From contig NZ_NCJH01000013.1 of assembly GCF_002278925.1 (NCBI RefSeq), positions 29,472 to 93,471 of the forward strand: 64,000 nucleotides of DNA, written 5' to 3'. The DNA is from Polaromonas sp. 39-63-25 (GTDB lineage: Bacteria > Pseudomonadota > Gammaproteobacteria > Burkholderiales > Burkholderiaceae_C). Of this stretch, positions 1 through 64,000 are shown one piece after another (within the stretch, counting starts at the first letter, position 1; each line of letters begins with the position of its first letter). The position numbers and the translations under genes are program-made. The notes under the pieces were generated by a model, which saw only the letters and a list, made by a program, of their open reading frames with translations, did not search any database and was not told the DNA's origin.

Positions 1-83
1 TATTTGGCGTTGAGCGTGGCCAGGACAATACGCGCCCCGCCCCGGGGCTCAGGGGGAAGGGGCGAAGGCGCGAGGGAGTTCAT
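1..83 (-). CDS. B12-binding radical SAM protein, N-terminal fragment (runs off left edge)
   Basis: Reading the minus strand from the ATG at 83 gives a 27-residue open N-terminus that ends RIVLATLNAK and continues off the window. A start of the form (K/R)I(V/L)LATLNAKY is typical of the cobalamin-binding domain of B12-binding radical SAM proteins (DUF4080 group). It is divergent from the alaX-like gene, with only 17 bases between the two start codons, so the two promoters must overlap the opposite genes or be very compact. The call rests on a short motif only; the remainder of the gene is not visible. Confidence 0.5.
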   Translation of the reverse strand, partial: MNSLAPSPLPPEPRGGARIVLATLNAK

Positions 84-100
84 GCCGGTATTATCAAACC

Positions 101-874
101 ATGACACAAACAATGTTTCGTGATGACGCTTATCTGGCTGAATGCAGCGCAACCGTGACCGCGGTGACCGAACAAGGCCTGGTGCTGGACCGCACGGTGT
201 TTTACCCGCTGGGCGGCGGCCAGGCCGGCGACACCGGTGTGCTGGTGCTGGCCGATGGGCGTGAAATCCCCATCGCCGACACGCGCAAGGGCAAAAACGC
301 AGAAGGCCAGTTCACCGCGGACATCTGCCACCTGCCGGCCTTGCCCGACCCGGCCACGTCGGTGCTCGACCACCTTTTGCGCATGGGCGTGAAACCCGGT
401 GATGTGGTGACCGCCCGCGTCGACTGGGCGCGCCGGCACCGGCTCATGCGTTTTCACACCACCACCCACCTGCTGTGCCACCTGGTGCCGCAGCTCGTCA
501 ACGGCTGCTCGATCACGCCCGACTATGCGCGGCTGGACTTCAACATGACCGACCCGCTGGACAAGGACGTCCTGAGCGCCGGCATTGCCCGCCTGGTGGC
601 GGCCGCGCACCCGGTGGCCGTGGGCAGCATCAGCGACGCGGAACTCGACGCGAACCCGGCCCTGGTCAAAAGCATGAGTGTGCAGCCGCCGCGCGGCAGC
701 GGCCAGGTGCGCACCATCCGCATAGGCGGCGCCGGGGCAGACGCCATGATCGACTTCCAGCCCTGCGGCGGCACCCATGTGGCCAACACGTCCGAGATCG
801 GCGCGGTGGTGGTCACCAAAATCGAGAAAAAAAGCGCCACCACGCGCCGCGTGGTGCTGGGCTTCGCCGCCTGA
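101..874 (+). CDS. alanyl-tRNA editing protein (AlaX family)
   Basis: A 257-residue free-standing relative of the AlaRS editing domain, expected to hydrolyse Ser-tRNA(Ala) or Gly-tRNA(Ala) in the cytoplasm. The N-terminal segment has the GGGQ(A)GDTG signature (about residues 38-46). The zinc ligands are visible as HTTTH (about 119-123) and the CGGTH motif (about 222-226), the hallmark of AlaX and AlaRS/ThrRS second additional domains. Length matches the AlaX-M class. The ATG at 101 is the first in frame and leaves 17 bases to the divergent gene. It is followed after 10 bases by the DUF167 gene, so the two are probably cotranscribed. Confidence 0.9.
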   Translation: MTQTMFRDDAYLAECSATVTAVTEQGLVLDRTVFYPLGGGQAGDTGVLVLADGREIPIADTRKGKNAEGQFTADICHLPALPDPATSVLDHLLRMGVKPGDVVTARVDWARRHRLMRFHTTTHLLCHLVPQLVNGCSITPDYARLDFNMTDPLDKDVLSAGIARLVAAAHPVAVGSISDAELDANPALVKSMSVQPPRGSGQVRTIRIGGAGADAMIDFQPCGGTHVANTSEIGAVVVTKIEKKSATTRRVVLGFAA

Positions 875-884
875 TCTTTCTCCG

Positions 885-1214
885 ATGCGACCGAGAAACA
901 TCACCGGCGACTCCTTTTTTGCCTGGGACGGCGAGGTGCTGGTGGTCAACATCCTGGGCAAACCGTCGGCCAGCCGTGACGCGATCGGCAAACCCAAGGG
1001 CACCCAGCTCAAGGTCAGCGTGACCGCGGCGCCGCAGGCCGGCAAGGCCACCGACCACATGCTGCGTTTCCTGGCGCCGCTGTTCGGCGTGGCGGTCAGC
1101 GACATCGAAGTGGTTTTCGGCCGGGAAAACGTCAACAAGCAGCTGCGCATCCGTGCGCCGAAAAAGCTGCCGGCGGTGTTTGCGCAGCCCTCGCTGCTGC
1201 CCGGGCCGGATTGA
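885..1214 (+). CDS. DUF167 / YggU family protein
   Basis: A small cytoplasmic protein of 109 residues. The central stretch LKVSVTAAPQAGKATDHMLRFLA followed by an R-E-N-V-N-K-Q-LRI strand matches the conserved core of the YggU/DUF167 family, whose biochemical role is not established. The start at 885 was chosen because it lies 10 bases after the alaX-like stop and gives the usual family length of about 100 residues; the open frame extends further upstream inside the previous gene, which is not meaningful. Confidence 0.8.
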   Translation: MRPRNITGDSFFAWDGEVLVVNILGKPSASRDAIGKPKGTQLKVSVTAAPQAGKATDHMLRFLAPLFGVAVSDIEVVFGRENVNKQLRIRAPKKLPAVFAQPSLLPGPD

Positions 1215-1304
1215 ACCCTGTTCAGGCCTGCCCACGGGCTCTGCCGGACAATAAGGCCTGCGGGCACCGTCCCAGGAACTAAAGGCCAGCGTGCCGCTCA
1301 CACC

Positions 1305-3464
1305 ATGACCATGATTTTTCACCGCTTCGCGTCCGCTCTGTTTTTGATAGCTGCTTGCGCAGTAACGACGGGCGCCGCCGCCCAAATCAACTTCACCAAC
1401 AAGGCCGCGGCGAATGCCGTGGTCAGCACCGACCAGGTGCGTGCCGAACTGCTGGCCTGGGCGCCCGATGGCGTGGAGCCGGGAAAACCGGTCTGGGTGG
1501 GCCTGCAGCTGGCGCACATCCCCGAGTGGCACACCTATTGGAAAAACTCCGGCGATTCCGGCCTGCCGACCCAGCTCGAATGGACGCTGCCGGCCGGCGT
1601 CACGGCTGGCGACATCGCCTGGCCCACGCCGAAAAAGATACCGATTGGCACCCTCGCCAACTACGGCTACGAAAGCACGGTGCTGCTGCCGGTGCCGCTG
1701 ACCGTGGCGCCCGGCTTCAATGCCTCCAACCTGGACATCCGGCTCAAGGCCAGCTGGCTGGTCTGCAAAAAGGAATGTATTCCGCAGGAAGGTGATTTTT
1801 CCCTGCAGATCCCGGTCCGGAGTTCGACCGGCAGCAGCAGCGGCCTGTTTGCCGCCGCCTTTGCCGCCAGCCCCCAGCCGCTGGCCGCCACCGGCAGCCA
1901 GGTGCAGGTCAGCGCCAACACCCTCCAGGTGACGCTCGCAGGCCTGCCCGTGCGTCTGCAGGGCAAGACCCTGGACTTTTTCCCTGAGACCGGCAGCGTG
2001 ATCGAGCCCGCCGGCGCCTGGCAGCAGAAATGGCAGGGCGCGCTGTGGACCGCGCAGCTGCCGCTCTCGAGCCAGCGCAGCGAAAGCCCGCGCGTGATGC
2101 CGGTGGTGGTGGCGCTGGACAAGACCGCCTACCGCATCGAGCTGCCGGTCCAGGGCGACTGGCCGGCCGTGGCCGCCGCGGCCACGGTGTCGCCCGCGCT
2201 GGAAGCAGCGCTCAAGGCCAATGCGGCGCTGGGCGCAGTGCCCACCGGCAACAGCGCGCCGCCGCTCACGCTGGTCGCCGCCCTGCTCGGTGCGCTGCTG
2301 GGCGGGCTGATTCTCAACCTCATGCCCTGCGTGTTTCCGGTGCTGGCCATCAAGGTGATGAGTTTCGCCAAGGAAAAAAACCGCGCGGCACGCCTCGCCG
2401 GCGGGCTGGCCTACACGGCCGGCGTGGTGTTGTCCTTCCTGGCGCTGGGCGCCCTGCTGCTGGGCCTGCGCGCCACCGGCGAACAGCTCGGCTGGGGCTT
2501 TCAGCTGCAAAGCCCGGCCGTGGTGGCCGGACTGGCCGTGTTGTTCACGTTGATCGGCCTGAACCTCGCGGGCCTGTTTGAATTTGGCAGCTTTGTGCCC
2601 GGCAAGGTCGCCGGCCTGCAGGCCAAAAACCCGACGCTCAATGCCTTTCTGACCGGCGTGCTGGCCACCGCGATTGCCTCCCCCTGCACCGCGCCTTTCA
2701 TGGGGGCGTCGCTCGGTTACGCCGTGGGCCTGCCGGCCGTCCAGGCGCTGGCGGTGTTTGGTGCCATCGGCCTGGGCATGGCCCTGCCCTACCTGGCGGC
2801 CAGTGCGGTGCCGGCGGTGGCGCGCGCCCTGCCGCGACCGGGCGCGTGGATGGTGACCTTCAAGCAGCTGATGGCGTTTCCGATGTTTGCCACCGTCGCC
2901 TGGCTGGTCTGGGTACTGGGCCAGCAAAGCGGCATCGACGGTGCCGGCGCCCTGCTGGCGCTGCTGGTGCTGATGGCGCTGGTGTTGTGGTCGCTGACAC
3001 TGCGGGGCCGGACCCGGACTGTGGCCGCCACGCTTTCGATAGCGCTTGGCGCTTTCGGGGCGTGGACTGTGGGCCAAAATGTCATCAAACCGCTGGAGGC
3101 ATCCAGCGTCGCCGCAACAGCCTCGGGCCGCTGGCAGGCCTGGGAACCGGGCCGCGTGGACCAGCTCGCAGCCCAAGGCCAGAACGTGTTTGTCGATTTC
3201 ACCGCCGCCTGGTGCGTGACCTGCCAGTACAACAAGAAAACCACGCTGGCCGATGCCGATGTGCTGGCCGACATGGATGCCAAAAACGTCGCCCTGCTGC
3301 GCGCCGACTGGACGCGCCGCGACCCGGCCGTGACCGCCGCGCTGGCGCAACTGGGCCGCAACGGCGTGCCGGTGTATGTGATCTACAAGCCCGGCCGGGC
3401 GCCTGTGGTGCTGTCGGAAATTCTGTCGGTTGCCGATGTGCGGGCCGAACTGGCCAAGCTGTAG
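1305..3464 (+). CDS. dsbD: DsbD/ScsB-type thiol:disulfide interchange protein
   Basis: Inner-membrane reductase (719 residues) that passes electrons from cytoplasmic thioredoxin to periplasmic thiol proteins. An N-terminal signal segment (LFLIAACAVTTGAAAQ) precedes a periplasmic ScsB/DsbD-like beta domain (about residues 25-300, with WHTYWKNSGDSG). A multi-span membrane domain (about 325-600) carries the two redox cysteines in NLMPCVFPVL and IASPCTAPFMG. The C-terminal thioredoxin fold has WCVTC (about residue 635). All three redox pairs are visible, counting the two single membrane cysteines as one pair. The signal sequence overlaps a copy of the dispersed TTTGATAGC-type motif. The next gene encodes a periplasmic redox protein, a plausible partner. 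Confidence 0.88.
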   Translation: MTMIFHRFASALFLIAACAVTTGAAAQINFTNKAAANAVVSTDQVRAELLAWAPDGVEPGKPVWVGLQLAHIPEWHTYWKNSGDSGLPTQLEWTLPAGVTAGDIAWPTPKKIPIGTLANYGYESTVLLPVPLTVAPGFNASNLDIRLKASWLVCKKECIPQEGDFSLQIPVRSSTGSSSGLFAAAFAASPQPLAATGSQVQVSANTLQVTLAGLPVRLQGKTLDFFPETGSVIEPAGAWQQKWQGALWTAQLPLSSQRSESPRVMPVVVALDKTAYRIELPVQGDWPAVAAAATVSPALEAALKANAALGAVPTGNSAPPLTLVAALLGALLGGLILNLMPCVFPVLAIKVMSFAKEKNRAARLAGGLAYTAGVVLSFLALGALLLGLRATGEQLGWGFQLQSPAVVAGLAVLFTLIGLNLAGLFEFGSFVPGKVAGLQAKNPTLNAFLTGVLATAIASPCTAPFMGASLGYAVGLPAVQALAVFGAIGLGMALPYLAASAVPAVARALPRPGAWMVTFKQLMAFPMFATVAWLVWVLGQQSGIDGAGALLALLVLMALVLWSLTLRGRTRTVAATLSIALGAFGAWTVGQNVIKPLEASSVAATASGRWQAWEPGRVDQLAAQGQNVFVDFTAAWCVTCQYNKKTTLADADVLADMDAKNVALLRADWTRRDPAVTAALAQLGRNGVPVYVIYKPGRAPVVLSEILSVADVRAELAKL

Positions 3465-3470
3465 TACTGC

Positions 3471-3494
3471 CTGTCACTTCATCTGTCACTTCAT
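3471..3494 (+). repeat. 12-bp tandem duplication downstream of dsbD
   Basis: CTGTCACTTCAT occurs twice head to tail between the dsbD stop and the next gene. It sits immediately before the strong ribosome binding site AAGGAG (3502-3507) of the following gene. No function can be read from it; it may be a replication slip. Confidence 0.8.
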
Positions 3495-3515
3495 TTTTCT
3501 GAAGGAGATCAAGCC

Positions 3516-4142
3516 ATGATGAATCACCGCGTCAATCGCCGGATCTTTTCCAGCGCTCTGCTCACCGCCCCGTGGGCTGCGACCCTCACGCAGACCGCCC
3601 ATGCGGCCGTTGGCCAGGCCGCGCCGGACTTTTCTGCGGTGGATACCGCCGGAAAACCCCATAGACTCAGCGACTACAAGGGCAAGCTCGTGGTGCTGGA
3701 ATGGACCAACCCCGGCTGCCCGTTTGTGCAAAAACACTACAGCGGCAACATGCAGGGCCTGCAGAAAGAGGCGGTCGGCAAAGGGGTGGTCTGGCTGGCC
3801 ATCAACTCGACCGAAACCGGCAGCGGCGACTACCTGGCGCCCGCCCAGCTTGCCGGCTGGATGCGCAACAAGCAGGCGGCGGCCAGCGCCACCCTGATGG
3901 ACGAGTCCGGCAGCATCGGCCAGCTCTACAGCGCCCGGACCACGCCGCACATGTACATCATCAGCCCGCAGGGCCAGCTGGTGTATGCCGGGGCCATCGA
4001 CAGCGTGCCCTCCGCCCGTGTGGACGACATACGGACCGCAACCAATTATGTGCGCCAGGGCCTGAACGAAGCGCTGGCCGGCAAGGCCCTCAGCGTGGCA
4101 AGCAGCCGCGCCTATGGCTGCTCGATCAAGTACAAGGCATGA
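3516..4142 (+). CDS. periplasmic thioredoxin-fold / AhpC-TSA redoxin
   Basis: A 208-residue exported redoxin. The N-terminus (NRRIFSS followed by a hydrophobic run and AHA) looks like a Tat or Sec signal peptide. The mature part begins VGQAAPDFSAVDT, the classic peroxiredoxin/TlpA start, and has GCPFVQKHY as the active-site region with one cysteine, and TTPHMYII as the cis-proline strand. A second cysteine lies only near the C-terminus (AYGCSIKY). Preceded by an AAGGAG site at 3502-3507. Position right after dsbD suggests that DsbD keeps it reduced; the substrate is unknown. Confidence 0.8.
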   Translation: MMNHRVNRRIFSSALLTAPWAATLTQTAHAAVGQAAPDFSAVDTAGKPHRLSDYKGKLVVLEWTNPGCPFVQKHYSGNMQGLQKEAVGKGVVWLAINSTETGSGDYLAPAQLAGWMRNKQAAASATLMDESGSIGQLYSARTTPHMYIISPQGQLVYAGAIDSVPSARVDDIRTATNYVRQGLNEALAGKALSVASSRAYGCSIKYKA

Positions 4143-4591
4143 GTCCCTCCGTGAACGCCCTCCCGCCGGCCGAACGCCTGCCCTACATCCTCACCCACTG
4201 CCGCACGATTGCGGTGGTGGGCCTGTCGCCCAAACCGCATCGCGCCAGTTTCGACGTGGCGCGTTACATGCAGGGCCAGGGTTACCGCATCATCCCGGTC
4301 AACCCCAATGCCACCGAAGTGCTCGGGGAAAAAGCCTATGCCAGCCTGACGGAAGCCGCGCAGCACGAACCCATCGACTTGGTGAACTGCTTTCGCAACA
4401 GCGAGGACATTCCGCCCATCGTCGACGAGGCCATCGCGATTGGCGCCAAGGCCGTCTGGATGCAGCTCGGCATCCGCCACCCGGCGGCCACCGCCCAGGC
4501 CGAAGCGGCGGGCCTGCTGGTGGTGCAGGACCACTGCCTCATGGTTGACCACAGGGTGCTGAAGTCGCGCGGCCTGCTGCCGGGGGGCTGA
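4139..4591 (+). CDS. CoA-binding domain protein (YccU-like)
   Basis: A 150-residue single-domain Rossmann protein. The pattern IAVVGLSPKPHRASFDVARYMQ, then IIPVNPN, then AVWMQLGI and a conserved DHCLMVDH near the C-terminus is that of the YccU/CoA-binding family, related to the succinyl-CoA ligase CoA-binding domain. Function in the cell is not known. The start ATG at 4139 overlaps the stop of the upstream redoxin gene (ATGA), so the two are translationally coupled. Confidence 0.85.
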   Translation: MSPSVNALPPAERLPYILTHCRTIAVVGLSPKPHRASFDVARYMQGQGYRIIPVNPNATEVLGEKAYASLTEAAQHEPIDLVNCFRNSEDIPPIVDEAIAIGAKAVWMQLGIRHPAATAQAEAAGLLVVQDHCLMVDHRVLKSRGLLPGG

Positions 4592-4639
4592 CGGGTCCGC
4601 GGCGCTTGCGCCCTGCGGCGGCTCCGGGATAATCGCCGC

Positions 4640-5392
4640 ATGCCCTCCCCGCGCCGGCCTCTGCTGTTGTCCTTGTTGTCCCTGTTCTGTCTGCCGGCCT
4701 TGCTGCTGCTGGGCGGCTGCCTCCAGACGGCCCCGACCCACCGCGGCGAGACGCCGGTGGCGCCGCTGACCTCGGGCGAGCTGGCGCAATCGGACGTGAA
4801 CCGCATGGCCACCCTGGGCATGCGCGACAACCTGGGCAGCCTGTACCGCCTGCTCGACAAGCTTTACCGGCGCAACCCCGCCGAATGGCGCAAGACCGGC
4901 AGCACCAGCCGCGAGGCGGCGGTCCAGCGCGTGCGCAGCGCCATCGACAGCCGCACGCCCTGGCCAGAGCTGCAGGGCAAACGCGACATCGCCGCCCTGT
5001 CGCTGGCCCTGAGCCCCGACTTCCGGGGCGACCGGGTGGCCGCTTTTGTGTACGCCAGCGCCGACATGCTCATCGTGGCGCACAACGGCAAGACCGACTT
5101 CTACCTGGTCGACAGCCTGGATGCGCAATACATCTACAACGCCGCGCGCAACATCGAGTCCGCCGTCTGGCTGCTGGCCTCGCGGCGCAACCCGGCCGGC
5201 CAGCCCCTGCTGCTGGCAGACGAGATCTCCGAGCGCGAGCGCAACCTCAGTTTCGAGCGCGAGTTCGGCAAGGTGATAGGCCGGCTCGACCTGCTCTCCG
5301 AAGTCCTGACCGAGAAATACCGCCGCGCCGTGATCACCTATGTGCAGAGCCTGGCGGGCGCTTCCTTTCTGCAGTTCCTGCCGGTCCGTTAG
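4640..5392 (+). CDS. conserved hypothetical lipoprotein
   Basis: A 250-residue protein with a signal peptide ending in a lipobox LGGC (Cys27). The mature part is rich in charged helices with no catalytic motif that I recognise. The segment MLIVAHNGKTDFYLVDSLDAQYIYNAARNIE and the C-terminal SLAGASFLQFLPVR read as a conserved family seen in Burkholderiales genomes near hemE/priA, but I cannot assign a role. It is probably anchored in the outer membrane. Confidence 0.7.
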   Translation: MPSPRRPLLLSLLSLFCLPALLLLGGCLQTAPTHRGETPVAPLTSGELAQSDVNRMATLGMRDNLGSLYRLLDKLYRRNPAEWRKTGSTSREAAVQRVRSAIDSRTPWPELQGKRDIAALSLALSPDFRGDRVAAFVYASADMLIVAHNGKTDFYLVDSLDAQYIYNAARNIESAVWLLASRRNPAGQPLLLADEISERERNLSFEREFGKVIGRLDLLSEVLTEKYRRAVITYVQSLAGASFLQFLPVR

Positions 5393-5395
5393 ATA

Positions 5396-5485
5396 GGCCC
5401 CCACGCTCCCCACTTCGTGTGGTTCGCTGCCCCCCGAGGGGGCCGCTGCGCCTGCGGGCCGGCGAAGCCGGACCCGCGGCCCCTG
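5396..5485. repeat. dispersed GC-rich repeat, copy A
   Basis: Begins CCCCCACGCTCCCCACTTCG, includes CCCCCCGAGGGGG and ends with GCTGCGCCTGCGGGCC-GGCGAAGCCGG-ACCCGCGGCCCC. The same block recurs in inverse orientation inside priA (about 7963-8062) and downstream of priA (9269-9446). The GGCGAAGCCGG and CCCGAGGGGG parts are self-complementary, as in REP-like elements. Confidence 0.8.
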
Positions 5486-5525
5486 CTTGAAAAGACATCG
5501 CCGCGCGATCGCTCACTGAATACCG

Positions 5526-5548
5526 TTCGTCCTGAGCTTGTCGAAGGA
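5526..5548. repeat. short dispersed repeat (TTCGTCCTGAGCTTGTCGAAGGA type)
   Basis: A 23-base imperfect palindrome with TTCG/CGAA arms, located just upstream of hemE. Sequences of this form are scattered in intergenic regions of many proteobacterial genomes. Only one copy is seen in the window. Confidence 0.6.
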
Positions 5549-5576
5549 TGCCCTCCCGACCTGAGACAATACAAGC

Positions 5577-6677
5577 ATGTTTGCTCCCCTCCAAAACGAC
5601 ACCTTTTTACGCGCCTGCCTGCGTCAGGCCACCGATTACACCCCCGTCTGGCTGATGCGCCAGGCCGGACGCTACCTGCCGGAGTACCGCGCCAGCCGCG
5701 CCAAGGCCGGCAGTTTCATGGGCCTGGCGACCTCGCCCGACTACGCCACCGAAGTCACGCTGCAGCCGCTGGAGCGTTACCCGCTGGACGCGGCCATCCT
5801 GTTTTCCGACATCCTGACCGTGCCCGACGCCATGGGCCTGGGCCTGTCGTTTGCGCTCGGCGAAGGTCCGCGTTTTGCCACCCCGGTGCGTGACGAAGCG
5901 GCCGTGGCAAAACTCGAAGTGCCGGACATGGAAAAACTGCGTTATGTCTTTGACGCCGTCACCTCCATCCGCAAGGCGCTGAACGGCCGGGTGCCGCTGA
6001 TCGGTTTTTCCGGCAGCCCCTGGACGCTGGCCTGCTACATGGTCGAAGGCGCCGGCTCGGACGACTACCGGCTGGTCAAGACCATGCTGTACCAGCGCCC
6101 CGACCTGATGCACAGGATGCTCGCCATCAATGCCGATGCGGTGGCGGCCTACCTGAACGCCCAGATCGAGGCCGGCGCGCAGGCAGTGATGATTTTCGAC
6201 AGCTGGGGCGGCGTACTGGCCGACGCGGCCTTCCAGACCTTTAGCCTGGCCTACACCCAGCGCGTGCTGAGCCAGCTCAAGCGTAGCCATGACGGCGTGG
6301 TCATTCCGCGCCTGGTGTTCACCAAGGGCGGCGGCCTGTGGCTGGAACAGATGGCCGGACTCGACTGCGAGGTGCTCGGCCTGGACTGGACCGTGAACCT
6401 GGCCCAGGCCCGGGCACGCGTGGGCGATCGCAAGGCGCTGCAGGGCAACCTGGACCCGAACGTGCTGTTTGCCCAGCCGGCGCAGATCGAGCAGGAAGTG
6501 GCCGCGGTCCTGGAGAGTTTCGGTACCCCGCATGCGGACACGCGCAGCAGCGGCCCGACCCACATCTTCAACCTGGGCCACGGCATCAGCCAGCACACCC
6601 CGCCCGAAAACGTGGAGGTGCTGGTCCGCGCCGTGCATGCCTATTCGCGCCGCATGCGCACGGGTACCCCGCATTGA
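5577..6677 (+). CDS. hemE: uroporphyrinogen decarboxylase
   Basis: Cytoplasmic enzyme of 366 residues that converts uroporphyrinogen III to coproporphyrinogen III in heme synthesis by four decarboxylations. The N-terminal signature [16 protein letters not shown] (about residues 23-38) with its catalytic-site arginines is intact, as are [31 protein letters not shown] and the C-terminal FNLGHGI with the conserved histidine. Length fits the family. It stands alone between a repeat-rich stretch and the long priA upstream region. Confidence 0.97.
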
Positions 6678-6726
6678 TGCGGGTTTTGCCGTCTGATAGC
6701 ACAAATTCCAGCTCCGCAGACCCGAC

Positions 6727-6735
6727 TTATTCACA
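6727..6735 (+). promoter_or_regulatory. DnaA box-like site (TTATTCACA)
   Basis: Matches the relaxed DnaA consensus TTWTNCACA exactly. It lies 50 bases after hemE in an A+T-rich region that also has a perfect box about 190 bases further on. Confidence 0.4.
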
Positions 6736-6913
6736 AAATTTGTGCTGCGGTGCCGCATGAAGCTGTAACAAGTCGGTCTCCCGCTATCAAAGCCATAGCG
6801 CTTCTAAGTGCTTGATTCATATAGGATCTTTAAACTGCTTTTTTTGCGGGCAATTTAAGAAAAGCCTTGATTTATAAGGCCCGGACGCGTGCCGGGGCAA
6901 TCTATCAACAAAG

Positions 6914-6923
6914 TTATCCACAG
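6914..6923 (+). promoter_or_regulatory. DnaA box (TTATCCACAG)
   Basis: A perfect strong-consensus DnaA box, 120 bases upstream of priA, the primosome restart helicase gene. Two boxes in 200 bases next to priA could mean DnaA control of priA or DnaA titration; chance is possible. Confidence 0.5.
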
Positions 6924-7042
6924 AAACCTTGGAAGACCGTCAAAGCTTTTTTAAATCAAGCACTTACAGCGATGTTCGCAAATGTATCTGAGGACTATCT
7001 GCTTAACTATCCCCTCTGTTCTTCCAATCGATCCACCCGAAA

Positions 7043-9268
7043 ATGAGGTATTGGCTCAGCATCGTTGTCGCCACACCCGCCCACAGCAGCGTGGCCGGAC
7101 CGCTGACCTATCGGAGCGAGTGGCCGCTTCCGCCGGGAAGCCTGGTGCGCGTTCCGCTGGGCAAACGCGAGGTCCTGGGCGTGGTGTGGGAGGTCTTGCC
7201 GGACAGCGGCGACCTGCCGGAAAGCCAGTCCAAAGCGGTGCTGGGCGCGCTGGACGGCCTGGCGCCCCTGTCGGCCACCTGGCGGCGGCTGGTCGGTTTC
7301 ACCGCCAGCTACTACCAGCGTTCCATTGGCGAAGTGGCCCTGGCCGCCCTGCCGCCGCAATTGCGCGAACTGAGCACCGTGCAGCTGGCACGCCGGCTCA
7401 AGCGGCCGGTGGCCCCCGCGCCGGACACCCCGGACACTACAGATTTAATAGCACTCAGCGCAGAGCAGGAAAGGGCTATCGCCGAATTTGATGCAGATAC
7501 CCGGCCGGCCCTGCTGTTTGGCGCGACCGGCAGCGGCAAGACCGAGGTGTATCTGCGTGCCGCCGCCAAGGTGCTGGCCGGCGACGCCAGCGCCCAGGTG
7601 CTGGTGATGGTGCCCGAAATCAACCTGACGCCGCAGCTGCAGGCGCGTTTCGAGGAACGTTTTGCCCACCTCGGCAAGGCCCAGGTGGTGGCGCTGCACA
7701 GCGGCCTGACACCCGCACAGCGGCTCAACAGCTGGCTCGTCGCCCACGCCGGCCAAGCGCGGCTGGTGCTGGGCACCCGCATGGCAATTTTTGCCTCGCT
7801 GCCGAATCTGCGCCTGATCGTCGTCGACGAGGAACACGACCCCAGCTACAAGCAGCAGGAAGGCGCGCGTTATTCGGCGCGCGATCTGGCGGTTTACCGC
7901 GCGATGCTGGAAAGCGCACGATCACAGGCAGGCGACAGTGAGAGCGCGGAGGCTTTTCCCTTGCCAGCCGGGGCCGCGGAACCGGCTTTGCCGGGCCGCA
8001 GGCGCAGCGCCCCCCCGGGGGGCAGCGCAGTACACGAAGCGACAAGCGTGGGGGCCTGTCGCGTCCTGCTGGGTTCTGCCACGCCTTCGCTGGAAAGCTG
8101 GCAGGCCACCGTGGTGGGCCGCTACCAGCGCCTGACCATGAACGAACGGATAGGCGGCGCGGAACAACAGGGCAGCCTGCCGGCCGTCCGGCTGGTCGAC
8201 ATGAACCACCAGCCCAAACACTGCACGATCGCGCCGCCGCTGCTGGACGCGATAGCCCAGCGCATCGCGCGCGGCGAGCAGTCGCTGATCTTCCTGAACC
8301 GGCGCGGTTACGCCCCGGTGCTGGCCTGCCACGACTGCGGCTGGAAAAGCGAGTGCCCGCACTGCAGCGCCTTCCGGGTCTTCCACAAGATAGACCGCAC
8401 CTTGCGCTGCCACCACTGCGGCTTCACCGAACGCGTGCCGCGCGCCTGCCCGGCCTGCGGCAACATCGACATCGCGCCTGTGGGCAAGGGCACGGAGCGG
8501 CTGGAAGAACACATCGCCGAGTTGCTGGCGGGGGTGACTCGCCCCGACGGCAGCCCCCTGCGCATCGCCCGCATCGACGCCGACACCACCCGCCTGAAGG
8601 GCGCGCTCGAATCGCAGCTGGCCAGCGTGCATGCGCGCGAGGTCGATGTGCTGGTCGGCACGCAGATGATTGCCAAGGGCCATGACTTTCGCCACATCAC
8701 GCTGGTCGCGGCGATCAACCCTGACGGCGCCTTGTTCTCCAGCGATTTCCGCGCGCCCGAGCGCCTGTTCGGCCTGCTCATGCAGGCCGCCGGGCGCGCC
8801 GGGCGTGATGCCGACCATGGTGAGGCCAGCGAGATGTGGGTGCAGACTTTCCATCCGCAACACCCGCTGTTCGCTGCGCTGAAAAAACACGACTACCCGG
8901 CGTTTGCGGCGCAGGAACTCAAGGAGCGCGAAGCGGCCGGCATGTCGCCCTTCGGCTTTTCAGCCCTGGTACGCGCCGAGGCCCGGGACCAGGCCGTGGC
9001 CCAGGGTTTTCTGAATGCCGCGGCAGCGGCCGCGCAGACGCAGCAACTGCCCGGCCACGATGCCGTCACGCCTTACCCGGCCGTGCCCATGACCATCCAG
9101 CGGGTGGCCAACATCGAGCGCGCGCAGATGCTGGTCGAAAGCCCCTCGCGCGCGGCGCTGCAGCGTTTCCTGGCGGCCTGGCAGCCGCTGCTGCACCAGA
9201 CCCGGCAACAGGGCGACTTCAAAAGCCTGGTGCGCTGGGCCATCGACGTGGACCCCCTGGCCATATAA
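7043..9268 (+). CDS. priA: primosomal replication restart helicase PriA
   Basis: A 741-residue 3'-5' superfamily 2 DNA helicase that restarts collapsed forks. An N-terminal 3'-DNA-binding domain (about 1-110) is followed by Walker A GATGSGKTE (about residue 159), the DEEHD Walker B box (about 261), LLGSATPSLESW, the zinc-binding cysteine cluster CHDCGWKSECPHC / CHHCG / CPACG (about 430-475) and helicase motifs V-VI (GTQMIAKGHDF, QAAGRAGR). The odd feature is about 45 extra residues between the DEEHD segment and LLGSATPSLE, encoded largely by an inverted copy of the dispersed GC-rich repeat found on both sides of the gene. The reading frame stays open. Confidence 0.95.
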   Translation: MRYWLSIVVATPAHSSVAGPLTYRSEWPLPPGSLVRVPLGKREVLGVVWEVLPDSGDLPESQSKAVLGALDGLAPLSATWRRLVGFTASYYQRSIGEVALAALPPQLRELSTVQLARRLKRPVAPAPDTPDTTDLIALSAEQERAIAEFDADTRPALLFGATGSGKTEVYLRAAAKVLAGDASAQVLVMVPEINLTPQLQARFEERFAHLGKAQVVALHSGLTPAQRLNSWLVAHAGQARLVLGTRMAIFASLPNLRLIVVDEEHDPSYKQQEGARYSARDLAVYRAMLESARSQAGDSESAEAFPLPAGAAEPALPGRRRSAPPGGSAVHEATSVGACRVLLGSATPSLESWQATVVGRYQRLTMNERIGGAEQQGSLPAVRLVDMNHQPKHCTIAPPLLDAIAQRIARGEQSLIFLNRRGYAPVLACHDCGWKSECPHCSAFRVFHKIDRTLRCHHCGFTERVPRACPACGNIDIAPVGKGTERLEEHIAELLAGVTRPDGSPLRIARIDADTTRLKGALESQLASVHAREVDVLVGTQMIAKGHDFRHITLVAAINPDGALFSSDFRAPERLFGLLMQAAGRAGRDADHGEASEMWVQTFHPQHPLFAALKKHDYPAFAAQELKEREAAGMSPFGFSALVRAEARDQAVAQGFLNAAAAAAQTQQLPGHDAVTPYPAVPMTIQRVANIERAQMLVESPSRAALQRFLAAWQPLLHQTRQQGDFKSLVRWAIDVDPLAI
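7963..8062 (-). repeat. dispersed GC-rich repeat, copy B, inside priA
   Basis: On the minus strand this reads GGCCCCCACGCTTGTCGCTT, then CTGCCCCCCGGGGGG, GCTGCGCCTGCGG and CCGGCAAAGCCGG, and ends CCGCGGCCCCGGC. That is the same element as at 5396-5485 and 9269-9446. It is translated as part of PriA (about residues 307-340) without a stop. Confidence 0.8.
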
Positions 9269-9446
9269 CGCCCCCACGCTTGTCGCTTCGCGTACTGCGC
9301 GAGGCCTTGCAGGCCGCCGCTCGCCGGAGGCTTCGCTTCTGTCGCCTGTCCAAACCTGCGCCGGCAGGTTTGGAGCCGCAGGCTCCAGCCCCTCGGGGGC
9401 GCTGCGCCTGCGGGCCGGCGGAGCCGGACCCGCGGCCCCGGCTGGT
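9269..9446. repeat. dispersed GC-rich repeat, copy C, longer form
   Basis: Starts immediately after the priA stop with CGCCCCCACGCTTGTCGCTT and ends GGAGCCGGACCCGCGGCCCCGGCTGGT. Compared with copies A and B it carries an internal extension with two perfect hairpins: AAACCTGC/GCAGGTTT (9352-9371) and, just after, TGGAGCC/GGCTCCA. It fills the convergent gap between priA and the AEC transporter gene, so it may also act as a bidirectional transcription stop. Confidence 0.75.
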
Positions 9447-9469
9447 CTGAAGAGGCTTCTGCGGGAGCC

Positions 9470-10423
9470 TCAGGTCAGCAGTGCGACGGCGCCTGAAAAA
9501 GTGAAAAACGCCAGCACCGTCGACACCAGAATGATGCGCGCGATGCGCCCGTTGTTGGCGCCGAAACGTTCGGCCAGCAGCGACACGTTGCTGGCGCTTG
9601 GCAGGGCGGCCACCAGCACGATCACCGTCAGGGCAAAAGGCTGCAGCGGCACGCCGAGCTGGATGGCGCCCAGGCCCATCAAGCCGACCAGCAGCGGGTG
9701 CAGGATCAGCTTGATCAGCGCCACCGGCACATAGTCTCTCAGGGGAATGGTTTCCACGCTGGTCATCTGGGAGCGCGCCAGCACCGCGCCTATGGTGAAC
9801 AGCGCGACCGGCGAGGCGGCGTCGGCCAGCAGGACCACCGTCTGCATGACCGGTGCCGGCAGTGCCAGTCCCAAGCCGGACGACACGGCGCCCAGCAGGA
9901 TCGCCCAGGGCATGGGGTTGAGGGCCACGCCCTTGAGCGCGTTTTTTGCCGCCACCTCCGCGCCATGGATGTCGGCCGAGTCCAGCCGGGACAGGGCGAT
10001 ACACAGCGAACTCGTCACCAGCAGGTCCACCACGATGGTGACGATGGCCGGCCCCGCCGCCTGCGCGCCCAGCAGCGCCACCAGCAGGGGCACGCCCATG
10101 AAACCGGTGTTCGGGAAAGCCGCGACCAGCGCGCCGAAGGACGCATCGTTCCAGCCGATGCGCCGGTTGCGCGTCACGGCAATCGTGAACGCCACCATGA
10201 TCAGCGCGCACAGCAGGTAGACCGCCACCAGCCCGCCGTCGAGCAGTTGCGCCACCGGCGTGTTCGCGCCAAAGCGGTACAACATGCAGGGCAGCGCGAA
10301 ATACAGCACAAAGGTGTTGAGGCCGGGAATTGCGGCCTGCGGCAGCAGCCCGCGCCGCGCCGCCAGGTAGCCACACAGCACCAGCGCGAAGAAGGGAAAG
10401 GTGACCAGGAGAATGCTTAACAC
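9470..10423 (-). CDS. AEC family transporter (auxin efflux carrier-type permease)
   Basis: A polytopic inner-membrane protein of about 317 residues with about ten hydrophobic segments. The N-terminus (LSILLVTFPFFALVLCGYLAARRGLLP), the conserved NTFVLYFALPC and the C-terminal half with GLALPAPVMQTVVLLADAASPVALFTIGA are typical of the AEC family (malonate/auxin-type carriers). Substrate cannot be told. Start is uncertain: the open frame reaches a TTG at 10444 and a GTG at 10438, but the GTG at 10423 gives the N-terminus usual for the family; none has a convincing ribosome site. Confidence 0.8.
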   Translation of the reverse strand: MLSILLVTFPFFALVLCGYLAARRGLLPQAAIPGLNTFVLYFALPCMLYRFGANTPVAQLLDGGLVAVYLLCALIMVAFTIAVTRNRRIGWNDASFGALVAAFPNTGFMGVPLLVALLGAQAAGPAIVTIVVDLLVTSSLCIALSRLDSADIHGAEVAAKNALKGVALNPMPWAILLGAVSSGLGLALPAPVMQTVVLLADAASPVALFTIGAVLARSQMTSVETIPLRDYVPVALIKLILHPLLVGLMGLGAIQLGVPLQPFALTVIVLVAALPSASNVSLLAERFGANNGRIARIILVSTVLAFFTFSGAVALLT

Positions 10424-10558
10424 AGGCCGTATTGTCACCGCCAACGGGGCCGCCCCGCTGACTGGCTATGATGGCCCGCTTGCGTCCACCTTTTCAGCCG
10501 GCCCCGTGGCGGACGGCTGCACCTGCTTGGTCCTTCCCTGCCCGCCCCTCTTCACTGC

Positions 10559-12700
10559 ATGTCGTCCACCCCACCCTCCGCATCGCCCCCGGCCCACGGC
10601 CTCAACCTCGCCCAGCAGGAAGCCGTCAACTACATGCACGGCCCCTGTCTGGTGCTGGCGGGCGCGGGTTCCGGCAAGACACGGGTGATCACGCACAAGA
10701 TTGGCCGCCTGATCCAGGCCGGCTTGCCGCCGCAGGAGATTGCGGCCATCACCTTTACCAACAAGGCCGCGGCAGAAATGCGCGAACGCGCCAAAAAGCT
10801 GATCGGCCAGCCCGCCCGGGGCGTGCTGATCTGCACCTTCCACGCGCTGGGTGTACGCATGTTGCGCCAGGACGGCGAGGTGCTGGGGCTGAAAAAGCAG
10901 TTTTCCATCCTGGACAGCGACGACGTGACCAGCATCCTCAAGGACGCCGGCGGCAGCACCGACGCCGCCACGGCGCGTCAATGGCAGTGGACCATCAGCG
11001 CCTGGAAAAACAGCGGCCTGAACGCGGCCCAGGCCGAAGCCCAGGCGGCCACCGACGAGGACCGCCTGGTGGCCCGCGTCATGGCGCGTTACGAAGAGCG
11101 CCTGACGGCCTACCAGAGCGTGGACTTTGACGACCTGATCGGGCTGCCGCTCAAGCTGCTGCGCGAGCATGACGCCGTGCGCGACAAATGGCAGGCCTCG
11201 ATGGGCCATGTGCTGGTCGATGAATACCAGGACACCAACGCCACGCAGTACGAGGTGCTCAAGCTGCTGGTTGGCGCGCGCGGCCGCTTCACCGCCGTGG
11301 GCGACGACGACCAGTCGATTTATGGCTGGCGCGGCGCCACGCTGGACAACCTGAAAAAGCTGCCGCTGGACTACCCTCAGCTCAAGGTGGTCAAGCTCGA
11401 GCAGAACTACCGCTCCACCAGCGCCATCCTGCGCGCGGCCAACAACGTGATTGCGCCCAACCCCAAGCTGTTTCCGAAGACGCTGTTCAGCGAACTGGGT
11501 GAAGGTGAACCGGTGCGCGTGGTCGATTGCGACAGCGAGGAGCACGAAGCCGAACGTGTGGTGGCACGCATCCAGAGCCTGCGCGCCGAAGGCACGCTGC
11601 AGGCCGTAGGCGGCCAGCACAAGGAGTGGGGCGACTTCTGCGTGCTGTACCGCGCCAACCACATGGCCAAGCCGTTTGAAAAGGCCTTTCGCAAGGCCAA
11701 CATTCCCTACAAGGTCTCGGGCGGCCAAAGCTTTTTCGACCGCGCCGAGATCAAGGACCTGTGCAGCTGGATGGTGCTGATGGTCAACAACGACAACAAC
11801 GCGGCCTTCATCCGCGCCATCAAGACGCCCAAGCGCGGCATTGGCCACACCACGCTGGGTGCGCTGAGCACCTTTGCCGAGCAGTACAAGCTGAGCCTGT
11901 TCGAGTCGCTGTTCAGCAGCTCCCTGGGGGCGGTGCTGCCGGCCAAGGCGGTCGGCTCGCTGCATGAATTCGGCCGCTACCTCAACGACCTGGAATACCG
12001 CGCCAGACGCACGGTGGGCGCCGAGGATGCACGCGCTTTCCTCACCACCTGGCTCAAGGAAATCGACTACGAAAAACACATCTACGACAGCGAGGACAGC
12101 GAGAAAGTCGCCGCCGCGCGCTGGACCAACGTGATGGATTTCTGCGACTGGATGGCGCAGCGTTGCGGCGGGCAGATCGACGACAGCTCCGGCGCGGTGG
12201 TGGCTGCCGAAACCAAGACCATGCTGGAGGTCGTGCAGACGATTGCCCTGCTGTCGACCATCAGCGAACGCGAAGGCGACCAGAACGTGGTGACACTGTC
12301 CACGCTGCACGCGGCCAAGGGGCTGGAGTGGCCGCATGTGGTGCTGGCCGGCGTGAACGAGGGCCTGCTGCCTTTCAAGCTCGATGACGACGACGGCACA
12401 GATGCGGCCAGGACCGAGAACATCGCGCAGCGCCTCGAGGAAGAGCGCCGCCTGATGTACGTGGGCATCACCCGGGCCCAGTACACGCTGGCGGTCAACT
12501 GGCTGCGCCGGCGCAAAAAAGGACGCGACACCGTCGCCGGCATCCCCAGCCGTTTTATTGCCGAGATGGGTCTGGACAAGGCCACGGTCCGGGAAGACCC
12601 GCGTGAAAAAATCAGGGCCCTGCGCGCCGAATTCGCCAAACGCGCCGCCGACAGCGCCGAAGCGAACCAGCTCGCCGAGGCGGCCCGGGACGCTGGTTAA
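10559..12700 (+). CDS. rep: ATP-dependent DNA helicase Rep (UvrD/PcrA superfamily)
   Basis: A 713-residue superfamily 1A 3'-5' helicase. Q motif LNLAQQEAVNY, Walker A GAGSGKT (about residues 36-42), TFHALGVRMLR, Walker B VDEYQDTN (about 221-228), DDDQSIYGWRGA, EQNYRSTS and the C-terminal VTLSTLHAAKGLEW and EERRLMYVGITRA motifs are all present. The sequence SFFDRAEIKDL and PKRGIGHTTLGAL resembles Rep more than UvrD. Length is slightly above E. coli Rep, with a serine/proline-rich N-terminal leader. Confidence 0.93.
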   Translation: MSSTPPSASPPAHGLNLAQQEAVNYMHGPCLVLAGAGSGKTRVITHKIGRLIQAGLPPQEIAAITFTNKAAAEMRERAKKLIGQPARGVLICTFHALGVRMLRQDGEVLGLKKQFSILDSDDVTSILKDAGGSTDAATARQWQWTISAWKNSGLNAAQAEAQAATDEDRLVARVMARYEERLTAYQSVDFDDLIGLPLKLLREHDAVRDKWQASMGHVLVDEYQDTNATQYEVLKLLVGARGRFTAVGDDDQSIYGWRGATLDNLKKLPLDYPQLKVVKLEQNYRSTSAILRAANNVIAPNPKLFPKTLFSELGEGEPVRVVDCDSEEHEAERVVARIQSLRAEGTLQAVGGQHKEWGDFCVLYRANHMAKPFEKAFRKANIPYKVSGGQSFFDRAEIKDLCSWMVLMVNNDNNAAFIRAIKTPKRGIGHTTLGALSTFAEQYKLSLFESLFSSSLGAVLPAKAVGSLHEFGRYLNDLEYRARRTVGAEDARAFLTTWLKEIDYEKHIYDSEDSEKVAAARWTNVMDFCDWMAQRCGGQIDDSSGAVVAAETKTMLEVVQTIALLSTISEREGDQNVVTLSTLHAAKGLEWPHVVLAGVNEGLLPFKLDDDDGTDAARTENIAQRLEEERRLMYVGITRAQYTLAVNWLRRRKKGRDTVAGIPSRFIAEMGLDKATVREDPREKIRALRAEFAKRAADSAEANQLAEAARDAG

Positions 12701-12720
12701 GCCCTTCTATTGCACACCCG

Positions 12721-13260
12721 ATGAAAAAATCACCTTCGCTCACATTTGCTCTGTTTTTTATAGCTGTCAGCGCCCTGTCCATGAGGGCCTATGGCCAAAA
12801 TGATACGCGACAACAGTCTGGACCGGCCAGTCCGGCGGTTGCGGCCTCCTGCCCACCCGTCCAACAATTCAAGCCCGCGCAAATCCATGGGACATGGCGG
12901 GCCCGGTTCACGCCTGCACCGGCGGGTCTGCCCGCTGACGCCACCCTGCAACTCCAGCGGCACGCCGAATTCAGCGAGAGCGTGGCCGGCTTCGTCAACC
13001 GCGAGCTGGCCCCCACAGCCGGCAAACCCGCCCAGGGCGGCCACGCCGCCAGGGCGCAGCTGGCCGGCGATCTGGAAGACGGGTACCTGACCCTCGACGA
13101 GTCCTCCAACGGCATCAGCATCACCGGAGCCTGGAACGGCAAAATGGTGGAAGGCACATGCGGAAGAAAAATCACGGGTACCTGGAAAGACATGAGCAGC
13201 AGCGCGCCGCCCGACGCGCCCGATGTGCCGTTCACACTGGAAAGGTTGTCCGGATGGTAG
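12721..13260 (+). CDS. hypothetical exported protein
   Basis: A 179-residue protein with a signal peptide (hydrophobic run FALFFIAVSALSM, probable cleavage after AYG). The mature part contains a repeated-looking beta pattern: IHGTWRARFTP near the start, and GISITGAWNGKMVEGTCGRKITGTWKDM in the second half, with two cysteines. I do not recognise the family. Its end overlaps the start of pldA (ATGGTAG), so it is translationally coupled to an outer-membrane phospholipase and may act with it in the envelope. The DNA for the signal peptide contains a TTTTATAGC motif. Confidence 0.65.
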   Translation: MKKSPSLTFALFFIAVSALSMRAYGQNDTRQQSGPASPAVAASCPPVQQFKPAQIHGTWRARFTPAPAGLPADATLQLQRHAEFSESVAGFVNRELAPTAGKPAQGGHAARAQLAGDLEDGYLTLDESSNGISITGAWNGKMVEGTCGRKITGTWKDMSSSAPPDAPDVPFTLERLSGW

Positions 13261-14468
13261 TCATCATCACACCCGAACGCAGGCGCCTTGCCGCACCGTG
13301 GCTGTATGCCGCGCTGCTGGTCGCGGGCGCGGCGCAGGCCCAGACCGGCAGCACCGGCCCCACCGTGCAGGAGCGCAACAACCGCCAGGGCTGGCAGGCC
13401 TGCCACGCCATGAGCGGTGATGCCGCTGCGCAACTGGCCTGTTTCAAGAACTGGGCAGTCTCGCAATTGCCGGCGGACACGCCGCCGCCCAGCCTGACCA
13501 CCGCACCGGCCAATGCCGACACCGGGCAAAAGTCTGCCGAGGTCCTGCTGCTGCCGGCCATGAACACCGAAGCCCCGGATGGCAAGAAAATCGGCTGCCG
13601 CAACACCAAGTACTCCGAGTTGTCCCGCTTCTGGGAGCTGCAGCGCGGCAGCGACTGCGACACCTTCGGCCTGCGCGGCTACCGCCCCATCAGCGTGATG
13701 TGGTCGGGATCGAACAGCATCAACAACCAGCCGAGCTCGGAGGCACCGGGCTACTCGGCGAGCACGCCCTCCAACTACAGACGCAACGAGACCCGGCTTC
13801 AGCTGTCAGTCCGCACAAAACTCGCCAAGGGCATGCTGGCCTCGGGCGGCGACGATGAATCCGGCATCGATTCGCTGTGGTTCGGCTATACGCAGCAAAG
13901 CTACTGGCAGCTGTTCAACAGCGCGGCTTCGCGGCCGTTCCGGACCACCGACCACGAGCCCGAGCTGGTGTACATCTATCCACACCAGATCGATCTGGCC
14001 GGCGGCTGGAAGTACCGGCTCAGCGGCCTCGGCCTGAACCACCAGTCCAACGGCCAGGGTCTGCCGCAGTCACGCAGCTGGAACCGGGTCTACCTGATGG
14101 GCGCAGCCGAAAAGGAACTGGGCGGCGACAGCCGGCTGGACCTGCAGGCACGCGTCTGGCAACGCGTGCGCGAACGCTCGGGGCAGGACGAAAACCCCGG
14201 CATCTCCGACTACATCGGCCGGGCCGAGCTGGCCGGGCACTGGCAAATCAACCGCACGCACACCCTGGGCCTGACGCTGCGCCATTCGCTCAAATCCGAA
14301 GCGCGCGGATCGGCCCGGCTGGAATGGATGAAGGCGTCCACCTCGATTGCCGACAGCGCCGCCCTGCGTTACCACGTGCAACTGTTCAGCGGCTACGGCG
14401 ACAGCCTGGTCGACTACAACCGCCGCCGCACGGTGCTCAGCGTCGGGCTGAGCCTGGTGGACTGGTAG
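13254..14468 (+). CDS. pldA: outer-membrane phospholipase A (OMPLA)
   Basis: A 404-residue outer-membrane beta-barrel phospholipase A1. The N-terminal signal ends AQA, followed by a cysteine-containing extension not found in E. coli PldA. The family core is clear: LWFGYTQQSYWQLFN, SRPFRTTDHEPELVYIYP and the catalytic GLNHQSNGQ with His and Ser (about residues 263-265), then SRSWNRVYL. The start at 13254 was chosen because it overlaps the stop of the upstream gene and gives a proper signal peptide; the upstream extension lies inside that gene. Confidence 0.92.
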   Translation: MVVIITPERRRLAAPWLYAALLVAGAAQAQTGSTGPTVQERNNRQGWQACHAMSGDAAAQLACFKNWAVSQLPADTPPPSLTTAPANADTGQKSAEVLLLPAMNTEAPDGKKIGCRNTKYSELSRFWELQRGSDCDTFGLRGYRPISVMWSGSNSINNQPSSEAPGYSASTPSNYRRNETRLQLSVRTKLAKGMLASGGDDESGIDSLWFGYTQQSYWQLFNSAASRPFRTTDHEPELVYIYPHQIDLAGGWKYRLSGLGLNHQSNGQGLPQSRSWNRVYLMGAAEKELGGDSRLDLQARVWQRVRERSGQDENPGISDYIGRAELAGHWQINRTHTLGLTLRHSLKSEARGSARLEWMKASTSIADSAALRYHVQLFSGYGDSLVDYNRRRTVLSVGLSLVDW

Positions 14469-14674
14469 CGGGCTGACAGGCGCGCGGGGTGTCGGGCAAG
14501 CGCAAGCTGTTTGAACCTGCCGACCTGCCGGCCTGAGTCGGCACTGCGTCGCACCGGCACGCCGTATCCGCTACAGTTTTGATAGCCTCCTGCGCCCGCC
14601 AACAAAGGGCCAGTGGCCTGTTTTATATATAAAAACCGGGTCCCACCGGAAGCAGATCCCGGGACGCGTTGACA
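14469..14674. other. convergent pldA / effector-candidate intergenic region
   Basis: Contains a TTTTGATAGC dispersed motif near 14576 and a perfect 14-base palindrome TTTTATATATAAAA at 14621-14634 followed by CCGGGTCCCACCGG. The base composition is unusual for the window, but no gene is visible. It may terminate transcription from both sides. Confidence 0.4.
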
Positions 14675-16270
14675 TCACTCGATACGCGGTGGGAGCGCTG
14701 CCCTGCTCGCTGCCGAAAATTCCGGCAGAGCCACACCCATCCTCTGCGCCGCAGCGAGAGCCGCCGGCTTCACAGGACGGGGTGGCAAGGGCGGGGCAGC
14801 CCGCACCGGCAGCGGCGCAGCAGGACGGGGCGGCAGGGGCGGCGGCACCACACGCCCGCCCGAGCGCAGCAAAGTGGGCGGCGGCGGGTTGTCACTGCCA
14901 AAACCCACAATGCGCGAGCGGTCCACCTGCGGCAGCGGCGTCTTCGAGGCGTCCGTGGTGACCATGTCGATCATGCCGTCCGTCACATGCTGCTTGAGGT
15001 TGCTGGCTTTTTCGCTGGCGCTCATTTTTTCCCAGGCAGCCAGCTTGATGCCCTTGTGGTTTTGCATGCCTGGAATTTCAAACCGGGAGCCCCGGACAAA
15101 CTGGCCGGCCTTGGCGATCACGGGTTTGACAGCGGCGACCAGGCGGTCTGCATCAACCACGAAGTTGGGCGTGCCGAAGTCGGCGACAGCCATGTTGATG
15201 AGTGTGCTGTGATCCTGCACGGCCACGTAATAGCAGCCCAGCAGCGGGCAGCTGCGGAACAGGCTCAGGTCCAGCGTGCCCTGGGCCAGCAGCCGGTTGG
15301 CCCTCTGGACCTCTTCACAATCCTGCACAAACTCGACGATGTGCTGGATCGCCTTGGCGATGGTCTCGGCGAGTCCAATCGCCGGGCCGCTGGCCGCGCC
15401 CAGGTCCAGCGCGCTGCACAGGGTCTTGGCGGTGAAGGCCGCGCCTGCAATCGCGGTCGTTGCCATGGTGGAGTTGATTTCCCGATCGATCAGCACCTCG
15501 AGCGCCTGAAAAGCAGCCAGCGGGTCGCCCGCCGCAATCGCGTAGGTGCCGACTTCATGCATTTGCGCGGCCTGCCACTTGCCGTACACGATCTTGCCCA
15601 CGCCCACCGCCGTGTCGCTCGCCGAGGCAATGATGCCCAGCGCAGGGGCCATGCTCTTGGCAAAGTCGGCGACGCTTCCCAGACCCAGTTCGCGCATGAT
15701 CATCGCGGGGTCCAGGGCGCCGCAAACCGCCTTGACCATCTCGTCGAATTTTTGTGTGATGGCCGTTCCGGCCACGACGTTGACCCCCTGCGCCGTCCGG
15801 GTGCCGGACCGGGTCACATTGATGTCGCGGATATTGGCAGCCGCGCCCTGGGTTTTGGAGAGCAGGGTTTTGATTTCGCTCGCGTGTTTTTTCTTGTTGA
15901 AACTTTTCAGGCTCAGCTCTTTGCCGACGAACATCTCCTTCAGGGCGAGCTGCTGCAGCGTCACCATTTCGCGCATCGCCAGCAGGTCGGTCTCGGTGAG
16001 CCGTCGCTGGTCCACGTTGTTGACTGCCCGGTGCAGGTTGGTGAGCGCGCCTTTCTTGTTGCGCACGCTTTGGGTCCAGTCCTTGCCGCGGCGGCTGTGG
16101 TCGAACCGGTAGTCGTCCAGTGCCTGCTTGATCCTCTGCCGCGACTGCTCCGACTTGTCGCTGTCGTAGACGAATATCGCGAGGTCGACCGCCTTGAGTT
16201 TGTCGCTGCGCGCGTCGGACCACGAGTAGGTGTCCCGCATCCATGTTTCATGCCAAGGAATTGTTGCCAT
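14675..16270 (-). CDS. T6SS-linked protein of unknown function, candidate effector
   Basis: A 531-residue protein with no family I recognise. The N-terminal 180 residues are charged helices. The middle (about 190-340) is Ala/Gly-rich with long mildly hydrophobic helices such as TTAIAGAAFTAKTLCSALDLGAASGPAIGL. The C-terminus (about 450-515) is strongly proline-rich (PPPPTLL, VVPPPLPPRP, APPLPPRP). No signal peptide. It is the last gene of the T6SS gene run, same strand as tssA and 168 bases after it. The ATG at 16270 (AAGGGGA about 12 bases upstream) is preferred over a GTG at 16330. Effector status is inference from location and architecture. Confidence 0.6.
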   Translation of the reverse strand: MATIPWHETWMRDTYSWSDARSDKLKAVDLAIFVYDSDKSEQSRQRIKQALDDYRFDHSRRGKDWTQSVRNKKGALTNLHRAVNNVDQRRLTETDLLAMREMVTLQQLALKEMFVGKELSLKSFNKKKHASEIKTLLSKTQGAAANIRDINVTRSGTRTAQGVNVVAGTAITQKFDEMVKAVCGALDPAMIMRELGLGSVADFAKSMAPALGIIASASDTAVGVGKIVYGKWQAAQMHEVGTYAIAAGDPLAAFQALEVLIDREINSTMATTAIAGAAFTAKTLCSALDLGAASGPAIGLAETIAKAIQHIVEFVQDCEEVQRANRLLAQGTLDLSLFRSCPLLGCYYVAVQDHSTLINMAVADFGTPNFVVDADRLVAAVKPVIAKAGQFVRGSRFEIPGMQNHKGIKLAAWEKMSASEKASNLKQHVTDGMIDMVTTDASKTPLPQVDRSRIVGFGSDNPPPPTLLRSGGRVVPPPLPPRPAAPLPVRAAPPLPPRPVKPAALAAAQRMGVALPEFSAASRAALPPRIE

Positions 16271-16410
16271 ATGACCGGGTTCCCCTTCTGGCCGCCCCAG
16301 TTCAAACCATCCCGCCACGGGATGATTCACCGAACGACTGAAATTTATCCAGGCAGAGCGCGACGTGGCCCGACCGAGGACGTTTTATAAAAAATCGAGC
16401 TCAACTTGCC

Positions 16411-16429
16411 GGCGCAGACGGGCTGCGCC
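16411..16429 (-). terminator. hairpin between tssA and the effector candidate
   Basis: GGCGCAG / CTGCGCC, a perfect 7-bp stem with a 5-base loop, just after the tssA stop. On the transcribed strand a T-run (ATTTTTTATAAAA) follows about 15 bases later, which is further than in a standard intrinsic terminator and also looks like a possible -10 region for the gene that follows. Confidence 0.35.
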
Positions 16430-16438
16430 CGACTCACC

Positions 16439-17584
16439 TTATTCGCGCGATTCCTTGATGCCGAGCAGCGAAAAATACCGTGCAATATCGCCCTCTTCGC
16501 GCACCACTTCCTGCATCAGGTCGGCCAGCGACATGCGCCCCCAAGAGACGGCACGCTTGACCAGGTACGGGGTCGGACTGTGCGGCTCGGTTTTTTCCAG
16601 AAAAGCCGCGACCGCCTCCAGCATGCGGTAAGCATCCTCGCGGCTCGAAATGGAACCGGAACGCAGCAGCGCCTCGTGTGCAGCGGGAACTGCGTCGGTG
16701 TTCGGAGTTGCAGCAGCCATGATGTCGTCCTGGTTGATGGGGGGAGGCATTGTTTCGTCCTGCGCGGGCGATGCAACCGGTTGCGGCCGCGGGTCGCGCC
16801 CGTCGATCAGGCTGTCGACGGCCCGTCCAAGGCGCCGCAACATGTCGCCGACACGCGCCACACTCGGGGGGTTGGCGCTCATTCTTTCGTCGAGCATTCC
16901 GGTCAGGGCATCCCATTTTCCGGTCGCTGCCTGAATCTGGTCCCTGATGACTGCCAGGGCCAGCAGGTTGTTCCCGCTGGCGGCGGCGTTCATCTCCTCG
17001 CGCGTCAAGGCACCGGCACCTGACGGGCCTGCCGGTTTTTTTGCAACGCCCTTTTGGTTATCCGCAATCAGGGCCTGGTCCCAATCTGCCAGGCTGACCG
17101 CTGAGGGCATGCGGTCAGGCAGCTGGAGCAGGGCGATATGCAGCTTCAGGACCAGCGGCATGTTTTCATTGAGCCAGACAAAGGGTGCCGCGCGGGCATC
17201 GTCGTCACCGTCCTCGATCAGGGGATGGGCCGTGTCCCAAAACCGTTCGACCAACCCCGTCAGCAGGTCCACCGAAGCGTTGAAACCCTCGAGCTGGTGC
17301 TGGCGTGTCCAGGACTCGCACAGCCAGGCCGCCACCTGGAAATCCTTGGAGCGGCTGCCCAGCAGCTCGGTGCACCTGGCCGAGACGGCCTTCCAGTCGG
17401 CCTTTTTGAGAGGCCGCTCCCACTCGCCCATGGGCAGGCTGGCGTCGTCTTCCTCGCGCGCCTGGCGAATGCCGAGGTACAGCGGGTCATACCGCATGGA
17501 CGGCCCGGCCGGGTCTGCCCCGGGAACAGGTGCCAGCAGGGCTTCGATGTCAGGCTGAAAGCCTGCAGATGAATGGTTGGTCAT
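16439..17584 (-). CDS. tssA: type VI secretion protein TssA (ImpA)
   Basis: A 381-residue cytoplasmic baseplate/sheath assembly protein. The N-terminal ImpA_N region is recognisable: ALLAPVPGADPAGPSMRYDPLYLGIRQAREEDDASLPMGEWE (about 10-50) and then the W-K-x-V-S-x-R-C-x-E-L-L helix. It ends with a conserved tail (SREDAYRMLEAVAAFLEKTEPHSPTPYLVKRAVSWGRMSL), the VasJ-like C-terminus for this class. The ATG at 17584 gives the normal N-terminus; the longer open frame upstream is within tssM. The gap to tssM is 7 bases. Confidence 0.92.
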   Translation of the reverse strand: MTNHSSAGFQPDIEALLAPVPGADPAGPSMRYDPLYLGIRQAREEDDASLPMGEWERPLKKADWKAVSARCTELLGSRSKDFQVAAWLCESWTRQHQLEGFNASVDLLTGLVERFWDTAHPLIEDGDDDARAAPFVWLNENMPLVLKLHIALLQLPDRMPSAVSLADWDQALIADNQKGVAKKPAGPSGAGALTREEMNAAASGNNLLALAVIRDQIQAATGKWDALTGMLDERMSANPPSVARVGDMLRRLGRAVDSLIDGRDPRPQPVASPAQDETMPPPINQDDIMAAATPNTDAVPAAHEALLRSGSISSREDAYRMLEAVAAFLEKTEPHSPTPYLVKRAVSWGRMSLADLMQEVVREEGDIARYFSLLGIKESRE

Positions 17585-17591
17585 GCGTGTC

Positions 17592-20500
17592 TCACTGCCC
17601 GCCAAATTCGGGTGCCCGGGTCGGGAACACGCCGGGCCAGAACACCGGGGTGCGCTTGCCGACCGGCGACAGGGCCAGCCGCAGGTAGACCCGGGCGCGA
17701 ACCTCCTGCGGGGCCACCCTCGGGTTGTCCGGCGTGAAGCTGAGCGGGAACTCCATACGCAGCAGTTGCGCGCGGCCGTCGGCCCGACCCGCCGCATCGG
17801 GTTCGCGCTGGCGCTGGATCATGCGCACCAGGGACCAGGTGTCCGTGAACCGGTAAGAAACCGTTTTGCCATCGGCAGACATATGGGGCTGCTGGGGATC
17901 ATTGACGGCGTTCACCGGGGAGTCTTTGGCAAGCCGCAAGGTCAGGGTGATCGGCGTGCCCGGCTCCCAGCGCAGCGGACGCCGTGCATCACGCAGCTTG
18001 AGAGTTTGCGAGCCCACCTCCAGGGTCCAGTCGATCACCTTGTTGCCTTCAATTTCGGCCGACTGGTTGGTCCTGAACTCCACCGCCATGTCATAACCCG
18101 CAACCGCTCCTTCTTCCACCGGATACAGCGGGGCCATGAAGGCCCTGACACGGTCGAACTGATCGGCAAAGCGCCGGGCAGGCAGCCCGACCAAGGCACC
18201 GCGGCTTGCGGCGGATGTTTCCTTCAGGGTGCGGGACATCCGCTCGGAGTTTTTGAGGATCTGGCCAACGTCATCAAAGTCCGCATCCGGCGCGTCCTTG
18301 GCGCCAGGCACCGCAAAGGGCTGGCGACCCGCCAGCAGGCGGTTGAAATTGCCCGAGAAAGCCGCCCACTGCTCCTGCTGCTCGCCGACACGCAATTCGT
18401 TGCAGCGTTTGAGCAGCGCGCTGTAGACCTGCAGGTGTTTTTCGGCAAAATAGTCGGCCGGTCGCCCGCCCGGTGCCTTGCCCGCCAGTTTCTCCGAGCA
18501 GTTCGCCCTGTCGAGGTCGGCTCCGGTGGTGACAAGGAACTGCTCGTAAACGACCAGGCTGCTGTTCGGGTTTTTCAGGCGGTAACGTTCCAGTTCACGG
18601 TTGATGGCCTGCCAGCGCCGCGCCAGCTGCGATTCGGCCGCAGCACTGTCGAGCGAGGCAAGATAGATTTCTGATTGCCGGCCCAGTGTTTCCGCGCGGC
18701 TGAACTGCAGCGCCAGGGTCTGCAGCAGGCTGGGGCCGTCTGGCACACCGAACGCCTGCAGCAGCGGACCGCGATCACCCAGCCAATAACTGAAGTCCCG
18801 CCCACGGATGGCATACAGGTCGGACTGGGTCAAGCTGTCGTCGACCTGCCGCAGGCGCGTCACGGCATCCTGCGAAATCAGGCCGCGCAAGTTGTCCGCC
18901 TTGCCTTTGGCGCCAAGTTCGGTGAGCAGTCCCTGGACCTTGACCAGGCGGCTTCGCGATGCGTCAAACGCCACGGCATCGGCCACCGCACCGGGATCGG
19001 TCCTGCTGCTGATCGACAAGGCTTCAACCGCGTGGTCACCAACCAGGCGTGCAAACTGGAAGTTGACGAAGGCCGCAACGCTGGGCCGGGTCGCAGGCGG
19101 GAACTTGACCAGGCCTTCACCCATGAAGCGCTTGTGCGCTTCACTGAGCGCCAAGGCCTGGTCCAGCCTGGTGCTGTCCCATACCAGAATGCTCTGCGCC
19201 ACGATCTCGGGAATCTCGCGGTCGCTGGGCGGCGTCATGAACGGCTGTGCCAGCAGCCCTGTAAGCGCATCGCGCAGGGCAAGCCTGTCGGCGGACAGCG
19301 CAAAACGCGCGTCTTTTTCCTGCCAGACCACACCCGCTTGTCCTTCGGCCCCGAGGAGTGCTTCAAACTCGGTCCTGAATTTCTGGAATTCGGTGACCGC
19401 ATGCTGGCGCACCTGATCCGAAGCTTCCGGCCCGAGCAGACGCCTGGACTGGGTGATACGCATCAGGGCGGCGTCATAGGCCGAACCCAGGTTCAGGTCG
19501 GGCAGTCTCATCCAGCCGCCTTTGCCGGTGGCCAGCAAACCTTCCTGCTCCTTGATCGCCCTCAGGATTTCCTTGTAGCCGCCGACGGTCTGGGTGTAGC
19601 CGCCAATACGGGCATCGGTGGCAAACAGCCGCGCACCCTGCGCCACAAGCTGCCGTTCGGAGACCAGCAAGTCGTTGTTCACGAACAGGCGTCTGTCCAG
19701 GGCATTCATTCCCCTGTCCAGCGAACAGCGCACCGCCTGCTGGATGTGCATCACGCTGATGGCTGCCGGCGAGAGGCTCCCGGGAATATCGCTGCCCCTG
19801 AAGAAGCGGATGCTCTGCGACATGTTGCCCGGCAATTCGGCGCCCAGGGTGTACTTGACCAGCAACCGGAGGTCGTTGGCTTCGTTCTGATTGGGCTTTT
19901 GCAGGCGAACCATGGCCACAATCGCCTGGTCCAGCCGCTCGACGGCTGTCAGGTATTGCAGCATGGCCGCGAACTCCGGCAGATCTTCCACGGCCAGGCT
20001 GAACCTGTGTGGCGTACCCGAGATCGCCGCAAACCCGGCAGGCGCAGCGCACTCGCCGCCAATGATGAGTTCCGAGGTGCTGGCATCCTGGGATACGCCG
20101 GTCATGTCAGCAGCCCGCGCATACAGTTCGCGCCGCAGGGTGTTGATGGCAATCTCGCCGAACTCGCGCTCTATGCGCGCGGCCACACGATCATCGAGGT
20201 TGTCGAAAACCTCCCACGAGCCGGGCATGAAAAACGTCCAGGCCTTGTCGGTTCCCAGCTTCTCGATGGCAGCCAGCAGGGAAAGGGTTTTCGCCCGGTA
20301 CCAGTCGGAGGCGATAGGTTCACCGCGCTCGCTGGCCCGGGCCCGGTAGTTGGCATCGGCTTCGATTTGCGACAGGGCCCTGGCCAGTTCGGGGTTGCGT
20401 TTGCTCAGTTGCACCGTGGCCACCAGCAGGCCCACACTCCAGCCGCCCAGAACCACCAGTGCAGCCCAGCGCGCCGCGCGGCTCAGCACCGGCCGCGCCA

Positions 20501-21659
20501 GCTGTTGGCGGGACGGCCTGGCCACGCCGTACTCCATGAAAATTTTCTTCTCGAAAAGATCCCGCAGGAAGGCCGGTTCGCGCATCAGCTGCGACACCAG
20601 GTCGGCCTGCTCTTCCTTGGCTTCACCATTCAGCGCCGCCGCGACATCAAGGGCGCCGGCCTTTTGCGCCGATTCGCTGCTGTCACCGGTCAGGTAAATG
20701 CCGCGAAAGAAAAACGGCTCATGGTAGGCACTGGGCCGCATGAGTTCGTCCACGTAAACCTGCAGTTGCGCCCGAACCGCATCGATCCGGGAGGGAAGCA
20801 GAAAAAATTTCCCTGTTTCTGCACTGACCGAATCGAGCGCAAAGAGTTCGGCCGAGGTGTCCGAGACCGTTTTCACGACGCTGTCGAGCGCCTCGCCGAC
20901 CCAGCCGTCCTGGTAGGTGGTGGACAGATCGTAAGGCGATGACCAACCGAGAATGCCGGCGCGCATGGGCTCGGGCAGCGCCCTGGCGAAGGGCGAAAAC
21001 CCTTCGATCTGGTCGCACCCGGAAACCACGACGTAGACGGCAAACCGCATGGCAAAGCGGTTTTGCGCGAGCCAGAGCCGGCGGTGCGCGAGGCGGGCCA
21101 GCTTGCCGAGTTCCAGCAGGGCATCCGGGCTGTTGTCCAGCAGCAAGGCGGCCGGCACAGTGATGACGACGGAGTCAAAGGGTCTCTGGGGCCGGTATTT
21201 ACGGCACAGGCCGAGGAACTCGTCCCACGGTTTTTCCGTTGCATCTTCGTCGTCGGGCGAGCCCAGGTAGGCGCCCTGCATGTCAATGACAATGCCCTTG
21301 TCAAAGAAGTGCCAGGCGATGCCCTGGGTTGCAGCGGCGGAAGCGGCCTCGGAGCTGAGCGCACTGGCCACGCCCGACTGTTCAATGGGCAGTTGCCGGT
21401 TGTCCATGCCTTCATTGAGTACCAGCACCCAGGGAATGCTGTAGCGCTCGCTCCGGGAAGCAATATTGCCCTCGATCAGTTCAACCGCCTGCCTGAAGGA
21501 GTTGCGCAGCGAGTCAAACCGGAGCTTGACGATCTTGGGATCGCTGCCGGGCTTGGCAGCCGATCGGCGCACGGCGAAATACAGTACCAGGCCCAGAACA
21601 ACCAGCACCAGGACAATCAGAACGCCCAGAGACGCCAGAAACAGGTTGTCTTTCAGCAT
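17592..21659 (-). CDS. tssM: type VI secretion membrane complex protein TssM (IcmF)
   Basis: A 1355-residue inner-membrane protein of the T6SS TssJLM complex, with a large periplasmic domain. A first membrane segment lies at about residues 6-30 (FLASLGVLIVLVLVVLGLVL), then a cytoplasmic domain, and another at about 420-450 (WAALVVLGGWSVGLLVATV). The C-terminal periplasmic region ends with the family-typical FPLSFTPDNPRVAPQEVRARVYLRL. The cytoplasmic domain lacks a P-loop: the place where G-x-x-G-x-G-K-T is expected reads VLVLNEGMDNRQL. The start MLKDNLF at 21659 is used; upstream sequence overlaps tssL. Confidence 0.93.
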   Translation of the reverse strand: MLKDNLFLASLGVLIVLVLVVLGLVLYFAVRRSAAKPGSDPKIVKLRFDSLRNSFRQAVELIEGNIASRSERYSIPWVLVLNEGMDNRQLPIEQSGVASALSSEAASAAATQGIAWHFFDKGIVIDMQGAYLGSPDDEDATEKPWDEFLGLCRKYRPQRPFDSVVITVPAALLLDNSPDALLELGKLARLAHRRLWLAQNRFAMRFAVYVVVSGCDQIEGFSPFARALPEPMRAGILGWSSPYDLSTTYQDGWVGEALDSVVKTVSDTSAELFALDSVSAETGKFFLLPSRIDAVRAQLQVYVDELMRPSAYHEPFFFRGIYLTGDSSESAQKAGALDVAAALNGEAKEEQADLVSQLMREPAFLRDLFEKKIFMEYGVARPSRQQLARPVLSRAARWAALVVLGGWSVGLLVATVQLSKRNPELARALSQIEADANYRARASERGEPIASDWYRAKTLSLLAAIEKLGTDKAWTFFMPGSWEVFDNLDDRVAARIEREFGEIAINTLRRELYARAADMTGVSQDASTSELIIGGECAAPAGFAAISGTPHRFSLAVEDLPEFAAMLQYLTAVERLDQAIVAMVRLQKPNQNEANDLRLLVKYTLGAELPGNMSQSIRFFRGSDIPGSLSPAAISVMHIQQAVRCSLDRGMNALDRRLFVNNDLLVSERQLVAQGARLFATDARIGGYTQTVGGYKEILRAIKEQEGLLATGKGGWMRLPDLNLGSAYDAALMRITQSRRLLGPEASDQVRQHAVTEFQKFRTEFEALLGAEGQAGVVWQEKDARFALSADRLALRDALTGLLAQPFMTPPSDREIPEIVAQSILVWDSTRLDQALALSEAHKRFMGEGLVKFPPATRPSVAAFVNFQFARLVGDHAVEALSISSRTDPGAVADAVAFDASRSRLVKVQGLLTELGAKGKADNLRGLISQDAVTRLRQVDDSLTQSDLYAIRGRDFSYWLGDRGPLLQAFGVPDGPSLLQTLALQFSRAETLGRQSEIYLASLDSAAAESQLARRWQAINRELERYRLKNPNSSLVVYEQFLVTTGADLDRANCSEKLAGKAPGGRPADYFAEKHLQVYSALLKRCNELRVGEQQEQWAAFSGNFNRLLAGRQPFAVPGAKDAPDADFDDVGQILKNSERMSRTLKETSAASRGALVGLPARRFADQFDRVRAFMAPLYPVEEGAVAGYDMAVEFRTNQSAEIEGNKVIDWTLEVGSQTLKLRDARRPLRWEPGTPITLTLRLAKDSPVNAVNDPQQPHMSADGKTVSYRFTDTWSLVRMIQRQREPDAAGRADGRAQLLRMEFPLSFTPDNPRVAPQEVRARVYLRLALSPVGKRTPVFWPGVFPTRAPEFGGQ

Positions 21660-21693
21660 CGTCGGCCCCCCGGTTGCAGTGGAGAAGGCGCTT

Positions 21694-22452
21694 TCATTGG
21701 CTGCCCCCCGTTCCGGTCGTGCTGCCGGTCTGCAGGACCTGACGCACCGGCCAGGACTGCCACAGCCAGAGCATTTCAGAGATGGCCAGCAATCCCACAA
21801 CACCGAGAAGGAAGACCACCGTCCAACGGCTCAATGTCGGCATCTTTTTCGGCGCAATATGCGACAGCGTGCTGGCATAAGCGCGTTCGGACAGGACACG
21901 GTCACGGCCGGAGAGATCGGGCCGCCGCTGGTAGACAAACTGGAACAGCTCCTCCCGGTAGCCTGCAAAACGATCCGTGTCGGCTGCTCCGCGGTATTTG
22001 CCCTGGAAACCCAGCGCCAGCGCCGAGAGGTAAAGGCTGGCGATCGGCCGCAAGGACGGCTCGCGGCTGGACAGCAGTTCTTCTATGCGTTCGAAAATCC
22101 GCTCGCCGGCAATGCTGGTTCTGAAGAGGGAGGCTTCCAGCAAATGGGTGGTCCAGCAATCGCGACCTATCCAGGCCGTGTTGAGCAGGATTTCATCGGC
22201 CAGCGCGGCCTTGAGGTAACGCGCGTCGGCAATGCTCTCAAGTTCAAACCGGTTGCCCTCCCGTTTGGACTCCAGCGTCTGCAGCTCGATAAGGTTTTCC
22301 AGATGTTTGCTGACATGCTGGGCAGCCAGGTCCGGGTCGGTTTCGCGCATCTCGATCGCGCGGGTCTGGGCCTTCGAAACTTCGTCGAAGAAAGAGCGGA
22401 ACTGCGTGATCAGGTGGTTGTCGTCCTGTTTGTCTCGGGTTTGGCGTGCCAT
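21694..22452 (-). CDS. tssL: type VI secretion protein TssL (DotU family)
   Basis: A 252-residue DotU-type component of the membrane complex. The cytoplasmic hook-shaped domain has ARYLKAALADEILLNTAWIG and LYLSALALGFQGKYRG, signatures of TssL/IcmH. A single C-terminal membrane helix (WTVVFLLGVVGLLAISEMLWLW, about 213-234) is followed by a short glycine/threonine-rich tail. No OmpA-like peptidoglycan-binding domain is fused. It lies between tssK (24-base gap) and tssM (34-base gap). Confidence 0.93.
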   Translation of the reverse strand: MARQTRDKQDDNHLITQFRSFFDEVSKAQTRAIEMRETDPDLAAQHVSKHLENLIELQTLESKREGNRFELESIADARYLKAALADEILLNTAWIGRDCWTTHLLEASLFRTSIAGERIFERIEELLSSREPSLRPIASLYLSALALGFQGKYRGAADTDRFAGYREELFQFVYQRRPDLSGRDRVLSERAYASTLSHIAPKKMPTLSRWTVVFLLGVVGLLAISEMLWLWQSWPVRQVLQTGSTTGTGGSQ

Positions 22453-22476
22453 TGTTCGCTGCTTTCTGTTGGAGCG

Positions 22477-23805
22477 TCAGCCCTTGACGAAGAGAACCAT
22501 TTCCTGCGGGCGTTGCGCAGACGCACTTTCCGTGGAGTTGCTGACAATCAGGGGCTCATTGGCCAGGGTCAGGGCGGCGCTGGCCTGAATGGAAAACAGG
22601 GTGTATCCCGAGCTGGCCCGCACGCCGAGCTCCTGGGCAACTTCAATGTGCGAGCGCATGGCACCGAGTACGCGTCTTTCCCTGAGCGACGCATAAGCCG
22701 ACTGGGACCCGACAATGGCGCCGTTCATCCAGGCGACCAGGTCTTTTTCGGGTTGCCCGCGCAAGCCCACCACCAGCTGCTTGTCGACCCATTCCGGCAG
22801 CAGGTTGATTTCAAACGCACCATGGCGGTACTCGAACTTGTGTTCCCGGTATTCCTGGCTGATTTCCATCAGGGAGTCCTGCAAAGCCTCGAGCACCGGG
22901 TTGAGCACCGCCAGCGGATCGGCATGATCGTACTCGGGCGGTACCGGCGGCAGGGCCCCGGGCTTGAGCATGCTCAGAGGCCCGAGCAGGGCGCATAGCG
23001 CCAGATACAGGGGATAAGGGTGCAGACTGGGTGTGCGCAAGACGGCTTCGACTTGCGGCAGGCCAGTCATCAGGTTGCGAAGCCGCTCCCTTTGCTCCAG
23101 GTAGGCCAGCCTGTCCTCGGTTTTGGAGGACGGCACAGCCGTCTGCTTCGCCACAAATGCAGCCTTGCCGCGCAATTGGCCGACGAAGGCAGACACCCGC
23201 TCCCACAAGACGCCGTCTTTCGGCATCTCGATCAGCGCGGGCAGGGTCTCGCCCATCTTGATGAGTTCGTTGTCCTTGAACACCGTGCCCAGGCGCAGCC
23301 AGGTATAAATTCCCGAGGGCACATCACCTGCAACCAGCGAGAGGTTGGGCAGCAACCGCGGAAGGTCGGCAGGCAGTGCCTCCGACACCTCGTCTTCCAC
23401 CTGGCCCATGGCAACCGAACGGAACCGCGAGGGCGAGCCTTTGTCGCGCATGCTTTTGGTCAGCGGCAGGACCAGGTAGAAATCCAGAGGGGCGTTGCCC
23501 AGCGCTTCAGCAAACGGGGCCAGTTTGAGCTCGAGCGTGCCATGCTGGGCATTGTCTGCCGAGAAGCTGACCGAGGTACCGTCCGGCATGATCGCTTCCA
23601 GCTGCTGGACCCTGACAATGCCGGCCGGCAACAACCCCATGTCGATTTTCAGGCTGCGCACACCCCATGAAAAAGGTGCGGCCAGCAATGTGTGCAAGGC
23701 CACCAGGGAGTCGAGCCGGGCCGATGCCTGCTGGAAATGCTGCGGCGACAACAGCATGCCCTCATGCCACTGGATGCGCTCTTCAACCGGGAGGGACTTA
23801 ACCAT
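22477..23805 (-). CDS. tssK: type VI secretion baseplate protein TssK
   Basis: A 442-residue baseplate subunit that links the wedge to the membrane complex. The N-terminal IQWHEGMLLSPQHFQQ is the family signature, and the C-terminal half has PEWVDKQLVVGLRG and the MRSHIEVAQELGVRASSGYTLFSI region. The ATG at 23805 is preferred because GAGGGAG sits six bases upstream; an ATG at 23820 adds five residues and also has a possible ribosome site. The gene follows tssJ closely. Confidence 0.93.
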   Translation of the reverse strand: MVKSLPVEERIQWHEGMLLSPQHFQQASARLDSLVALHTLLAAPFSWGVRSLKIDMGLLPAGIVRVQQLEAIMPDGTSVSFSADNAQHGTLELKLAPFAEALGNAPLDFYLVLPLTKSMRDKGSPSRFRSVAMGQVEDEVSEALPADLPRLLPNLSLVAGDVPSGIYTWLRLGTVFKDNELIKMGETLPALIEMPKDGVLWERVSAFVGQLRGKAAFVAKQTAVPSSKTEDRLAYLEQRERLRNLMTGLPQVEAVLRTPSLHPYPLYLALCALLGPLSMLKPGALPPVPPEYDHADPLAVLNPVLEALQDSLMEISQEYREHKFEYRHGAFEINLLPEWVDKQLVVGLRGQPEKDLVAWMNGAIVGSQSAYASLRERRVLGAMRSHIEVAQELGVRASSGYTLFSIQASAALTLANEPLIVSNSTESASAQRPQEMVLFVKG

Positions 23806-23883
23806 GGATGGCTCCCTCATCTGTCGTGCGCCCTTCCGGGATACGGAGCGTCTTGGCGTTTTTCTTCATAGGAACTCCTCGGC

Positions 23884-24372
23884 TTATTCGGTCTTCAGGG
23901 CTGACACGGAAAATGAGCGCGCCCCCAGCTGCACGAGTATTTCCCCCTGCATCTGGTCCACCCGTACGCGATGCTCTCCAGGCGTCAGATAATCCGCAAA
24001 AAGCAGGACGCCAACCACCCGAGACGCCCCGAAGGTGTCGGCGGGAAGTTTGAGGGTCTGTCCGGGCACGATCTCCATGCTGCGGTAGCTCAACCCCTCC
24101 GGAAAGGTCTTGGCCAGATCGGCGCGGGACGAAAACCATTTGGATGCCGGCAATGTCGACACCATGCCCAGCGTTGCCTCGTCCCGAAGCAGCACCACGT
24201 CCAGCGCAACCGGGGTATTCAGGTTGGCGCCCTCGCTCGCGATGACAGTCATGCCGTTCCAGTCCAGGCGGCTTCCTTTCGCCGTGAAGAACCCGGCGAC
24301 ACTGCTGATGGTGCTGCAGGCCGACAAGCTCCCCAGGACAAGAATAATCAGGCAAATTTTTAGAAATTTCAT
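23884..24372 (-). CDS. tssJ: type VI secretion lipoprotein TssJ
   Basis: A 162-residue outer-membrane lipoprotein of the T6SS membrane complex. Signal peptide with lipobox LSAC (Cys19). The mature domain begins with a short helix and then the two-layer beta sandwich: LDWNGMTVIASEGANLNTPVALDVVLLRD, a W-F-S-S-R-A-D-L motif and the closing VGVLLFADYLTPGEHRVRVDQ. The ATG at 24372 starts the signal peptide. It is separated by only 7 bases from the DAACS transporter gene upstream, which ties that metabolic gene to the T6SS transcript. Confidence 0.88.
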   Translation of the reverse strand: MKFLKICLIILVLGSLSACSTISSVAGFFTAKGSRLDWNGMTVIASEGANLNTPVALDVVLLRDEATLGMVSTLPASKWFSSRADLAKTFPEGLSYRSMEIVPGQTLKLPADTFGASRVVGVLLFADYLTPGEHRVRVDQMQGEILVQLGARSFSVSALKTE

Positions 24373-24379
24373 TTTTTTC

Positions 24380-25864
24380 TTAACCAGGGCTGTTCCCTGC
24401 AACGGCCATGGGCCCCGATGCATACGGCTGAGGCAGGCCCGCGCCCGTCTTTCGCATCCCGACGCCGATACCCGCAATCGTAATCAATAACGCCGCCAGC
24501 AAGACACAAGCCAGCGCCATTGCAACACTGGCCCGGGAAAAAACAAAGCGGACAGGCTCCAGCGCGCGCAGGTTCGATGATGCGGCGGTTTCAATACGCT
24601 CCGAAGGCAGTCCGCGGGAAACCAGCACGATCAGGACACAGGCAAACAGCAGCGTGAGCAGGTTGCGCGGGCCTTCGCAGACCAGGTCGATCGCCAGGAA
24701 AAGTGCCAGTGCAGCTTCAATGGGAAGATTCAGTATGGACAGCACCACACCGGCGAACCCTACCGCGGCCAGGCTGTTGTTGCCCGCCGATGCAAACGCC
24801 GCCAGCGAGGCACCGACGCAAATCAGCAGGAACTCTTGAGGCGTGATGGAGCGCCCATAGATATTGGCCACAAACACTGCCAGCAGCGAGAAATAAAGTG
24901 CTGCACCGGAACGCATGAACACCGACGCAACCGGAATCACCAGTTCGACAATGCCCCGGCTGAACCCCAACCGGGAACTCATGGCCTCTATCGTGTCGGG
25001 AATGCTTGCCGTGGTGCTGGCGGAGGTCAGGCTGATGAGAACAGGCGCCTTCAGCGCCGACATCACACTGGCTGGAGAAAGCCCTGACTTTTTCCAGATC
25101 AACAGAATGGCCGCTCCAGAGAGGGAAAAAGCGAACAGATAGAAGGAGCCCAGAAAACTGCCCATCGCATGAAGCGTCCGGGCGTCGGTCCTGGCCACAA
25201 AATAGGCTGCCATGCCAAAAGCCAGCACCGGAATAAAAACGTTGACGCGGGAAATGATCAACTCAAGGGTGCGATAAATCGCCTCGAAAATGCCCATCAG
25301 TGCATTGGTTTGCGGCCTGAGCAGCGCAGCAAAAGCCAGCCCGAACAGGATGGCGCACAGCAGGATGGCCAGCGACTGGCCTTCCGCAAGCACCCGGAAA
25401 AAGTTGTCCGGCACCGCAGCCATCCACAAATCGGGCGCCGCTGTTACTTCGGAAGCCCCGGCACCATACAGGGAAACTTCGGCGTTTGCGGCATCTCCGC
25501 CGGCGTTTTGCACCAGGGCACCGAGGTATTCACGGTCGGCAGAGCTCAGATCCTGACCGGTGCCGGCGAGCACGCCGAACATTGCCCCCAGCACTGCACA
25601 CAGCACCACCAGGCCTACCGCCAGACCCACAATCATCAATGCGCGTTTTCCAGGTTGCGGCAAGGCCAATGTCTGACGCAGGCCGAAAAAAGTGGCCACA
25701 ACCAGCAACGGAAGCGCAGCCATATTGACCAGGGCCAGGTAGATCTGCCCAAGAACAAAGGCCTCGCCACCCACGGCAGGTGCAAGCCAGCCCAGCAGTG
25801 CTCCCCCCATCACGCAAAGCAGGAGAGCCAAGGGACTGTTCGACAGGCGCTTCAGGAGTCCCAT
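24380..25864 (-). CDS. divergent DAACS (dicarboxylate/amino acid:cation symporter) family transporter, paralogue 1
   Basis: A 494-residue inner-membrane protein with the SLC1/GltP-like fold: eight or so hydrophobic segments, a helical-hairpin serine-rich motif LTSASTTASIPDT (about 335-348), and the TM8 stretch AIDLVCEGPRNLL. The usual NMDG sodium/substrate motif of TM7 is replaced (VASVFMRSGAALYF), so coupling or substrate may differ from glutamate/aspartate carriers. There is a C-terminal extension with another hydrophobic segment. The ATG at 25864 overlaps the racemase gene by 13 bases. It is in the middle of the T6SS operon. Confidence 0.85.
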   Translation of the reverse strand: MGLLKRLSNSPLALLLCVMGGALLGWLAPAVGGEAFVLGQIYLALVNMAALPLLVVATFFGLRQTLALPQPGKRALMIVGLAVGLVVLCAVLGAMFGVLAGTGQDLSSADREYLGALVQNAGGDAANAEVSLYGAGASEVTAAPDLWMAAVPDNFFRVLAEGQSLAILLCAILFGLAFAALLRPQTNALMGIFEAIYRTLELIISRVNVFIPVLAFGMAAYFVARTDARTLHAMGSFLGSFYLFAFSLSGAAILLIWKKSGLSPASVMSALKAPVLISLTSASTTASIPDTIEAMSSRLGFSRGIVELVIPVASVFMRSGAALYFSLLAVFVANIYGRSITPQEFLLICVGASLAAFASAGNNSLAAVGFAGVVLSILNLPIEAALALFLAIDLVCEGPRNLLTLLFACVLIVLVSRGLPSERIETAASSNLRALEPVRFVFSRASVAMALACVLLAALLITIAGIGVGMRKTGAGLPQPYASGPMAVAGNSPG

Positions 25865-26568
25865 CCCGGCCTGTTCCAGCCTCGTGCGAGGGCAAAAGCA
25901 ACACTGGCTCGCGCCAGTTCCAGTGAGCTGTCGATCAACCCCAAGCCCGATACATCTGCATACCTGGAAGCAATGGGAATTTCGGTGCAGCCCATGATGA
26001 TGGTGGTCGCACCTTGCCGCGCGGCCTCCCGACAGGCTTCGGTCAGATGTTGCCCGCCGGCAGCCAGGTCGCCAGCCTTGATTTCGCGTATGCAACCGTC
26101 CACATTGTTCTGGCCATCCTCGGGATCCGGGAGCATGAAGTCGATGCCGCGCGACCGCAGTTCCCGCTGGTAGAAGCCTGAGGCCAAAGCGCCCCGTGTG
26201 GCAAAAACGGCCACCCGCGAGACACCCGTGGGGGAAATTGCCTCGACGCAGGCCTTGGCGATATGCAGCAACGGCACCTTGCTGCTCGAACTCATTTCAT
26301 CAAACCAGTGATGCGACGAATTGCAGGGAATGGCGATGACGCCAACGGCAGCCTGGTTAAGTACTTCGATGCCCGCCAGCAGCTGCGGCAAGGGATCCCG
26401 CCCATGCCCCAAAATAGCGCTGGAGCGGTCATGGGTATGCGGCAAGCTCGCCACGATGACCGGCAGATGGTCCTGATCGCGCGCCGCAGGGGTGAGCTTG
26501 ACCAGCTTGTCGAGAAAGTCGACCGTTGCTGATGGCCCCATTCCTCCAAATACGCCGATTCGGGACAT
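25852..26568 (-). CDS. aspartate/glutamate racemase family protein
   Basis: A 238-residue cofactor-independent racemase of the RacD/YgeA type. N-terminal IGVFGGMGPSATVDFLDKL is the family signature. Both catalytic cysteines are present: Cys82 in IPCNSSH and Cys194 in MGCTEIP. Expected reaction: interconversion of L- and D-aspartate or glutamate, although members of this family differ in substrate (hydantoin, maleate, other amino acids). No signal peptide, so it acts in the cytoplasm unless secreted by another route. It overlaps the downstream transporter gene by 13 bases and follows the second transporter by 9 bases. Confidence 0.9.
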   Translation of the reverse strand: MSRIGVFGGMGPSATVDFLDKLVKLTPAARDQDHLPVIVASLPHTHDRSSAILGHGRDPLPQLLAGIEVLNQAAVGVIAIPCNSSHHWFDEMSSSSKVPLLHIAKACVEAISPTGVSRVAVFATRGALASGFYQRELRSRGIDFMLPDPEDGQNNVDGCIREIKAGDLAAGGQHLTEACREAARQGATTIIMGCTEIPIASRYADVSGLGLIDSSLELARASVAFALARGWNRPGWDS

Positions 26569-26577
26569 CCTGGCCTC

Positions 26578-27855
26578 CTATATTTTCAGGGGCCTGGGGC
26601 AGATCAGGGACACCGCGGCGTTGTTGCCAATCACCAGCACCAGGGTCCTGAGCATGTCGCAAATCGGATCCACCGCCAGGAACAGGATGAAAGCCGCCTC
26701 AAAAGGAAGACCGAGGTAGCTGCATGTCAGTCCGACCAGCGACACCGTGAGCAAGCCCGTCATGCCCGCCGACGCAAAGCCGGCGAGTATCGATGCCGAG
26801 AGGATGACGATCAACTCTGTCGGACCAATCGGTTTTGCATACAACTGGGCAATGAACACGGTAGCGGCCACGTAATAGATCACCGGCCCGATACGCAGCA
26901 GCGACACGCTCAGGGGCACCATCAGCTCGACCCTTGAACGCGCAAAACCCAGGCGGTCCGCCAGACTTTCGATCATGATGGGCATGCATGTCGCACTGCT
27001 GCGGGTGGCCAACGCGAGGGCAAAGGGGCCCCTCAAGGCATTGAGAGTCTGGCCCAGCGTCGAGTTGGAACGCTTCCAGATAATGATTGTTGCAATGACC
27101 AGGGCCAGCACGGAAGCAACAAAAAACGCCAGGACAAACTGGGCCATGGCCTGCAAGGGGCCGATGCCGGTTTTGGCCATCTGCGCAGCGCTCATGCAGA
27201 AAAGAACGATGGGCAGCGGATAGTTCAACCAGCGCATCAGGGTCTGGCAGGAGTGGTAAATGGTTTCCAGGGACTGGGTCAGCCCGTCGGAAACCCGCGA
27301 CGGAACCTGACCCACCGCAAAACCGAAAAGCAACGCGAAGACGAGTGCCTTGAGCGTGTCGCCGCTGGCCAGCGCGGCAAAAATATTCGATGGCACCAAG
27401 CTGACCAGTACTTCGGTGAAGCTCACCGACTTGACCGGCGCATCGACGCCCCCAAGGCTCATGACCGTGTCGCTGGAATTGAGATCGTTGCCGACAATCT
27501 TTCCGAAAGTCTGCATGGTTTCACTTGACAGGTTGGAACCCGGTTTCATCACCAGCAGTGTTGTCGCCCCCAACAACGCGACAACAATAGAAAACACGAC
27601 GAACACCACCGCCACGCGAGCCATCAGCCCGCCGGCCCCACCCTCGCGGAACAGGCGCTGCAAACTGAAAATCACGGCCGACACCATGAAGGGCAAGGCA
27701 ATCATCTTGAGGAGATCGACATACACATCGCCCACAAAACCGAGCTTCAGCCCGACGGCAGGCATGTACATGCCCAGCGCGAAACCCGCCGACAGGCTGG
27801 CCACCACCACCCAGGGGTTGAGCGCAAATGCATAGAGTTTTTTCAGGTTGATCAT
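26578..27855 (-). CDS. divergent DAACS family transporter, paralogue 2
   Basis: A 425-residue SLC1-type membrane protein, related to but clearly distinct from the one two genes downstream. It has a serine-rich hairpin ATRSSATCMPIM, the TM7 region VPLSVSLLRIGPVIYY in place of the usual NMDG motif, and TM8 AVDPICDMLRTLVLVIGN, which keeps the aspartate and the arginine-threonine pair expected to hold an acidic side chain. Likely takes up an amino acid or dicarboxylate. The ATG at 27855 is used; a GTG one codon upstream is also possible. Confidence 0.85.
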   Translation of the reverse strand: MINLKKLYAFALNPWVVVASLSAGFALGMYMPAVGLKLGFVGDVYVDLLKMIALPFMVSAVIFSLQRLFREGGAGGLMARVAVVFVVFSIVVALLGATTLLVMKPGSNLSSETMQTFGKIVGNDLNSSDTVMSLGGVDAPVKSVSFTEVLVSLVPSNIFAALASGDTLKALVFALLFGFAVGQVPSRVSDGLTQSLETIYHSCQTLMRWLNYPLPIVLFCMSAAQMAKTGIGPLQAMAQFVLAFFVASVLALVIATIIIWKRSNSTLGQTLNALRGPFALALATRSSATCMPIMIESLADRLGFARSRVELMVPLSVSLLRIGPVIYYVAATVFIAQLYAKPIGPTELIVILSASILAGFASAGMTGLLTVSLVGLTCSYLGLPFEAAFILFLAVDPICDMLRTLVLVIGNNAAVSLICPRPLKI

Positions 27856-27875
27856 CACACGCCTTAGTTAATCGA

Positions 27876-28844
27876 TTACCGGTCCAGGGCCTTCAGCACC
27901 TTGTCAATCGTCAGCTTTTCGGTGCTCTCTGCCAAAAACTGGTTCACAAAGGCCAGGAGCGTCGGATCCTGAATGCCCACGGCAATGCCAAGGGTGTCTT
28001 CGAGGTCCTTGAATGTGACCGTGCGCAGCGTCAAGGACGCCGTCGGGTCACTTTTCAAAATCCGCTTGATCTCAAACTCATCACGGTAGGCCGCCATGAT
28101 CTGGCCTTTTTCAAGCGCCTTGAGGACAGCCTCCCAGGTCGGAAATTCGCGAAGCTCCGAAAGCGGAAAGTTTTTGCTGGCGTAGTCTGAGAAAGACGAT
28201 TTCGCAATGACCCCGATGGATCCCTTGAATTCGCGAACAACAACGGGGAGGGGCCGCTCCCGAGCCAGTTCGGCAAACTTCACCCGGTTCAGGATGAAGG
28301 CGTGGTTCAGGCGGATATAAGGCTCGGTGAAGCTGATCATCTGGGCCCGCGCCAGTGTCCGCGACAGCTTGCTGATGCCGAGGTCGGCCTCCTGGCGGGC
28401 AACCACATCAACCACCTCATTGAAAGTGCGGGCGCTGCGGTCAAACCTGACGGTGACCTTGAGCTCCTTCGCAATCGCTTTGGCCAGGTCCACCTCCAGA
28501 CCGACCAGCTCACCCTTCTTCATGTAAAAGAACGGGGGCGTGTCCACGCCGAGCATCGCAACGACGAGTTCTCCCCGATTGACGATGCGGGCAATGCTGG
28601 GCGCCAGCAGTCGGCCATCGGCCACCTTGACCAGGCTCGGAGCAGGCAACGGAGAGGGTACCAGCGCCACCTCCGCCAATGGAGCGGCAGGGGCCGGCGC
28701 GCTGGCGGTAGGGGGCGCCGCGAAGGCTGCACCGGCACAACCCCAGAGCCCGAGAACAAACAAGCAGGCTTTCCACCAGGAAGTTGACTGGCTGTGCAAG
28801 GGCTGTCCGGACTGTGTTTTTGACATCATCAAATCCTGATTCAT
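27876..28844 (-). CDS. periplasmic amino-acid-binding protein (solute-binding family 3)
   Basis: A 322-residue exported protein. The signal peptide (ACLFVLGLWGCAGAAFA) is followed by a long Pro/Ala-rich linker (about 45-70) and then a family 3 (PBPe) domain starting RIVNRGELVVAMLGVDTPPFFYMKKGELVGLEVDLAKAIA, with DLGISKLSRTLARAQMISFTEPY in the hinge region. No ABC permease or ATPase is nearby, so it may work with the adjacent symporters or as a sensor. The start at 28844 overlaps the stop of the upstream small membrane protein (ATGA). Confidence 0.85.
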   Translation of the reverse strand: MNQDLMMSKTQSGQPLHSQSTSWWKACLFVLGLWGCAGAAFAAPPTASAPAPAAPLAEVALVPSPLPAPSLVKVADGRLLAPSIARIVNRGELVVAMLGVDTPPFFYMKKGELVGLEVDLAKAIAKELKVTVRFDRSARTFNEVVDVVARQEADLGISKLSRTLARAQMISFTEPYIRLNHAFILNRVKFAELARERPLPVVVREFKGSIGVIAKSSFSDYASKNFPLSELREFPTWEAVLKALEKGQIMAAYRDEFEIKRILKSDPTASLTLRTVTFKDLEDTLGIAVGIQDPTLLAFVNQFLAESTEKLTIDKVLKALDR

Positions 28845-29056
28845 GGCTTGGCAACGGAGGGCGAAGGCGCGTCCCCGACGGGTGCTGATGAAGGCGGGGT
28901 TACGGTTAACACCGCTGCGGGCGCAGTTCCTTCTGCGGGTGAAGAAATCTTCTTGCCGATTTCCACCCCGAGCAAGAACAGGAGCACACAAAGCAGCAAC
29001 AGGCAAAGCCCGGCAATGGTCATCATCCGGGTCGTCAGCGACAAAGTGTATTGCAT
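28841..29056 (-). CDS. small single-span membrane protein
   Basis: A 71-residue protein with one strong membrane helix (MMTIAGLCLLLLCVLLFLLGVEIG, about 11-34) and an Ala/Pro/Ser-rich periplasmic tail. No family recognised. Its stop overlaps the start of the solute-binding protein gene, and it begins 19 bases after the PAAR-like gene, so it belongs to the same transcript. The Pro-rich tail resembles the linker after the signal peptide of the next gene, which hints at a membrane scaffold for that binding protein. Confidence 0.7.
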   Translation of the reverse strand: MQYTLSLTTRMMTIAGLCLLLLCVLLFLLGVEIGKKISSPAEGTAPAAVLTVTPPSSAPVGDAPSPSVAKP

Positions 29057-29075
29057 TTGTTACCTATCTTCACGT

Positions 29076-29462
29076 TCAAGGAACCATCACGGTGAACTGC
29101 CCCGGGACAAGAATCTGGATGACGCCACCCCACTGGCACATCAGCTTGGAAGAGTTCTGCAAGGCAGGCATCCCGCCCAGCAATACCGTCGCAGAACCGG
29201 GCATCCAGGGTGCGGCAGTCATGGGAATGCAGGGCATGGGCGTCAACACGCCGAGAGCGGCAGCCGTAGCGGCAGCCACCATCGGGTTGGAGGGGCAATT
29301 GCACATGCCAAAGGGCAGCACATTGACAAACGGAACATGGTCCATGATGTTCGCGGCCGGTCCACCCGTGAGCACACGGTTCGCGGGAAGCACGGTCAGC
29401 ACGCTGGGGGCCACGCCAAAACTGCACTGAAGGGTTGCGCCCACGGCGACCTGAATGCCCAT
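29076..29462 (-). CDS. PAAR-like DUF4280 spike-tip protein
   Basis: A 128-residue protein of the DUF4280 group that replaces or complements canonical PAAR caps on VgrG. The conserved features are the GATLQCSFG start, ANRVLTGGPAANIMDHVPFVNVLPFGMC, the MVAAATAAALGVLTPMPCIP block, WMPGSATVLLGGMPALQNSSKLMC and the final GGVIQILVPGQ. The cysteines and the single histidine are candidates for a metal site at the tip. It lies two bases downstream of the MORN gene, next to vgrG, as expected for a spike module. Confidence 0.85.
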   Translation of the reverse strand: MGIQVAVGATLQCSFGVAPSVLTVLPANRVLTGGPAANIMDHVPFVNVLPFGMCNCPSNPMVAAATAAALGVLTPMPCIPMTAAPWMPGSATVLLGGMPALQNSSKLMCQWGGVIQILVPGQFTVMVP

Positions 29463-29464
29463 GC

Positions 29465-30205
29465 TCAGCCTTTCACCAGTTTTTCGAGACGTTTCATGAG
29501 GCTGGTTTTGGCGTCGTCACGCAACTCCACCCCTTTACTGTCGAAACGCCTGGGTTTGCCAACCGGTTTTCCTGCGCGGTACAACAGCACCTCCATCACC
29601 TGCCCGTCCGGCCAGTACCGCGTCAGCGGCCCCTCAAGCAGGTTGTTTCTGTAGCTGGCTTTCTGCACCACCGCACCGTCGCGGTCGTAGTCCAGCGTTT
29701 CCCCTTCCAGCAGGCCCTTGCGGTACTGCGACCGGCGGACCACCTCACCCTCGTTCATGAACAAGACCTCGCCTTCCACCTCACCTCTGAAAAAATTCTG
29801 TTTCATGGCGACCTCTCCGGCTTCCGAATAGGAGACCGACTCGCCATGAAGACTCCCATTCGAAAACCGCTGCTCGGACAACAGGCGCCCTTTCACGAAA
29901 ACGCGGGTCAAGCCATGCTGCAAGCCGCGGCTGTAATTCGCCTCCTGCACCGGATTGCCATGCTCATCAAAAAGCCTGAGGACACCATGGAGCACACCCG
30001 CATCGTATTGGGCGCTGGCAAGCAGCTTGCCGTCTGGGCCAAAAGAGCTCATTTCGCCGTGAAGCACACCGTCCATCAAACCGGCGCGGTTGGACAGCCC
30101 GCCGGCGTCATTGAACTGCTCGCGCTCGACAAAGCCGCGCGGCATCTCGCCAGCGGGCGTGTCCGCGGGTACCGCAGCAGTGGCAGAGGTTTTTTGGGCC
30201 GTCAT
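29465..30205 (-). CDS. MORN-repeat protein of the T6SS spike module
   Basis: A 246-residue protein made mostly of about seven MORN-type repeats of the YwqK kind: G-x-x-x-G-x-x-x-x-Y/F-x-x-x-G, for example GVLHGEMSSFGPDGKLLASAQY, GVLHGVLRLFDEHGN, GLQHGLTRVFVKGR, GLLEGETLDYDRDG. No signal peptide; C-terminus basic. Between vgrG and the PAAR-like gene with gaps of one and two bases. Repeat proteins in this position are plausible adaptors or chaperones for loading cargo on VgrG; this role is inference. Confidence 0.8.
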   Translation of the reverse strand: MTAQKTSATAAVPADTPAGEMPRGFVEREQFNDAGGLSNRAGLMDGVLHGEMSSFGPDGKLLASAQYDAGVLHGVLRLFDEHGNPVQEANYSRGLQHGLTRVFVKGRLLSEQRFSNGSLHGESVSYSEAGEVAMKQNFFRGEVEGEVLFMNEGEVVRRSQYRKGLLEGETLDYDRDGAVVQKASYRNNLLEGPLTRYWPDGQVMEVLLYRAGKPVGKPRRFDSKGVELRDDAKTSLMKRLEKLVKG

Positions 30206-30206
30206 C

Positions 30207-32198
30207 TCAGTTGATCTTTACCAGGCCACCCTTGAGGGTCAGCATCCCGCCGCCGTCCACCGTTTGCATGGCTGACGCCTTGTTGGTCACCATCGCACCC
30301 TCGTTGTCCAGCGTGGTCCCGGCCTTGTTCTTTAATCCGGTGCCAGCCTGGTTCGTCAGGTCCAGTCCGGCCTTGTTGGTCAGGGACGTGCCGGCCTCGT
30401 TGGTCAGCGCTGTGCCTGCCTTGCTGGTCAGGGACGTGCCGGCCTCGGCAGCGAAAGTGGTTCCAGACTTGATCGTGATGGAGCCTGTCACATCAATCAC
30501 CAGGTTGCCCGTAACCTTCAGTTCGTAGTTCCCGGTGACGGCCTGACTGAAATCAGCCTTGTTGGTATGGGTCTCATTGCCGGTGATCGTGAGCTCGCGT
30601 GTGCCTTTGACCTTGTGCACTTCCTTGCCCGTCTGGACATCAACAGTGCGGTCACCCTTTTCCAGCGTGTGTGTCTCGGAACCCTTGACCAGCTTGGTGC
30701 TCAGGTCGTTCTCGATCTCGATCTTCATGTCTTTCTGCGCATGGAAATAGAACTCTTCCGAATCCTTTTTGTCTTCCATCCGCATCTCATTGCCGGCGGT
30801 GCCCTGCTTGGAAGCGCGGGATTTGATGGTGCTCTGGGTTTGCATGCCCGGCAGCGTCACCGGCGTGGTGTTCTCGGCGTTGTAGACGCAGCCAGTGACA
30901 ATAGGCCGGTCGGGATCGCCATCGACATAACTGACCACCACTTCCTGTCCAATCCGCGGCAGGAACAGGCTCCCCCAGCCGAGCCCGGCCCAGGACTGGG
31001 AAACGCGCACCCAGCACGAACTGTTTTCGTCCTTGACGCCAATCCGGTCCCAATGGAACTGCACCTTGATCCGCCCATGCGTGTCGGTCCATATTTCCTC
31101 GCCGCTGGGTCCCACCACCAGAGCCGTCTGGCTGCCCGAAACCCGCGGAAGCGGCGACAGGCGCGGCGGACGGAAGGGCACGGTGGCGGCAAACGCCTCA
31201 AAGCTGTTGCTGTACTGCGCGTTGCTGGCCGTATGCGTCACTGCCCGCAGCACCAGCGTCGTGTTCAAGGCTGTTCTCGAATGACCCGAGAGCGTGAATT
31301 TCCTGCCTGCGGAAAGCGGGTAGCAATAACTCGTGCCGCGGCATACCGCGCCGTCGACCTGGCTGGCTTCCGAGCGGACCTTGGCGCGCTGCGTGCCATC
31401 GGCCAGCACTGCATGTTTGCCTGGAAATTCGAACTGCTTTCCCTTGCCCGTCGCCCCCGCGGATTCGGTCAGCAATGCGGTGCTGGGCGTGAGGTAGTTG
31501 TAGTCACTGTATTCAAATTTCTGCGCCACCAGGCGGCTTTCGTACTCCAGCTGGTTGACGGTATCCATCATGCGGCGCCCACCAGGGTCGGGGAAGTAAC
31601 GCAAAGCGGCTCCATCAACACAATCGATGTGGGCGGCCGAACTGTCGCCCAGCACCATGGTGTGCCCGCCATCGGTGAAGGTGAAGAAATAGAAGATGCC
31701 TTCCTCCTCCATCAACCGGGAGATGAACTCCAGTGCAGTCTCGTCGTACTGGACGCAGTATTCGCGGCTTCCATAAGTCCCCGTCAGCTGCGCATCAAAA
31801 GTCACGCCAAACTCGCCCAGGACCGCCTTGATGATGTCGGCCGCCGTCTTGTTCTGGTAGATGGCCCTGTCTCTGCTGAGTGTCAGGAGCCAGAGGCTGG
31901 GCACCAACTCCGCCGAATAGGACGAGAAAGAGCGGTCACCGCCCGCGTGCATGAAACGCGACACGATGCCGTTGAAAAACCGGGCAGGTCCAGCCGGCAA
32001 GGCGAGCTTGACCGTGACCGAAGCGCCCACAATCAGGGCCGGATCCAGGCCTGTGTCGGACGAACGCATCGCCAGCGAAAACCTGAAAGGCTGCGAGATG
32101 GCCTCCACGCCCTGGAAGGAGTCGAGCAACAACACATCTGCGCCGAACGGTGTGGTCACCGTCAACGCGGAGTTTGTCTGTTTGAAGCCAGTCCGCAT
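30207..32198 (-). CDS. vgrG: type VI secretion spike protein VgrG (TssI)
   Basis: A 663-residue trimeric spike. Gp27-like N-terminal part with FRFSLAMRSSD and YQNKTAADIIKAVLGEFGV, then QYDETALEFISRLMEEEGIFYFF, then the gp5-like OB fold with GPSGEEIWTDTHGRIKVQFHWDR and SWAGLGWGSLFLPRIGQEVVVSYVDGDPDRPIVTG. After about residue 540 comes a beta-helix needle, ending in short AGT-x-LTN-x repeats (about 600-650). No enzymatic C-terminal extension, so cargo is likely carried by the neighbours. Confidence 0.96.
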   Translation of the reverse strand: MRTGFKQTNSALTVTTPFGADVLLLDSFQGVEAISQPFRFSLAMRSSDTGLDPALIVGASVTVKLALPAGPARFFNGIVSRFMHAGGDRSFSSYSAELVPSLWLLTLSRDRAIYQNKTAADIIKAVLGEFGVTFDAQLTGTYGSREYCVQYDETALEFISRLMEEEGIFYFFTFTDGGHTMVLGDSSAAHIDCVDGAALRYFPDPGGRRMMDTVNQLEYESRLVAQKFEYSDYNYLTPSTALLTESAGATGKGKQFEFPGKHAVLADGTQRAKVRSEASQVDGAVCRGTSYCYPLSAGRKFTLSGHSRTALNTTLVLRAVTHTASNAQYSNSFEAFAATVPFRPPRLSPLPRVSGSQTALVVGPSGEEIWTDTHGRIKVQFHWDRIGVKDENSSCWVRVSQSWAGLGWGSLFLPRIGQEVVVSYVDGDPDRPIVTGCVYNAENTTPVTLPGMQTQSTIKSRASKQGTAGNEMRMEDKKDSEEFYFHAQKDMKIEIENDLSTKLVKGSETHTLEKGDRTVDVQTGKEVHKVKGTRELTITGNETHTNKADFSQAVTGNYELKVTGNLVIDVTGSITIKSGTTFAAEAGTSLTSKAGTALTNEAGTSLTNKAGLDLTNQAGTGLKNKAGTTLDNEGAMVTNKASAMQTVDGGGMLTLKGGLVKIN
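30250..30450 (-). repeat. in-gene tandem repeat coding the VgrG needle
   Basis: About eight degenerate units encoding A-G-T-x-L-T-(N/S)-(K/E/Q) in a row, for example TSLTSKAGTALTNEAG and TSLTNKAGLDLTNQAG. It reads as the regular rungs of the VgrG beta-helix tip. Copy number may vary between strains. Confidence 0.7.
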
Positions 32199-32204
32199 GC
32201 GCCT

Positions 32205-34928
32205 CTATACCTGTTTCGGCGGGCCGAAAGTAAAGGAAAAATCGTCACGTGCATCCACGCCCATATGCACCTCGTCAAAGGCGTCGGACATGGAAATCCG
32301 CTCCAGTACCTGGCGTGAAAGCTCAGGCAGAACGGCATGCGACAGGATGTGGTCAACGTTACGCGCACCACTGTCGACTTCCGTACACCGGGCCGTGATG
32401 GTTTGCGCCACGGCGTCGTCCCAGGTGAACTCGGCTTTGTGGTTGCGGGAGAAGCGCTGGGCCAGCTTTCCCAGCTTGAGGCTCACAATGGACCGTATCT
32501 GCTCGTCGCCAAGCGGGTAATAGGGAACAATCGCCAGTCGCCCGAGAAAAGCCGGCGAAAACTGTTGCATCAATACCGGCCGCAGGCGCTCGATCAGGAC
32601 TTCCGGATCCGGCCGTCGCCCACCTTCGCAGGCATCGGTGATGACATCCTGGGCGGCATTGGACGTCAGCAGAATCAGCGTGTTCTTGAAATCGATCTGG
32701 ACACCTTCGCCATCTTCCATGACGCCTTTGTCGAAAACCTGGAAAAAGAGCTCCAGCACGTCGGGATGCGCCTTTTCCATTTCGTCAAGCAAGACCACGC
32801 TGTAAGGCCGGCGCCGGACAGCTTCTGTGAGGACGCCGCCACGACCGTAGCCGACATAGCCCGGTGGCGCCCCCTTGAGGCTGGACACGGTGTGGGCCTC
32901 CTGGAATTCGGACATGTTGACGGTCACCATGTTGCGGTCTCCGCCATAAATCATGTCGGCCAGTGCAAACGCAGTCTCGGTCTTGCCTACGCCGCTGGGG
33001 CCGACCAGCAGGAAGACCCCGACCGGCTTGCCCGGGTCATCCAGGTCAGCACGGGAAGTCCGGACGCGTCGCGCAATCGCATCCAGCGCCTGGTCCTGCC
33101 CAACCACGCGCTCGGCCAGTTTTTCCTTGAGGTTGAGGACGGTATGCAACTCGTCGGCCAGCATCTTGCCGACCGGAATGCCGGTCCAGCCGGAAATCAC
33201 GGAAGCAACAACGCCTGAGTCAACACACACAGGAATCATGGGCTCGTCGCTCTGGATCGCATCCAGTCCCTTCTCGAGCCGGTTCAGGGACGCAGACATG
33301 TCTTCGCTGTCTTCGCCTTCCAGCTGGCTGCCGTCCTCCCCCAATCCTTCGGCGATGCGCTTGCGCAATGCCACAATTTCGGCGACCGCACTTTTTTCCT
33401 CTTCAAGCTTTTCCTTCAGGCGGCGCCAGCGTTGCCTGAGGCCTTCGAGTTCCAGAGACAGCGCGGCAATCGCGTGCGCATGGTCGCGCCCGGTTGCAGA
33501 TTCATGGCGGTAGATCCGCAGCTGGTTTTCCGCATTGGATATCTCGCGCACCACCGATTCGATTTCCGGCGGCAGTCCGTTCTGCCCAATGGCCACACGC
33601 GCGCACGCCGTATCCAGCACGCTGATGGCCTTGTCGGGAAGCTGGCGCCCCGAGATATAACGGTGCGACAGCTTGACGGCGTCCCTGACTGCATCGTCGA
33701 TGATCTCGACGCCGTGATGCTTTTCCAGCGTTTGGACCATGCCGCGCAGCATGTCAATGGCGACCTCCTCGGTAGGCTCGTCAACCTTGACCACCTGGAA
33801 GCGTCGCGCCAGGGCCGGGTCGCGCTCGACATATTTTTTGTACTCGGCCCAGGTGGTGGCCGCGATCGTGCGCAGCTCACCACGTGCCAGCGCAGGCTTG
33901 AGAAGATTGGCAGCGTCGCCCTGGCCTTCCGCCCCGCCGGCGCCAATCAGCTGGTGCGCCTCGTCGATGAACAGCACGATGGGCACCAGGGAGGCCTTGA
34001 CTTCGGCAATAACGGATTTCAAGCGGTTCTCGAACTCGCCCTTGACGCCTGCTCCGGCTTGCAGCAAGGCCAGGTCCAGCGAGCGCACAGATACCTTTTG
34101 CAGGGCAGGAGGAACATCGCCCTGCACGATGCGCTGCGCAAAACCTTCCACCACTGCGGTTTTGCCGACGCCGGCCTCACCGGTCAGAATGGGATTGTTT
34201 TGCCGCCGGCGCAACAAGACATCAATGATCTGGCGAATCTCGGCATCGCGCCCACGGATGGGATCAATCAGGCCCTGCCTGGCCTGCTCCGTGATGTCGA
34301 CGGTGTATTGGTCCAGCGAAGGGTTGGATGACGCGCCACGACGCATGGTGGGCATTTGCGGGGAAGACGCTTCCGACACACCCGGTCCGGCTGCCGGGCC
34401 CTGCGCCTGCGACATGGCTGCCGGTTTCGCCGAGCGCACGGCACCACCGGCGTCTTCCGCCGAGTTGGTCAACAAATCGGCCAAATTCTTGCGCAGGCTC
34501 TCGCGCGGAATTTGCAGCAAGCCTGGCGCTGACTCCAGCAGAGCGCCGCGCAGGCTGTCGACTTCCAGCAACGCCAGTATCAAGGTTCCGGAGCGAACCT
34601 GCTGCTCGCCGAGCAACATGGAACTGAGCAACCACGCCTCCTGAAGCAACGGCGCCAGATGCGGCGACAGGGCCGGTGTGCGGCCGTTCCCCCGCTTGAA
34701 CCTGTCCATCGCGTCCTGCAGCTGGGCCAGGATGACGTCCATCTTGATGTCGTACTCCGGGAATATCAGGCAGACATCCGGCGCTTCGGTCTCCAGCAGC
34801 TTGAATAACAAATGCTCGACATCCACGTTGTAGTGGGTTTGCTGGACACACAATTCCGCTGCCTTTTCGAGCGCGCGTTTGCACTCGGGATTGAGCTTGC
34901 TCAGCAGGGTACGAATGTCAATTTCCAT
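32205..34928 (-). CDS. tssH: type VI secretion ATPase TssH (ClpV1)
   Basis: A 907-residue AAA+ unfoldase that disassembles the contracted TssBC sheath. An N-domain (about 1-160) is followed by a linker with Met/Pro-rich sequence, AAA1 with Walker A GEAGVGKT (about residue 248) and FIDEAH, a coiled middle domain (about 430-540) and AAA2 with GPSGVGKT (about residue 646) and LLDEMEKAHPDV. The C-terminus has the ClpB-D2 type helical region. The gene follows tssG by 17 bases and precedes vgrG by 6 bases. Confidence 0.97.
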   Translation of the reverse strand: MEIDIRTLLSKLNPECKRALEKAAELCVQQTHYNVDVEHLLFKLLETEAPDVCLIFPEYDIKMDVILAQLQDAMDRFKRGNGRTPALSPHLAPLLQEAWLLSSMLLGEQQVRSGTLILALLEVDSLRGALLESAPGLLQIPRESLRKNLADLLTNSAEDAGGAVRSAKPAAMSQAQGPAAGPGVSEASSPQMPTMRRGASSNPSLDQYTVDITEQARQGLIDPIRGRDAEIRQIIDVLLRRRQNNPILTGEAGVGKTAVVEGFAQRIVQGDVPPALQKVSVRSLDLALLQAGAGVKGEFENRLKSVIAEVKASLVPIVLFIDEAHQLIGAGGAEGQGDAANLLKPALARGELRTIAATTWAEYKKYVERDPALARRFQVVKVDEPTEEVAIDMLRGMVQTLEKHHGVEIIDDAVRDAVKLSHRYISGRQLPDKAISVLDTACARVAIGQNGLPPEIESVVREISNAENQLRIYRHESATGRDHAHAIAALSLELEGLRQRWRRLKEKLEEEKSAVAEIVALRKRIAEGLGEDGSQLEGEDSEDMSASLNRLEKGLDAIQSDEPMIPVCVDSGVVASVISGWTGIPVGKMLADELHTVLNLKEKLAERVVGQDQALDAIARRVRTSRADLDDPGKPVGVFLLVGPSGVGKTETAFALADMIYGGDRNMVTVNMSEFQEAHTVSSLKGAPPGYVGYGRGGVLTEAVRRRPYSVVLLDEMEKAHPDVLELFFQVFDKGVMEDGEGVQIDFKNTLILLTSNAAQDVITDACEGGRRPDPEVLIERLRPVLMQQFSPAFLGRLAIVPYYPLGDEQIRSIVSLKLGKLAQRFSRNHKAEFTWDDAVAQTITARCTEVDSGARNVDHILSHAVLPELSRQVLERISMSDAFDEVHMGVDARDDFSFTFGPPKQV

Positions 34929-34945
34929 CTTGAGTGCCGTTTCGT

Positions 34946-36001
34946 TCAGGCCATGCCGGGGACAGCATCATCATGAAGTTTGAATCTCGCAGGCGCGAAG
35001 GTGCCGGTATAGGGCGTGCTGCTTACCAGCCAGGAGGTCCACCCAAGCTGCAACGGCTCCTTCTGTCCCAGAATGCATGGCCTGAGTTCACGGCCATCGA
35101 TATGGAGAACCATCTCCACGCCAACGTCCTGCTGCAGATACCTGCCCACCATCCACCCCAGCAGTGCATGCTCTTCGCCGCCCCTCAGCAGGCGTCTCAA
35201 GCGGCGCAATGTCAGCCCGGAAAGTTCAAGCGTGATGCCCGCCCCCTGGTCCCACACGCGCTTGCCCAGAACAGCCGATCGCCCCAGCCGGGGTGCACGG
35301 CCAGATGTACGGCCGGCCAGCCTGGTGATATCGCGCGGCTCGAGATCGCGCCATCCGCCACAAAACTGCCGGCCTCTGGCCACCACGCCCAGCCGGTCCG
35401 ACAGCATGGCCAGCAACCCCGTCATCGAGCGCGGCGCACCACCCAGCAGCCCGGCGTGCCGGAGCCAGGACGATTCACCCTGCGGCGATCCCAGGCCTGC
35501 CTTCAGGCCCAAAGCACTGAGGGCGTCGAGACAGCCCGCCAGCGATGAGGACTGCGGCGACTGCCAGTTCAGGCCCATGTGATGCTTCTTCCTGCTTCTG
35601 TATAAGAAGGCCAGGAAGCGGTGATTGAAAATGTCCAGAAAGTCAGCGGTAGCGTGGTCGCGCGCAGCCGTTCGCTCCAGCACCATTTCGGTAAACGGCA
35701 AAGGCAGCGGTCCCTGCGCGCCCGCGAGCGACAGGACCGGCGTGGCCAAAACCCAGGCTTCCGCATCTTCTGCGCCTGCGCTTACCCTGCTGACATCGCT
35801 GGGTTGAAAACCCAACGAAACCACCGATTTGAGGCGAACGGCTTCTGTCTGGCCGTCGCCCTTGCCGACGGGCGCCAGTTGCGGCGAAGCCCGCTCCAGC
35901 AGGCTGATCGCCTGAAAGAGATTGAAGCCCTGCGGCCGGTCGCCCAGTCGTTCGACTAGAGCACCAACTGGCGGCCGCTCATCGGTTCCCATTGTTTCCA
36001 T
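34946..36001 (-). CDS. tssG: type VI secretion baseplate protein TssG (ImpH)
   Basis: A 351-residue baseplate wedge subunit. Conserved features: FNLFQAISLLER near the N-terminus, LGFQPSDVS, GAQGPLPLPFTEMVLER, FLDIFNHRFLAFLYR and the C-terminal GWTSWLV. The ATG at 36001 lies inside the end of tssF (46-base overlap); an ATG at 35992 would shorten the protein by three residues. The overlap with tssF is usual for these partner genes. Confidence 0.94.
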   Translation of the reverse strand: METMGTDERPPVGALVERLGDRPQGFNLFQAISLLERASPQLAPVGKGDGQTEAVRLKSVVSLGFQPSDVSRVSAGAEDAEAWVLATPVLSLAGAQGPLPLPFTEMVLERTAARDHATADFLDIFNHRFLAFLYRSRKKHHMGLNWQSPQSSSLAGCLDALSALGLKAGLGSPQGESSWLRHAGLLGGAPRSMTGLLAMLSDRLGVVARGRQFCGGWRDLEPRDITRLAGRTSGRAPRLGRSAVLGKRVWDQGAGITLELSGLTLRRLRRLLRGGEEHALLGWMVGRYLQQDVGVEMVLHIDGRELRPCILGQKEPLQLGWTSWLVSSTPYTGTFAPARFKLHDDAVPGMA

Positions 36002-37722
36002 ACTTCATCGCCGCGGCGGACTCCCAATTGAACAAACGAGTTGACGGAGGTGTACATCGCAAAAAACCGCGCCAGCACAGCAGACATCAACAGCTGGGAA
36101 CCACCCACAAAGGCCTCTTCGTCGAATTCCAGCAGAACCTCTGTACCGCGACAGTAGCCGCGCCAGGCGTCATGTCCGATCCTGCCGGTCACGCTGCGCG
36201 CCTGCAAGCCCTTGATGCCGCGAATCTGTTCGTGGTCACGCGTGCTGTCGGAGGCGAACAGGGTCAGCATTTCACGGAGCTGGTCCTTGCCGGTAGACCC
36301 ATCGACCAGTGACTGATGGTTGAGCGTCAGCAATGAAACCAGCCGCCAGAGGGTTTCGCTTCCAAGTGGCGGGTTTCGCTGCGACGTCGGTTCATACAGG
36401 CAGCGTACCGTGGCTGTTTTTGAGACACCCTCGGCCACCATGCGCGCGCCAATAGGCACCTGCTCGGCCAACCGCCGGTTGGTGCACAGCAGATTTGCAA
36501 AAACCACCGGATCGGCCGGTGTCTTCAAGGTATTGGCCTGATCAACAAATGACAGGAAAACGTCTGTTCCCGAAATATCCTTGCGCAGACTGTGCTCGCG
36601 GCGGGACGACCAGAAGCTGGTGGACGCATTCGAGCGAATGTGCCCCAAAGCAGAAAAACTCGGGACGATGACGGGACGTTCTGCATTCGGATCCGATGCC
36701 GTTACCGACACAATCGAGTGCACTTCGGTTGTTGATTCACGCTGGCGGTCAGCCACCAGCAGGTACTCATAATGCCGGTGGTCGACCAGAATCGGCTCGC
36801 TGGTTTTCGGGAACAGGTTCACAACGGGCGTACAGCCGAGCCGGAAGTTGTCGGCTGTGATATTGCCCAAGCCACGCGCCGGCTGATCGAAGGTGATGGC
36901 AAGGTCAAACCGGGTGCATTTACCGGCATGGGCACGGATGTTGTGCAGGTCAAAGAAGTGAAATTTCCTGGGAAAGGCAAAGTACTCTTGCATCAACCCG
37001 TATGCAGGTTGCGCATTGGCCGGCAAGGGGAGCACATTTTCGCCTTCTGCGTAGCCAACTTCGCACCAGGAGGCATCGGGCAGCATTCGAGGGGTGCCGC
37101 CTTCCGGCGTGATACTTGCCTCGACCACGTCGGCCACCAGGAACTCGTACAGGGGCATGGTGGTCATCCAGTCCCCCTGCAGATGAATGCGCAGGCTGTC
37201 CATTTCCAGCTCTGCGAAATCGGTCCCGGCACTGCATTCGAAAGTCATCCGGAGCGTGGAGCCGCCCCCCTCCAGCACCGCCTTGACAATCTTCACCGGC
37301 CACAACACGGTGGTCCAGGCTGTTCGAAATCGGCACTGCTGCCCATTGGAGGCGCTGGCATACAAGGCAGTATGTTGCGGAATCCTGAAGCCCGCGGTGA
37401 CCTTGCCCTGGCTGGGGTCCAGACCAAATTCGGCCACCGTCATGGAGGGCACTGGCTGGATCAGCGAAGGGCATAAATTGTCGAGCAGGGCCGCGGCCAC
37501 CTGCGGGAACTCCCGGTCCAGGTCCTGGTGAACCCTGGCCGCCAGGAAGGCGACGGACTCGATTAATCGCTCCGTGTGCGGGTCCAACGACTCCGTGCCA
37601 TGGAGCGCAAGCATCGACGCCACCTTGGGATAACGCTTGGCGAAGTTCGAGCCCTGGTCACGCAGGTAAACCAGCTCACGCTTGTAGTACTGCAGCAAGT
37701 CGTTATGCAGGATCTCGGCCAC
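35956..37722 (-). CDS. tssF: type VI secretion baseplate protein TssF (ImpG/VasA)
   Basis: A 588-residue baseplate wedge protein. N-terminal LLQYYKRELVYLRDQGSNFAKRYPKVASML and DPHTERLIESVAFLAARVHQDLDREFPQVAAALLDNLCPSL are diagnostic of ImpG. Start is a GTG at 37722, two bases after the tssE stop and preceded by an AAAGG-type ribosome site; no ATG fits the conserved N-terminus. Ends inside tssG. Confidence 0.95.
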   Translation of the reverse strand: MAEILHNDLLQYYKRELVYLRDQGSNFAKRYPKVASMLALHGTESLDPHTERLIESVAFLAARVHQDLDREFPQVAAALLDNLCPSLIQPVPSMTVAEFGLDPSQGKVTAGFRIPQHTALYASASNGQQCRFRTAWTTVLWPVKIVKAVLEGGGSTLRMTFECSAGTDFAELEMDSLRIHLQGDWMTTMPLYEFLVADVVEASITPEGGTPRMLPDASWCEVGYAEGENVLPLPANAQPAYGLMQEYFAFPRKFHFFDLHNIRAHAGKCTRFDLAITFDQPARGLGNITADNFRLGCTPVVNLFPKTSEPILVDHRHYEYLLVADRQRESTTEVHSIVSVTASDPNAERPVIVPSFSALGHIRSNASTSFWSSRREHSLRKDISGTDVFLSFVDQANTLKTPADPVVFANLLCTNRRLAEQVPIGARMVAEGVSKTATVRCLYEPTSQRNPPLGSETLWRLVSLLTLNHQSLVDGSTGKDQLREMLTLFASDSTRDHEQIRGIKGLQARSVTGRIGHDAWRGYCRGTEVLLEFDEEAFVGGSQLLMSAVLARFFAMYTSVNSFVQLGVRRGDEVWKQWEPMSGRQLVL

Positions 37723-37724
37723 GC

Positions 37725-38186
37725 TCAGGCCGCCTTTGTGCGGCTGCCCTGCCGCTGATCAAGTTGAAGCTCAAAGTTCAACTGGCGTAATTTCAAGTCT
37801 ATCGTCACAGTCCCACCAATCACCAACGTCGCCGCACCACCACCGCTGGCAGCTGGAAAAGCCTTGACGGTGACATCCTTCAAGCGGGGTTCGTAGTGAT
37901 TGACGGCTTGCTTGATGGTCGACTGCAGCAGATCAAGGTCCGGATGGGATTTGGGGGAAAGCGCTGAAATATCCGGAATTCCGTAGTCAATGGTCGTGCC
38001 CGTGCTACGGGAAAATTCCGAAGGCTTGAGCGGCGAGCGGGTATTCATGAGGCGCGATAACTCCCGCCCGATAGACACCTCCAGTTGCTCAGGCGTCAAG
38101 AGCTGATGCCGACTACCGTCCGATCCCTGCACAGACGACAGCCGATCGAAAAGAGGTACTGGCGAGCCTCGGACGAGTTCCGACAT
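37725..38186 (-). CDS. tssE: type VI secretion baseplate protein TssE
   Basis: A 153-residue gp25-like baseplate protein. The family core is GRELSRLMNTRSPLKPSE, DYGIPDISAL, then IKQAVNHYEPRLKDVTV. Typical start PLFDRLS. It is followed directly by tssF and preceded by hcp with a 54-base gap. Confidence 0.94.
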   Translation of the reverse strand: MSELVRGSPVPLFDRLSSVQGSDGSRHQLLTPEQLEVSIGRELSRLMNTRSPLKPSEFSRSTGTTIDYGIPDISALSPKSHPDLDLLQSTIKQAVNHYEPRLKDVTVKAFPAASGGGAATLVIGGTVTIDLKLRQLNFELQLDQRQGSRTKAA

Positions 38187-38240
38187 GATGGCGTGCTTCT
38201 CTTAACGAACCGGCTGACATCGGTGAAAGAACACAGATCG

Positions 38241-38732
38241 TCAGGCAGCTGGCGCGAGGGCCTTGCCCTCTTTGAGGTCCCAACCAAACGGAGCAACACC
38301 CTTTTTGGTGGAATCGGCGTTTTGCTGAGTCATTTGCGACGTGATCGTCGTGAAATTGATGCTGAAAGTTTCCTGGGGCAGGTCCCCACCGCCGAAGCCC
38401 GAAGTGCTGATATTCGAAATCATCGCGTCGCCAAGAACATACTGAATGGTAGACATCACTTTGGCGCCCTCGATACGGGTCACGGAAACGGTGGCAGTAC
38501 CCAGCTTCAGGTTTCCGGCACAAGCCTGATACAGCCCCGGGGAGGACGAGTCCATGGTCTTCGAAAAGCTCATCTCCGAAAACTGGGGACCATCAGAAGT
38601 CCGCTCGGTATTGCCCGGCCGCGAGGTCAGGAATTGACTCAAGCTATGGCTGAATGAGTCCACGATGATTTGTTCTTTGTAGGGATCTTCCGTGCAATTG
38701 CCTTTGATGGAATCAATTTTGAGATAAATCAT
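38241..38732 (-). CDS. hcp: type VI secretion tube protein Hcp (TssD)
   Basis: A 163-residue hexameric tube subunit. Start MIYLKIDSIKGNCTED and the strands SFSHSLSQ, FSEMSFSKTMDSSSPGLYQACAGN, and INFTTITSQMTQQNADSTKKGVAPFGWDLKEGK match Hcp family DUF796. It is preceded by a strong hairpin in the gap after tssC, which may set its high expression relative to the rest of the operon. Confidence 0.96.
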   Translation of the reverse strand: MIYLKIDSIKGNCTEDPYKEQIIVDSFSHSLSQFLTSRPGNTERTSDGPQFSEMSFSKTMDSSSPGLYQACAGNLKLGTATVSVTRIEGAKVMSTIQYVLGDAMISNISTSGFGGGDLPQETFSINFTTITSQMTQQNADSTKKGVAPFGWDLKEGKALAPAA

Positions 38733-38766
38733 GAGTCACTCCGTAAATAACCAACCAAGAGATGGA

Positions 38767-38784
38767 GGCCGGTCCGAACCGGCC
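38767..38784 (-). promoter_or_regulatory. stem-loop in the tssC-hcp gap
   Basis: GGCCGGT / ACCGGCC, a perfect 7-bp GC-rich stem with a 4-base loop, in the 93-base gap. No T-run follows in the direction of transcription, so it is not a classical terminator. It is better placed for mRNA processing or 3'-end protection of the tssBC message, or for a cut that frees a stable hcp message. Confidence 0.5.
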
Positions 38785-38825
38785 AGCCCCCTGTTCAAAT
38801 CAGATGCGCTGGATGCTCCGCAGCA

Positions 38826-40325
38826 TCAGGCGGCGGCGGCCGGCAGTTCCGCTACCAGGCGAATCGACGCCGTCAGCTCTTCCATCTGGAAGTGCGGCTT
38901 CAGGAAGCAGGTTGCCTGATACGCACCGGGCTTGCCCGCCACTTCAGTCACGTCAATGCGCGCGGCACCCAGCGGAAAACGGGCTTTCATTTCCTGAGGG
39001 GCGGACTCATTGAGCAGGACGTAGTCGGCAATCCAGTTGTTCAGGAAGGTTTCTACTTGCCCGCGCGTCTGGAAGCTGCCAATCTTGTCGCGCATGATGA
39101 CCTTGATGTAATGCGCAAAACGCGAAGCTGCCAGCACATAGGGCAGACGGGCCGACAACTGCGCGTTCGCGTTGGCTGCATCCTTGTTGTAGAGCTTGGG
39201 CTTGTTGACCGTCTGGCCACCGAAGAAGGACGCGAAATCCGAGCCCTTGGAATTCACAATCGCGATAAAACCAAGGTCATTGAGTTCTTTTTCGCGGCGG
39301 TCGGTGATCAGTACTTCCGTCGGGCACTTGAGGACAACGTCGCCTTCGTCGGTCTTGAAGGCATGAGCGGTCATGCCGCTGACCTTGCCACCGCCTTCCA
39401 CACCGCGGATGGCGGTTGACCATCCGTATTTGGCATAGGCGTCGGTGATGCGCAGACCCAGCTGGTAGGCGGAGTTGGCCCACAGGTATTTCGAATGGTC
39501 CTTGCCGTCGACATCTTCCTCGAAGTTGAAGTTCTCAACCGGAATCGTCTTGGCGCCGTAGGGCAGGCGTGCCGCATAGCTGGGCAACACCAGCGACACA
39601 TAACGCGAGTCCTCGGACTCGCGGAAGCTGCGCCAGGTGGCCAGTTCGGCGCTTTCGAAAATTTTTGACATGTCGCGAGGAACACCCAATTCGGTGAATG
39701 ACTTCATGTCAAACAAGGCAGGTGATGCGGCAGCAATGAAGGGCGCGTGCGCCGCTGCGGCCACCTTGGACATGCGCTCGAGCAAAGCCATGTCCTGCGG
39801 ATGGCGGCCAAATGTGTAGTCGCCGATCAGCACGGAGTATGGATGGCCGCCGAACGTGCCGTATTCTTCCTCGTAAATCTTCTTGAACAGGACGCTCATG
39901 TCATGATCGACAGCAGACTCCAAGTCCTTGAGCAACTCCTTCTTCGTGACATTGAGCAGCCGCAACTTCAGCCGGGTACTGGTTTCCGTACCGAACACCA
40001 TGTCGTGCAAACCTCTCCAGGACGCTTCCAGCGCCTGGAAGGATGCGTCATGCATGATTTCATTGAGCTGGTCCGTCAGGAGCTTGTCAATTTCAGCGAC
40101 CCGCTCGTTGATCATCGCGACGACGCCCTTGTCGGGGCTGGCCTTCATGCCTTCGTCGAGGATTTGCGAAGCGAACTGACCAATCAGTTTCTTCGCATAC
40201 GTCCCCTGCGACGGCTCAACAGCCATATTTCCTTCGACAATGATCCGGTCAAGGAGACCCAATTCACTGCCGGCTTCAGTGGCGGCACTTGCTGCACCGC
40301 CTGCTTCTGATTTCTTAGTAGCCAT
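38826..40325 (-). CDS. tssC: type VI secretion contractile sheath large subunit TssC (VipB)
   Basis: A 499-residue sheath protein. Conserved stretches: VAEIDKLLTDQLNEIMHDASFQALEASWRGL, LLNVTKKELLKDLE, YGTFGGHPYSVLIGDYTFG, WRSFRESEDSRYVSLVLPSYAARLPYG and the C-terminal LPAAAA-rich end. The ATG at 40325 is chosen; a GTG three codons upstream is possible. It is paired with tssB 57 bases upstream. Confidence 0.96.
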   Translation of the reverse strand: MATKKSEAGGAASAATEAGSELGLLDRIIVEGNMAVEPSQGTYAKKLIGQFASQILDEGMKASPDKGVVAMINERVAEIDKLLTDQLNEIMHDASFQALEASWRGLHDMVFGTETSTRLKLRLLNVTKKELLKDLESAVDHDMSVLFKKIYEEEYGTFGGHPYSVLIGDYTFGRHPQDMALLERMSKVAAAAHAPFIAAASPALFDMKSFTELGVPRDMSKIFESAELATWRSFRESEDSRYVSLVLPSYAARLPYGAKTIPVENFNFEEDVDGKDHSKYLWANSAYQLGLRITDAYAKYGWSTAIRGVEGGGKVSGMTAHAFKTDEGDVVLKCPTEVLITDRREKELNDLGFIAIVNSKGSDFASFFGGQTVNKPKLYNKDAANANAQLSARLPYVLAASRFAHYIKVIMRDKIGSFQTRGQVETFLNNWIADYVLLNESAPQEMKARFPLGAARIDVTEVAGKPGAYQATCFLKPHFQMEELTASIRLVAELPAAAA

Positions 40326-40382
40326 ATCAATCACCGTTCCAAAAAATGAGGGGTGTGCCGAGGCACAGACCGGGATGGTTGC

Positions 40383-40922
40383 TTACGCTGCCGGAGTTTC
40401 GGCGGCCGGAGCATCTGCGGGGGCTTCAGCGCCTGCATTGGCTTCGGTTTGCAGGGTTTTCAGCTCTTCAGTGCTCTGGACAATGTTCTCGAGCAGGTTG
40501 TCGAGTTCGTCGTTGCCGTCCAGCTTGGCCAGCAGGTCACGCAACTGCTGGCGCGCTTCGAGCAGCTTGGCCAAACGGGGAATCTGCTTGACAATGGCTT
40601 CCGGATGGAAGTCGTCGAACTCCTTGAAGTTCAACTCGACCTTGATATTGCCTTCGCCCTTCATGGCGTCAGGCACCGAGATGTCCAGCCGAGGGGAAAT
40701 TTTCCCCATGATCTCGTTGAAGTTGTCGCGGTCAATCTCAACCAGCCGGCGGTCTTTCAGTTTAGGCAGCGGCGTTGCCGGCTGCCCCGAAAGGTCAGCG
40801 AGCAGACCCACCACCATGGGGAGCTCTTTCTTTTCGACCGCGTCCCCAATCTCCACATCGTATGTAATTTGAACGCGTGGCGGCCGGTTGCGGCCCACCC
40901 ACTTTTGCAAGCTGTCAGACAT
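40383..40922 (-). CDS. tssB: type VI secretion contractile sheath small subunit TssB (VipA)
   Basis: A 179-residue sheath protein, first gene of the T6SS operon. It begins SDSLQKWVGRNRPPRVQITYDVE and has KELPMVVGLLADLSGQ, LKDRRLVEIDRDNFNEIM and the C-terminal helix ending in an Ala/Pro/Glu-rich tail. The ATG at 40922 has GGGGGA nine bases upstream, a strong ribosome site. Confidence 0.96.
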   Translation of the reverse strand: MSDSLQKWVGRNRPPRVQITYDVEIGDAVEKKELPMVVGLLADLSGQPATPLPKLKDRRLVEIDRDNFNEIMGKISPRLDISVPDAMKGEGNIKVELNFKEFDDFHPEAIVKQIPRLAKLLEARQQLRDLLAKLDGNDELDNLLENIVQSTEELKTLQTEANAGAEAPADAPAAETPAA

Positions 40923-40983
40923 AAATTCCCCCGTGAAAAAGGTTGATAACAATGCAATGCAGCAAGGAGCCGCGGATCATGAA

Positions 40984-41003
40984 GTGATCAGTGAATCGAT
41001 CAC
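40984..41003. promoter_or_regulatory. inverted repeat upstream of tssB
   Basis: GTGATC / GATCAC arms with an 8-base spacer, 62-81 bases upstream of the tssB start and just downstream of a possible promoter. This is a possible operator for the T6SS operon; the binding protein is unknown. Confidence 0.4.
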
Positions 41004-41021
41004 AACTTTTACATTTGCAGG

Positions 41022-41050
41022 TTTTTACAATACAAAACTAAACCTTGCAA
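41022..41050 (-). promoter_or_regulatory. possible sigma-70 promoter for the T6SS operon
   Basis: On the minus strand TTGCAA, a 17-base spacer and TAAAAA. Each hexamer matches consensus at four of six positions. It is 100 bases upstream of tssB in an A+T-rich region. Confidence 0.3.
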
Positions 41051-41418
41051 TAAGTAATTGCTACCGCTGTCGCAGATTCTGCACAGCGTCATGACATGCT
41101 GATGACATTGAATTGCCACTGGCGGCTGCATATTTTCTGCACGAAATGTGTGCAACGGTTACTTTTGTCCGCGGCCCGTGATTAAGTTACAAAAATAGGC
41201 CGCGTCAGGCGGCAAAATGGGTTGAAGTCTTTTCATGGCAGCGCCTGCAGCATGAAGCAAGACCACCAAGGCTGCTTGCCACTCACTGCGCGCCCTCAAC
41301 ACGATGGCGTCAGAGTCGGCCCAAACCGGTGCGAGGGCTACGATAGAAAAAGAAGGCAGGGCGACATACGCATCACCCGTGCCAGCCAGGCAGCACATCA
41401 ACCGGAAAGGAATGGCCC

Positions 41419-41724
41419 ATGGACAAGCTAGACACCTTGCATTCGGAAATATCCAGTCTTCGCATGGTCGTTGCCATCGACTCGGCCATGCTGCTGTCTG
41501 TGATGCGGCGAATGAATGCCGACCAGCTCGCCATGGCGTCGAAAGACTTTCTTGAAGTGTGTGAAGGCCTGAGCATCAAGACGCTGTTTTCCGAGATGGA
41601 CGACCATTCCATCCTGTCGGCCCAAAAGCGCCGTGACTGGTGGATTGGCCTGCTTGCGGAAATCGTGGCCAATGAGGCCGTTGCAATGCCGACGACCAAA
41701 GGTGAAGGCAAACAAGGAAACTAA
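41419..41724 (+). CDS. hypothetical small protein divergent from the T6SS operon
   Basis: A 101-residue, mostly helical cytoplasmic protein. No family recognised; the middle reads LMRRMNADQLAMASKDFLEVCEGLSIKTLFSEMDD-like helices, with a WW pair in QKRRDWWIGLL. Good ribosome site (GGAAAGGA) eight bases before the ATG. It stands alone on the plus strand between tssB and the SGHY-motif gene. Could be a regulator or an immunity factor; there is no direct evidence. Confidence 0.65.
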   Translation: MDKLDTLHSEISSLRMVVAIDSAMLLSVMRRMNADQLAMASKDFLEVCEGLSIKTLFSEMDDHSILSAQKRRDWWIGLLAEIVANEAVAMPTTKGEGKQGN

Positions 41725-41898
41725 GCCTGCACGAGGTGATGTCCCGCCCCCGTTGCGCAAGCCATCGATTCGCTGCCCGTGTAAGCCAATGCAGGCGGGA
41801 CAATGCGGATATCCCGTCCCGGCCTCGCCAGCCGTACCGACATTTTCATTGACCTACACGGCTTCGCACACAACTCGCTGCCGCTCCGAAAAGTGCGG

Positions 41899-41918
41899 CT
41901 CCCGCGAGGCAGCGGGAG
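41899..41918 (-). terminator. hairpin just after the SGHY-motif gene
   Basis: CTCCCGC / GCGGGAG, a perfect 7-bp stem with a 6-base loop, directly after the stop codon of the minus-strand gene. It is followed on that strand by CCGCACTTTTC, only a short T-run. It may end transcription of this gene before the T6SS promoter region. Confidence 0.4.
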
Positions 41919-43088
41919 TCAGGTGACCAGAAAGGGGGCGCTATTGGGATTGGCGAGAAAGGCCGCGGCATGAAAACGATGCTCCGTCTTTACTCCGCCG
42001 GGAAACACATACAGGTTCACAACCGCCTGCGTCAAATCGCAATTGTCCTGCGCCAGGACAGTGATGCAACTGTGCAGGTTCTCCCGCGTTGGTTTGTAGT
42101 GACCACTGTTGTTGTCGATGACTTTCAGGATGCCGGCAGTGATGGTCAGCGTCCCGGCGGAGATAACATCCTTGCCGGCATTGAATGAAGAGTGATTGAA
42201 GTAATAGGCACCGTTGAGCGGGTCCGCATCTTTGCAGAAAAAATTCCCGTACTCATCCATTGCGTAGGCCGTCACCTTGTTGTCATTTGTCGTGATCAGC
42301 GCGTCGTTGTAGTCACGCAGCGCTCCGTGACCGTCTACTATCGCAATGTATTTGTACCGATCGCCTTTCTTCAGGTAATTGACGTCGCCGGTCGTGCCAA
42401 GTACGCGACCAATCTCATCGAACATCTGAAAATCCTGTTGCGTCAGTGTGTGAACATCCTTCTTGGCCACCTTTACAGCCTTGGACACGGACAAATCACG
42501 CCCGTGTATTGAAACGAACTCCTTTAGCATGTCCGGGCGTGTCCAGGTCTGTAAAGATCCATGCGTAGAGTGCACCCCACTTCCAGAAATCGCCTTGGTT
42601 TTCCCGGAACTGAGATAAGTGGTACGTTCATGTCGATAGTCATGTCCCATGGACTTCAGTGTTCCCGTCCTGGGACCTCCCAGCGTGCGGAGTTTTTTTC
42701 TATCGAAATTGATTTTTCCCCATCTATCCGAGTCCAGTAGCCCATGTCGGCGCAAGCAGGCATCGAGCTCATTCAGAGCATCGTTGCCCAACTCCTGAAT
42801 GGCCGCCCTGCGCGTCCTGAAAAGCGTGTTGAAGTAGTTGGTTTCCATGCCGAAAAAGTTCTTCTTGAATTCGGACTTGTCTTTCTTTGTTTTCAACCAG
42901 CCCAGGCAAGCCACCACAAGATTAGTGAGCAAGCCAATCTCGCCGGGGGCATCTGTGGTCCCGATATCCAACCAGTAGGCTTGGAGCGGTTCGTCCACCT
43001 TGGCCATGTTGGTTCCTCGAGCCTTGACTTTCGAACCGGTGGCCGTCCTCAGTGCAAACGCGTCGAATCTGTGCTTATCGGGCAACAT
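41919..43088 (-). CDS. SGHYxP-module protein, candidate T6SS effector
   Basis: A 389-residue protein without a signal peptide. The N-terminal half is basic and lysine-rich (DKSEFKKNFFG, RTRRAAIQEL, KINFDRKKLRTLGG). The C-terminal part has a beta-rich module with AGTLTITAGILKVIDNNSGHYKPTRENL (SGHY at about residues 328-331), a pattern I know from C-termini of secreted toxin-like proteins. The ATG at 43088 has AGGGGA six bases upstream; the longer frame has no such site. It is upstream of tssB on the same strand, and more A+T-rich than the neighbours, which suggests transfer. Enzymatic activity unknown. Confidence 0.65.
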   Translation of the reverse strand: MLPDKHRFDAFALRTATGSKVKARGTNMAKVDEPLQAYWLDIGTTDAPGEIGLLTNLVVACLGWLKTKKDKSEFKKNFFGMETNYFNTLFRTRRAAIQELGNDALNELDACLRRHGLLDSDRWGKINFDRKKLRTLGGPRTGTLKSMGHDYRHERTTYLSSGKTKAISGSGVHSTHGSLQTWTRPDMLKEFVSIHGRDLSVSKAVKVAKKDVHTLTQQDFQMFDEIGRVLGTTGDVNYLKKGDRYKYIAIVDGHGALRDYNDALITTNDNKVTAYAMDEYGNFFCKDADPLNGAYYFNHSSFNAGKDVISAGTLTITAGILKVIDNNSGHYKPTRENLHSCITVLAQDNCDLTQAVVNLYVFPGGVKTEHRFHAAAFLANPNSAPFLVT

Positions 43089-43361
43089 AATTTCCCCTGC
43101 AGAAAGCTCGCGGCATTGGAACATCTGAAAAACGAACTGCTCGCCTGCACCGCCGCACCGCTGCGAAATAAAGATGGCAACTAGTTTAAACCAGCGAGTG
43201 CTGCCGCAACAACAGGACAAGCTTCGCTCCCAATTCTTGCTTGCCCACCCACTCATGGTGCGAGCCCCAGGCCGCAGTCTGTGGCTTTTTTAGCCATACC
43301 GGGTCTCTATGATAAAAAGGAGCGAAAAAATAATCAGGCTTGAAAAGAAACAAACACCACC
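43089..43361. other. intergenic region between the SGHY gene and the TPR-methyltransferase
   Basis: A 273-base divergent region with a moderately A+T-rich end near 43300-43350 (GATAAAAAGGAGCGAAAAAATAATC), where the plus-strand promoter is likely. No convincing gene or repeat is seen. Confidence 0.4.
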
Positions 43362-45077
43362 ATGAATCAGACTGAGGCAGAAGCTGCCTTCAAGCAGGCC
43401 ATTGAACACCAGCAACACGGCCGCCTGGCGGAGGCCCAGATCCTGTATGAACAGATCCTGGCAGTACACCGCAATCACCATCACGCGCTTCATCTTCTGG
43501 GCGTCATCGTCAGCCAGAAGGGCAACCAGTTTTACGCCAGGAGGTTGATCGAGACCTCGCTGACGCTGGCCCCGGGTGACCCCGATGCACTGGCCAACCT
43601 GGGGCAGGTGTTTTTCTATCTTGGCCTGTATGAAAAAGCGCTTGAGCACTGCAACGAATCGATCACACGGCAGCCAGCCAATGCGCGCTGCCACCTCACG
43701 CGCGGCAAGGCACTGCGATTCATGGCGCGCCATGAGGAGGCCGCCGCCAGTCTGGGCGAGGCACTGCGGCTGCAGCCCGACCTGGCGGAAGCTTTTGTTC
43801 ACCGGGGATTCTGCCTGCACAACCTCAACCGTCTCGACGAAGCGCTGGACGACTACAGCCAGGCGCTGCAGCTGCGACCCGACAACCCGGAAGTGCTGAA
43901 CAACCGCGGCCACGCCCTGTTCGCCATGGAGCGCCACCAGGAAGCCGTCCAGAACATTGAACGTGCACTGCAGCTAGCACCCGATTTTGCCGAGGCGCAC
44001 TACCACCGCGGCCTCACGCACCAGCACGAAAAGCAGTATGAGCAGGCGCTGGCCTGCTACAGCCGCGCGGTGCAACTCAAGCCGGACCATGAACAGGCGC
44101 TGGTGCGGCAGGCCTTCGTCATGCACAAGCTGAAGAAGCCACCGCAGGAATGCATTTCCATTCTCGACCGGGCATTGCGGGTCAAGCCCGATGCGGCGTC
44201 AACACTGGCCACACGGGCCGGCCTGCTGGCGGGCCTGAAGATTCTGGACCAGGCCCTGCAGGACTACGATCGCGCGATCGCGCTGGCCCCGGATGATGCA
44301 AAAAACCACTCAGACCGTGCCGAAACCCTGATCATGCTCAAACGCCCGGAAGAAGCAGCCGGCAGTTTTCGCAGGGCCCTTGAGCTGGGTGGTGATCGGG
44401 CCGAGCTGACCTATGCCCTGGCTTCGCTGGGGGCGGACATTGCCCCCGATACCGCTCCGGCGCGTTATGTGGTCAACCTGTTCGACTGGTATGCGGAGCA
44501 CTTCGACGACCACCTGCAAGGGCGCCTGAAGTACCAAACACCGGCCCTGATTTGCGAGCAGCTCTTCAAGCTGCATCCCGCCAGCGGGATGGACGTACTG
44601 GACCTGGGTTGCGGCACCGGCCTATGCGGACCGCTGCTCAAACCGCTGGCACGCACCCTGACAGGCGTGGATTTGTCGCCCAACATGCTGGAGATGGCGC
44701 GCAGGCGCGGCATTTACGACCAGCTCGTGTGCAGCGATCTGACCACCTTTCTCGAACCGCAAACTGCCAGCTTTGACCTCGTCATCGCCACCGACGTGTT
44801 CATTTATGTCGGCGCACTCGAAGCCGTCTTTGCAGCCACACGAACCGCCGTGCGGCCAGGCAGCCTGTTCGCCTTCTCCTTTGAGTCCAGCGACAGCGAG
44901 GACCTGGTACTGCGCCCAACCCGGCGCTATGCACATTCGGTGGCCTACATCGAACGCCTGGCCTCCAGCCATGGATTTGAGATCGTCAGCCTGACGCCCA
45001 GCGTGATACGTGAAGAAGGCGGGAAGAACCAGAACGGCTTTCTCGCCGTGCTCCGGTCTGCCAAAGGGGCCGCATGA
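43362..45077 (+). CDS. TPR-repeat protein fused to an S-adenosylmethionine methyltransferase
   Basis: A 571-residue protein. About ten tetratricopeptide repeats fill residues 1-360 (for example NPEVLNNRGHALFAMERHQEAVQNIERALQLAPD). A class I methyltransferase fold occupies about 395-571, with the SAM motif VLDLGCGTG (about 411-419), GVDLSPNMLEMAR and DLVIATDVFIYVG. This TPR-methyltransferase arrangement is common in Burkholderiales, but the methyl acceptor is unknown. It has a free-standing promoter region and no clear operon partner. Confidence 0.85.
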   Translation: MNQTEAEAAFKQAIEHQQHGRLAEAQILYEQILAVHRNHHHALHLLGVIVSQKGNQFYARRLIETSLTLAPGDPDALANLGQVFFYLGLYEKALEHCNESITRQPANARCHLTRGKALRFMARHEEAAASLGEALRLQPDLAEAFVHRGFCLHNLNRLDEALDDYSQALQLRPDNPEVLNNRGHALFAMERHQEAVQNIERALQLAPDFAEAHYHRGLTHQHEKQYEQALACYSRAVQLKPDHEQALVRQAFVMHKLKKPPQECISILDRALRVKPDAASTLATRAGLLAGLKILDQALQDYDRAIALAPDDAKNHSDRAETLIMLKRPEEAAGSFRRALELGGDRAELTYALASLGADIAPDTAPARYVVNLFDWYAEHFDDHLQGRLKYQTPALICEQLFKLHPASGMDVLDLGCGTGLCGPLLKPLARTLTGVDLSPNMLEMARRRGIYDQLVCSDLTTFLEPQTASFDLVIATDVFIYVGALEAVFAATRTAVRPGSLFAFSFESSDSEDLVLRPTRRYAHSVAYIERLASSHGFEIVSLTPSVIREEGGKNQNGFLAVLRSAKGAA

Positions 45078-45270
45078 GCATTTTCCTCCTGAAATCGGCT
45101 TCTAGCCCAATAACAACAGGAGTTTTTAGCTATTGATTTTATAGCACTCTGTAACTGCCGGACAAAAAACTCCAGCGGCTCGGGCGTTTGCGTTTGATCA
45201 AAGGGCGCGTTGCGCAGCAGGGCTAAGCTGGCCAACGGCTCAGCGGGAGTCGTTGTTCAAGGGGAAGGCC

Positions 45271-47049
45271 GTGGAGAGACCCGAAGTCATCCGGAAGACT
45301 GCGCGCGATCTGCGTGTGCCGCCCAACCTGTCCAGCTACGAGGCGCAGTGCCGCGACTTCTCCTGGGACGCGGCCCGGCGGGCGCTGCAGGGCTTGCCCG
45401 ATGGCGGCCTCAACATCGGCTTCGAGGCCGTGGACCGCCATGCCACAGGCAGCCTGCACGATCACATTGCGCTGCGTTTTGTCGCGCGCAGCGCACCGGC
45501 GCTGGACCTGCGTTACGGCGAACTCTCGCGGCAGACCAACCGCTTTGCCAACGTGCTGCAGGGTCTGGGCGTCGGCAAGGGCGACCACCTGTTTGTCATG
45601 GCCGGGCGTATTCCGGAGCTGTACATCGCGGTGCTGGGCGCGCTGAAAAATGGCACAGTGGTCACGCCGATGTTTTCGGCCTTCGGTCCCGAGCCCCTGG
45701 CCACACGTATCAACATCGGCGCCGGACAGGTGCTGGTGACCACCGACCTGATTTACCAACGCAAGGTCAGGGCCATGCGTGGAAAGATGCCCACGCTGCA
45801 TCATGTGTTGCTGGTGTCCGAAGACGGCGGCATCACGAACGAGCCGGACACACTGGATCTGGCCACGCTGATGCGCAACGCATCCGATGTATTCACCACG
45901 GTGGCGACCACACCGGAAGACCCCGCGCTGCTGCATTTCACCAGCGGCACCACCGGCACGCCCAAGGGCGCCATCCATGTCCATGGCGCGGTGGTCGCCC
46001 ATCATGCCACCGGAAGTTACGCCCTCGACCTGCACCCCGGTGACCGCTACTGGTGCACCGCCGACCCGGGCTGGGTCACCGGCACGTCCTACGGCATCAT
46101 CGCGCCGCTGCTGCATGGCGTGACCTCGCTGATCGACCGCGAGGAGTTCGACGCCGAGCGCTGGTACAGCCTGCTGGCGCAGGAGCACATCAGCGTCTGG
46201 TACACCGCGCCCACGGCGATTCGCATGCTGATGAAGTCCGGCCTGGAGGCAACGCCAACACACAGCTTCCCCGACCTGCGTTTTGTCGCCAGCGTCGGCG
46301 AGCCGCTGAACCCCGAGGCCGTCTGGTGGGGCAAGCAGGCGCTCGGCCTGCCGATTCACGACAACTGGTGGCAGACTGAAACCGGCGGCATCATGATCGC
46401 CAACACGCCGGCCTTCGACATCAAGCCCGGCTCCATGGGCCGGCCGCTGCCCGGCATCACGGCCTGCATCGTCGAAAACCTCGAAGTCGAGGGCGAGCCG
46501 CCGCGCGTGCGCGTGGTCGACACCCCTGATACAGAAGGAGAACTTGCGCTCAAGGCCGGCTGGCCGTCGATGTTTCGCGGCTACCTCAACAACGAGGCGC
46601 GTTACCGCAAGTGTTTTGCCGGCGACCTCTACCTCACGGGCGATCTGGCACGGGTGGACGCCGACGGTTATTACTGGTTTGTGGGACGCAGCGACGACGT
46701 CATCAAGTCGGCCGGCCACCTGATCGGACCCTTCGAGGTCGAGAGTGTGTTGATGGAACACCCGGCCGTGGCCGAAGCCGGCGTGATCGGCAAGCCCGAC
46801 CCGGTCGTCGGCGAGGTGGTCAAAGCTTTTGTGTCGCTCAAGGACGGGCACGCGCCCGACGAGGCCCTGCGCATGGACATCCTCGCGCATGCACGCAGGC
46901 GGCTGGGCGCGGCCGTCGCCCCCAAGGAGATTGCCTTTTTGGCTGTGCTGCCGCGCACCCGCAGCGGCAAGATCATGCGCCGTCTGCTCAAGGCGCGTGA
47001 GCTCGGCCTGCCCGAAGGCGACACCTCGACGCTGGAGGGGGGCGCATGA
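45271..47049 (+). CDS. acetyl-CoA synthetase-like AMP-forming acyl-CoA ligase
   Basis: A 592-residue adenylate-forming enzyme. The P-loop-like motif [18 protein letters not shown] (about 215-232), [16 protein letters not shown], the NWWQTETGG adenylation motif and the C-terminal RSGKIMRR with the catalytic lysine are intact. By motif it is close to acetate-CoA ligases (AcsA type) but shorter than E. coli Acs. Start GTG at 45271 has AAGGGG six bases upstream; a TTG at 45253 is also possible. Overlaps the next gene by four bases (ATGA), so it feeds the same unit as the dehydrogenase genes. Confidence 0.85.
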
Positions 47050-48092
47050 GCACGCGCGCCGCCGGGCCGTCTGCCGGGATGAGCATCCCTCAAGTACCCG
47101 CACCGCCCAGCGGCCCGGTGCCCTGGGACAAGGCCTTGTCCCTGAGCATGCTGGCCGACATGCTGCGCATCCGCCGCATGGAAGAAAAGTGTGCCGAGCT
47201 TTATGGACAGCAGAAGATCCGCGGCTTTCTGCACCTGTACATCGGCGAGGAAGCGGTGGCCACCGGCGCCCTGCACGCGATTCAAGCCCAGGACAACGTG
47301 GTGGCGACCTACCGCGAGCATGGCCATGCGCTGCTGCGCGGCGTCCGGATGGACTCCATCATGGCCGAGATGTATGGCAAGCAGGAAGGCTGCTCGCGCG
47401 GGCGGGGCGGCTCCATGCATCTGTTCGACGGTGCCCGGCGTTTTTATGGCGGCAACGCGATTGTGGGTGGCGGCCTGCCCCTGGCGGCAGGGCTGGCGCT
47501 CGCCGACAAGATGATCCCGCGCCAGGCGCTGACCGCCTGCTTCTTTGGCGAAGGCGCGATGGCCGAGGGAGCGTTTCACGAAGCGGCCAACCTCGCCGCG
47601 TTGTGGCAGTTGCCGGTGCTGTTTTGCTGCGAGAACAACCTGTACGCCATGGGCACGGCGCTGGCGCGCTCCGAATCCCAGACCGATCTGTGCATCAAGG
47701 CGGCATCCTATGGCATGACCACGGTGCGTGTTGATGGCATGGATGTGGTGGCCGTGCACGAGGCGGTGCAGCGCGCCGCGCAGCAGGTGCGCACCACGGG
47801 CCGACCGGTGTTCGTGGAACTGCAGACCTACCGTTTTCGTGCCCACTCGATGTTCGACCCCGACCTGTACCGTGACAAGGCCGAGGTCGAGGCCTGGAAA
47901 ACGCGTGGGCCCATCCACACCTTCACCGCGCGCCTGAAGGCCCAGGGCAGCCTGACCGAAGAAGAATTTCTGGCGCTTGATGCCGCGGCCCAGGCCGAGG
48001 TCGATGCGGCCGTGGCTTTTGCCGAGGCCGGCAGCTGGGAGCCGGTTGAAGATCTGCTGCGTGACGTGCACACGCCCGAAGGAGCCGTCTGA
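47046..48092 (+). CDS. pdhA: 2-oxoacid dehydrogenase E1 component, alpha subunit
   Basis: A 348-residue thiamine diphosphate enzyme subunit. [33 protein letters not shown] (about 42-75) and the TPP-binding [33 protein letters not shown] are clear, together with [15 protein letters not shown]. It is more like the acetoin/pyruvate dehydrogenase alpha of the split E1 type than the fused E1 (AceE). Overlaps the upstream ligase by ATGA, and the E1 beta start shares the last base of its stop. An N-terminal extension of about 30 residues is Pro-rich. Confidence 0.9.
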
Positions 48093-49081
48093 TGGGCCGT
48101 CGTATCACTTACCGCGAAGCCTTGCGGGAAGCATTGCGCGAAGCCCTGCAGGGCGACCCGCGCGTCTTTTTAATGGGCGAAGACGTGGGCCGCTACGGCG
48201 GCACCTATGCGGTGTCCAAGGGGCTGCTCGACGAGTTCGGCCCCGAGCGCATCCGCGACACGCCGCTGTCCGAACTCGGCTTCGTCGGCGCCGGCATAGG
48301 TGCCGCACTGGGTGGCATGCGACCGGTTGTCGAGGTCATGACGGTCAATTTCAGCCTGCTTGCACTCGACCCCATCGTCAACACAGCGGCGATGCTGCGC
48401 CACATGTCGGGCGGGCAGTTTTCGGTGCCCGTCGTGATCCGCATGGCGACTGGCGCCGGTCGCCAGGTCGCAGCCCAGCACTCGAACAGCTTCGAAGGCT
48501 GGTATGCCCATGTGCCTGGCCTCAGAGTACTCGCACCGGCCACGGTCGAAGATGCGCGCGGCATGCTGGCGCTGGCGCTGGCCGATCCGGACCCGGTGCT
48601 GATCTTCGAACACGCGCAGCTCTACAACCTTGAGGGCGAGTTGTCAGATGATGCGTCGCCGGCGCCGGACATCTGCAGCGCGCGGGTGCGCCGCCCGGGC
48701 ACCGACGTGAGCCTGATCACCCACGGCGGCAGCCTGCCCAAGGTGTTGCAGGCGGCACAGGAACTGGCCGGACTCGGGATTTCCGCCGAGGTGATCGATC
48801 TGCGTGTGCTGCGCCCGCTCGATGATGCGACGCTCATGGCCTCGGTGCGCAAATGCCGCCGCGCAGTGGTGGTGGACGAAGGCTGGCGCTCGGGCAGCTT
48901 GGCGGCCGAGGTGATGGCGCGCATCATGGAGCAGGCCTTCTTCGACCTCGACGCCCCGCTGGCGCGTGTGTGCAGCGAGGAAGTGCCGATTCCGTACGCC
49001 CGTCACATGGAAGAGGCCGCCCTGCCGCAGGTGCCGAAGATCGTGGTCGCCGCACGCGCCTTGTTCGGGAGCGCCTCATGA
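48092..49081 (+). CDS. pdhB: 2-oxoacid dehydrogenase E1 component, beta subunit
   Basis: A 329-residue partner of the alpha subunit. [57 protein letters not shown] and the [17 protein letters not shown] pattern identify the transketolase-like pyrimidine domain and the C-terminal part [29 protein letters not shown] the conserved C-terminal transketolase domain. The end overlaps the E2 start (ATGA). The subunits together decarboxylate a 2-oxoacid and pass the acyl group to E2. Confidence 0.92.
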
Positions 49082-50307
49082 TCGAATTCAAGCTGCCCTC
49101 GCTGGGCGCCGACATGGATGAAGGCACGCTGCTCACCTGGCATGTGAAACCGGGCGATACCGTCAAGCGCGGCCAGGTGGTGGCCGTGGTCGATACCTCC
49201 AAGGCAGCGGTCGATGTCGAGATCTGGCAGGACGGCGTGGTGGCCGACCTGCTGGTGCAAGCCGGCGAGAAGGTACCCGTGGGCACCGTGCTGGCCAGGC
49301 TGTTGGCTCCCGGCGAAGTGGCCGCACCTGCAGGGGCCCAGCCACCTGCAGCCGGGCCGCTTGCTGCACCCGCCACTGTGCCGCAGCCAGCAACACCACA
49401 GATGCAGGAAGCTCCGCAGACAGCCATGACGGCGCGACATCCAGTGTCACCTGCCGCGCGCAAACGTGCGAAGGCGCTCGGCCTCGATCCCGACACCACG
49501 ACAGGAAGCGGGCCACAGGGCGCGGTCACGTTGGCCGACATCGAGGCCGCAGCAGCGGCACGTGTGACGCCCGCACCGCCTGCAGGCGCACCAGATCGCC
49601 AGAAGGACATGCGCAAGGCCATTGCTGCGGCCATGAGCCGTTCCAAGCGAGAGATTCCGCATTACTACCTGAGCGACACCATTCCGATGGCCGCCGCGCT
49701 CGCCTGGCTGCAACAGCGCAACGAGGGCGTGGCGATCACCGAACGCATGTTGCCCGCCGTGCTGCTGCTCCACGCCGTGGCCGTGGCCTTGCGGCGCGCA
49801 CCGCAGCTCAATGGTTTTTACCGCGACGGTGAATGCCAGCCGTCCACGGCCGTGCATGCCGGCGTGGCGATTTCGCTGCGCGGCGGCGGGCTGGTGGCGC
49901 CTGCGATCCACGACGTGGGCGCCAAACCGCTGGTGCAGCTCATGCACGAACTGGCCGATCTGGTCCGGCGCGCGCGGGCCGGCTCGCTGCGCAGTTCGGA
50001 GATGAGTGATCCGACCCTCACCGTGACGAATCTGGGCGACCAGAGTGTGGAGACGGTCTTCGGCGTGATCTATCCGCCGCAGGTGGCGCTGGTGGGCTTC
50101 GGCAGTCTGACCGTGCGGCCCTGGGTGCAGGACGGCAAGGTGTGCGCGCTGCCGCTTCTCACGGCCACGCTCGCCGCCGATCACCGGGCATCGGACGGCC
50201 ATCAGGGCGCGCTGTTCCTGGCCGAACTGCGCGAGCTTTTGCAGCAGCCCCAAATACTGGCTGAAAACATCGCGCCGGCGGCAAACCAGGAAGGAACAAG
50301 CACATGA
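49078..50307 (+). CDS. pdhC: 2-oxoacid dehydrogenase E2 (lipoyl acyltransferase)
   Basis: A 409-residue acyltransferase. One N-terminal lipoyl domain with the lipoylated lysine in [11 protein letters not shown] (about residue 41), an Ala/Pro linker, a peripheral subunit-binding domain ([34 protein letters not shown]), and the catalytic domain with DHRASDG, i.e. H-x-x-x-D-G, near the C-terminus. Starts four bases before the E1 beta stop and overlaps the next gene by four bases. No E3 gene follows, so the shared cellular lipoamide dehydrogenase must serve it. Confidence 0.92.
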
Positions 50308-50567
50308 CGAACGACCGCCCGGCCTTGACCGCTGCCGTCCTGGGCATCCTGCGCACGATTGCGCCGGAAGTCGAACCGGAAGCCATCGACCCCGCCCGAC
50401 CTCTGCGCCATCAGGTCGATCTGGACTCCATGGACTGGCTCAACTTTCTGGTGGCGCTGCATGAGCGCCTGGGCGTCAACATCCCGGAGGCGGACTACGC
50501 CCAGCTGGTGACCCTCGACAATGTGCTCGACTACCTGCTGGCCCGGCTGGGGCCGGCAGGTGGGTAA
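50304..50567 (+). CDS. acyl carrier protein
   Basis: An 87-residue ACP-like protein. The attachment serine is in LDSMDWLNF (Ser42), a variant of the usual DSL motif, and the pattern HERLGVNIPEADYAQLVTLDNVLDYL is that of helix III of ACPs. It overlaps E2 by four bases (ATGA), so it is coupled to the oxoacid dehydrogenase. It could accept acyl groups from E2 or from the ligase; the acceptor pathway is not visible. Confidence 0.85.
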   Translation: MTNDRPALTAAVLGILRTIAPEVEPEAIDPARPLRHQVDLDSMDWLNFLVALHERLGVNIPEADYAQLVTLDNVLDYLLARLGPAGG

Positions 50568-50594
50568 AGGTTTTATCCCCTTGCCGCGTTTGAT

Positions 50595-52331
50595 TTATAC
50601 CGGCGCATAGCCCGGGTTGGGTAACACGGCCGTGAGCTTGGGCGTATTGAGCTTGCGGGCACTGACCTTGCCACCCCGTGCCTTGAGCCAGGTCTCCACG
50701 ACCTCCGACATCTGCTTGTTGCCCTGGTTTCTGGCTTCTTCGGCCACCGGTGCCCAGCCGGCCACCTTGTACTTCTTGTCGGCCTCGATCAGCTTGCCGT
50801 TGAGACGCATCTCGTCGATGCGCTTGCCCATGCCGGCCATCGGGTTGCAGCTGTATTGCAGGCCACCCACGCGCACCATGTCGCCACCCTGCTGGTAATA
50901 GGGGTCGGGGTTGAACAGGTTGTCGGCCACGTCTTCCAGAACGGTCTTGATGGTCTCACCCGTCATCTCGGTCAGGGTGGCATACGAGTAGGTGGTGGCC
51001 GTCATGTCCATCACCCATTCACGCGTGATGGCCTGCCCCGGCAACAGGCTGGTGCCCCAGCGGAAACCTGGTGAAAACGCGATGTCGGCCCCCTGGACAT
51101 CCATCAGCGCATCGACCAGCAACTGGTCACCCGTGCCGTTGAAGTTGCCCCGGCGGTACAGCGTGCCTTCGGTGATGGCCAGCTTCTCCGACAGCTTGGC
51201 CTCATACGGCGCGCGTATCCTGGTGATCAGTGCGTCCATCTCGCGGTCGGCGGGCAGCATGTTGGCAAAAACAGGCAGCAGCTTGTAGCGGAAATCGCTG
51301 ACCTTTTTGTCCTTGACATCAAAGTCGAGCACGCCCAGGAACTTGCTGTTCGAGCCGGCGTTGGTCACAATGGTTTTGCCGCCCTTGTTGCTCACCAGCG
51401 AGGCCACCGGCATGCCGTCGTGCGTGTGGCCGCCCATGATGGCGTCTATGCCTGTGACCCGGCTGGCCATCTTCAGGTCCACGTCCATGCCGTTGTGGGA
51501 CAAGACCACCACGACCTGCGCACCCTTGCCGCGTGCCTCATCGACCATCTTCTGCATGTTCTCGTCCTGGATGCCGAAGGCCCAGTCGGCAACCATGTAG
51601 CGCGGATTGGCAATCGGCGTGTACGGGAAAGCCTGGCCGATGATGGCGCAGGGAACACCGTTGATTTCGCGGATCACATAAGGCTTGAACACCGGATCGC
51701 CAAAGTCGTTGGTTTTGACGTTTTGCGCGACAAAGTCAACCTTCCCCGCAAAGTCTTTCTCGATGATTTCCTTGACCCGCTCCATGCCCAGCGTGAACTC
51801 CCAATGACCGGTCATGACATCCACGCCCAGCAGTTTGCAGGCGTCGACCATGTCCTGGCCATTCGTCCACAGCGCGGTACCCGAGCCTTGCCAGGTGTCG
51901 CCGCCATCGAGCAGCAGCGCGCCGGGGCGGCTGGCCTTGAGGCGCTTGACCAGCGTCGCCAGATGCGCAAAACCACCGACTTTGCCGTAACGGCGCGCCG
52001 CCTTTTCGTAGTCGAGGTAGGTCAGGGCATGGGCTTCAGCCGTACCGGGTCGCACATTGGCGACTTTGAGCAGATGCTCACCGACCAGATGCGGTAAATT
52101 GCCCTTCATACCGCCAATGCCCAGATTGACGTTGGGCTCGCGGAAATAAATCGGCTTGAGCTGGGCATGACAATCAGTCATGTGCAGAAACGACACCGTG
52201 CCAAACTTGGGGATGTCGTAGAGCCCGTTGGAGGCCGTCGCGGCATCGGCATCGGCATATGCGCCCAAACCCATGCCAGCCATGGTGCCTGCGCCCAGGA
52301 CCTGGAAAAATTCGCGTTTTGTTAAATTCAT
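50595..52331 (-). CDS. soxB: thiosulfohydrolase SoxB
   Basis: A 578-residue periplasmic di-manganese enzyme that releases sulfate from thiosulfate-loaded SoxYZ. Tat-like N-terminus (TKREFFQVLGAG). The metallophosphatase motifs are present: MTDCHAQL, LLDGGDTWQGSGTALW, GHWEFTLG, SHNGMDVD and MGGHTHDG. Length and C-terminal nucleotidase domain match SoxB. It is the distal gene of the sox set and is separated from soxX by a strong terminator-like hairpin. Confidence 0.96.
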   Translation of the reverse strand: MNLTKREFFQVLGAGTMAGMGLGAYADADAATASNGLYDIPKFGTVSFLHMTDCHAQLKPIYFREPNVNLGIGGMKGNLPHLVGEHLLKVANVRPGTAEAHALTYLDYEKAARRYGKVGGFAHLATLVKRLKASRPGALLLDGGDTWQGSGTALWTNGQDMVDACKLLGVDVMTGHWEFTLGMERVKEIIEKDFAGKVDFVAQNVKTNDFGDPVFKPYVIREINGVPCAIIGQAFPYTPIANPRYMVADWAFGIQDENMQKMVDEARGKGAQVVVVLSHNGMDVDLKMASRVTGIDAIMGGHTHDGMPVASLVSNKGGKTIVTNAGSNSKFLGVLDFDVKDKKVSDFRYKLLPVFANMLPADREMDALITRIRAPYEAKLSEKLAITEGTLYRRGNFNGTGDQLLVDALMDVQGADIAFSPGFRWGTSLLPGQAITREWVMDMTATTYSYATLTEMTGETIKTVLEDVADNLFNPDPYYQQGGDMVRVGGLQYSCNPMAGMGKRIDEMRLNGKLIEADKKYKVAGWAPVAEEARNQGNKQMSEVVETWLKARGGKVSARKLNTPKLTAVLPNPGYAPV

Positions 52332-52350
52332 AAATCTGCAACTACTGAAG

Positions 52351-52387
52351 TAAGGAAAAATAAAAAGACCCGGGACAGACCCGGGTC
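52351..52387 (-). terminator. intrinsic terminator between soxX and soxB
   Basis: On the minus strand GACCCGGG, a 5-base loop and CCCGGGTC form a perfect 8-bp GC stem, followed at once by TTTTTATTTTTCC. This is a textbook rho-independent terminator lying in the 65-base gap between soxX and soxB, so soxB would receive only read-through or need its own start. Confidence 0.85.
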
Positions 52388-52396
52388 GGATTCAAA

Positions 52397-53053
52397 TTAC
52401 TGGTTGACCGGCGATTTAGGATCCAGCAACAGGGCCATGACATTCCTGATCTGCTGTTCGGTCAGGAAGCCATTGTGGCCAGCCCTCGGCATTTGCGAGC
52501 AGGCGTTGTAGGCCCGCGCGTTCCAGATCTTGCCCCAGGTGTATTCAACGACAGCCTTGGACGCCGGGCTGGCCGGGTCTGCCACGCCGCGCAGCTTGCC
52601 ATAGTTGTACAGACTCGGGCCTATGGTGCCAAAGGAAATTTCCTGCTTGCTGATCTGATGACAGTTGTAGCAGTTGCCGCCGTTGACGCCAACCTTCTTG
52701 TCGCTCCATGTCGCTCCTGCGCCGCTTTGGGCAATCTTCTCGCCCGCTGTCCAGTCGCCCAGAAATTTGCCATCCGAAGGCCATTTGATGGCTTTCAGAT
52801 TGGCGGCCTCAAGACGCTTTGCGGTCGCTTCGTCCAGCGGCTTGCCGGTCATATCGGCGGTGCTGCACAGACGGTTGGTCTCGTCGGTGTTCAAGACCTT
52901 GTCGGCCTTGATGATGGTCCTGTCACTGAACGATGCCTTGGCGATTTGTTCGGTCAACTGGTCGAGTTCGACCACGCTCGGAGCGCTTGCGCAACCGGCA
53001 ATCAAGGCTGCCGCGAAGGCAGCGCCTAGTGTCCATTGAGTGCTTTTTTTCAT
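52397..53053 (-). CDS. soxX: SoxX cytochrome c (lipoprotein-type)
   Basis: A 218-residue monoheme cytochrome c subunit of SoxAX. Signal peptide with lipobox LIAGC (Cys20), so it is probably membrane-anchored. The heme motif CYNCH lies in GVNGGNCYNCHQ, and GTIGPSLYNYGKLRG and a methionine in SQMPRAGHNG are typical SoxX features. There is an N-terminal extension of about 80 residues before the heme motif compared with short SoxX. ATG at 53053. Confidence 0.9.
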   Translation of the reverse strand: MKKSTQWTLGAAFAAALIAGCASAPSVVELDQLTEQIAKASFSDRTIIKADKVLNTDETNRLCSTADMTGKPLDEATAKRLEAANLKAIKWPSDGKFLGDWTAGEKIAQSGAGATWSDKKVGVNGGNCYNCHQISKQEISFGTIGPSLYNYGKLRGVADPASPASKAVVEYTWGKIWNARAYNACSQMPRAGHNGFLTEQQIRNVMALLLDPKSPVNQ

Positions 53054-53072
53054 GACTGGATCTCCTGTGTTT

Positions 53073-53876
53073 TCAACGCTTGAGGGCAGGTGCAATCGAG
53101 GCCGCGCCCTTGGCGTTGACACCCATGTACACACCCAGGGCAATCGTGGCATCACTGCCGAAGCCCGGGTAGGGGAAGCGTTGCAGGCGATAGCAGTCAT
53201 TCAGACGCAGCTGCATGCTCCACATCTGTCCGTTGGAGACACGGTAGGCCGGCCAGGCGGCAAAGCCGACGCCATCACCGGGGTTTTTGGTCAGGACGGG
53301 AAGATCCTGAAGACGAATCCGCTTGCCTTCCTCCGAATGGCACGAGGCGCACGAGAAATCGTGAGTTCCGCCACGCTTGAAAAACAGGCGTTTACCGACT
53401 TCGTAAAACGTCTTTTCGCTTTGATGGGATTGGGGCAGGTTGAAGCGCATGCCCTTGGACTCGGCGGCAACCCAGGTCGCCAAGGCGGTCATGTTGACTT
53501 GCTCGCCCTTGCCAAAAGGCGTCTTGGCTATTTCGGCAGCATTGAGGCCCTGCAGGGTCTCCATGCAGGTAAGCAGGCGGGATTCCAGGTCCTGCACACG
53601 CTTGGTGTCGGTAAAGTAGCGTGGCAACTGGACAAAGACGCCCTTGACCACGCCAGGGCCTTTACCCAGATCACACTGTTCCAGCGAAGCGTTCTTCGGA
53701 CCGCGCTTCGTTTTCCACAGGTCTTCGCCTTTGGCTTCAAACAACTCCGCGGGGTTACCCTCGGCCAGCATGGCACGGTATTCGGCAATGCCGTCAGACG
53801 CCGTTTTCTGCGCCAACACGTTGCCCGCTATGACAGCAGCCACCGCGGCCGTGATCAGTAGTTTTGCTTGTGTCAT
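53073..53876 (-). CDS. soxA: SoxA cytochrome c
   Basis: A 267-residue subunit of the SoxAX L-cysteine S-thiosulfotransferase that attaches thiosulfate to SoxY. One heme motif CASCH (about residues 176-180) and the catalytic/axial cysteine in NDCYRLQRFPYPG are visible. The N-terminal heme found in di-heme SoxA is absent; two cysteines there (LEQC, LLTC) could form a disulfide. Start ATG at 53876 has AGAGGTG five bases upstream; a GTG two codons earlier is less likely. Confidence 0.93.
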   Translation of the reverse strand: MTQAKLLITAAVAAVIAGNVLAQKTASDGIAEYRAMLAEGNPAELFEAKGEDLWKTKRGPKNASLEQCDLGKGPGVVKGVFVQLPRYFTDTKRVQDLESRLLTCMETLQGLNAAEIAKTPFGKGEQVNMTALATWVAAESKGMRFNLPQSHQSEKTFYEVGKRLFFKRGGTHDFSCASCHSEEGKRIRLQDLPVLTKNPGDGVGFAAWPAYRVSNGQMWSMQLRLNDCYRLQRFPYPGFGSDATIALGVYMGVNAKGAASIAPALKR

Positions 53877-53911
53877 TGTCACCTCTTGAATTTGTTATGA
53901 AGCCAAACGCA

Positions 53912-53939
53912 AATGGAGAAGAGCGAGCCCTTCTCCATT
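53912..53939 (-). promoter_or_regulatory. 10-bp hairpin in the soxZ-soxA gap
   Basis: AATGGAGAAG and CTTCTCCATT pair perfectly around an 8-base loop. It has no clear T-run after it on the transcribed strand. Possible mRNA processing or attenuation point dividing soxYZ from soxAX. Confidence 0.5.
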
Positions 53940-53960
53940 CCCAACACAGGATCTGGAAGC

Positions 53961-54272
53961 TCAGGAAACCGTTGCTTCGTCAGTCCGGCTTTCGCCCTTG
54001 TTGTCTTTCCAGCTCACGCCGACTTTATCACCAGCCTTGGCACCCTTGATGCTGAACTGGAGGAACGGATTTTTCGAAACCGCCGGACCCCATTCCGCCG
54101 TCATGACGGTCTTGCCGTTATGCGTGGCGGTGACTTCGGCGATATGCCAGGCCGGCACAAGCTTGCCGGCCGAGTCCTTGCGCTGACCGGACTCCATTTC
54201 GTGGCTCATCAAAACACGGACGGTTGCATTGCTGCCTGCTACCTGGGCGCGAATACGCATCGGATCTGCCAT
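53961..54272 (-). CDS. soxZ: thiosulfate oxidation carrier complex protein SoxZ
   Basis: A 103-residue immunoglobulin-like subunit of the SoxYZ carrier. Recognised by MRIRAQVAG, HEMESGQRKDSAGKLVPAWHI, AEWGPAVSKNPFLQF and the WKDNKGE close. Located after soxY and before soxA, the usual order. Confidence 0.94.
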   Translation of the reverse strand: MADPMRIRAQVAGSNATVRVLMSHEMESGQRKDSAGKLVPAWHIAEVTATHNGKTVMTAEWGPAVSKNPFLQFSIKGAKAGDKVGVSWKDNKGESRTDEATVS

Positions 54273-54318
54273 TTTCTACTCCTGAATCTGTATTGAATTG
54301 TTCAAAAAAAAGGGGCGC

Positions 54319-54777
54319 TCAGCCGCCGCAGCCGCCAAGCGTGACCTTGACTTCTTTTTTCGCAAAAAACGCTTTGCCATCCGCCATCACCGCCACGGCA
54401 TACACGTCCGAGGACTGGCCCATCTTGGCGCGCGTGGCGAAGTTTGGCTCGACGCTGTCGGTCATGTTGAACAGTGCCACCAAAGCGGATGGGTTCTTCT
54501 CGACCAGAATCAGAATCTGCTTCACGCCGGGCAGCGAGGTGCTGGCGGTCAAGGGAACCACAGCGCCGTTTTCAGCAATGTCGGGGCCGCCAATGGTGAC
54601 GTCTTTGCTCTCGACCGGTGCGCCAGCGCCCAGCGCCTTCAGCACGTCCGCTGGCGTTTTGGCTTCGAACGCGGTCTTGTTGTAGGCTGCCATTGCATAC
54701 TGGGGGAACAAGCCCGTGGATGCCAGCAGGCCCGCAACGATGGCGCCATGTTTGAGTGTCTCGCGACGAGTTTGCAT
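54319..54777 (-). CDS. soxY: thiosulfate oxidation carrier protein SoxY
   Basis: A 152-residue carrier. Tat signal with TRRETLKHGA. C-terminal swinging arm ends GGCGG, the cysteine that holds the sulfur substrate covalently. The middle has the SoxY domain (VPLTASTSLPGVKQILILVEKNP). It sits 46 bases upstream of soxZ. Confidence 0.95.
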   Translation of the reverse strand: MQTRRETLKHGAIVAGLLASTGLFPQYAMAAYNKTAFEAKTPADVLKALGAGAPVESKDVTIGGPDIAENGAVVPLTASTSLPGVKQILILVEKNPSALVALFNMTDSVEPNFATRAKMGQSSDVYAVAVMADGKAFFAKKEVKVTLGGCGG

Positions 54778-54846
54778 GTTAAGTCTCCTTGATCAAGTTA
54801 ATACTAATATAAGAATACAAGCCGTGCACTGGTATTTTCCCGGCCT

Positions 54847-55971
54847 TCATTTTCCCGCACCCGAAGCCAGCCAAGCACCAATGGTCTTGGCTTCCGCATC
54901 GCTCAAGGTCTGTGCCGGCATGGGCATGGCCCCCCAAACCCCGACACCGCCCGCCTTCACCTTCCCCGCGAGATACTCGGTCTTCCCGGCATGCTTCTTG
55001 GCAATGTCCAGGAAACTGGGGCCGATGATCTTTTTGTCAATGGAATGACAAGCCGTACAACTGTATTTTTGCGTCAATGCCATCGCCGCCTTGCCGTCAA
55101 CACCCGCCGGGTCGGTCCTTGCGGCTGGTTTGGCGGGTGCCGCCTCGGCCGCTTTCTGCGCGACTGGCGCAGCCTCAGCCGCCGCTGCCCCCGGCACCTG
55201 CGCCTTGCCCTCCGGCTTGGTCGTGTCAACGCCACGCTGAGGGCCAACCGGCCGGTTCTGCTCCGCAAGATTTCCATGTGCGTTCCGCGCAAAGTCCGGC
55301 AGGAAAGACGCCACCTTGGGCTCTGGCGTGCAGTCCTTCATGCAGGCTGCATTTTTGGCGTCGGGCTTGGCCGTGCCGCCAAATTCACTGCCTGGCCACA
55401 TGGCGTGCTTGGTCGTCATGCCGTTTCGGTTGGGCATGCGATTTTGCACTTCGTCCATGTTTTTGTCGGACAGCGTGAAGTCGTCCGGAACAATGCCCCC
55501 CAGATTCAGCAGGAAGGCCGTGACGGCATACACCTCTTCGGTGCTGAGCGACTTGGGGGCCGTCCACGGCATGGCCCGGTTGATGTAGTCCCACAAGGTC
55601 GAAAGTGTGGGCACCTTCATCAAGGTGGTACGCCCCGGGTAGGTCGTGTTCGTGAGATTGGCAACACGACCCTTTTTGATGTCTTCTGCCGTGGTGCCGC
55701 CCACGATCGGGCTGAATACTTCGCCTGATTCGCCAAAAATTCCGTGGCAGGACGCACACTTGCCTTCCCACACAACCTGGCCTTTGGCCACCGAGCCCGA
55801 GCCCGCCGGCAGCCCCTTGAAGTCCGGCCGCACATCGATATCCCATGCGGCGACTTCCTTGGGCGTCGCCACGCGTCCCACCCCCGGGTAGGCACCGGCA
55901 GTCTGCGCGCCCGCGAAGCTGACCGCGGCCAGCATGGCGGCAGCCAATACTGCTTTACGAAACCTGGACAT
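54847..55971 (-). CDS. soxD: SoxD diheme cytochrome c
   Basis: A 374-residue c-type cytochrome, partner of SoxC in sulfur dehydrogenase SoxCD. Signal peptide cleaved near AGA; first heme motif CASCH (residues 72-76) and second CTACH in the C-terminal domain (about residue 310), separated by an Ala/Pro/Lys-rich linker. A methionine ligand region (WGAMPMPAQTLSDAEAK) follows. It overlaps soxC by 17 bases, so they are coupled. Confidence 0.92.
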   Translation of the reverse strand: MSRFRKAVLAAAMLAAVSFAGAQTAGAYPGVGRVATPKEVAAWDIDVRPDFKGLPAGSGSVAKGQVVWEGKCASCHGIFGESGEVFSPIVGGTTAEDIKKGRVANLTNTTYPGRTTLMKVPTLSTLWDYINRAMPWTAPKSLSTEEVYAVTAFLLNLGGIVPDDFTLSDKNMDEVQNRMPNRNGMTTKHAMWPGSEFGGTAKPDAKNAACMKDCTPEPKVASFLPDFARNAHGNLAEQNRPVGPQRGVDTTKPEGKAQVPGAAAAEAAPVAQKAAEAAPAKPAARTDPAGVDGKAAMALTQKYSCTACHSIDKKIIGPSFLDIAKKHAGKTEYLAGKVKAGGVGVWGAMPMPAQTLSDAEAKTIGAWLASGAGK

Positions 55972-57322
55972 TTTTCACCTCGCCATTTTCCTGAACCAAC
56001 CAAGACTGGATCGCATTGTTGTGATAGATCGAACGCGTGCCACGCACCGCGCGAAGCTGCTTGTAATTCGGCTGGACGTAACCGGTATCATCCATGGCCC
56101 GACTCTGGATGATGGCGGGCTTGCCGTCCCATACCCAGTCGAGGCTGAACCGTGTCAGCGCCTTGGTCAGCACTGGTGACTCCAGCCGCGCTGCGCGCCA
56201 GTTTCGGCCGCCATCGACCGACACATCCACCCGCTTGACCTTGCCCCGACCGGACCATGCCAGGCCGCTGATGCTGTAGAAGCCCTTGTCCAGCAAGACC
56301 TGTCCACCCGACGGCGTCGTCACAACGCTCTTGCACTCCTGGATACTGGTGTACTGGCGATGCGTGCCATCGGGCTGCAAATCGACATAGTGAATCGCCT
56401 CATCCTTGGCGGCATAAGGTTTGTCGCCCACTTCCACGCGGCGCAGGTACTTGACCCAGCTCACGCCCTGCACACCGGGCACGATCAGGCGCAGCGGGTA
56501 ACCCTGCTCGGGGCGCAACATTTCACCGTTCTGGCCATAGGCCACAAACACTTCGCCGGACTTGATCAGGCTCATGGGAATGGTGCGCGTCATCGAGGAG
56601 CCATCGGCACCTTCGGCGAGTACAAACTTGCCATTCTTGAGGTCGGCCCCTGCCAGCTCCAGCAGGGTGATGAGCGGCACACCGGTGAACTCACTGCATG
56701 AAATCATGCCGTGGGTGTACTGCACCGTCGGCACAGCCACATTACCCCATTCGACCGCCGTGTTGGCGCCGCACTCGATAAAGTGGAAGCGCGACACCGA
56801 AGGCAGACGCATGATTTCGTCCAGCGTAAACACCTTGGGCGACTTGACCATGCCGTTGATCATGAAACGGTGCTTGGACGGATCAACATCCCACCAGCCC
56901 TGATGGTGCCGCTCGAAATGCAGGCCACTTGGCGTGACGATGCCGAACAGCGACTGCAATGGCGAAAACGACACCGAGGCCTGCGGGGTCTGGGTCAGGC
57001 CCGGACTCTGGCGGCGCTGCACATTCACCTCATATTTGGACGGCTTGCCGTAGCCACCATCTGAGGCCACGGGCTGACCCAGACCCTTGCTGTGCTCAGG
57101 CAGGTTCAAGATGTTGGGGTCGCCGCCTTCGGTCGGCACCGGATTTCCCTGCGCCAGGGCAACAGGCACCGCCAGGCCCGCTGCCGCCGCTGCGAATGCG
57201 CCACGGATGAAGTCGCGGCGCCCATGGCGGGCCTCTGCAACAACCGTTTTGATGCCGTCCCGGCTTAGAAAGCTCTCGGGCGCCTTCAGGATTCTTCCCG
57301 AACTCACGTCTTCTTGGTTCAC
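55955..57322 (-). CDS. soxC: sulfane dehydrogenase SoxC (molybdopterin subunit)
   Basis: A 455-residue molybdenum enzyme of the sulfite oxidase family that oxidises the sulfane sulfur on SoxY. Tat signal with GRRDFIRGAF near residue 30. The molybdenum-binding cysteine is in RFHFIECGANTAVEWG (about residue 180), followed by GVPLITLLE and PVTMTRTIPMS-like strands. Start is GTG at 57322 with AAAGGA seven bases upstream. A longer open frame upstream is not supported by a ribosome site. The presence of SoxCD implies complete thiosulfate oxidation without sulfur globules. Confidence 0.93.
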   Translation of the reverse strand: MNQEDVSSGRILKAPESFLSRDGIKTVVAEARHGRRDFIRGAFAAAAAGLAVPVALAQGNPVPTEGGDPNILNLPEHSKGLGQPVASDGGYGKPSKYEVNVQRRQSPGLTQTPQASVSFSPLQSLFGIVTPSGLHFERHHQGWWDVDPSKHRFMINGMVKSPKVFTLDEIMRLPSVSRFHFIECGANTAVEWGNVAVPTVQYTHGMISCSEFTGVPLITLLELAGADLKNGKFVLAEGADGSSMTRTIPMSLIKSGEVFVAYGQNGEMLRPEQGYPLRLIVPGVQGVSWVKYLRRVEVGDKPYAAKDEAIHYVDLQPDGTHRQYTSIQECKSVVTTPSGGQVLLDKGFYSISGLAWSGRGKVKRVDVSVDGGRNWRAARLESPVLTKALTRFSLDWVWDGKPAIIQSRAMDDTGYVQPNYKQLRAVRGTRSIYHNNAIQSWLVQENGEVKNVQVS

Positions 57323-57685
57323 ACAGTTTCCTTTGATAAATTGCCGGGGCCCGGTTCTGCATCTCGATCTGCAGGGTCGGCCCGCGTACACCTTGCCATC
57401 CTGATCCAACGCCATCACGCTCCAGGAGCGCGTAGCGCTTCGTCTACCCGCACTGCGAACGCATCCGCCATGCCGCAAAAACCGCGCCTCGCGAGGCCCT
57501 GCTTCCCCATCACCGGGTAATACACTCCCCACCCTGGGCCAACGCACCGATGGCAGAAAGCCAACCGCACTTTCTGCAACACCGATCCCTACTCACCATA
57601 AATTCCGAATATCGATATACACGAATATAAACGACTGCCAGAAAAAAAGGGTCAGGGTTTTTACCAGCCCCCTGATTCCAGTCAC
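57323..57685. other. soxC upstream region (363 bp)
   Basis: A long gap between the small cytochrome gene and soxC. It contains a perfect 10-base palindrome ATATCGATAT (57609-57618) within a pair of CGAATAT repeats (57606-57612 and 57622-57628). This A+T-rich patch is the most likely sox promoter/operator. Just before soxC the frame has a coding-like segment (MALDQDGKVYAG) without a start, perhaps a gene remnant. No other gene is visible. Confidence 0.5.
57606..57628. promoter_or_regulatory. possible sox operator (CGAATAT repeats around ATATCGATAT)
   Basis: Two CGAATAT direct repeats 16 bases apart with a perfect ATATCGATAT palindrome in between. A+T-rich dyads of this kind are used by ArsR-type sox regulators in other bacteria, but the regulator is not in the window, so the assignment is inference. 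Confidence 0.35.
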
Positions 57686-58009
57686 CTATTTAAAGCGATA
57701 GTGGTCCCGATTCAGGACGGCAGAGATTGCCGTTACCTCCTCCGGAAATAGCCCCAGGTTGAGCTCGGTATTACACGACTCCACCATGCCGCGCAAAACG
57801 CCCGGCGTGTTGACACGTCCGGCAGGTCGGTAAATCGCGCTGCCGTCGCCCCCAACCTTCTGCTGGTGACAAGCCGCACATTTGTGCTCCGCAATCAGCT
57901 GCTCACCCAACTTGAGGTCGGCGCCCTGGTACAGCGCCGGCATTTGCGCGCCGGCGGAAGTCAGGACCAGCAGCAGGAGAAGAGGTAGGGAAAAAGTGGA
58001 TGTGACCAT
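57686..58009 (-). CDS. small periplasmic cytochrome c
   Basis: A 107-residue cytochrome with a signal peptide (LPLLLLLVLTSAGAQ) and one heme motif CAACH (about residues 44-48). It also has a YRPAGRVNTPGVLRGMVESCN tail seen in small c-type cytochromes that accompany sulfur oxidation. Upstream of soxC and on the same strand. It may carry electrons from Sox proteins to the respiratory chain. Confidence 0.8.
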   Translation of the reverse strand: MVTSTFSLPLLLLLVLTSAGAQMPALYQGADLKLGEQLIAEHKCAACHQQKVGGDGSAIYRPAGRVNTPGVLRGMVESCNTELNLGLFPEEVTAISAVLNRDHYRFK

Positions 58010-58163
58010 GGAGTGTTAGCGTACCGGAATAAGTCCATTCAATGCAATACCTTGCGAACCGCCAGACACCTGACGCAAGCCAAAGGCCGAGATTTTTTCC
58101 CATGGAGTGGCCGTCAATCAAAAGGGGGTTGAAGGCTTGCACCTTCAACCCTTCAGCCTGCGG

Positions 58164-59438
58164 TTACAGCTTCCAGCCGTAGGCAATGCCGATGGCGTTC
58201 TGCTTCATTTTGAGGTTGACCGGGTAGCCGGCGACAGATTGGCCGTTGCCATTGGCAACGCCGCTGACACCCTTGCTGAACGCATGCATGAAGCTCATGC
58301 TCAACTCCGCCTTGTTGTCCAGCGTCCAGGTCGCTCCGAGCGTGACATGCTGCTCGACGGTCGCCGGCGCCAGAATGTTGAAGTAGGTGTTCTGGCTGTT
58401 AATCGGCATCTTGCCGTGGTTGTAGCCCGCACGCAGCGTCAGGTTCTTGCTGTATTCATGCGAGACACCGAGCTTGAGAACCGTCATGTCGCTCCAGCCA
58501 AAGCCGGAACCATTGGCAGGGCCCATGGGGGTTCCGGAGACAGCAGGAAAGAGCGTGCCGGGGTTCGCGACGGACTTGATGCTGCCGTAATTGATCTGGT
58601 TCAGATCAAGCGCCACGGTGGTTTTGGGCGTGGCCTTGACCGCCACCCCGAAACCATAGCTTTCAGGAATATCGAAACCGCCTTCTTCGGCCAGCAGGCC
58701 TTTGTACCGGTCGAACTTCGACATCCTGGTGCGGCTCTGGTAGATCGCGCCCAAGGTGACCGTCGGCGATACCTGACCCGTCCAGCCGAGCTTCACACCC
58801 CACCCGGTTGAGCTGTCCTTGCCGCGGTTGGTCACCGAGCCGACATAGCGGCTGTTATTGGCATTGTCGAAGGCCTCGAGGCCTTTGGCTTCGAAGGTCT
58901 GGTAGACCAGGTTCAGGGAAGCGCCGAACGAGTGGCTGCCTATCTTTTTCGAGATCGTCGGAGCGATGAACAATTGCTCAAGGTTGGTGTAGGTATGGGA
59001 GCCGGACGAGGTAATGAGATTGGTGCCATAGTTGGTATTCATGCCGCCATTGCCATACACCACCACACCGGCCGCCATGTCGCTGCCTATCATGCGGTTG
59101 TAGCCAAAATCCGGAACCAGGAAATTGCGCTGCCCACTGCGGTAGTCGCCAGCAGCGACCCCTTGGTACGCGGAGGTATAGGTCACGGTCCGGTCCGGCA
59201 TGAACAGGTCCGCGCCGAAGTCGACGCGGCCACCCACATCAACCATGCCAGCCGGGTTGGTGGCTGCGGCCAGGGCATCCTGCGGCAAAGCGATGCCGAC
59301 GCCGCCCATGCCTTTGGCTTTGATGCCAAAGCCATGTGAAAAATAGCCATTGGTTGCCATGGCCGCCGTCAGGGGGCCCGCAATGATGGCGAACGCGGCC
59401 AGATTACGAACCGCTTTTGCTGTTTTTGACTTGCTCAT
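58164..59438 (-). CDS. FadL/TodX-family outer-membrane transporter
   Basis: A 424-residue beta-barrel with signal peptide (FAIIAGPLTAAMA). N-terminal TNGYFSHGFGIKAKGMGGVGIALPQDALAAATNPAGM is the FadL plug signature (NPA at the usual position). The C-terminal strands end GIAYGWKL. Such porins take hydrophobic compounds across the outer membrane; its place between the sox genes and the DUF302 gene is compatible with uptake of hydrophobic sulfur or thiols, which is inference. Confidence 0.88.
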   Translation of the reverse strand: MSKSKTAKAVRNLAAFAIIAGPLTAAMATNGYFSHGFGIKAKGMGGVGIALPQDALAAATNPAGMVDVGGRVDFGADLFMPDRTVTYTSAYQGVAAGDYRSGQRNFLVPDFGYNRMIGSDMAAGVVVYGNGGMNTNYGTNLITSSGSHTYTNLEQLFIAPTISKKIGSHSFGASLNLVYQTFEAKGLEAFDNANNSRYVGSVTNRGKDSSTGWGVKLGWTGQVSPTVTLGAIYQSRTRMSKFDRYKGLLAEEGGFDIPESYGFGVAVKATPKTTVALDLNQINYGSIKSVANPGTLFPAVSGTPMGPANGSGFGWSDMTVLKLGVSHEYSKNLTLRAGYNHGKMPINSQNTYFNILAPATVEQHVTLGATWTLDNKAELSMSFMHAFSKGVSGVANGNGQSVAGYPVNLKMKQNAIGIAYGWKL

Positions 59439-59474
59439 TAAATGTCTCCTGTAGTTTTTTTTTGCTCGGATCTG

Positions 59475-60047
59475 TCAGAACTCACCCTTGGCGGCCCGAT
59501 CCATCATCATGTAGATGGTTTCACGCACTTTCCAGGCCTCCTCCTTCAAGGGAGACGGCAACTTGCGACCCATCTTCACCATCATGTCCATATTGAGGGT
59601 GTAAATCCAAAGGCCATCGTCGCGCTCGACCACAGTCAGACGGCAAGGCAGATAGGCCCCCATGTGCGGACTGAAGTCCACCATCATGCGTGCGGTGTCA
59701 GGTGAGCAATAGGAGTAGACCTTGAGGAATTTCTGCTTCTTTCCGGTGCGCGATTCGAGCTCCTTGGACAAGGGCAGCTCGCCCACGCTTTTCATGTTCC
59801 GCTCAGTGGCCACCTGGGTGAAGACCTGTTCGATATCGTTGATGGTCACGCCGGCTTTGACCTTGCGTTCCCAGGTGGTCGCCACTGCAATGTCGCCATT
59901 TGCTTCAATCCAGCGGTCCCACATCTTGCTGGCTTCGGCACCGGCACCGGTTTCGAGCTTTCCCATCGTGCTGATGGTGCCGCATCCGGTCAACAACAGG
60001 ACTGCCATCAAGGGCAGCCATTTCAAAATTTTAGTCAGAGGGTTCAC
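59475..60047 (-). CDS. DUF302-domain lipoprotein
   Basis: A 190-residue lipoprotein (lipobox LLTGC, Cys22) with a DUF302-like fold after the signal (VYSYCSPDTARMMVDFSPHMGAYLPCRLTVVERDDGLWIYTLNMDMM). Two cysteines are in the domain. The start is GTG at 60047, with AAGGA eight bases upstream. DUF302 proteins are frequent neighbours of sulfur-oxidation gene sets. It is divergent from the CsoR-like regulator and shares its operator region. Confidence 0.8.
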   Translation of the reverse strand: MNPLTKILKWLPLMAVLLLTGCGTISTMGKLETGAGAEASKMWDRWIEANGDIAVATTWERKVKAGVTINDIEQVFTQVATERNMKSVGELPLSKELESRTGKKQKFLKVYSYCSPDTARMMVDFSPHMGAYLPCRLTVVERDDGLWIYTLNMDMMVKMGRKLPSPLKEEAWKVRETIYMMMDRAAKGEF

Positions 60048-60174
60048 TGGCAGTTCCTTGTTCAGTAGGTTTTTCGTCGGCGGGGAGAGGAACACCGGCA
60101 GCGGGGATTTCCACATTGCCAATGTGAAGCGATAGTGCGCGAACAATCCTTTCCCGAGCACTGGGATCAACCCT

Positions 60175-60190
60175 ATACCCTACCGGGTAT
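60175..60190. promoter_or_regulatory. CsoR/CstR-type operator palindrome
   Basis: ATACCC-TACC-GGGTAT, a perfect inverted repeat with a 4-base centre, 128 bases upstream of the DUF302 gene and 90 bases upstream of the regulator gene. It is of the type bound by DUF156 repressors (G/C-rich centre flanked by A/T), so it is the likely autoregulatory site for this regulator and for the DUF302 gene. Confidence 0.6.
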
Positions 60191-60279
60191 GGCATTTAAA
60201 CCACAACCGGCTGCTTTCATCCCGCCAGCGACGATCTGGCAAAATCGAACCGGATCGACCATCGCAACAATGGATTCAC

Positions 60280-60597
60280 ATGGCAACCAAAGGCACCCCG
60301 CGCAGACCCGAGGCTCCAGCCCCGGTTTCTTCTTACCGTGACGACCACCAGAAGGATGTGGTCAACCGCTTGCGCCGTGTTGAAGGGCAGATGCGGGGGT
60401 TGGTCGAGATGATCCAGAGCGGACGATCATGTGAGGAAGTGGCGCTGCAGATGTCTGCTGCGCGAAAGGCCATGGACAGGACTTTTTACCGCATGATGGC
60501 GTGCTCCCTGATGGAGGCCATCCACGAATCCGAAACCGATGCAGAGGCCATTGTCGAGGTGGAACGTGCGGCCCACCTTCTTGACAAATTTGGCTGA
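60280..60597 (+). CDS. CsoR/CstR-family (DUF156) transcriptional repressor
   Basis: A 105-residue all-helical repressor. VVNRLRRVEGQMRGLVEMIQSG (about 27-48) is the DUF156 signature. Cys51 occupies the first ligand place of CsoR, but by alignment the second-site His and Cys of copper sensors are missing; Cys75 lies one residue before the His place. This argues against copper and fits a thiol/persulfide sensor of the CstR kind. Divergent from the DUF302 gene. Confidence 0.85.
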   Translation: MATKGTPRRPEAPAPVSSYRDDHQKDVVNRLRRVEGQMRGLVEMIQSGRSCEEVALQMSAARKAMDRTFYRMMACSLMEAIHESETDAEAIVEVERAAHLLDKFG

Positions 60598-60646
60598 CAC
60601 CTGGTGGACAACAGCACCTCCCGCGAGGCCTGCGTTCATCTCGCCC

Positions 60647-60675
60647 AGCCCGGATCGCCGTATTGATCCCGGGCT
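60647..60675. terminator. hairpin between the CsoR-like gene and the cytochrome gene
   Basis: AGCCCGGATC and GATCCCGGGCT pair with a single bulged base around an 8-base loop, in the convergent gap between the regulator and the cytochrome c gene. No T-run follows on either side, so it may be only a barrier or protective structure. Confidence 0.35.
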
Positions 60676-60764
60676 GAGCCCCGCACAGGACGGTGTTGTC
60701 GTCGCGTCCCGGCGTTACAAGGCGGACCGCGCCGGGGCCGGCCCTCTCACCTGCCTTTTTCTGC

Positions 60765-61073
60765 TTACTTGGCGCCGGCGAGTATCCACGCGGCCAGCGT
60801 CGCCGCGTCCGCATCACTCAGGCCGGCCTGTGCCGGCATGGGAATCGGACCCCATTTGCCGGAGCCACCCTTCTTGATGCTGGCGACCAGATTGGCCTCG
60901 GCATCCTTGTTGCCTGCGTATTTTTTGGCCACGTCCTGGTAGGCGGGGCCCACCAGCTTTTTATCGGTTGCATGGCACGCCATGCAGGCCTTCTGGCTGG
61001 CGAGTTCCTTGTTGGCAAACGCGGGGGCTGAAGCCAGCGCAGTGACAGCGATGAGGATGGGGGCGAAATTCAC
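60765..61073 (-). CDS. class I cytochrome c (c551/c552 type)
   Basis: A 102-residue periplasmic cytochrome. Signal peptide ending AFA, heme motif CMACH (about residues 30-34), VGPAYQDVAKKYAG and the methionine ligand in GPIPMPAQ. Start is GTG at 61073 with AGGAGA six bases upstream. Sequence resembles the C-terminal domain of SoxD in the same window (KKIIGPSFLDIAKKHAG), consistent with a role as electron acceptor of the Sox system. Confidence 0.9.
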   Translation of the reverse strand: MNFAPILIAVTALASAPAFANKELASQKACMACHATDKKLVGPAYQDVAKKYAGNKDAEANLVASIKKGGSGKWGPIPMPAQAGLSDADAATLAAWILAGAK

Positions 61074-61195
61074 GGAAAGTCTCCTGGATCATGGGTTGAA
61101 AAGGACGATATATATCAGTCCTGGCTAATTTAACTGAATTCTGATGTTTTCGGAGGCCGGGATGGCCGCCATCTGGCTAGGGAATTCCCCAACCC

Positions 61196-62233
61196 TCAAA
61201 CGTATCGGGCGCTCATGGCCTCCAGGCTGACAGGCTTGATGCGGCTGCCCATGCCGGCGCAGCCAAAGGCCTCGAAACGCGCCTTGACAATGCCACGTGC
61301 TGCATTCTTGGCCGCCACCAGCGCCTTGCGCGGATCAAACTCGCTGGGTTGCTGCGCGAATACCCGGCGCATGGCGCCGGTCATGGCCAGGCGAATGTCG
61401 GTGTCGATGTTGATCTTGCGCACGCCACTCTGGATGCCCCGCTGGATTTCTTCCACCGGCACGCCATAGGTCTCTTTGATATCGCCGCCAAACTGGCGAA
61501 TGATTTCCAGCCATTCCTGCGGCACGCTGGAAGAGCCATGCATCACCAGATGTGTGTTGGGGATTTGCGCGTGAATCGCCACGATGCGGTCCATGGCCAG
61601 AATATCGCCGGTGGGCTTGCGGGTGAACTTGTAGGCACCATGGCTGGTGCCAATGGCAATCGCCAGCGCGTCAACACCGGTTTTCCCGACAAAGTCTTTG
61701 GCCTGCACCGGGTCGGTCAGCATCATCTCGTGCGTGAGTTTGCCTTCGGCGCCGATGCCGTCCTCCTCACCGGCCTCACCGGTTTCCAGAGATCCCAGAC
61801 AGCCGAGTTCACCTTCGACCGACACGCCAACCGGGTGCGCCATCTCGCACACACGGCGCGTGATGTCGACGTTGTATTCATAACTGGCGGGGGTCTTGCC
61901 ATCGCTCAGGAGCGAGCCGTCCATCATCACGCTGGTAAAGCCGGAACGGATGGATTGCTGGCAGACGGCTGCCGAAGTGCCGTGGTCCTGGTGCACCACC
62001 ACGGGAATGTCGGGGTGTGTCTCTACCGCCGCCAGCATCATGTGGCGCAAGTAGGCTTCACCGGCATATTTGCGGGCTCCGGCGGAGGCCTGCAGAATGA
62101 CCGGGCTGTCCGTCTCCTGCGCAGCTTCCATGATGGCGATGATCTGTTCGAGGTTGTTGACATTGAAAGCCGGCACGCCGTAGCCGTTTTCGGCAGCATG
62201 GTCCAGCACTTGGCGAAGGGAAACAAAAGCCAT
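61196..62233 (-). CDS. fba: class II fructose-1,6-bisphosphate aldolase (Calvin-cycle type)
   Basis: A 345-residue zinc-dependent aldolase. Zinc histidines and motifs: VVVHQDHG (about 75-82), [35 protein letters not shown] and [13 protein letters not shown]. It is of the subgroup (FbaA/CbbA) used in Burkholderiales for glycolysis and the Calvin cycle. Ribosome site GGAGA is just upstream of the ATG at 62233. It follows pgk on the same strand. Confidence 0.96.
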
Positions 62234-62314
62234 GGAAATCTCCTGAAAATTTAAACAAAATCAGCCTCTAGCCCCCGCTGTGCAAGCGCGGGCAGCTATT
62301 AAATAGATAGCGAT

Positions 62315-64000
<1,686 letters not shown>

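Follow-up and report, generated by a model that had tools for sequence, protein, structure and literature searches.

The question raised by this locus is why a T6SS operon should carry genes for the binding, transport and racemization of amino acids. The window (the whole stretch of DNA analysed, 64,000 nucleotides from Polaromonas sp. 39-63-25) contains a cassette of four genes on the T6SS strand, encoding a binding protein (SBP), an SLC1-type carrier (S1), a racemase and a second SLC1 paralogue (S2), placed between a PAAR-like/small-membrane-protein pair and tssJ. The first-pass annotation had proposed that this set may couple the T6SS to the acquisition or racemization of acidic amino acids.

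A four-gene cassette within a T6SS operon

The genes of the region are as follows:

16439-22452, minus strand: tssL, tssM and tssA (Pfam DotU and IcmF-related_N; NCBIfam TssA)
22477-23820, minus strand: tssK (Pfam T6SS_VasE, 3.4e-35)
23884-24372, minus strand: tssJ-like lipoprotein, directly downstream of S2 (position and lipobox LSAC, by eye)
24380-25864, minus strand: S2 (DAACS2), SDF, second SLC1 paralogue (Pfam SDF, 1.4e-47)
25852-26568, minus strand: racemase, cofactor-independent Asp/Glu type (Pfam Asp_Glu_race, 7.5e-38)
26578-27858, minus strand: S1 (DAACS1), SDF, SLC1-type carrier (Pfam SDF, 3.3e-59)
27876-28844, minus strand: SBP (Pfam SBP_bac_3, 8.2e-20)
28841-29056, minus strand: small membrane protein, 71 amino acids (translation with one hydrophobic segment and a Pro/Ala-rich tail)
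29076-29462, minus strand: PAAR-like protein (Pfam DUF4280, 2.9e-35)
29465-30205, minus strand: MORN_2 (YwqK-like) protein (Pfam MORN_2, 7.6e-17)
30207-32198, minus strand: vgrG (Pfam Phage_GPD, 4.8e-89)
32205-40952, minus strand: clpV, tssG, tssF, tssE, hcp, tssC and tssB (Pfam)

Upstream of the cassette are tssB, tssC, hcp, tssE, tssF, tssG, clpV, vgrG, the MORN gene and the DUF4280 PAAR-like gene; downstream are the tssJ-like gene and then tssK, tssL, tssM and tssA. The four genes lie on the minus strand where they had first been placed, with coordinates borne out by their Pfam matches, and the tight packing described for them was confirmed: the small membrane protein and SBP genes share an ATGA, gaps of 17, 9 and 7 bases separate SBP from S1, S1 from the racemase (whose start is preceded by AGGAGG) and S2 from tssJ, and the racemase and S2 genes overlap by 13 bases. 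The four-gene arrangement is real. Its T6SS flanks also stood up, with Pfam-supported genes on both sides, although the name tssJ follows from position and lipobox, the match to the SciN/TssJ profile (E 0.078) being below the cut-off. The PAAR-like protein likewise scored below the cut-off of the T6SS_IglG model (63.8 of 200 bits). No promoter or terminator signal in 16300-33000 exceeded the shuffled background; an Rfam scan of the window gave no match; and no reading-frame fusions of the SBP-SLC1, racemase-SLC1 or tssJ-SLC1 kind occurred in the scanned regions.

The MORN, PAAR and small proteins were considered as further members of the cassette and rejected, as all three are retained by the cassette-free T6SS of genome G216. 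The small membrane protein has matches both in that system and in G161 and, judged from these matches, it goes with the T6SS and not with the cassette.

The arrangement corresponds to a published cluster

An identical gene order has been published for T6SS-b of Paraburkholderia phymatum by Hug et al. (2021; PMC8356804), who describe comparable clusters in a further 15 strains. That cluster runs vgrG, YwqK/MORN, PAAR-like protein, hypothetical protein, binding protein, SDF, Asp/Glu racemase and SDF, where the published 'amino acid ABC transporter' is by its position the binding protein; the same succession is found here within one T6SS cluster, and as far as the published description goes the Polaromonas arrangement is another copy of it. 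T6SS-b belongs to SecReT6 family i4a and was predicted to be one operon (Hug et al., 2021; PMC8356804); by analogy of gene order we provisionally adopt the i4a type for the Polaromonas cluster. The same authors proposed that the symporters may sense plant dicarboxylates, discussed on the basis of an alignment a substrate other than that of DctA, found T6SS-b promoter activity to be highest in minimal medium on citrate, and reported a Janthinobacterium cluster that lacks the racemase (Hug et al., 2021; PMC8356804). To the parts of that account that deal with the cluster (PMC8356804), the present analysis adds the loss of sodium-site residues, the constancy of the SBP-S1 pair, T6SS-free units, cassette-free T6SS and a helix confined to S2.

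SBP and S1 form a constant pair

Our survey comprised 87 non-duplicate loci, found using S1. Seven loci (G214, G047, G016, G170, G240, G134 and G306) were taken as duplicates of named loci and excluded from the counts; G014, in which S1 is split in two, was excluded from the tree; and L079, on a short contig, was classed as T6SS-linked from the presence of tssJ.

SBP is a family-3 amino-acid binding protein with a likely signal peptide and an Ala/Pro-rich linker (by eye). A match to its model lies directly upstream of S1 in every one of the 87 loci, at a distance of -4 to 115 bp, and SBP takes the same position in three of three further, distant loci; the fetched flanks of ten control SLC1 genes gave no match to the model (0/10). 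No ABC permease or ABC ATPase partner was present among the scanned operon genes. In locus L053 an ABC ATPase-like ORF and two permease-like ORFs (by eye) lie approximately 2-5 kb upstream of SBP on the opposite strand, so SBP may have an ABC partner in some loci. A binding-protein gene adjoining that of an elevator-type secondary carrier, the mark of SBP-dependent secondary transporters such as TRAP, TTT and TAXI-GltS, was found throughout (87/87; 3/3).

As described for Bordetella pertussis, TAXI-GltS likewise pairs a binding-protein gene with an elevator-type carrier, in that case a glutamate secondary transporter, and has no ABC or TRAP parts (PMC12344293). That system joins a TAXI SBP to GltS, whereas the cassette joins SBP_bac_3 to SLC1; GltS is sodium-coupled and fusions are known (PMC12344293), whereas the scanned regions held no SBP-S1 fusion, which counts against reading S1 as an SBP-dependent carrier.

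Both carriers lack sodium-site residues

Both carriers have the SDF domain, and S1, the one carrier in the fold search, has the SLC1 fold; its AlphaFold model, of modest confidence (mean pLDDT 70), matches GltPh, ASCT2 and GltTk. We take N310 and D312 (of the NMDG motif) and D405 to be cation ligands in SLC1/DAACS carriers, and R397 to be their substrate carboxylate arginine. In the S1 of this window N310 is replaced by L, M311 by R322 and D312 by I, while R404, T405 and D401 are kept. Across the survey none of N310, D312 and D405 is retained, either in S1 (0/86 readable) or in T6SS-linked S2 (0/63 readable), and a basic residue stands at M311 in 86/86 and 62/63 respectively; R397 is retained in 86/86 S1 and 60/63 T6SS-linked S2, and T398 is invariant in S1. 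These S2 counts refer to T6SS-linked rows only (65 rows, 63 readable) and exclude the second carrier of L126.

Ten further SLC1 proteins, drawn from seven of the surveyed genomes, served as controls; S1 and S2 are the sole two PF00375 matches of their own genome, which supplied no control. N310 was present in 10/10 of these proteins and D312 in 9/10, with M or L at 311 and R397 in 7/10. D405 was found in 5/10, with N in the other 5/10, and was dropped as a diagnostic residue on that account. By alignment, then, the sodium-site residues N310 and D312 are gone from S1 and S2 alike, and the general rule invoked by the first-pass annotation, that acidic amino acids are the substrates of DAACS carriers, is not readily extended to paralogues that both lack them. 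S1 shares with GltPh, GltTk and EAAT the fold and the substrate-site arginine and threonine; unlike these, S1 and S2 are without N310 and D312 and carry a basic residue in place of M311, and S2 has a ninth helix. The entry title of structure 9bgz, 'ancestral uncoupled aspartate transporter', implies that uncoupled SLC1 proteins can occur, although 9bgz retains NMDG, which S1 and S2 do not.

The racemase is optional and S2 goes with the T6SS

The racemase is complete, as first noted: the catalytic cysteines C82 and C194 are present together with R48 and K164, which we take to be functional residues of the Asp racemase fold, and all four are invariant in 23/23 aligned sequences (that of L103 taken from the model match). 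It resembles 1JFL, the solved aspartate racemase of Pyrococcus horikoshii, in these four residues, and the cysteate racemase CuyB in the two cysteines, with only moderate similarity to each. It scores above cut-off on both the NCBIfam asp_race and CuyB models (219 bits on CuyB; cut-off 190). The label of cysteate racemase was dropped, since 1JFL (250.9 bits) and 3s7z, a solved 'putative aspartate racemase', also pass the CuyB cut-off. The racemase is missing from 23 T6SS loci that retain SBP, S1 and S2; to go by this distribution it is a dispensable, optional extra in relatives, and racemization, one of the roles first suggested, is probably not the main function of the cassette.

The full gene order recurs in seven of the nine other family genomes holding S1, so the arrangement is no chance product. 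The neighbourhood comparison thus upheld conservation of the cassette in this T6SS type, but G216 carries a T6SS of identical order without it, a case that the first-pass annotation had itself named beforehand as refuting. Stand-alone SBP-S1 units, with or without the racemase, also occur outside T6SS loci, and 12 of the 18 searched genomes with such units (many of them metagenome assemblies of unknown completeness) have no TssK match. The core unit therefore seems independent of the T6SS, and coupling of the whole set to the T6SS, as originally envisaged, is not sustained.

S2 is distributed differently. It is present in 65 of 68 T6SS-linked loci, the sequence of the remaining three breaking off in S1 or the racemase or shortly beyond, and a full-length copy occurs in none of the 12 TssK-free genomes with stand-alone units. 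At its C-terminus S2 has an additional membrane helix (residues 444-474 of the model); the corresponding hydrophobic segment was predicted in 63/63 uncut T6SS-linked S2 versus 1/87 S1, and full-length S2, with this ninth helix, was found only beside T6SS genes. In Ramlibacter albus SBP-S2 lies in the T6SS operon and SBP-S1-racemase elsewhere. The match is imperfect, given that L126, where no TssK was found, has a second, S2-like SLC1 protein (without the ninth helix; R at 311, R397 retained), and that G648 has tssJ-K-L-M of this type in a genome without S2. On these sequence comparisons the T6SS-specific part is S2 and not the whole set, and the distribution suggests that SBP and the unusual carrier S1 make up a transport unit that can occur in the absence of a T6SS as well.

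The neighbours of stand-alone units were scanned at four loci for clues to the substrate, and nothing consistent emerged: STAS and dCache-SpoIIE proteins in L103 (Imhoffiella); the end of a SpoIIE gene and a second SBP in L106 (Thiocystis); cNMP-binding and outer-membrane efflux proteins in L104; and NMT1_3, secretin and pentapeptide proteins in L101. No D-amino-acid metabolic genes were seen among the few neighbours scanned.

Possible roles of the cassette

The reading that we prefer, at a probability of roughly 0.4, is that an amino-acid transport unit, with an SLC1 carrier that is uncoupled from sodium, depends on SBP and handles an acidic amino acid, was recruited into the T6SS operon, with S2 as its T6SS-dedicated paralogue. 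In the periplasm SBP would capture an acidic amino acid resembling aspartate and pass it to the SLC1 elevator, which would work as a uniporter, an exchanger or a proton-linked carrier; the racemase, where present, would interconvert the enantiomers in the cell, making both L- and D-forms usable or exchangeable. S2 may share SBP yet be dedicated to the T6SS, a role in which its additional helix, next to the TssJLM membrane complex, might be instrumental. Scavenging of acidic amino acids released by T6SS lysis of neighbours would be the likeliest use, with the shared operon tying carrier production to weapon production. A carrier that is not sodium-coupled would not concentrate its substrate by the sodium gradient, and this weakens a purely scavenging role. 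More tentatively, and with some doubt, SBP and S1 might be a new SLC1-fold branch of the binding-protein-dependent secondary transporters, existing also without a T6SS, in which a tethered basic residue at NMDG replaces sodium and in which the extra helix of S2 ties capture or exchange to the T6SS.

Loss of the sodium residues from both carriers would fit a sensor equally well: SBP and the SLC1 proteins might have given up transport and instead read a periplasmic acidic amino acid or dicarboxylate, the helix of S2 beside TssJLM gating T6SS assembly or firing. The restriction of full-length S2 to the vicinity of T6SS genes and the dicarboxylate sensing proposed for T6SS-b, with its promoter peak on citrate minimal medium (PMC8356804), point the same way, but citrate is an unexpected ligand given the racemase, S1 invariably has R397 and T398, as a working carrier should, and SBP-S1 and the racemase are still found in genomes with no TssK match; we regard a sensory role as possible, though unlikely. 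Neutral insertion of a transport operon between the small protein and tssJ, functionally unlinked to the T6SS, would account for the cassette-free system of G216, for G648 and for transport units located elsewhere, and is nevertheless improbable: S2 is all but constant in T6SS-linked loci that extend far enough, it is never full-length in the TssK-free genomes, and Ramlibacter albus keeps SBP and S2 in its T6SS operon although S1 and the racemase sit elsewhere.

The retained catalytic residues of the racemase would also suit a producer of D-amino acids, either built into the peptidoglycan of the producing cell or exported through S1/S2, so as to weaken incoming T6SS cell-wall enzymes or assist those of the attacker. 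The RacK D-lysine system of Acinetobacter baumannii functionally ties a racemase to T6SS warfare, although RacK is PLP-dependent, of a different enzyme family from the cassette racemase, and we know of no carrier/binding-protein cassette in that system. Secreted D-lysine and the effector Tse4 of that species (PMC10433429) provide a precedent; however, a binding protein suggests capture, not release, and the 23 T6SS loci lacking the racemase make such a role quite improbable.

Should the preferred reading of an SBP-dependent, sodium-uncoupled carrier hold, the transporter, rather than the gene arrangement, is what would matter. Carriers of the glutamate-transporter fold are typically sodium- or proton-coupled and are not known to work with binding proteins. 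A conserved SBP-SLC1 pair without the sodium-site residues would bring a further family to the few binding-protein-dependent secondary transporters and would offer a natural experiment on the replacement of a coupling ion; and S2 allows the idea that the weapon is wired to the uptake of amino acids set free by it to be tested directly through single-gene deletions.

The cassette and its T6SS locus

Profile matches and translations place a single T6SS locus on the minus strand of the window, in the order tssB, tssC, hcp, tssE, tssF, tssG, clpV, vgrG, a MORN_2 protein, a DUF4280 PAAR-like protein and a small 71-residue single-helix protein, followed by the cassette, a tssJ-like lipoprotein, tssK, tssL, tssM and tssA. 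The cassette comprises:

27876-28844, minus strand: SBP, an SBP_bac_3 amino-acid binding protein
26578-27858, minus strand: S1, an SLC1/DAACS carrier
25852-26568, minus strand: racemase, Asp/Glu type
24380-25864, minus strand: S2, the second SLC1/DAACS paralogue

The first-pass annotation had described these genes as tightly packed, and its intergenic spacing proved correct when the window's sequence was re-read. The genome has one TssK match, and its only PF00375 matches are S1 and S2; the closest named relative is a Polaromonas assembly with 96% identity in S1. Also on the minus strand, a 445-amino-acid ORF upstream of tssB (41919-43256) lies in a low-GC region (0.52-0.58) and has no Pfam match. 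Two further long ORFs (14675-16330 and 45223-47103, both minus) have no Pfam match either; each is overlapped by a plus-strand ORF of similar length, so one ORF of each pair is probably not a gene.

The arrangement is already in print: the same gene order was described for Paraburkholderia phymatum T6SS-b, and comparable clusters were identified in a further 15 strains, of which one lacks the racemase (Hug et al., 2021; PMC8356804). In the portions of that paper drawn on here, two such symporters within a T6SS are, to its authors' knowledge, previously unreported; T6SS-b promoter activity was measured, with a maximum in minimal medium with citrate; and no test of any cassette gene is described. 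A tssI-b mutant was assayed in competition by De Campos et al. (2017; PMC5732942). Titles and abstract openings, with few subscription journals covered, yielded neither a functional test of this cassette nor an SBP-dependent SLC1 carrier.

Distribution and gene content

The S1 query matched 10 of 250 genomes from the window's family, spread over nine genera, and 5 of 399 genomes of the order; with the S1 alignment as query, 4 of 369 genomes of the class matched (own genome counted each time). Both same-genus genomes in the family sample were without a match. Scanning 84,980 species genomes turned up 111 relatives. The best 80, which were retained, include Polaromonas, Ramlibacter, Variovorax, Paraburkholderia, Achromobacter, Derxia, Duganella, Rugamonas, Massilia, Bordetella hinzii, two Chromatiaceae and others. 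The entire tssB to tssA order with the cassette is identical in seven of the nine other family genomes. A close TssK (at least 43% identity) was found in 10 of the 250 family genomes, own genome counted, and nine of these ten are also in the S1 list; the remaining 13 TssK-matching family genomes reach only 24-28% identity and none is in that list.

Among the 87 non-duplicate loci seen, 68 are T6SS-linked and 19 stand alone within the sequence examined. As these loci were gathered via the S1 search and the best 80 of 111 relatives, cassettes that lack S1 are under-represented, Ramlibacter albus being an example. Many of the loci come from metagenome assemblies, and the labels of some records are apparently wrong (L060, Akkermansia; L119, Bordetella parapertussis). 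T6SS-linked loci carry a second SLC1 gene in 65 of 68 cases, the other three being truncated at the sequence end. The racemase is present in 43 of the 68 and missing from 23, including the Oxalobacteraceae of the tree, Limnohabitans and B. hinzii, while two more end at the sequence edge. In the tree, S1 of the B. hinzii T6SS-locus cassette (L120) has a very long branch. In three cases (G161, L112 and L115) the cassette lies past the T6SS genes and runs in the opposite orientation. One genome (G216) has the same T6SS order without the cassette, and there the small protein adjoins tssJ, which defines the empty site; in another (G648), which holds tssJ-K-L-M of the same type, no cassette was found within the 20 kb examined and no full-length S2 in the genome.

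An SBP match stands immediately upstream of S1 in 87/87 loci seen (gap -4 to 115 bp), a count that describes what precedes S1 and does not imply the converse; in one locus (L097) this match is short and weak. On a Limnohabitans metagenome contig (G653; L182 8020-8211) that seems to be the L097 locus again, the T6SS-cassette SBP matches over a short stretch only and is perhaps broken.

Stand-alone units

The racemase is present in 10 of the 19 stand-alone loci. TssK gave no match in 12 of 18 genomes bearing such units (G014 left out; many are metagenome assemblies, completeness not given), and none of these 12 has a full-length S2. Full-length S2 occurs in three of the 18, each time next to a TssK, one copy having an in-frame stop. 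In one of the 12 genomes with no TssK match (L126), a second SLC1 protein fits the S2 model only up to position 416 and is without the extra helix described below.

Ramlibacter albus is a case of the cassette dissected by nature: its T6SS locus (L180 5782-9304) retains PAAR-small protein-SBP-S2-tssJ-tssK, and S1 and racemase lie elsewhere together with another SBP (L062 8965-11999), by eye near ribosomal-looking genes. One supported ten-row set of the S1 tree, its finest forks weakly supported, unites three stand-alone units from Polaromonas with seven T6SS-linked rows. Given this grouping, and as no TssK was found in the genomes of those three units, these three genomes have likely lost the T6SS and retained SBP-S1-racemase.

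In one of the Chromatiaceae (L103 4628-8110), the stand-alone SBP-S1-racemase unit comes after genes of SpoIIE type, together with which STAS and dCache domains were found. In another, Thiocystis (L106 21-1222), the unit follows a SpoIIE-type gene of which just the end is in the sequence, with a second SBP_bac_3 gene between the two.

SBP also directly precedes an SLC1 gene in three further, distant members of the class (L175-L177), whose short flanks gave no racemase, tssJ, PAAR or vgrG match; the SBP-SLC1 pair may therefore predate the T6SS cassette and be more widespread than it.

Carrier and racemase residues

Carrier sites were mapped onto the aspartate transporter 9bgz and are given in GltPh numbering. 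N310, D312 and D405 are retained in none of 86 readable S1 and none of 63 readable T6SS-linked S2 proteins. Position M311 is Arg or Lys in 86/86 S1 and 62/63 S2 (one Pro), and R397 is retained in 86/86 and 60/63 respectively; T398 is present in 86/86 S1 and mostly Asn in S2, and D394 is retained in 62/86 S1. Ten other SLC1 proteins from seven stand-alone-unit genomes served as controls. They retain N310 (10/10), D312 (9/10), N401 (10/10) and R397 (7/10), and their residue 311 is Met or Leu; the cassette-SBP model found no match in the flanks retrieved with their genes. D405 is Asn in five of the ten and so is not diagnostic. By eye, position 311 is Arg in two of the distant class members L175-L177 and Gln in the remaining one, and two of these three lack R397. 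In other carriers, such as CaiT, a fixed positive charge takes sodium's place.

All 63 uncut T6SS-linked S2 proteins have an extra hydrophobic segment after TM8, found among the 87 S1 proteins in L084 only. In the predicted S2 structure (mean pLDDT 80) it forms a helix spanning 444-474; block pLDDT is 73-82 across 441-470 and lower beyond. The predicted S1 structure is only fair (mean pLDDT 70); its top PDB matches are GltPh, ASCT2 and GltTk.

Racemase residues C82, C194, R48 and K164 are invariant in all 23 aligned sequences, drawn from 53 non-duplicate loci with a racemase match. NCBIfam labels the window's protein a cysteate racemase (219 bits versus a cut-off of 190), but on the same model 1JFL, an aspartate racemase of solved structure, reaches 250.9; an aspartate-like acid is the probable substrate.

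How the cassette may work

Most likely, SBP would capture the substrate and pass it to S1 or S2, acting as an elevator without sodium coupling, with racemisation inside as an optional step and S2 as the T6SS-dedicated form of the carrier. The closest precedent for an SBP partnering an elevator-type glutamate carrier is TAXI-GltS (PMC12344293). The strongest rival is that the cassette acts as a sensor; plant dicarboxylate sensing was suggested for the symporters by Hug et al. (2021; PMC8356804). Weighing against SBP-S1 as an SBP-dependent carrier is one stand-alone SBP-S1-racemase locus (L053), where an ABC ATPase-like and two permease-like ORFs (4169-6251), recognised by eye, lie upstream on the opposite strand.

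With SBP-dependent uptake as the preferred reading, the simplest use of the cassette would be to take up acidic amino acids that lysed neighbours release, because this accounts both for the shared gene cluster and for the unit's persistence without a T6SS.
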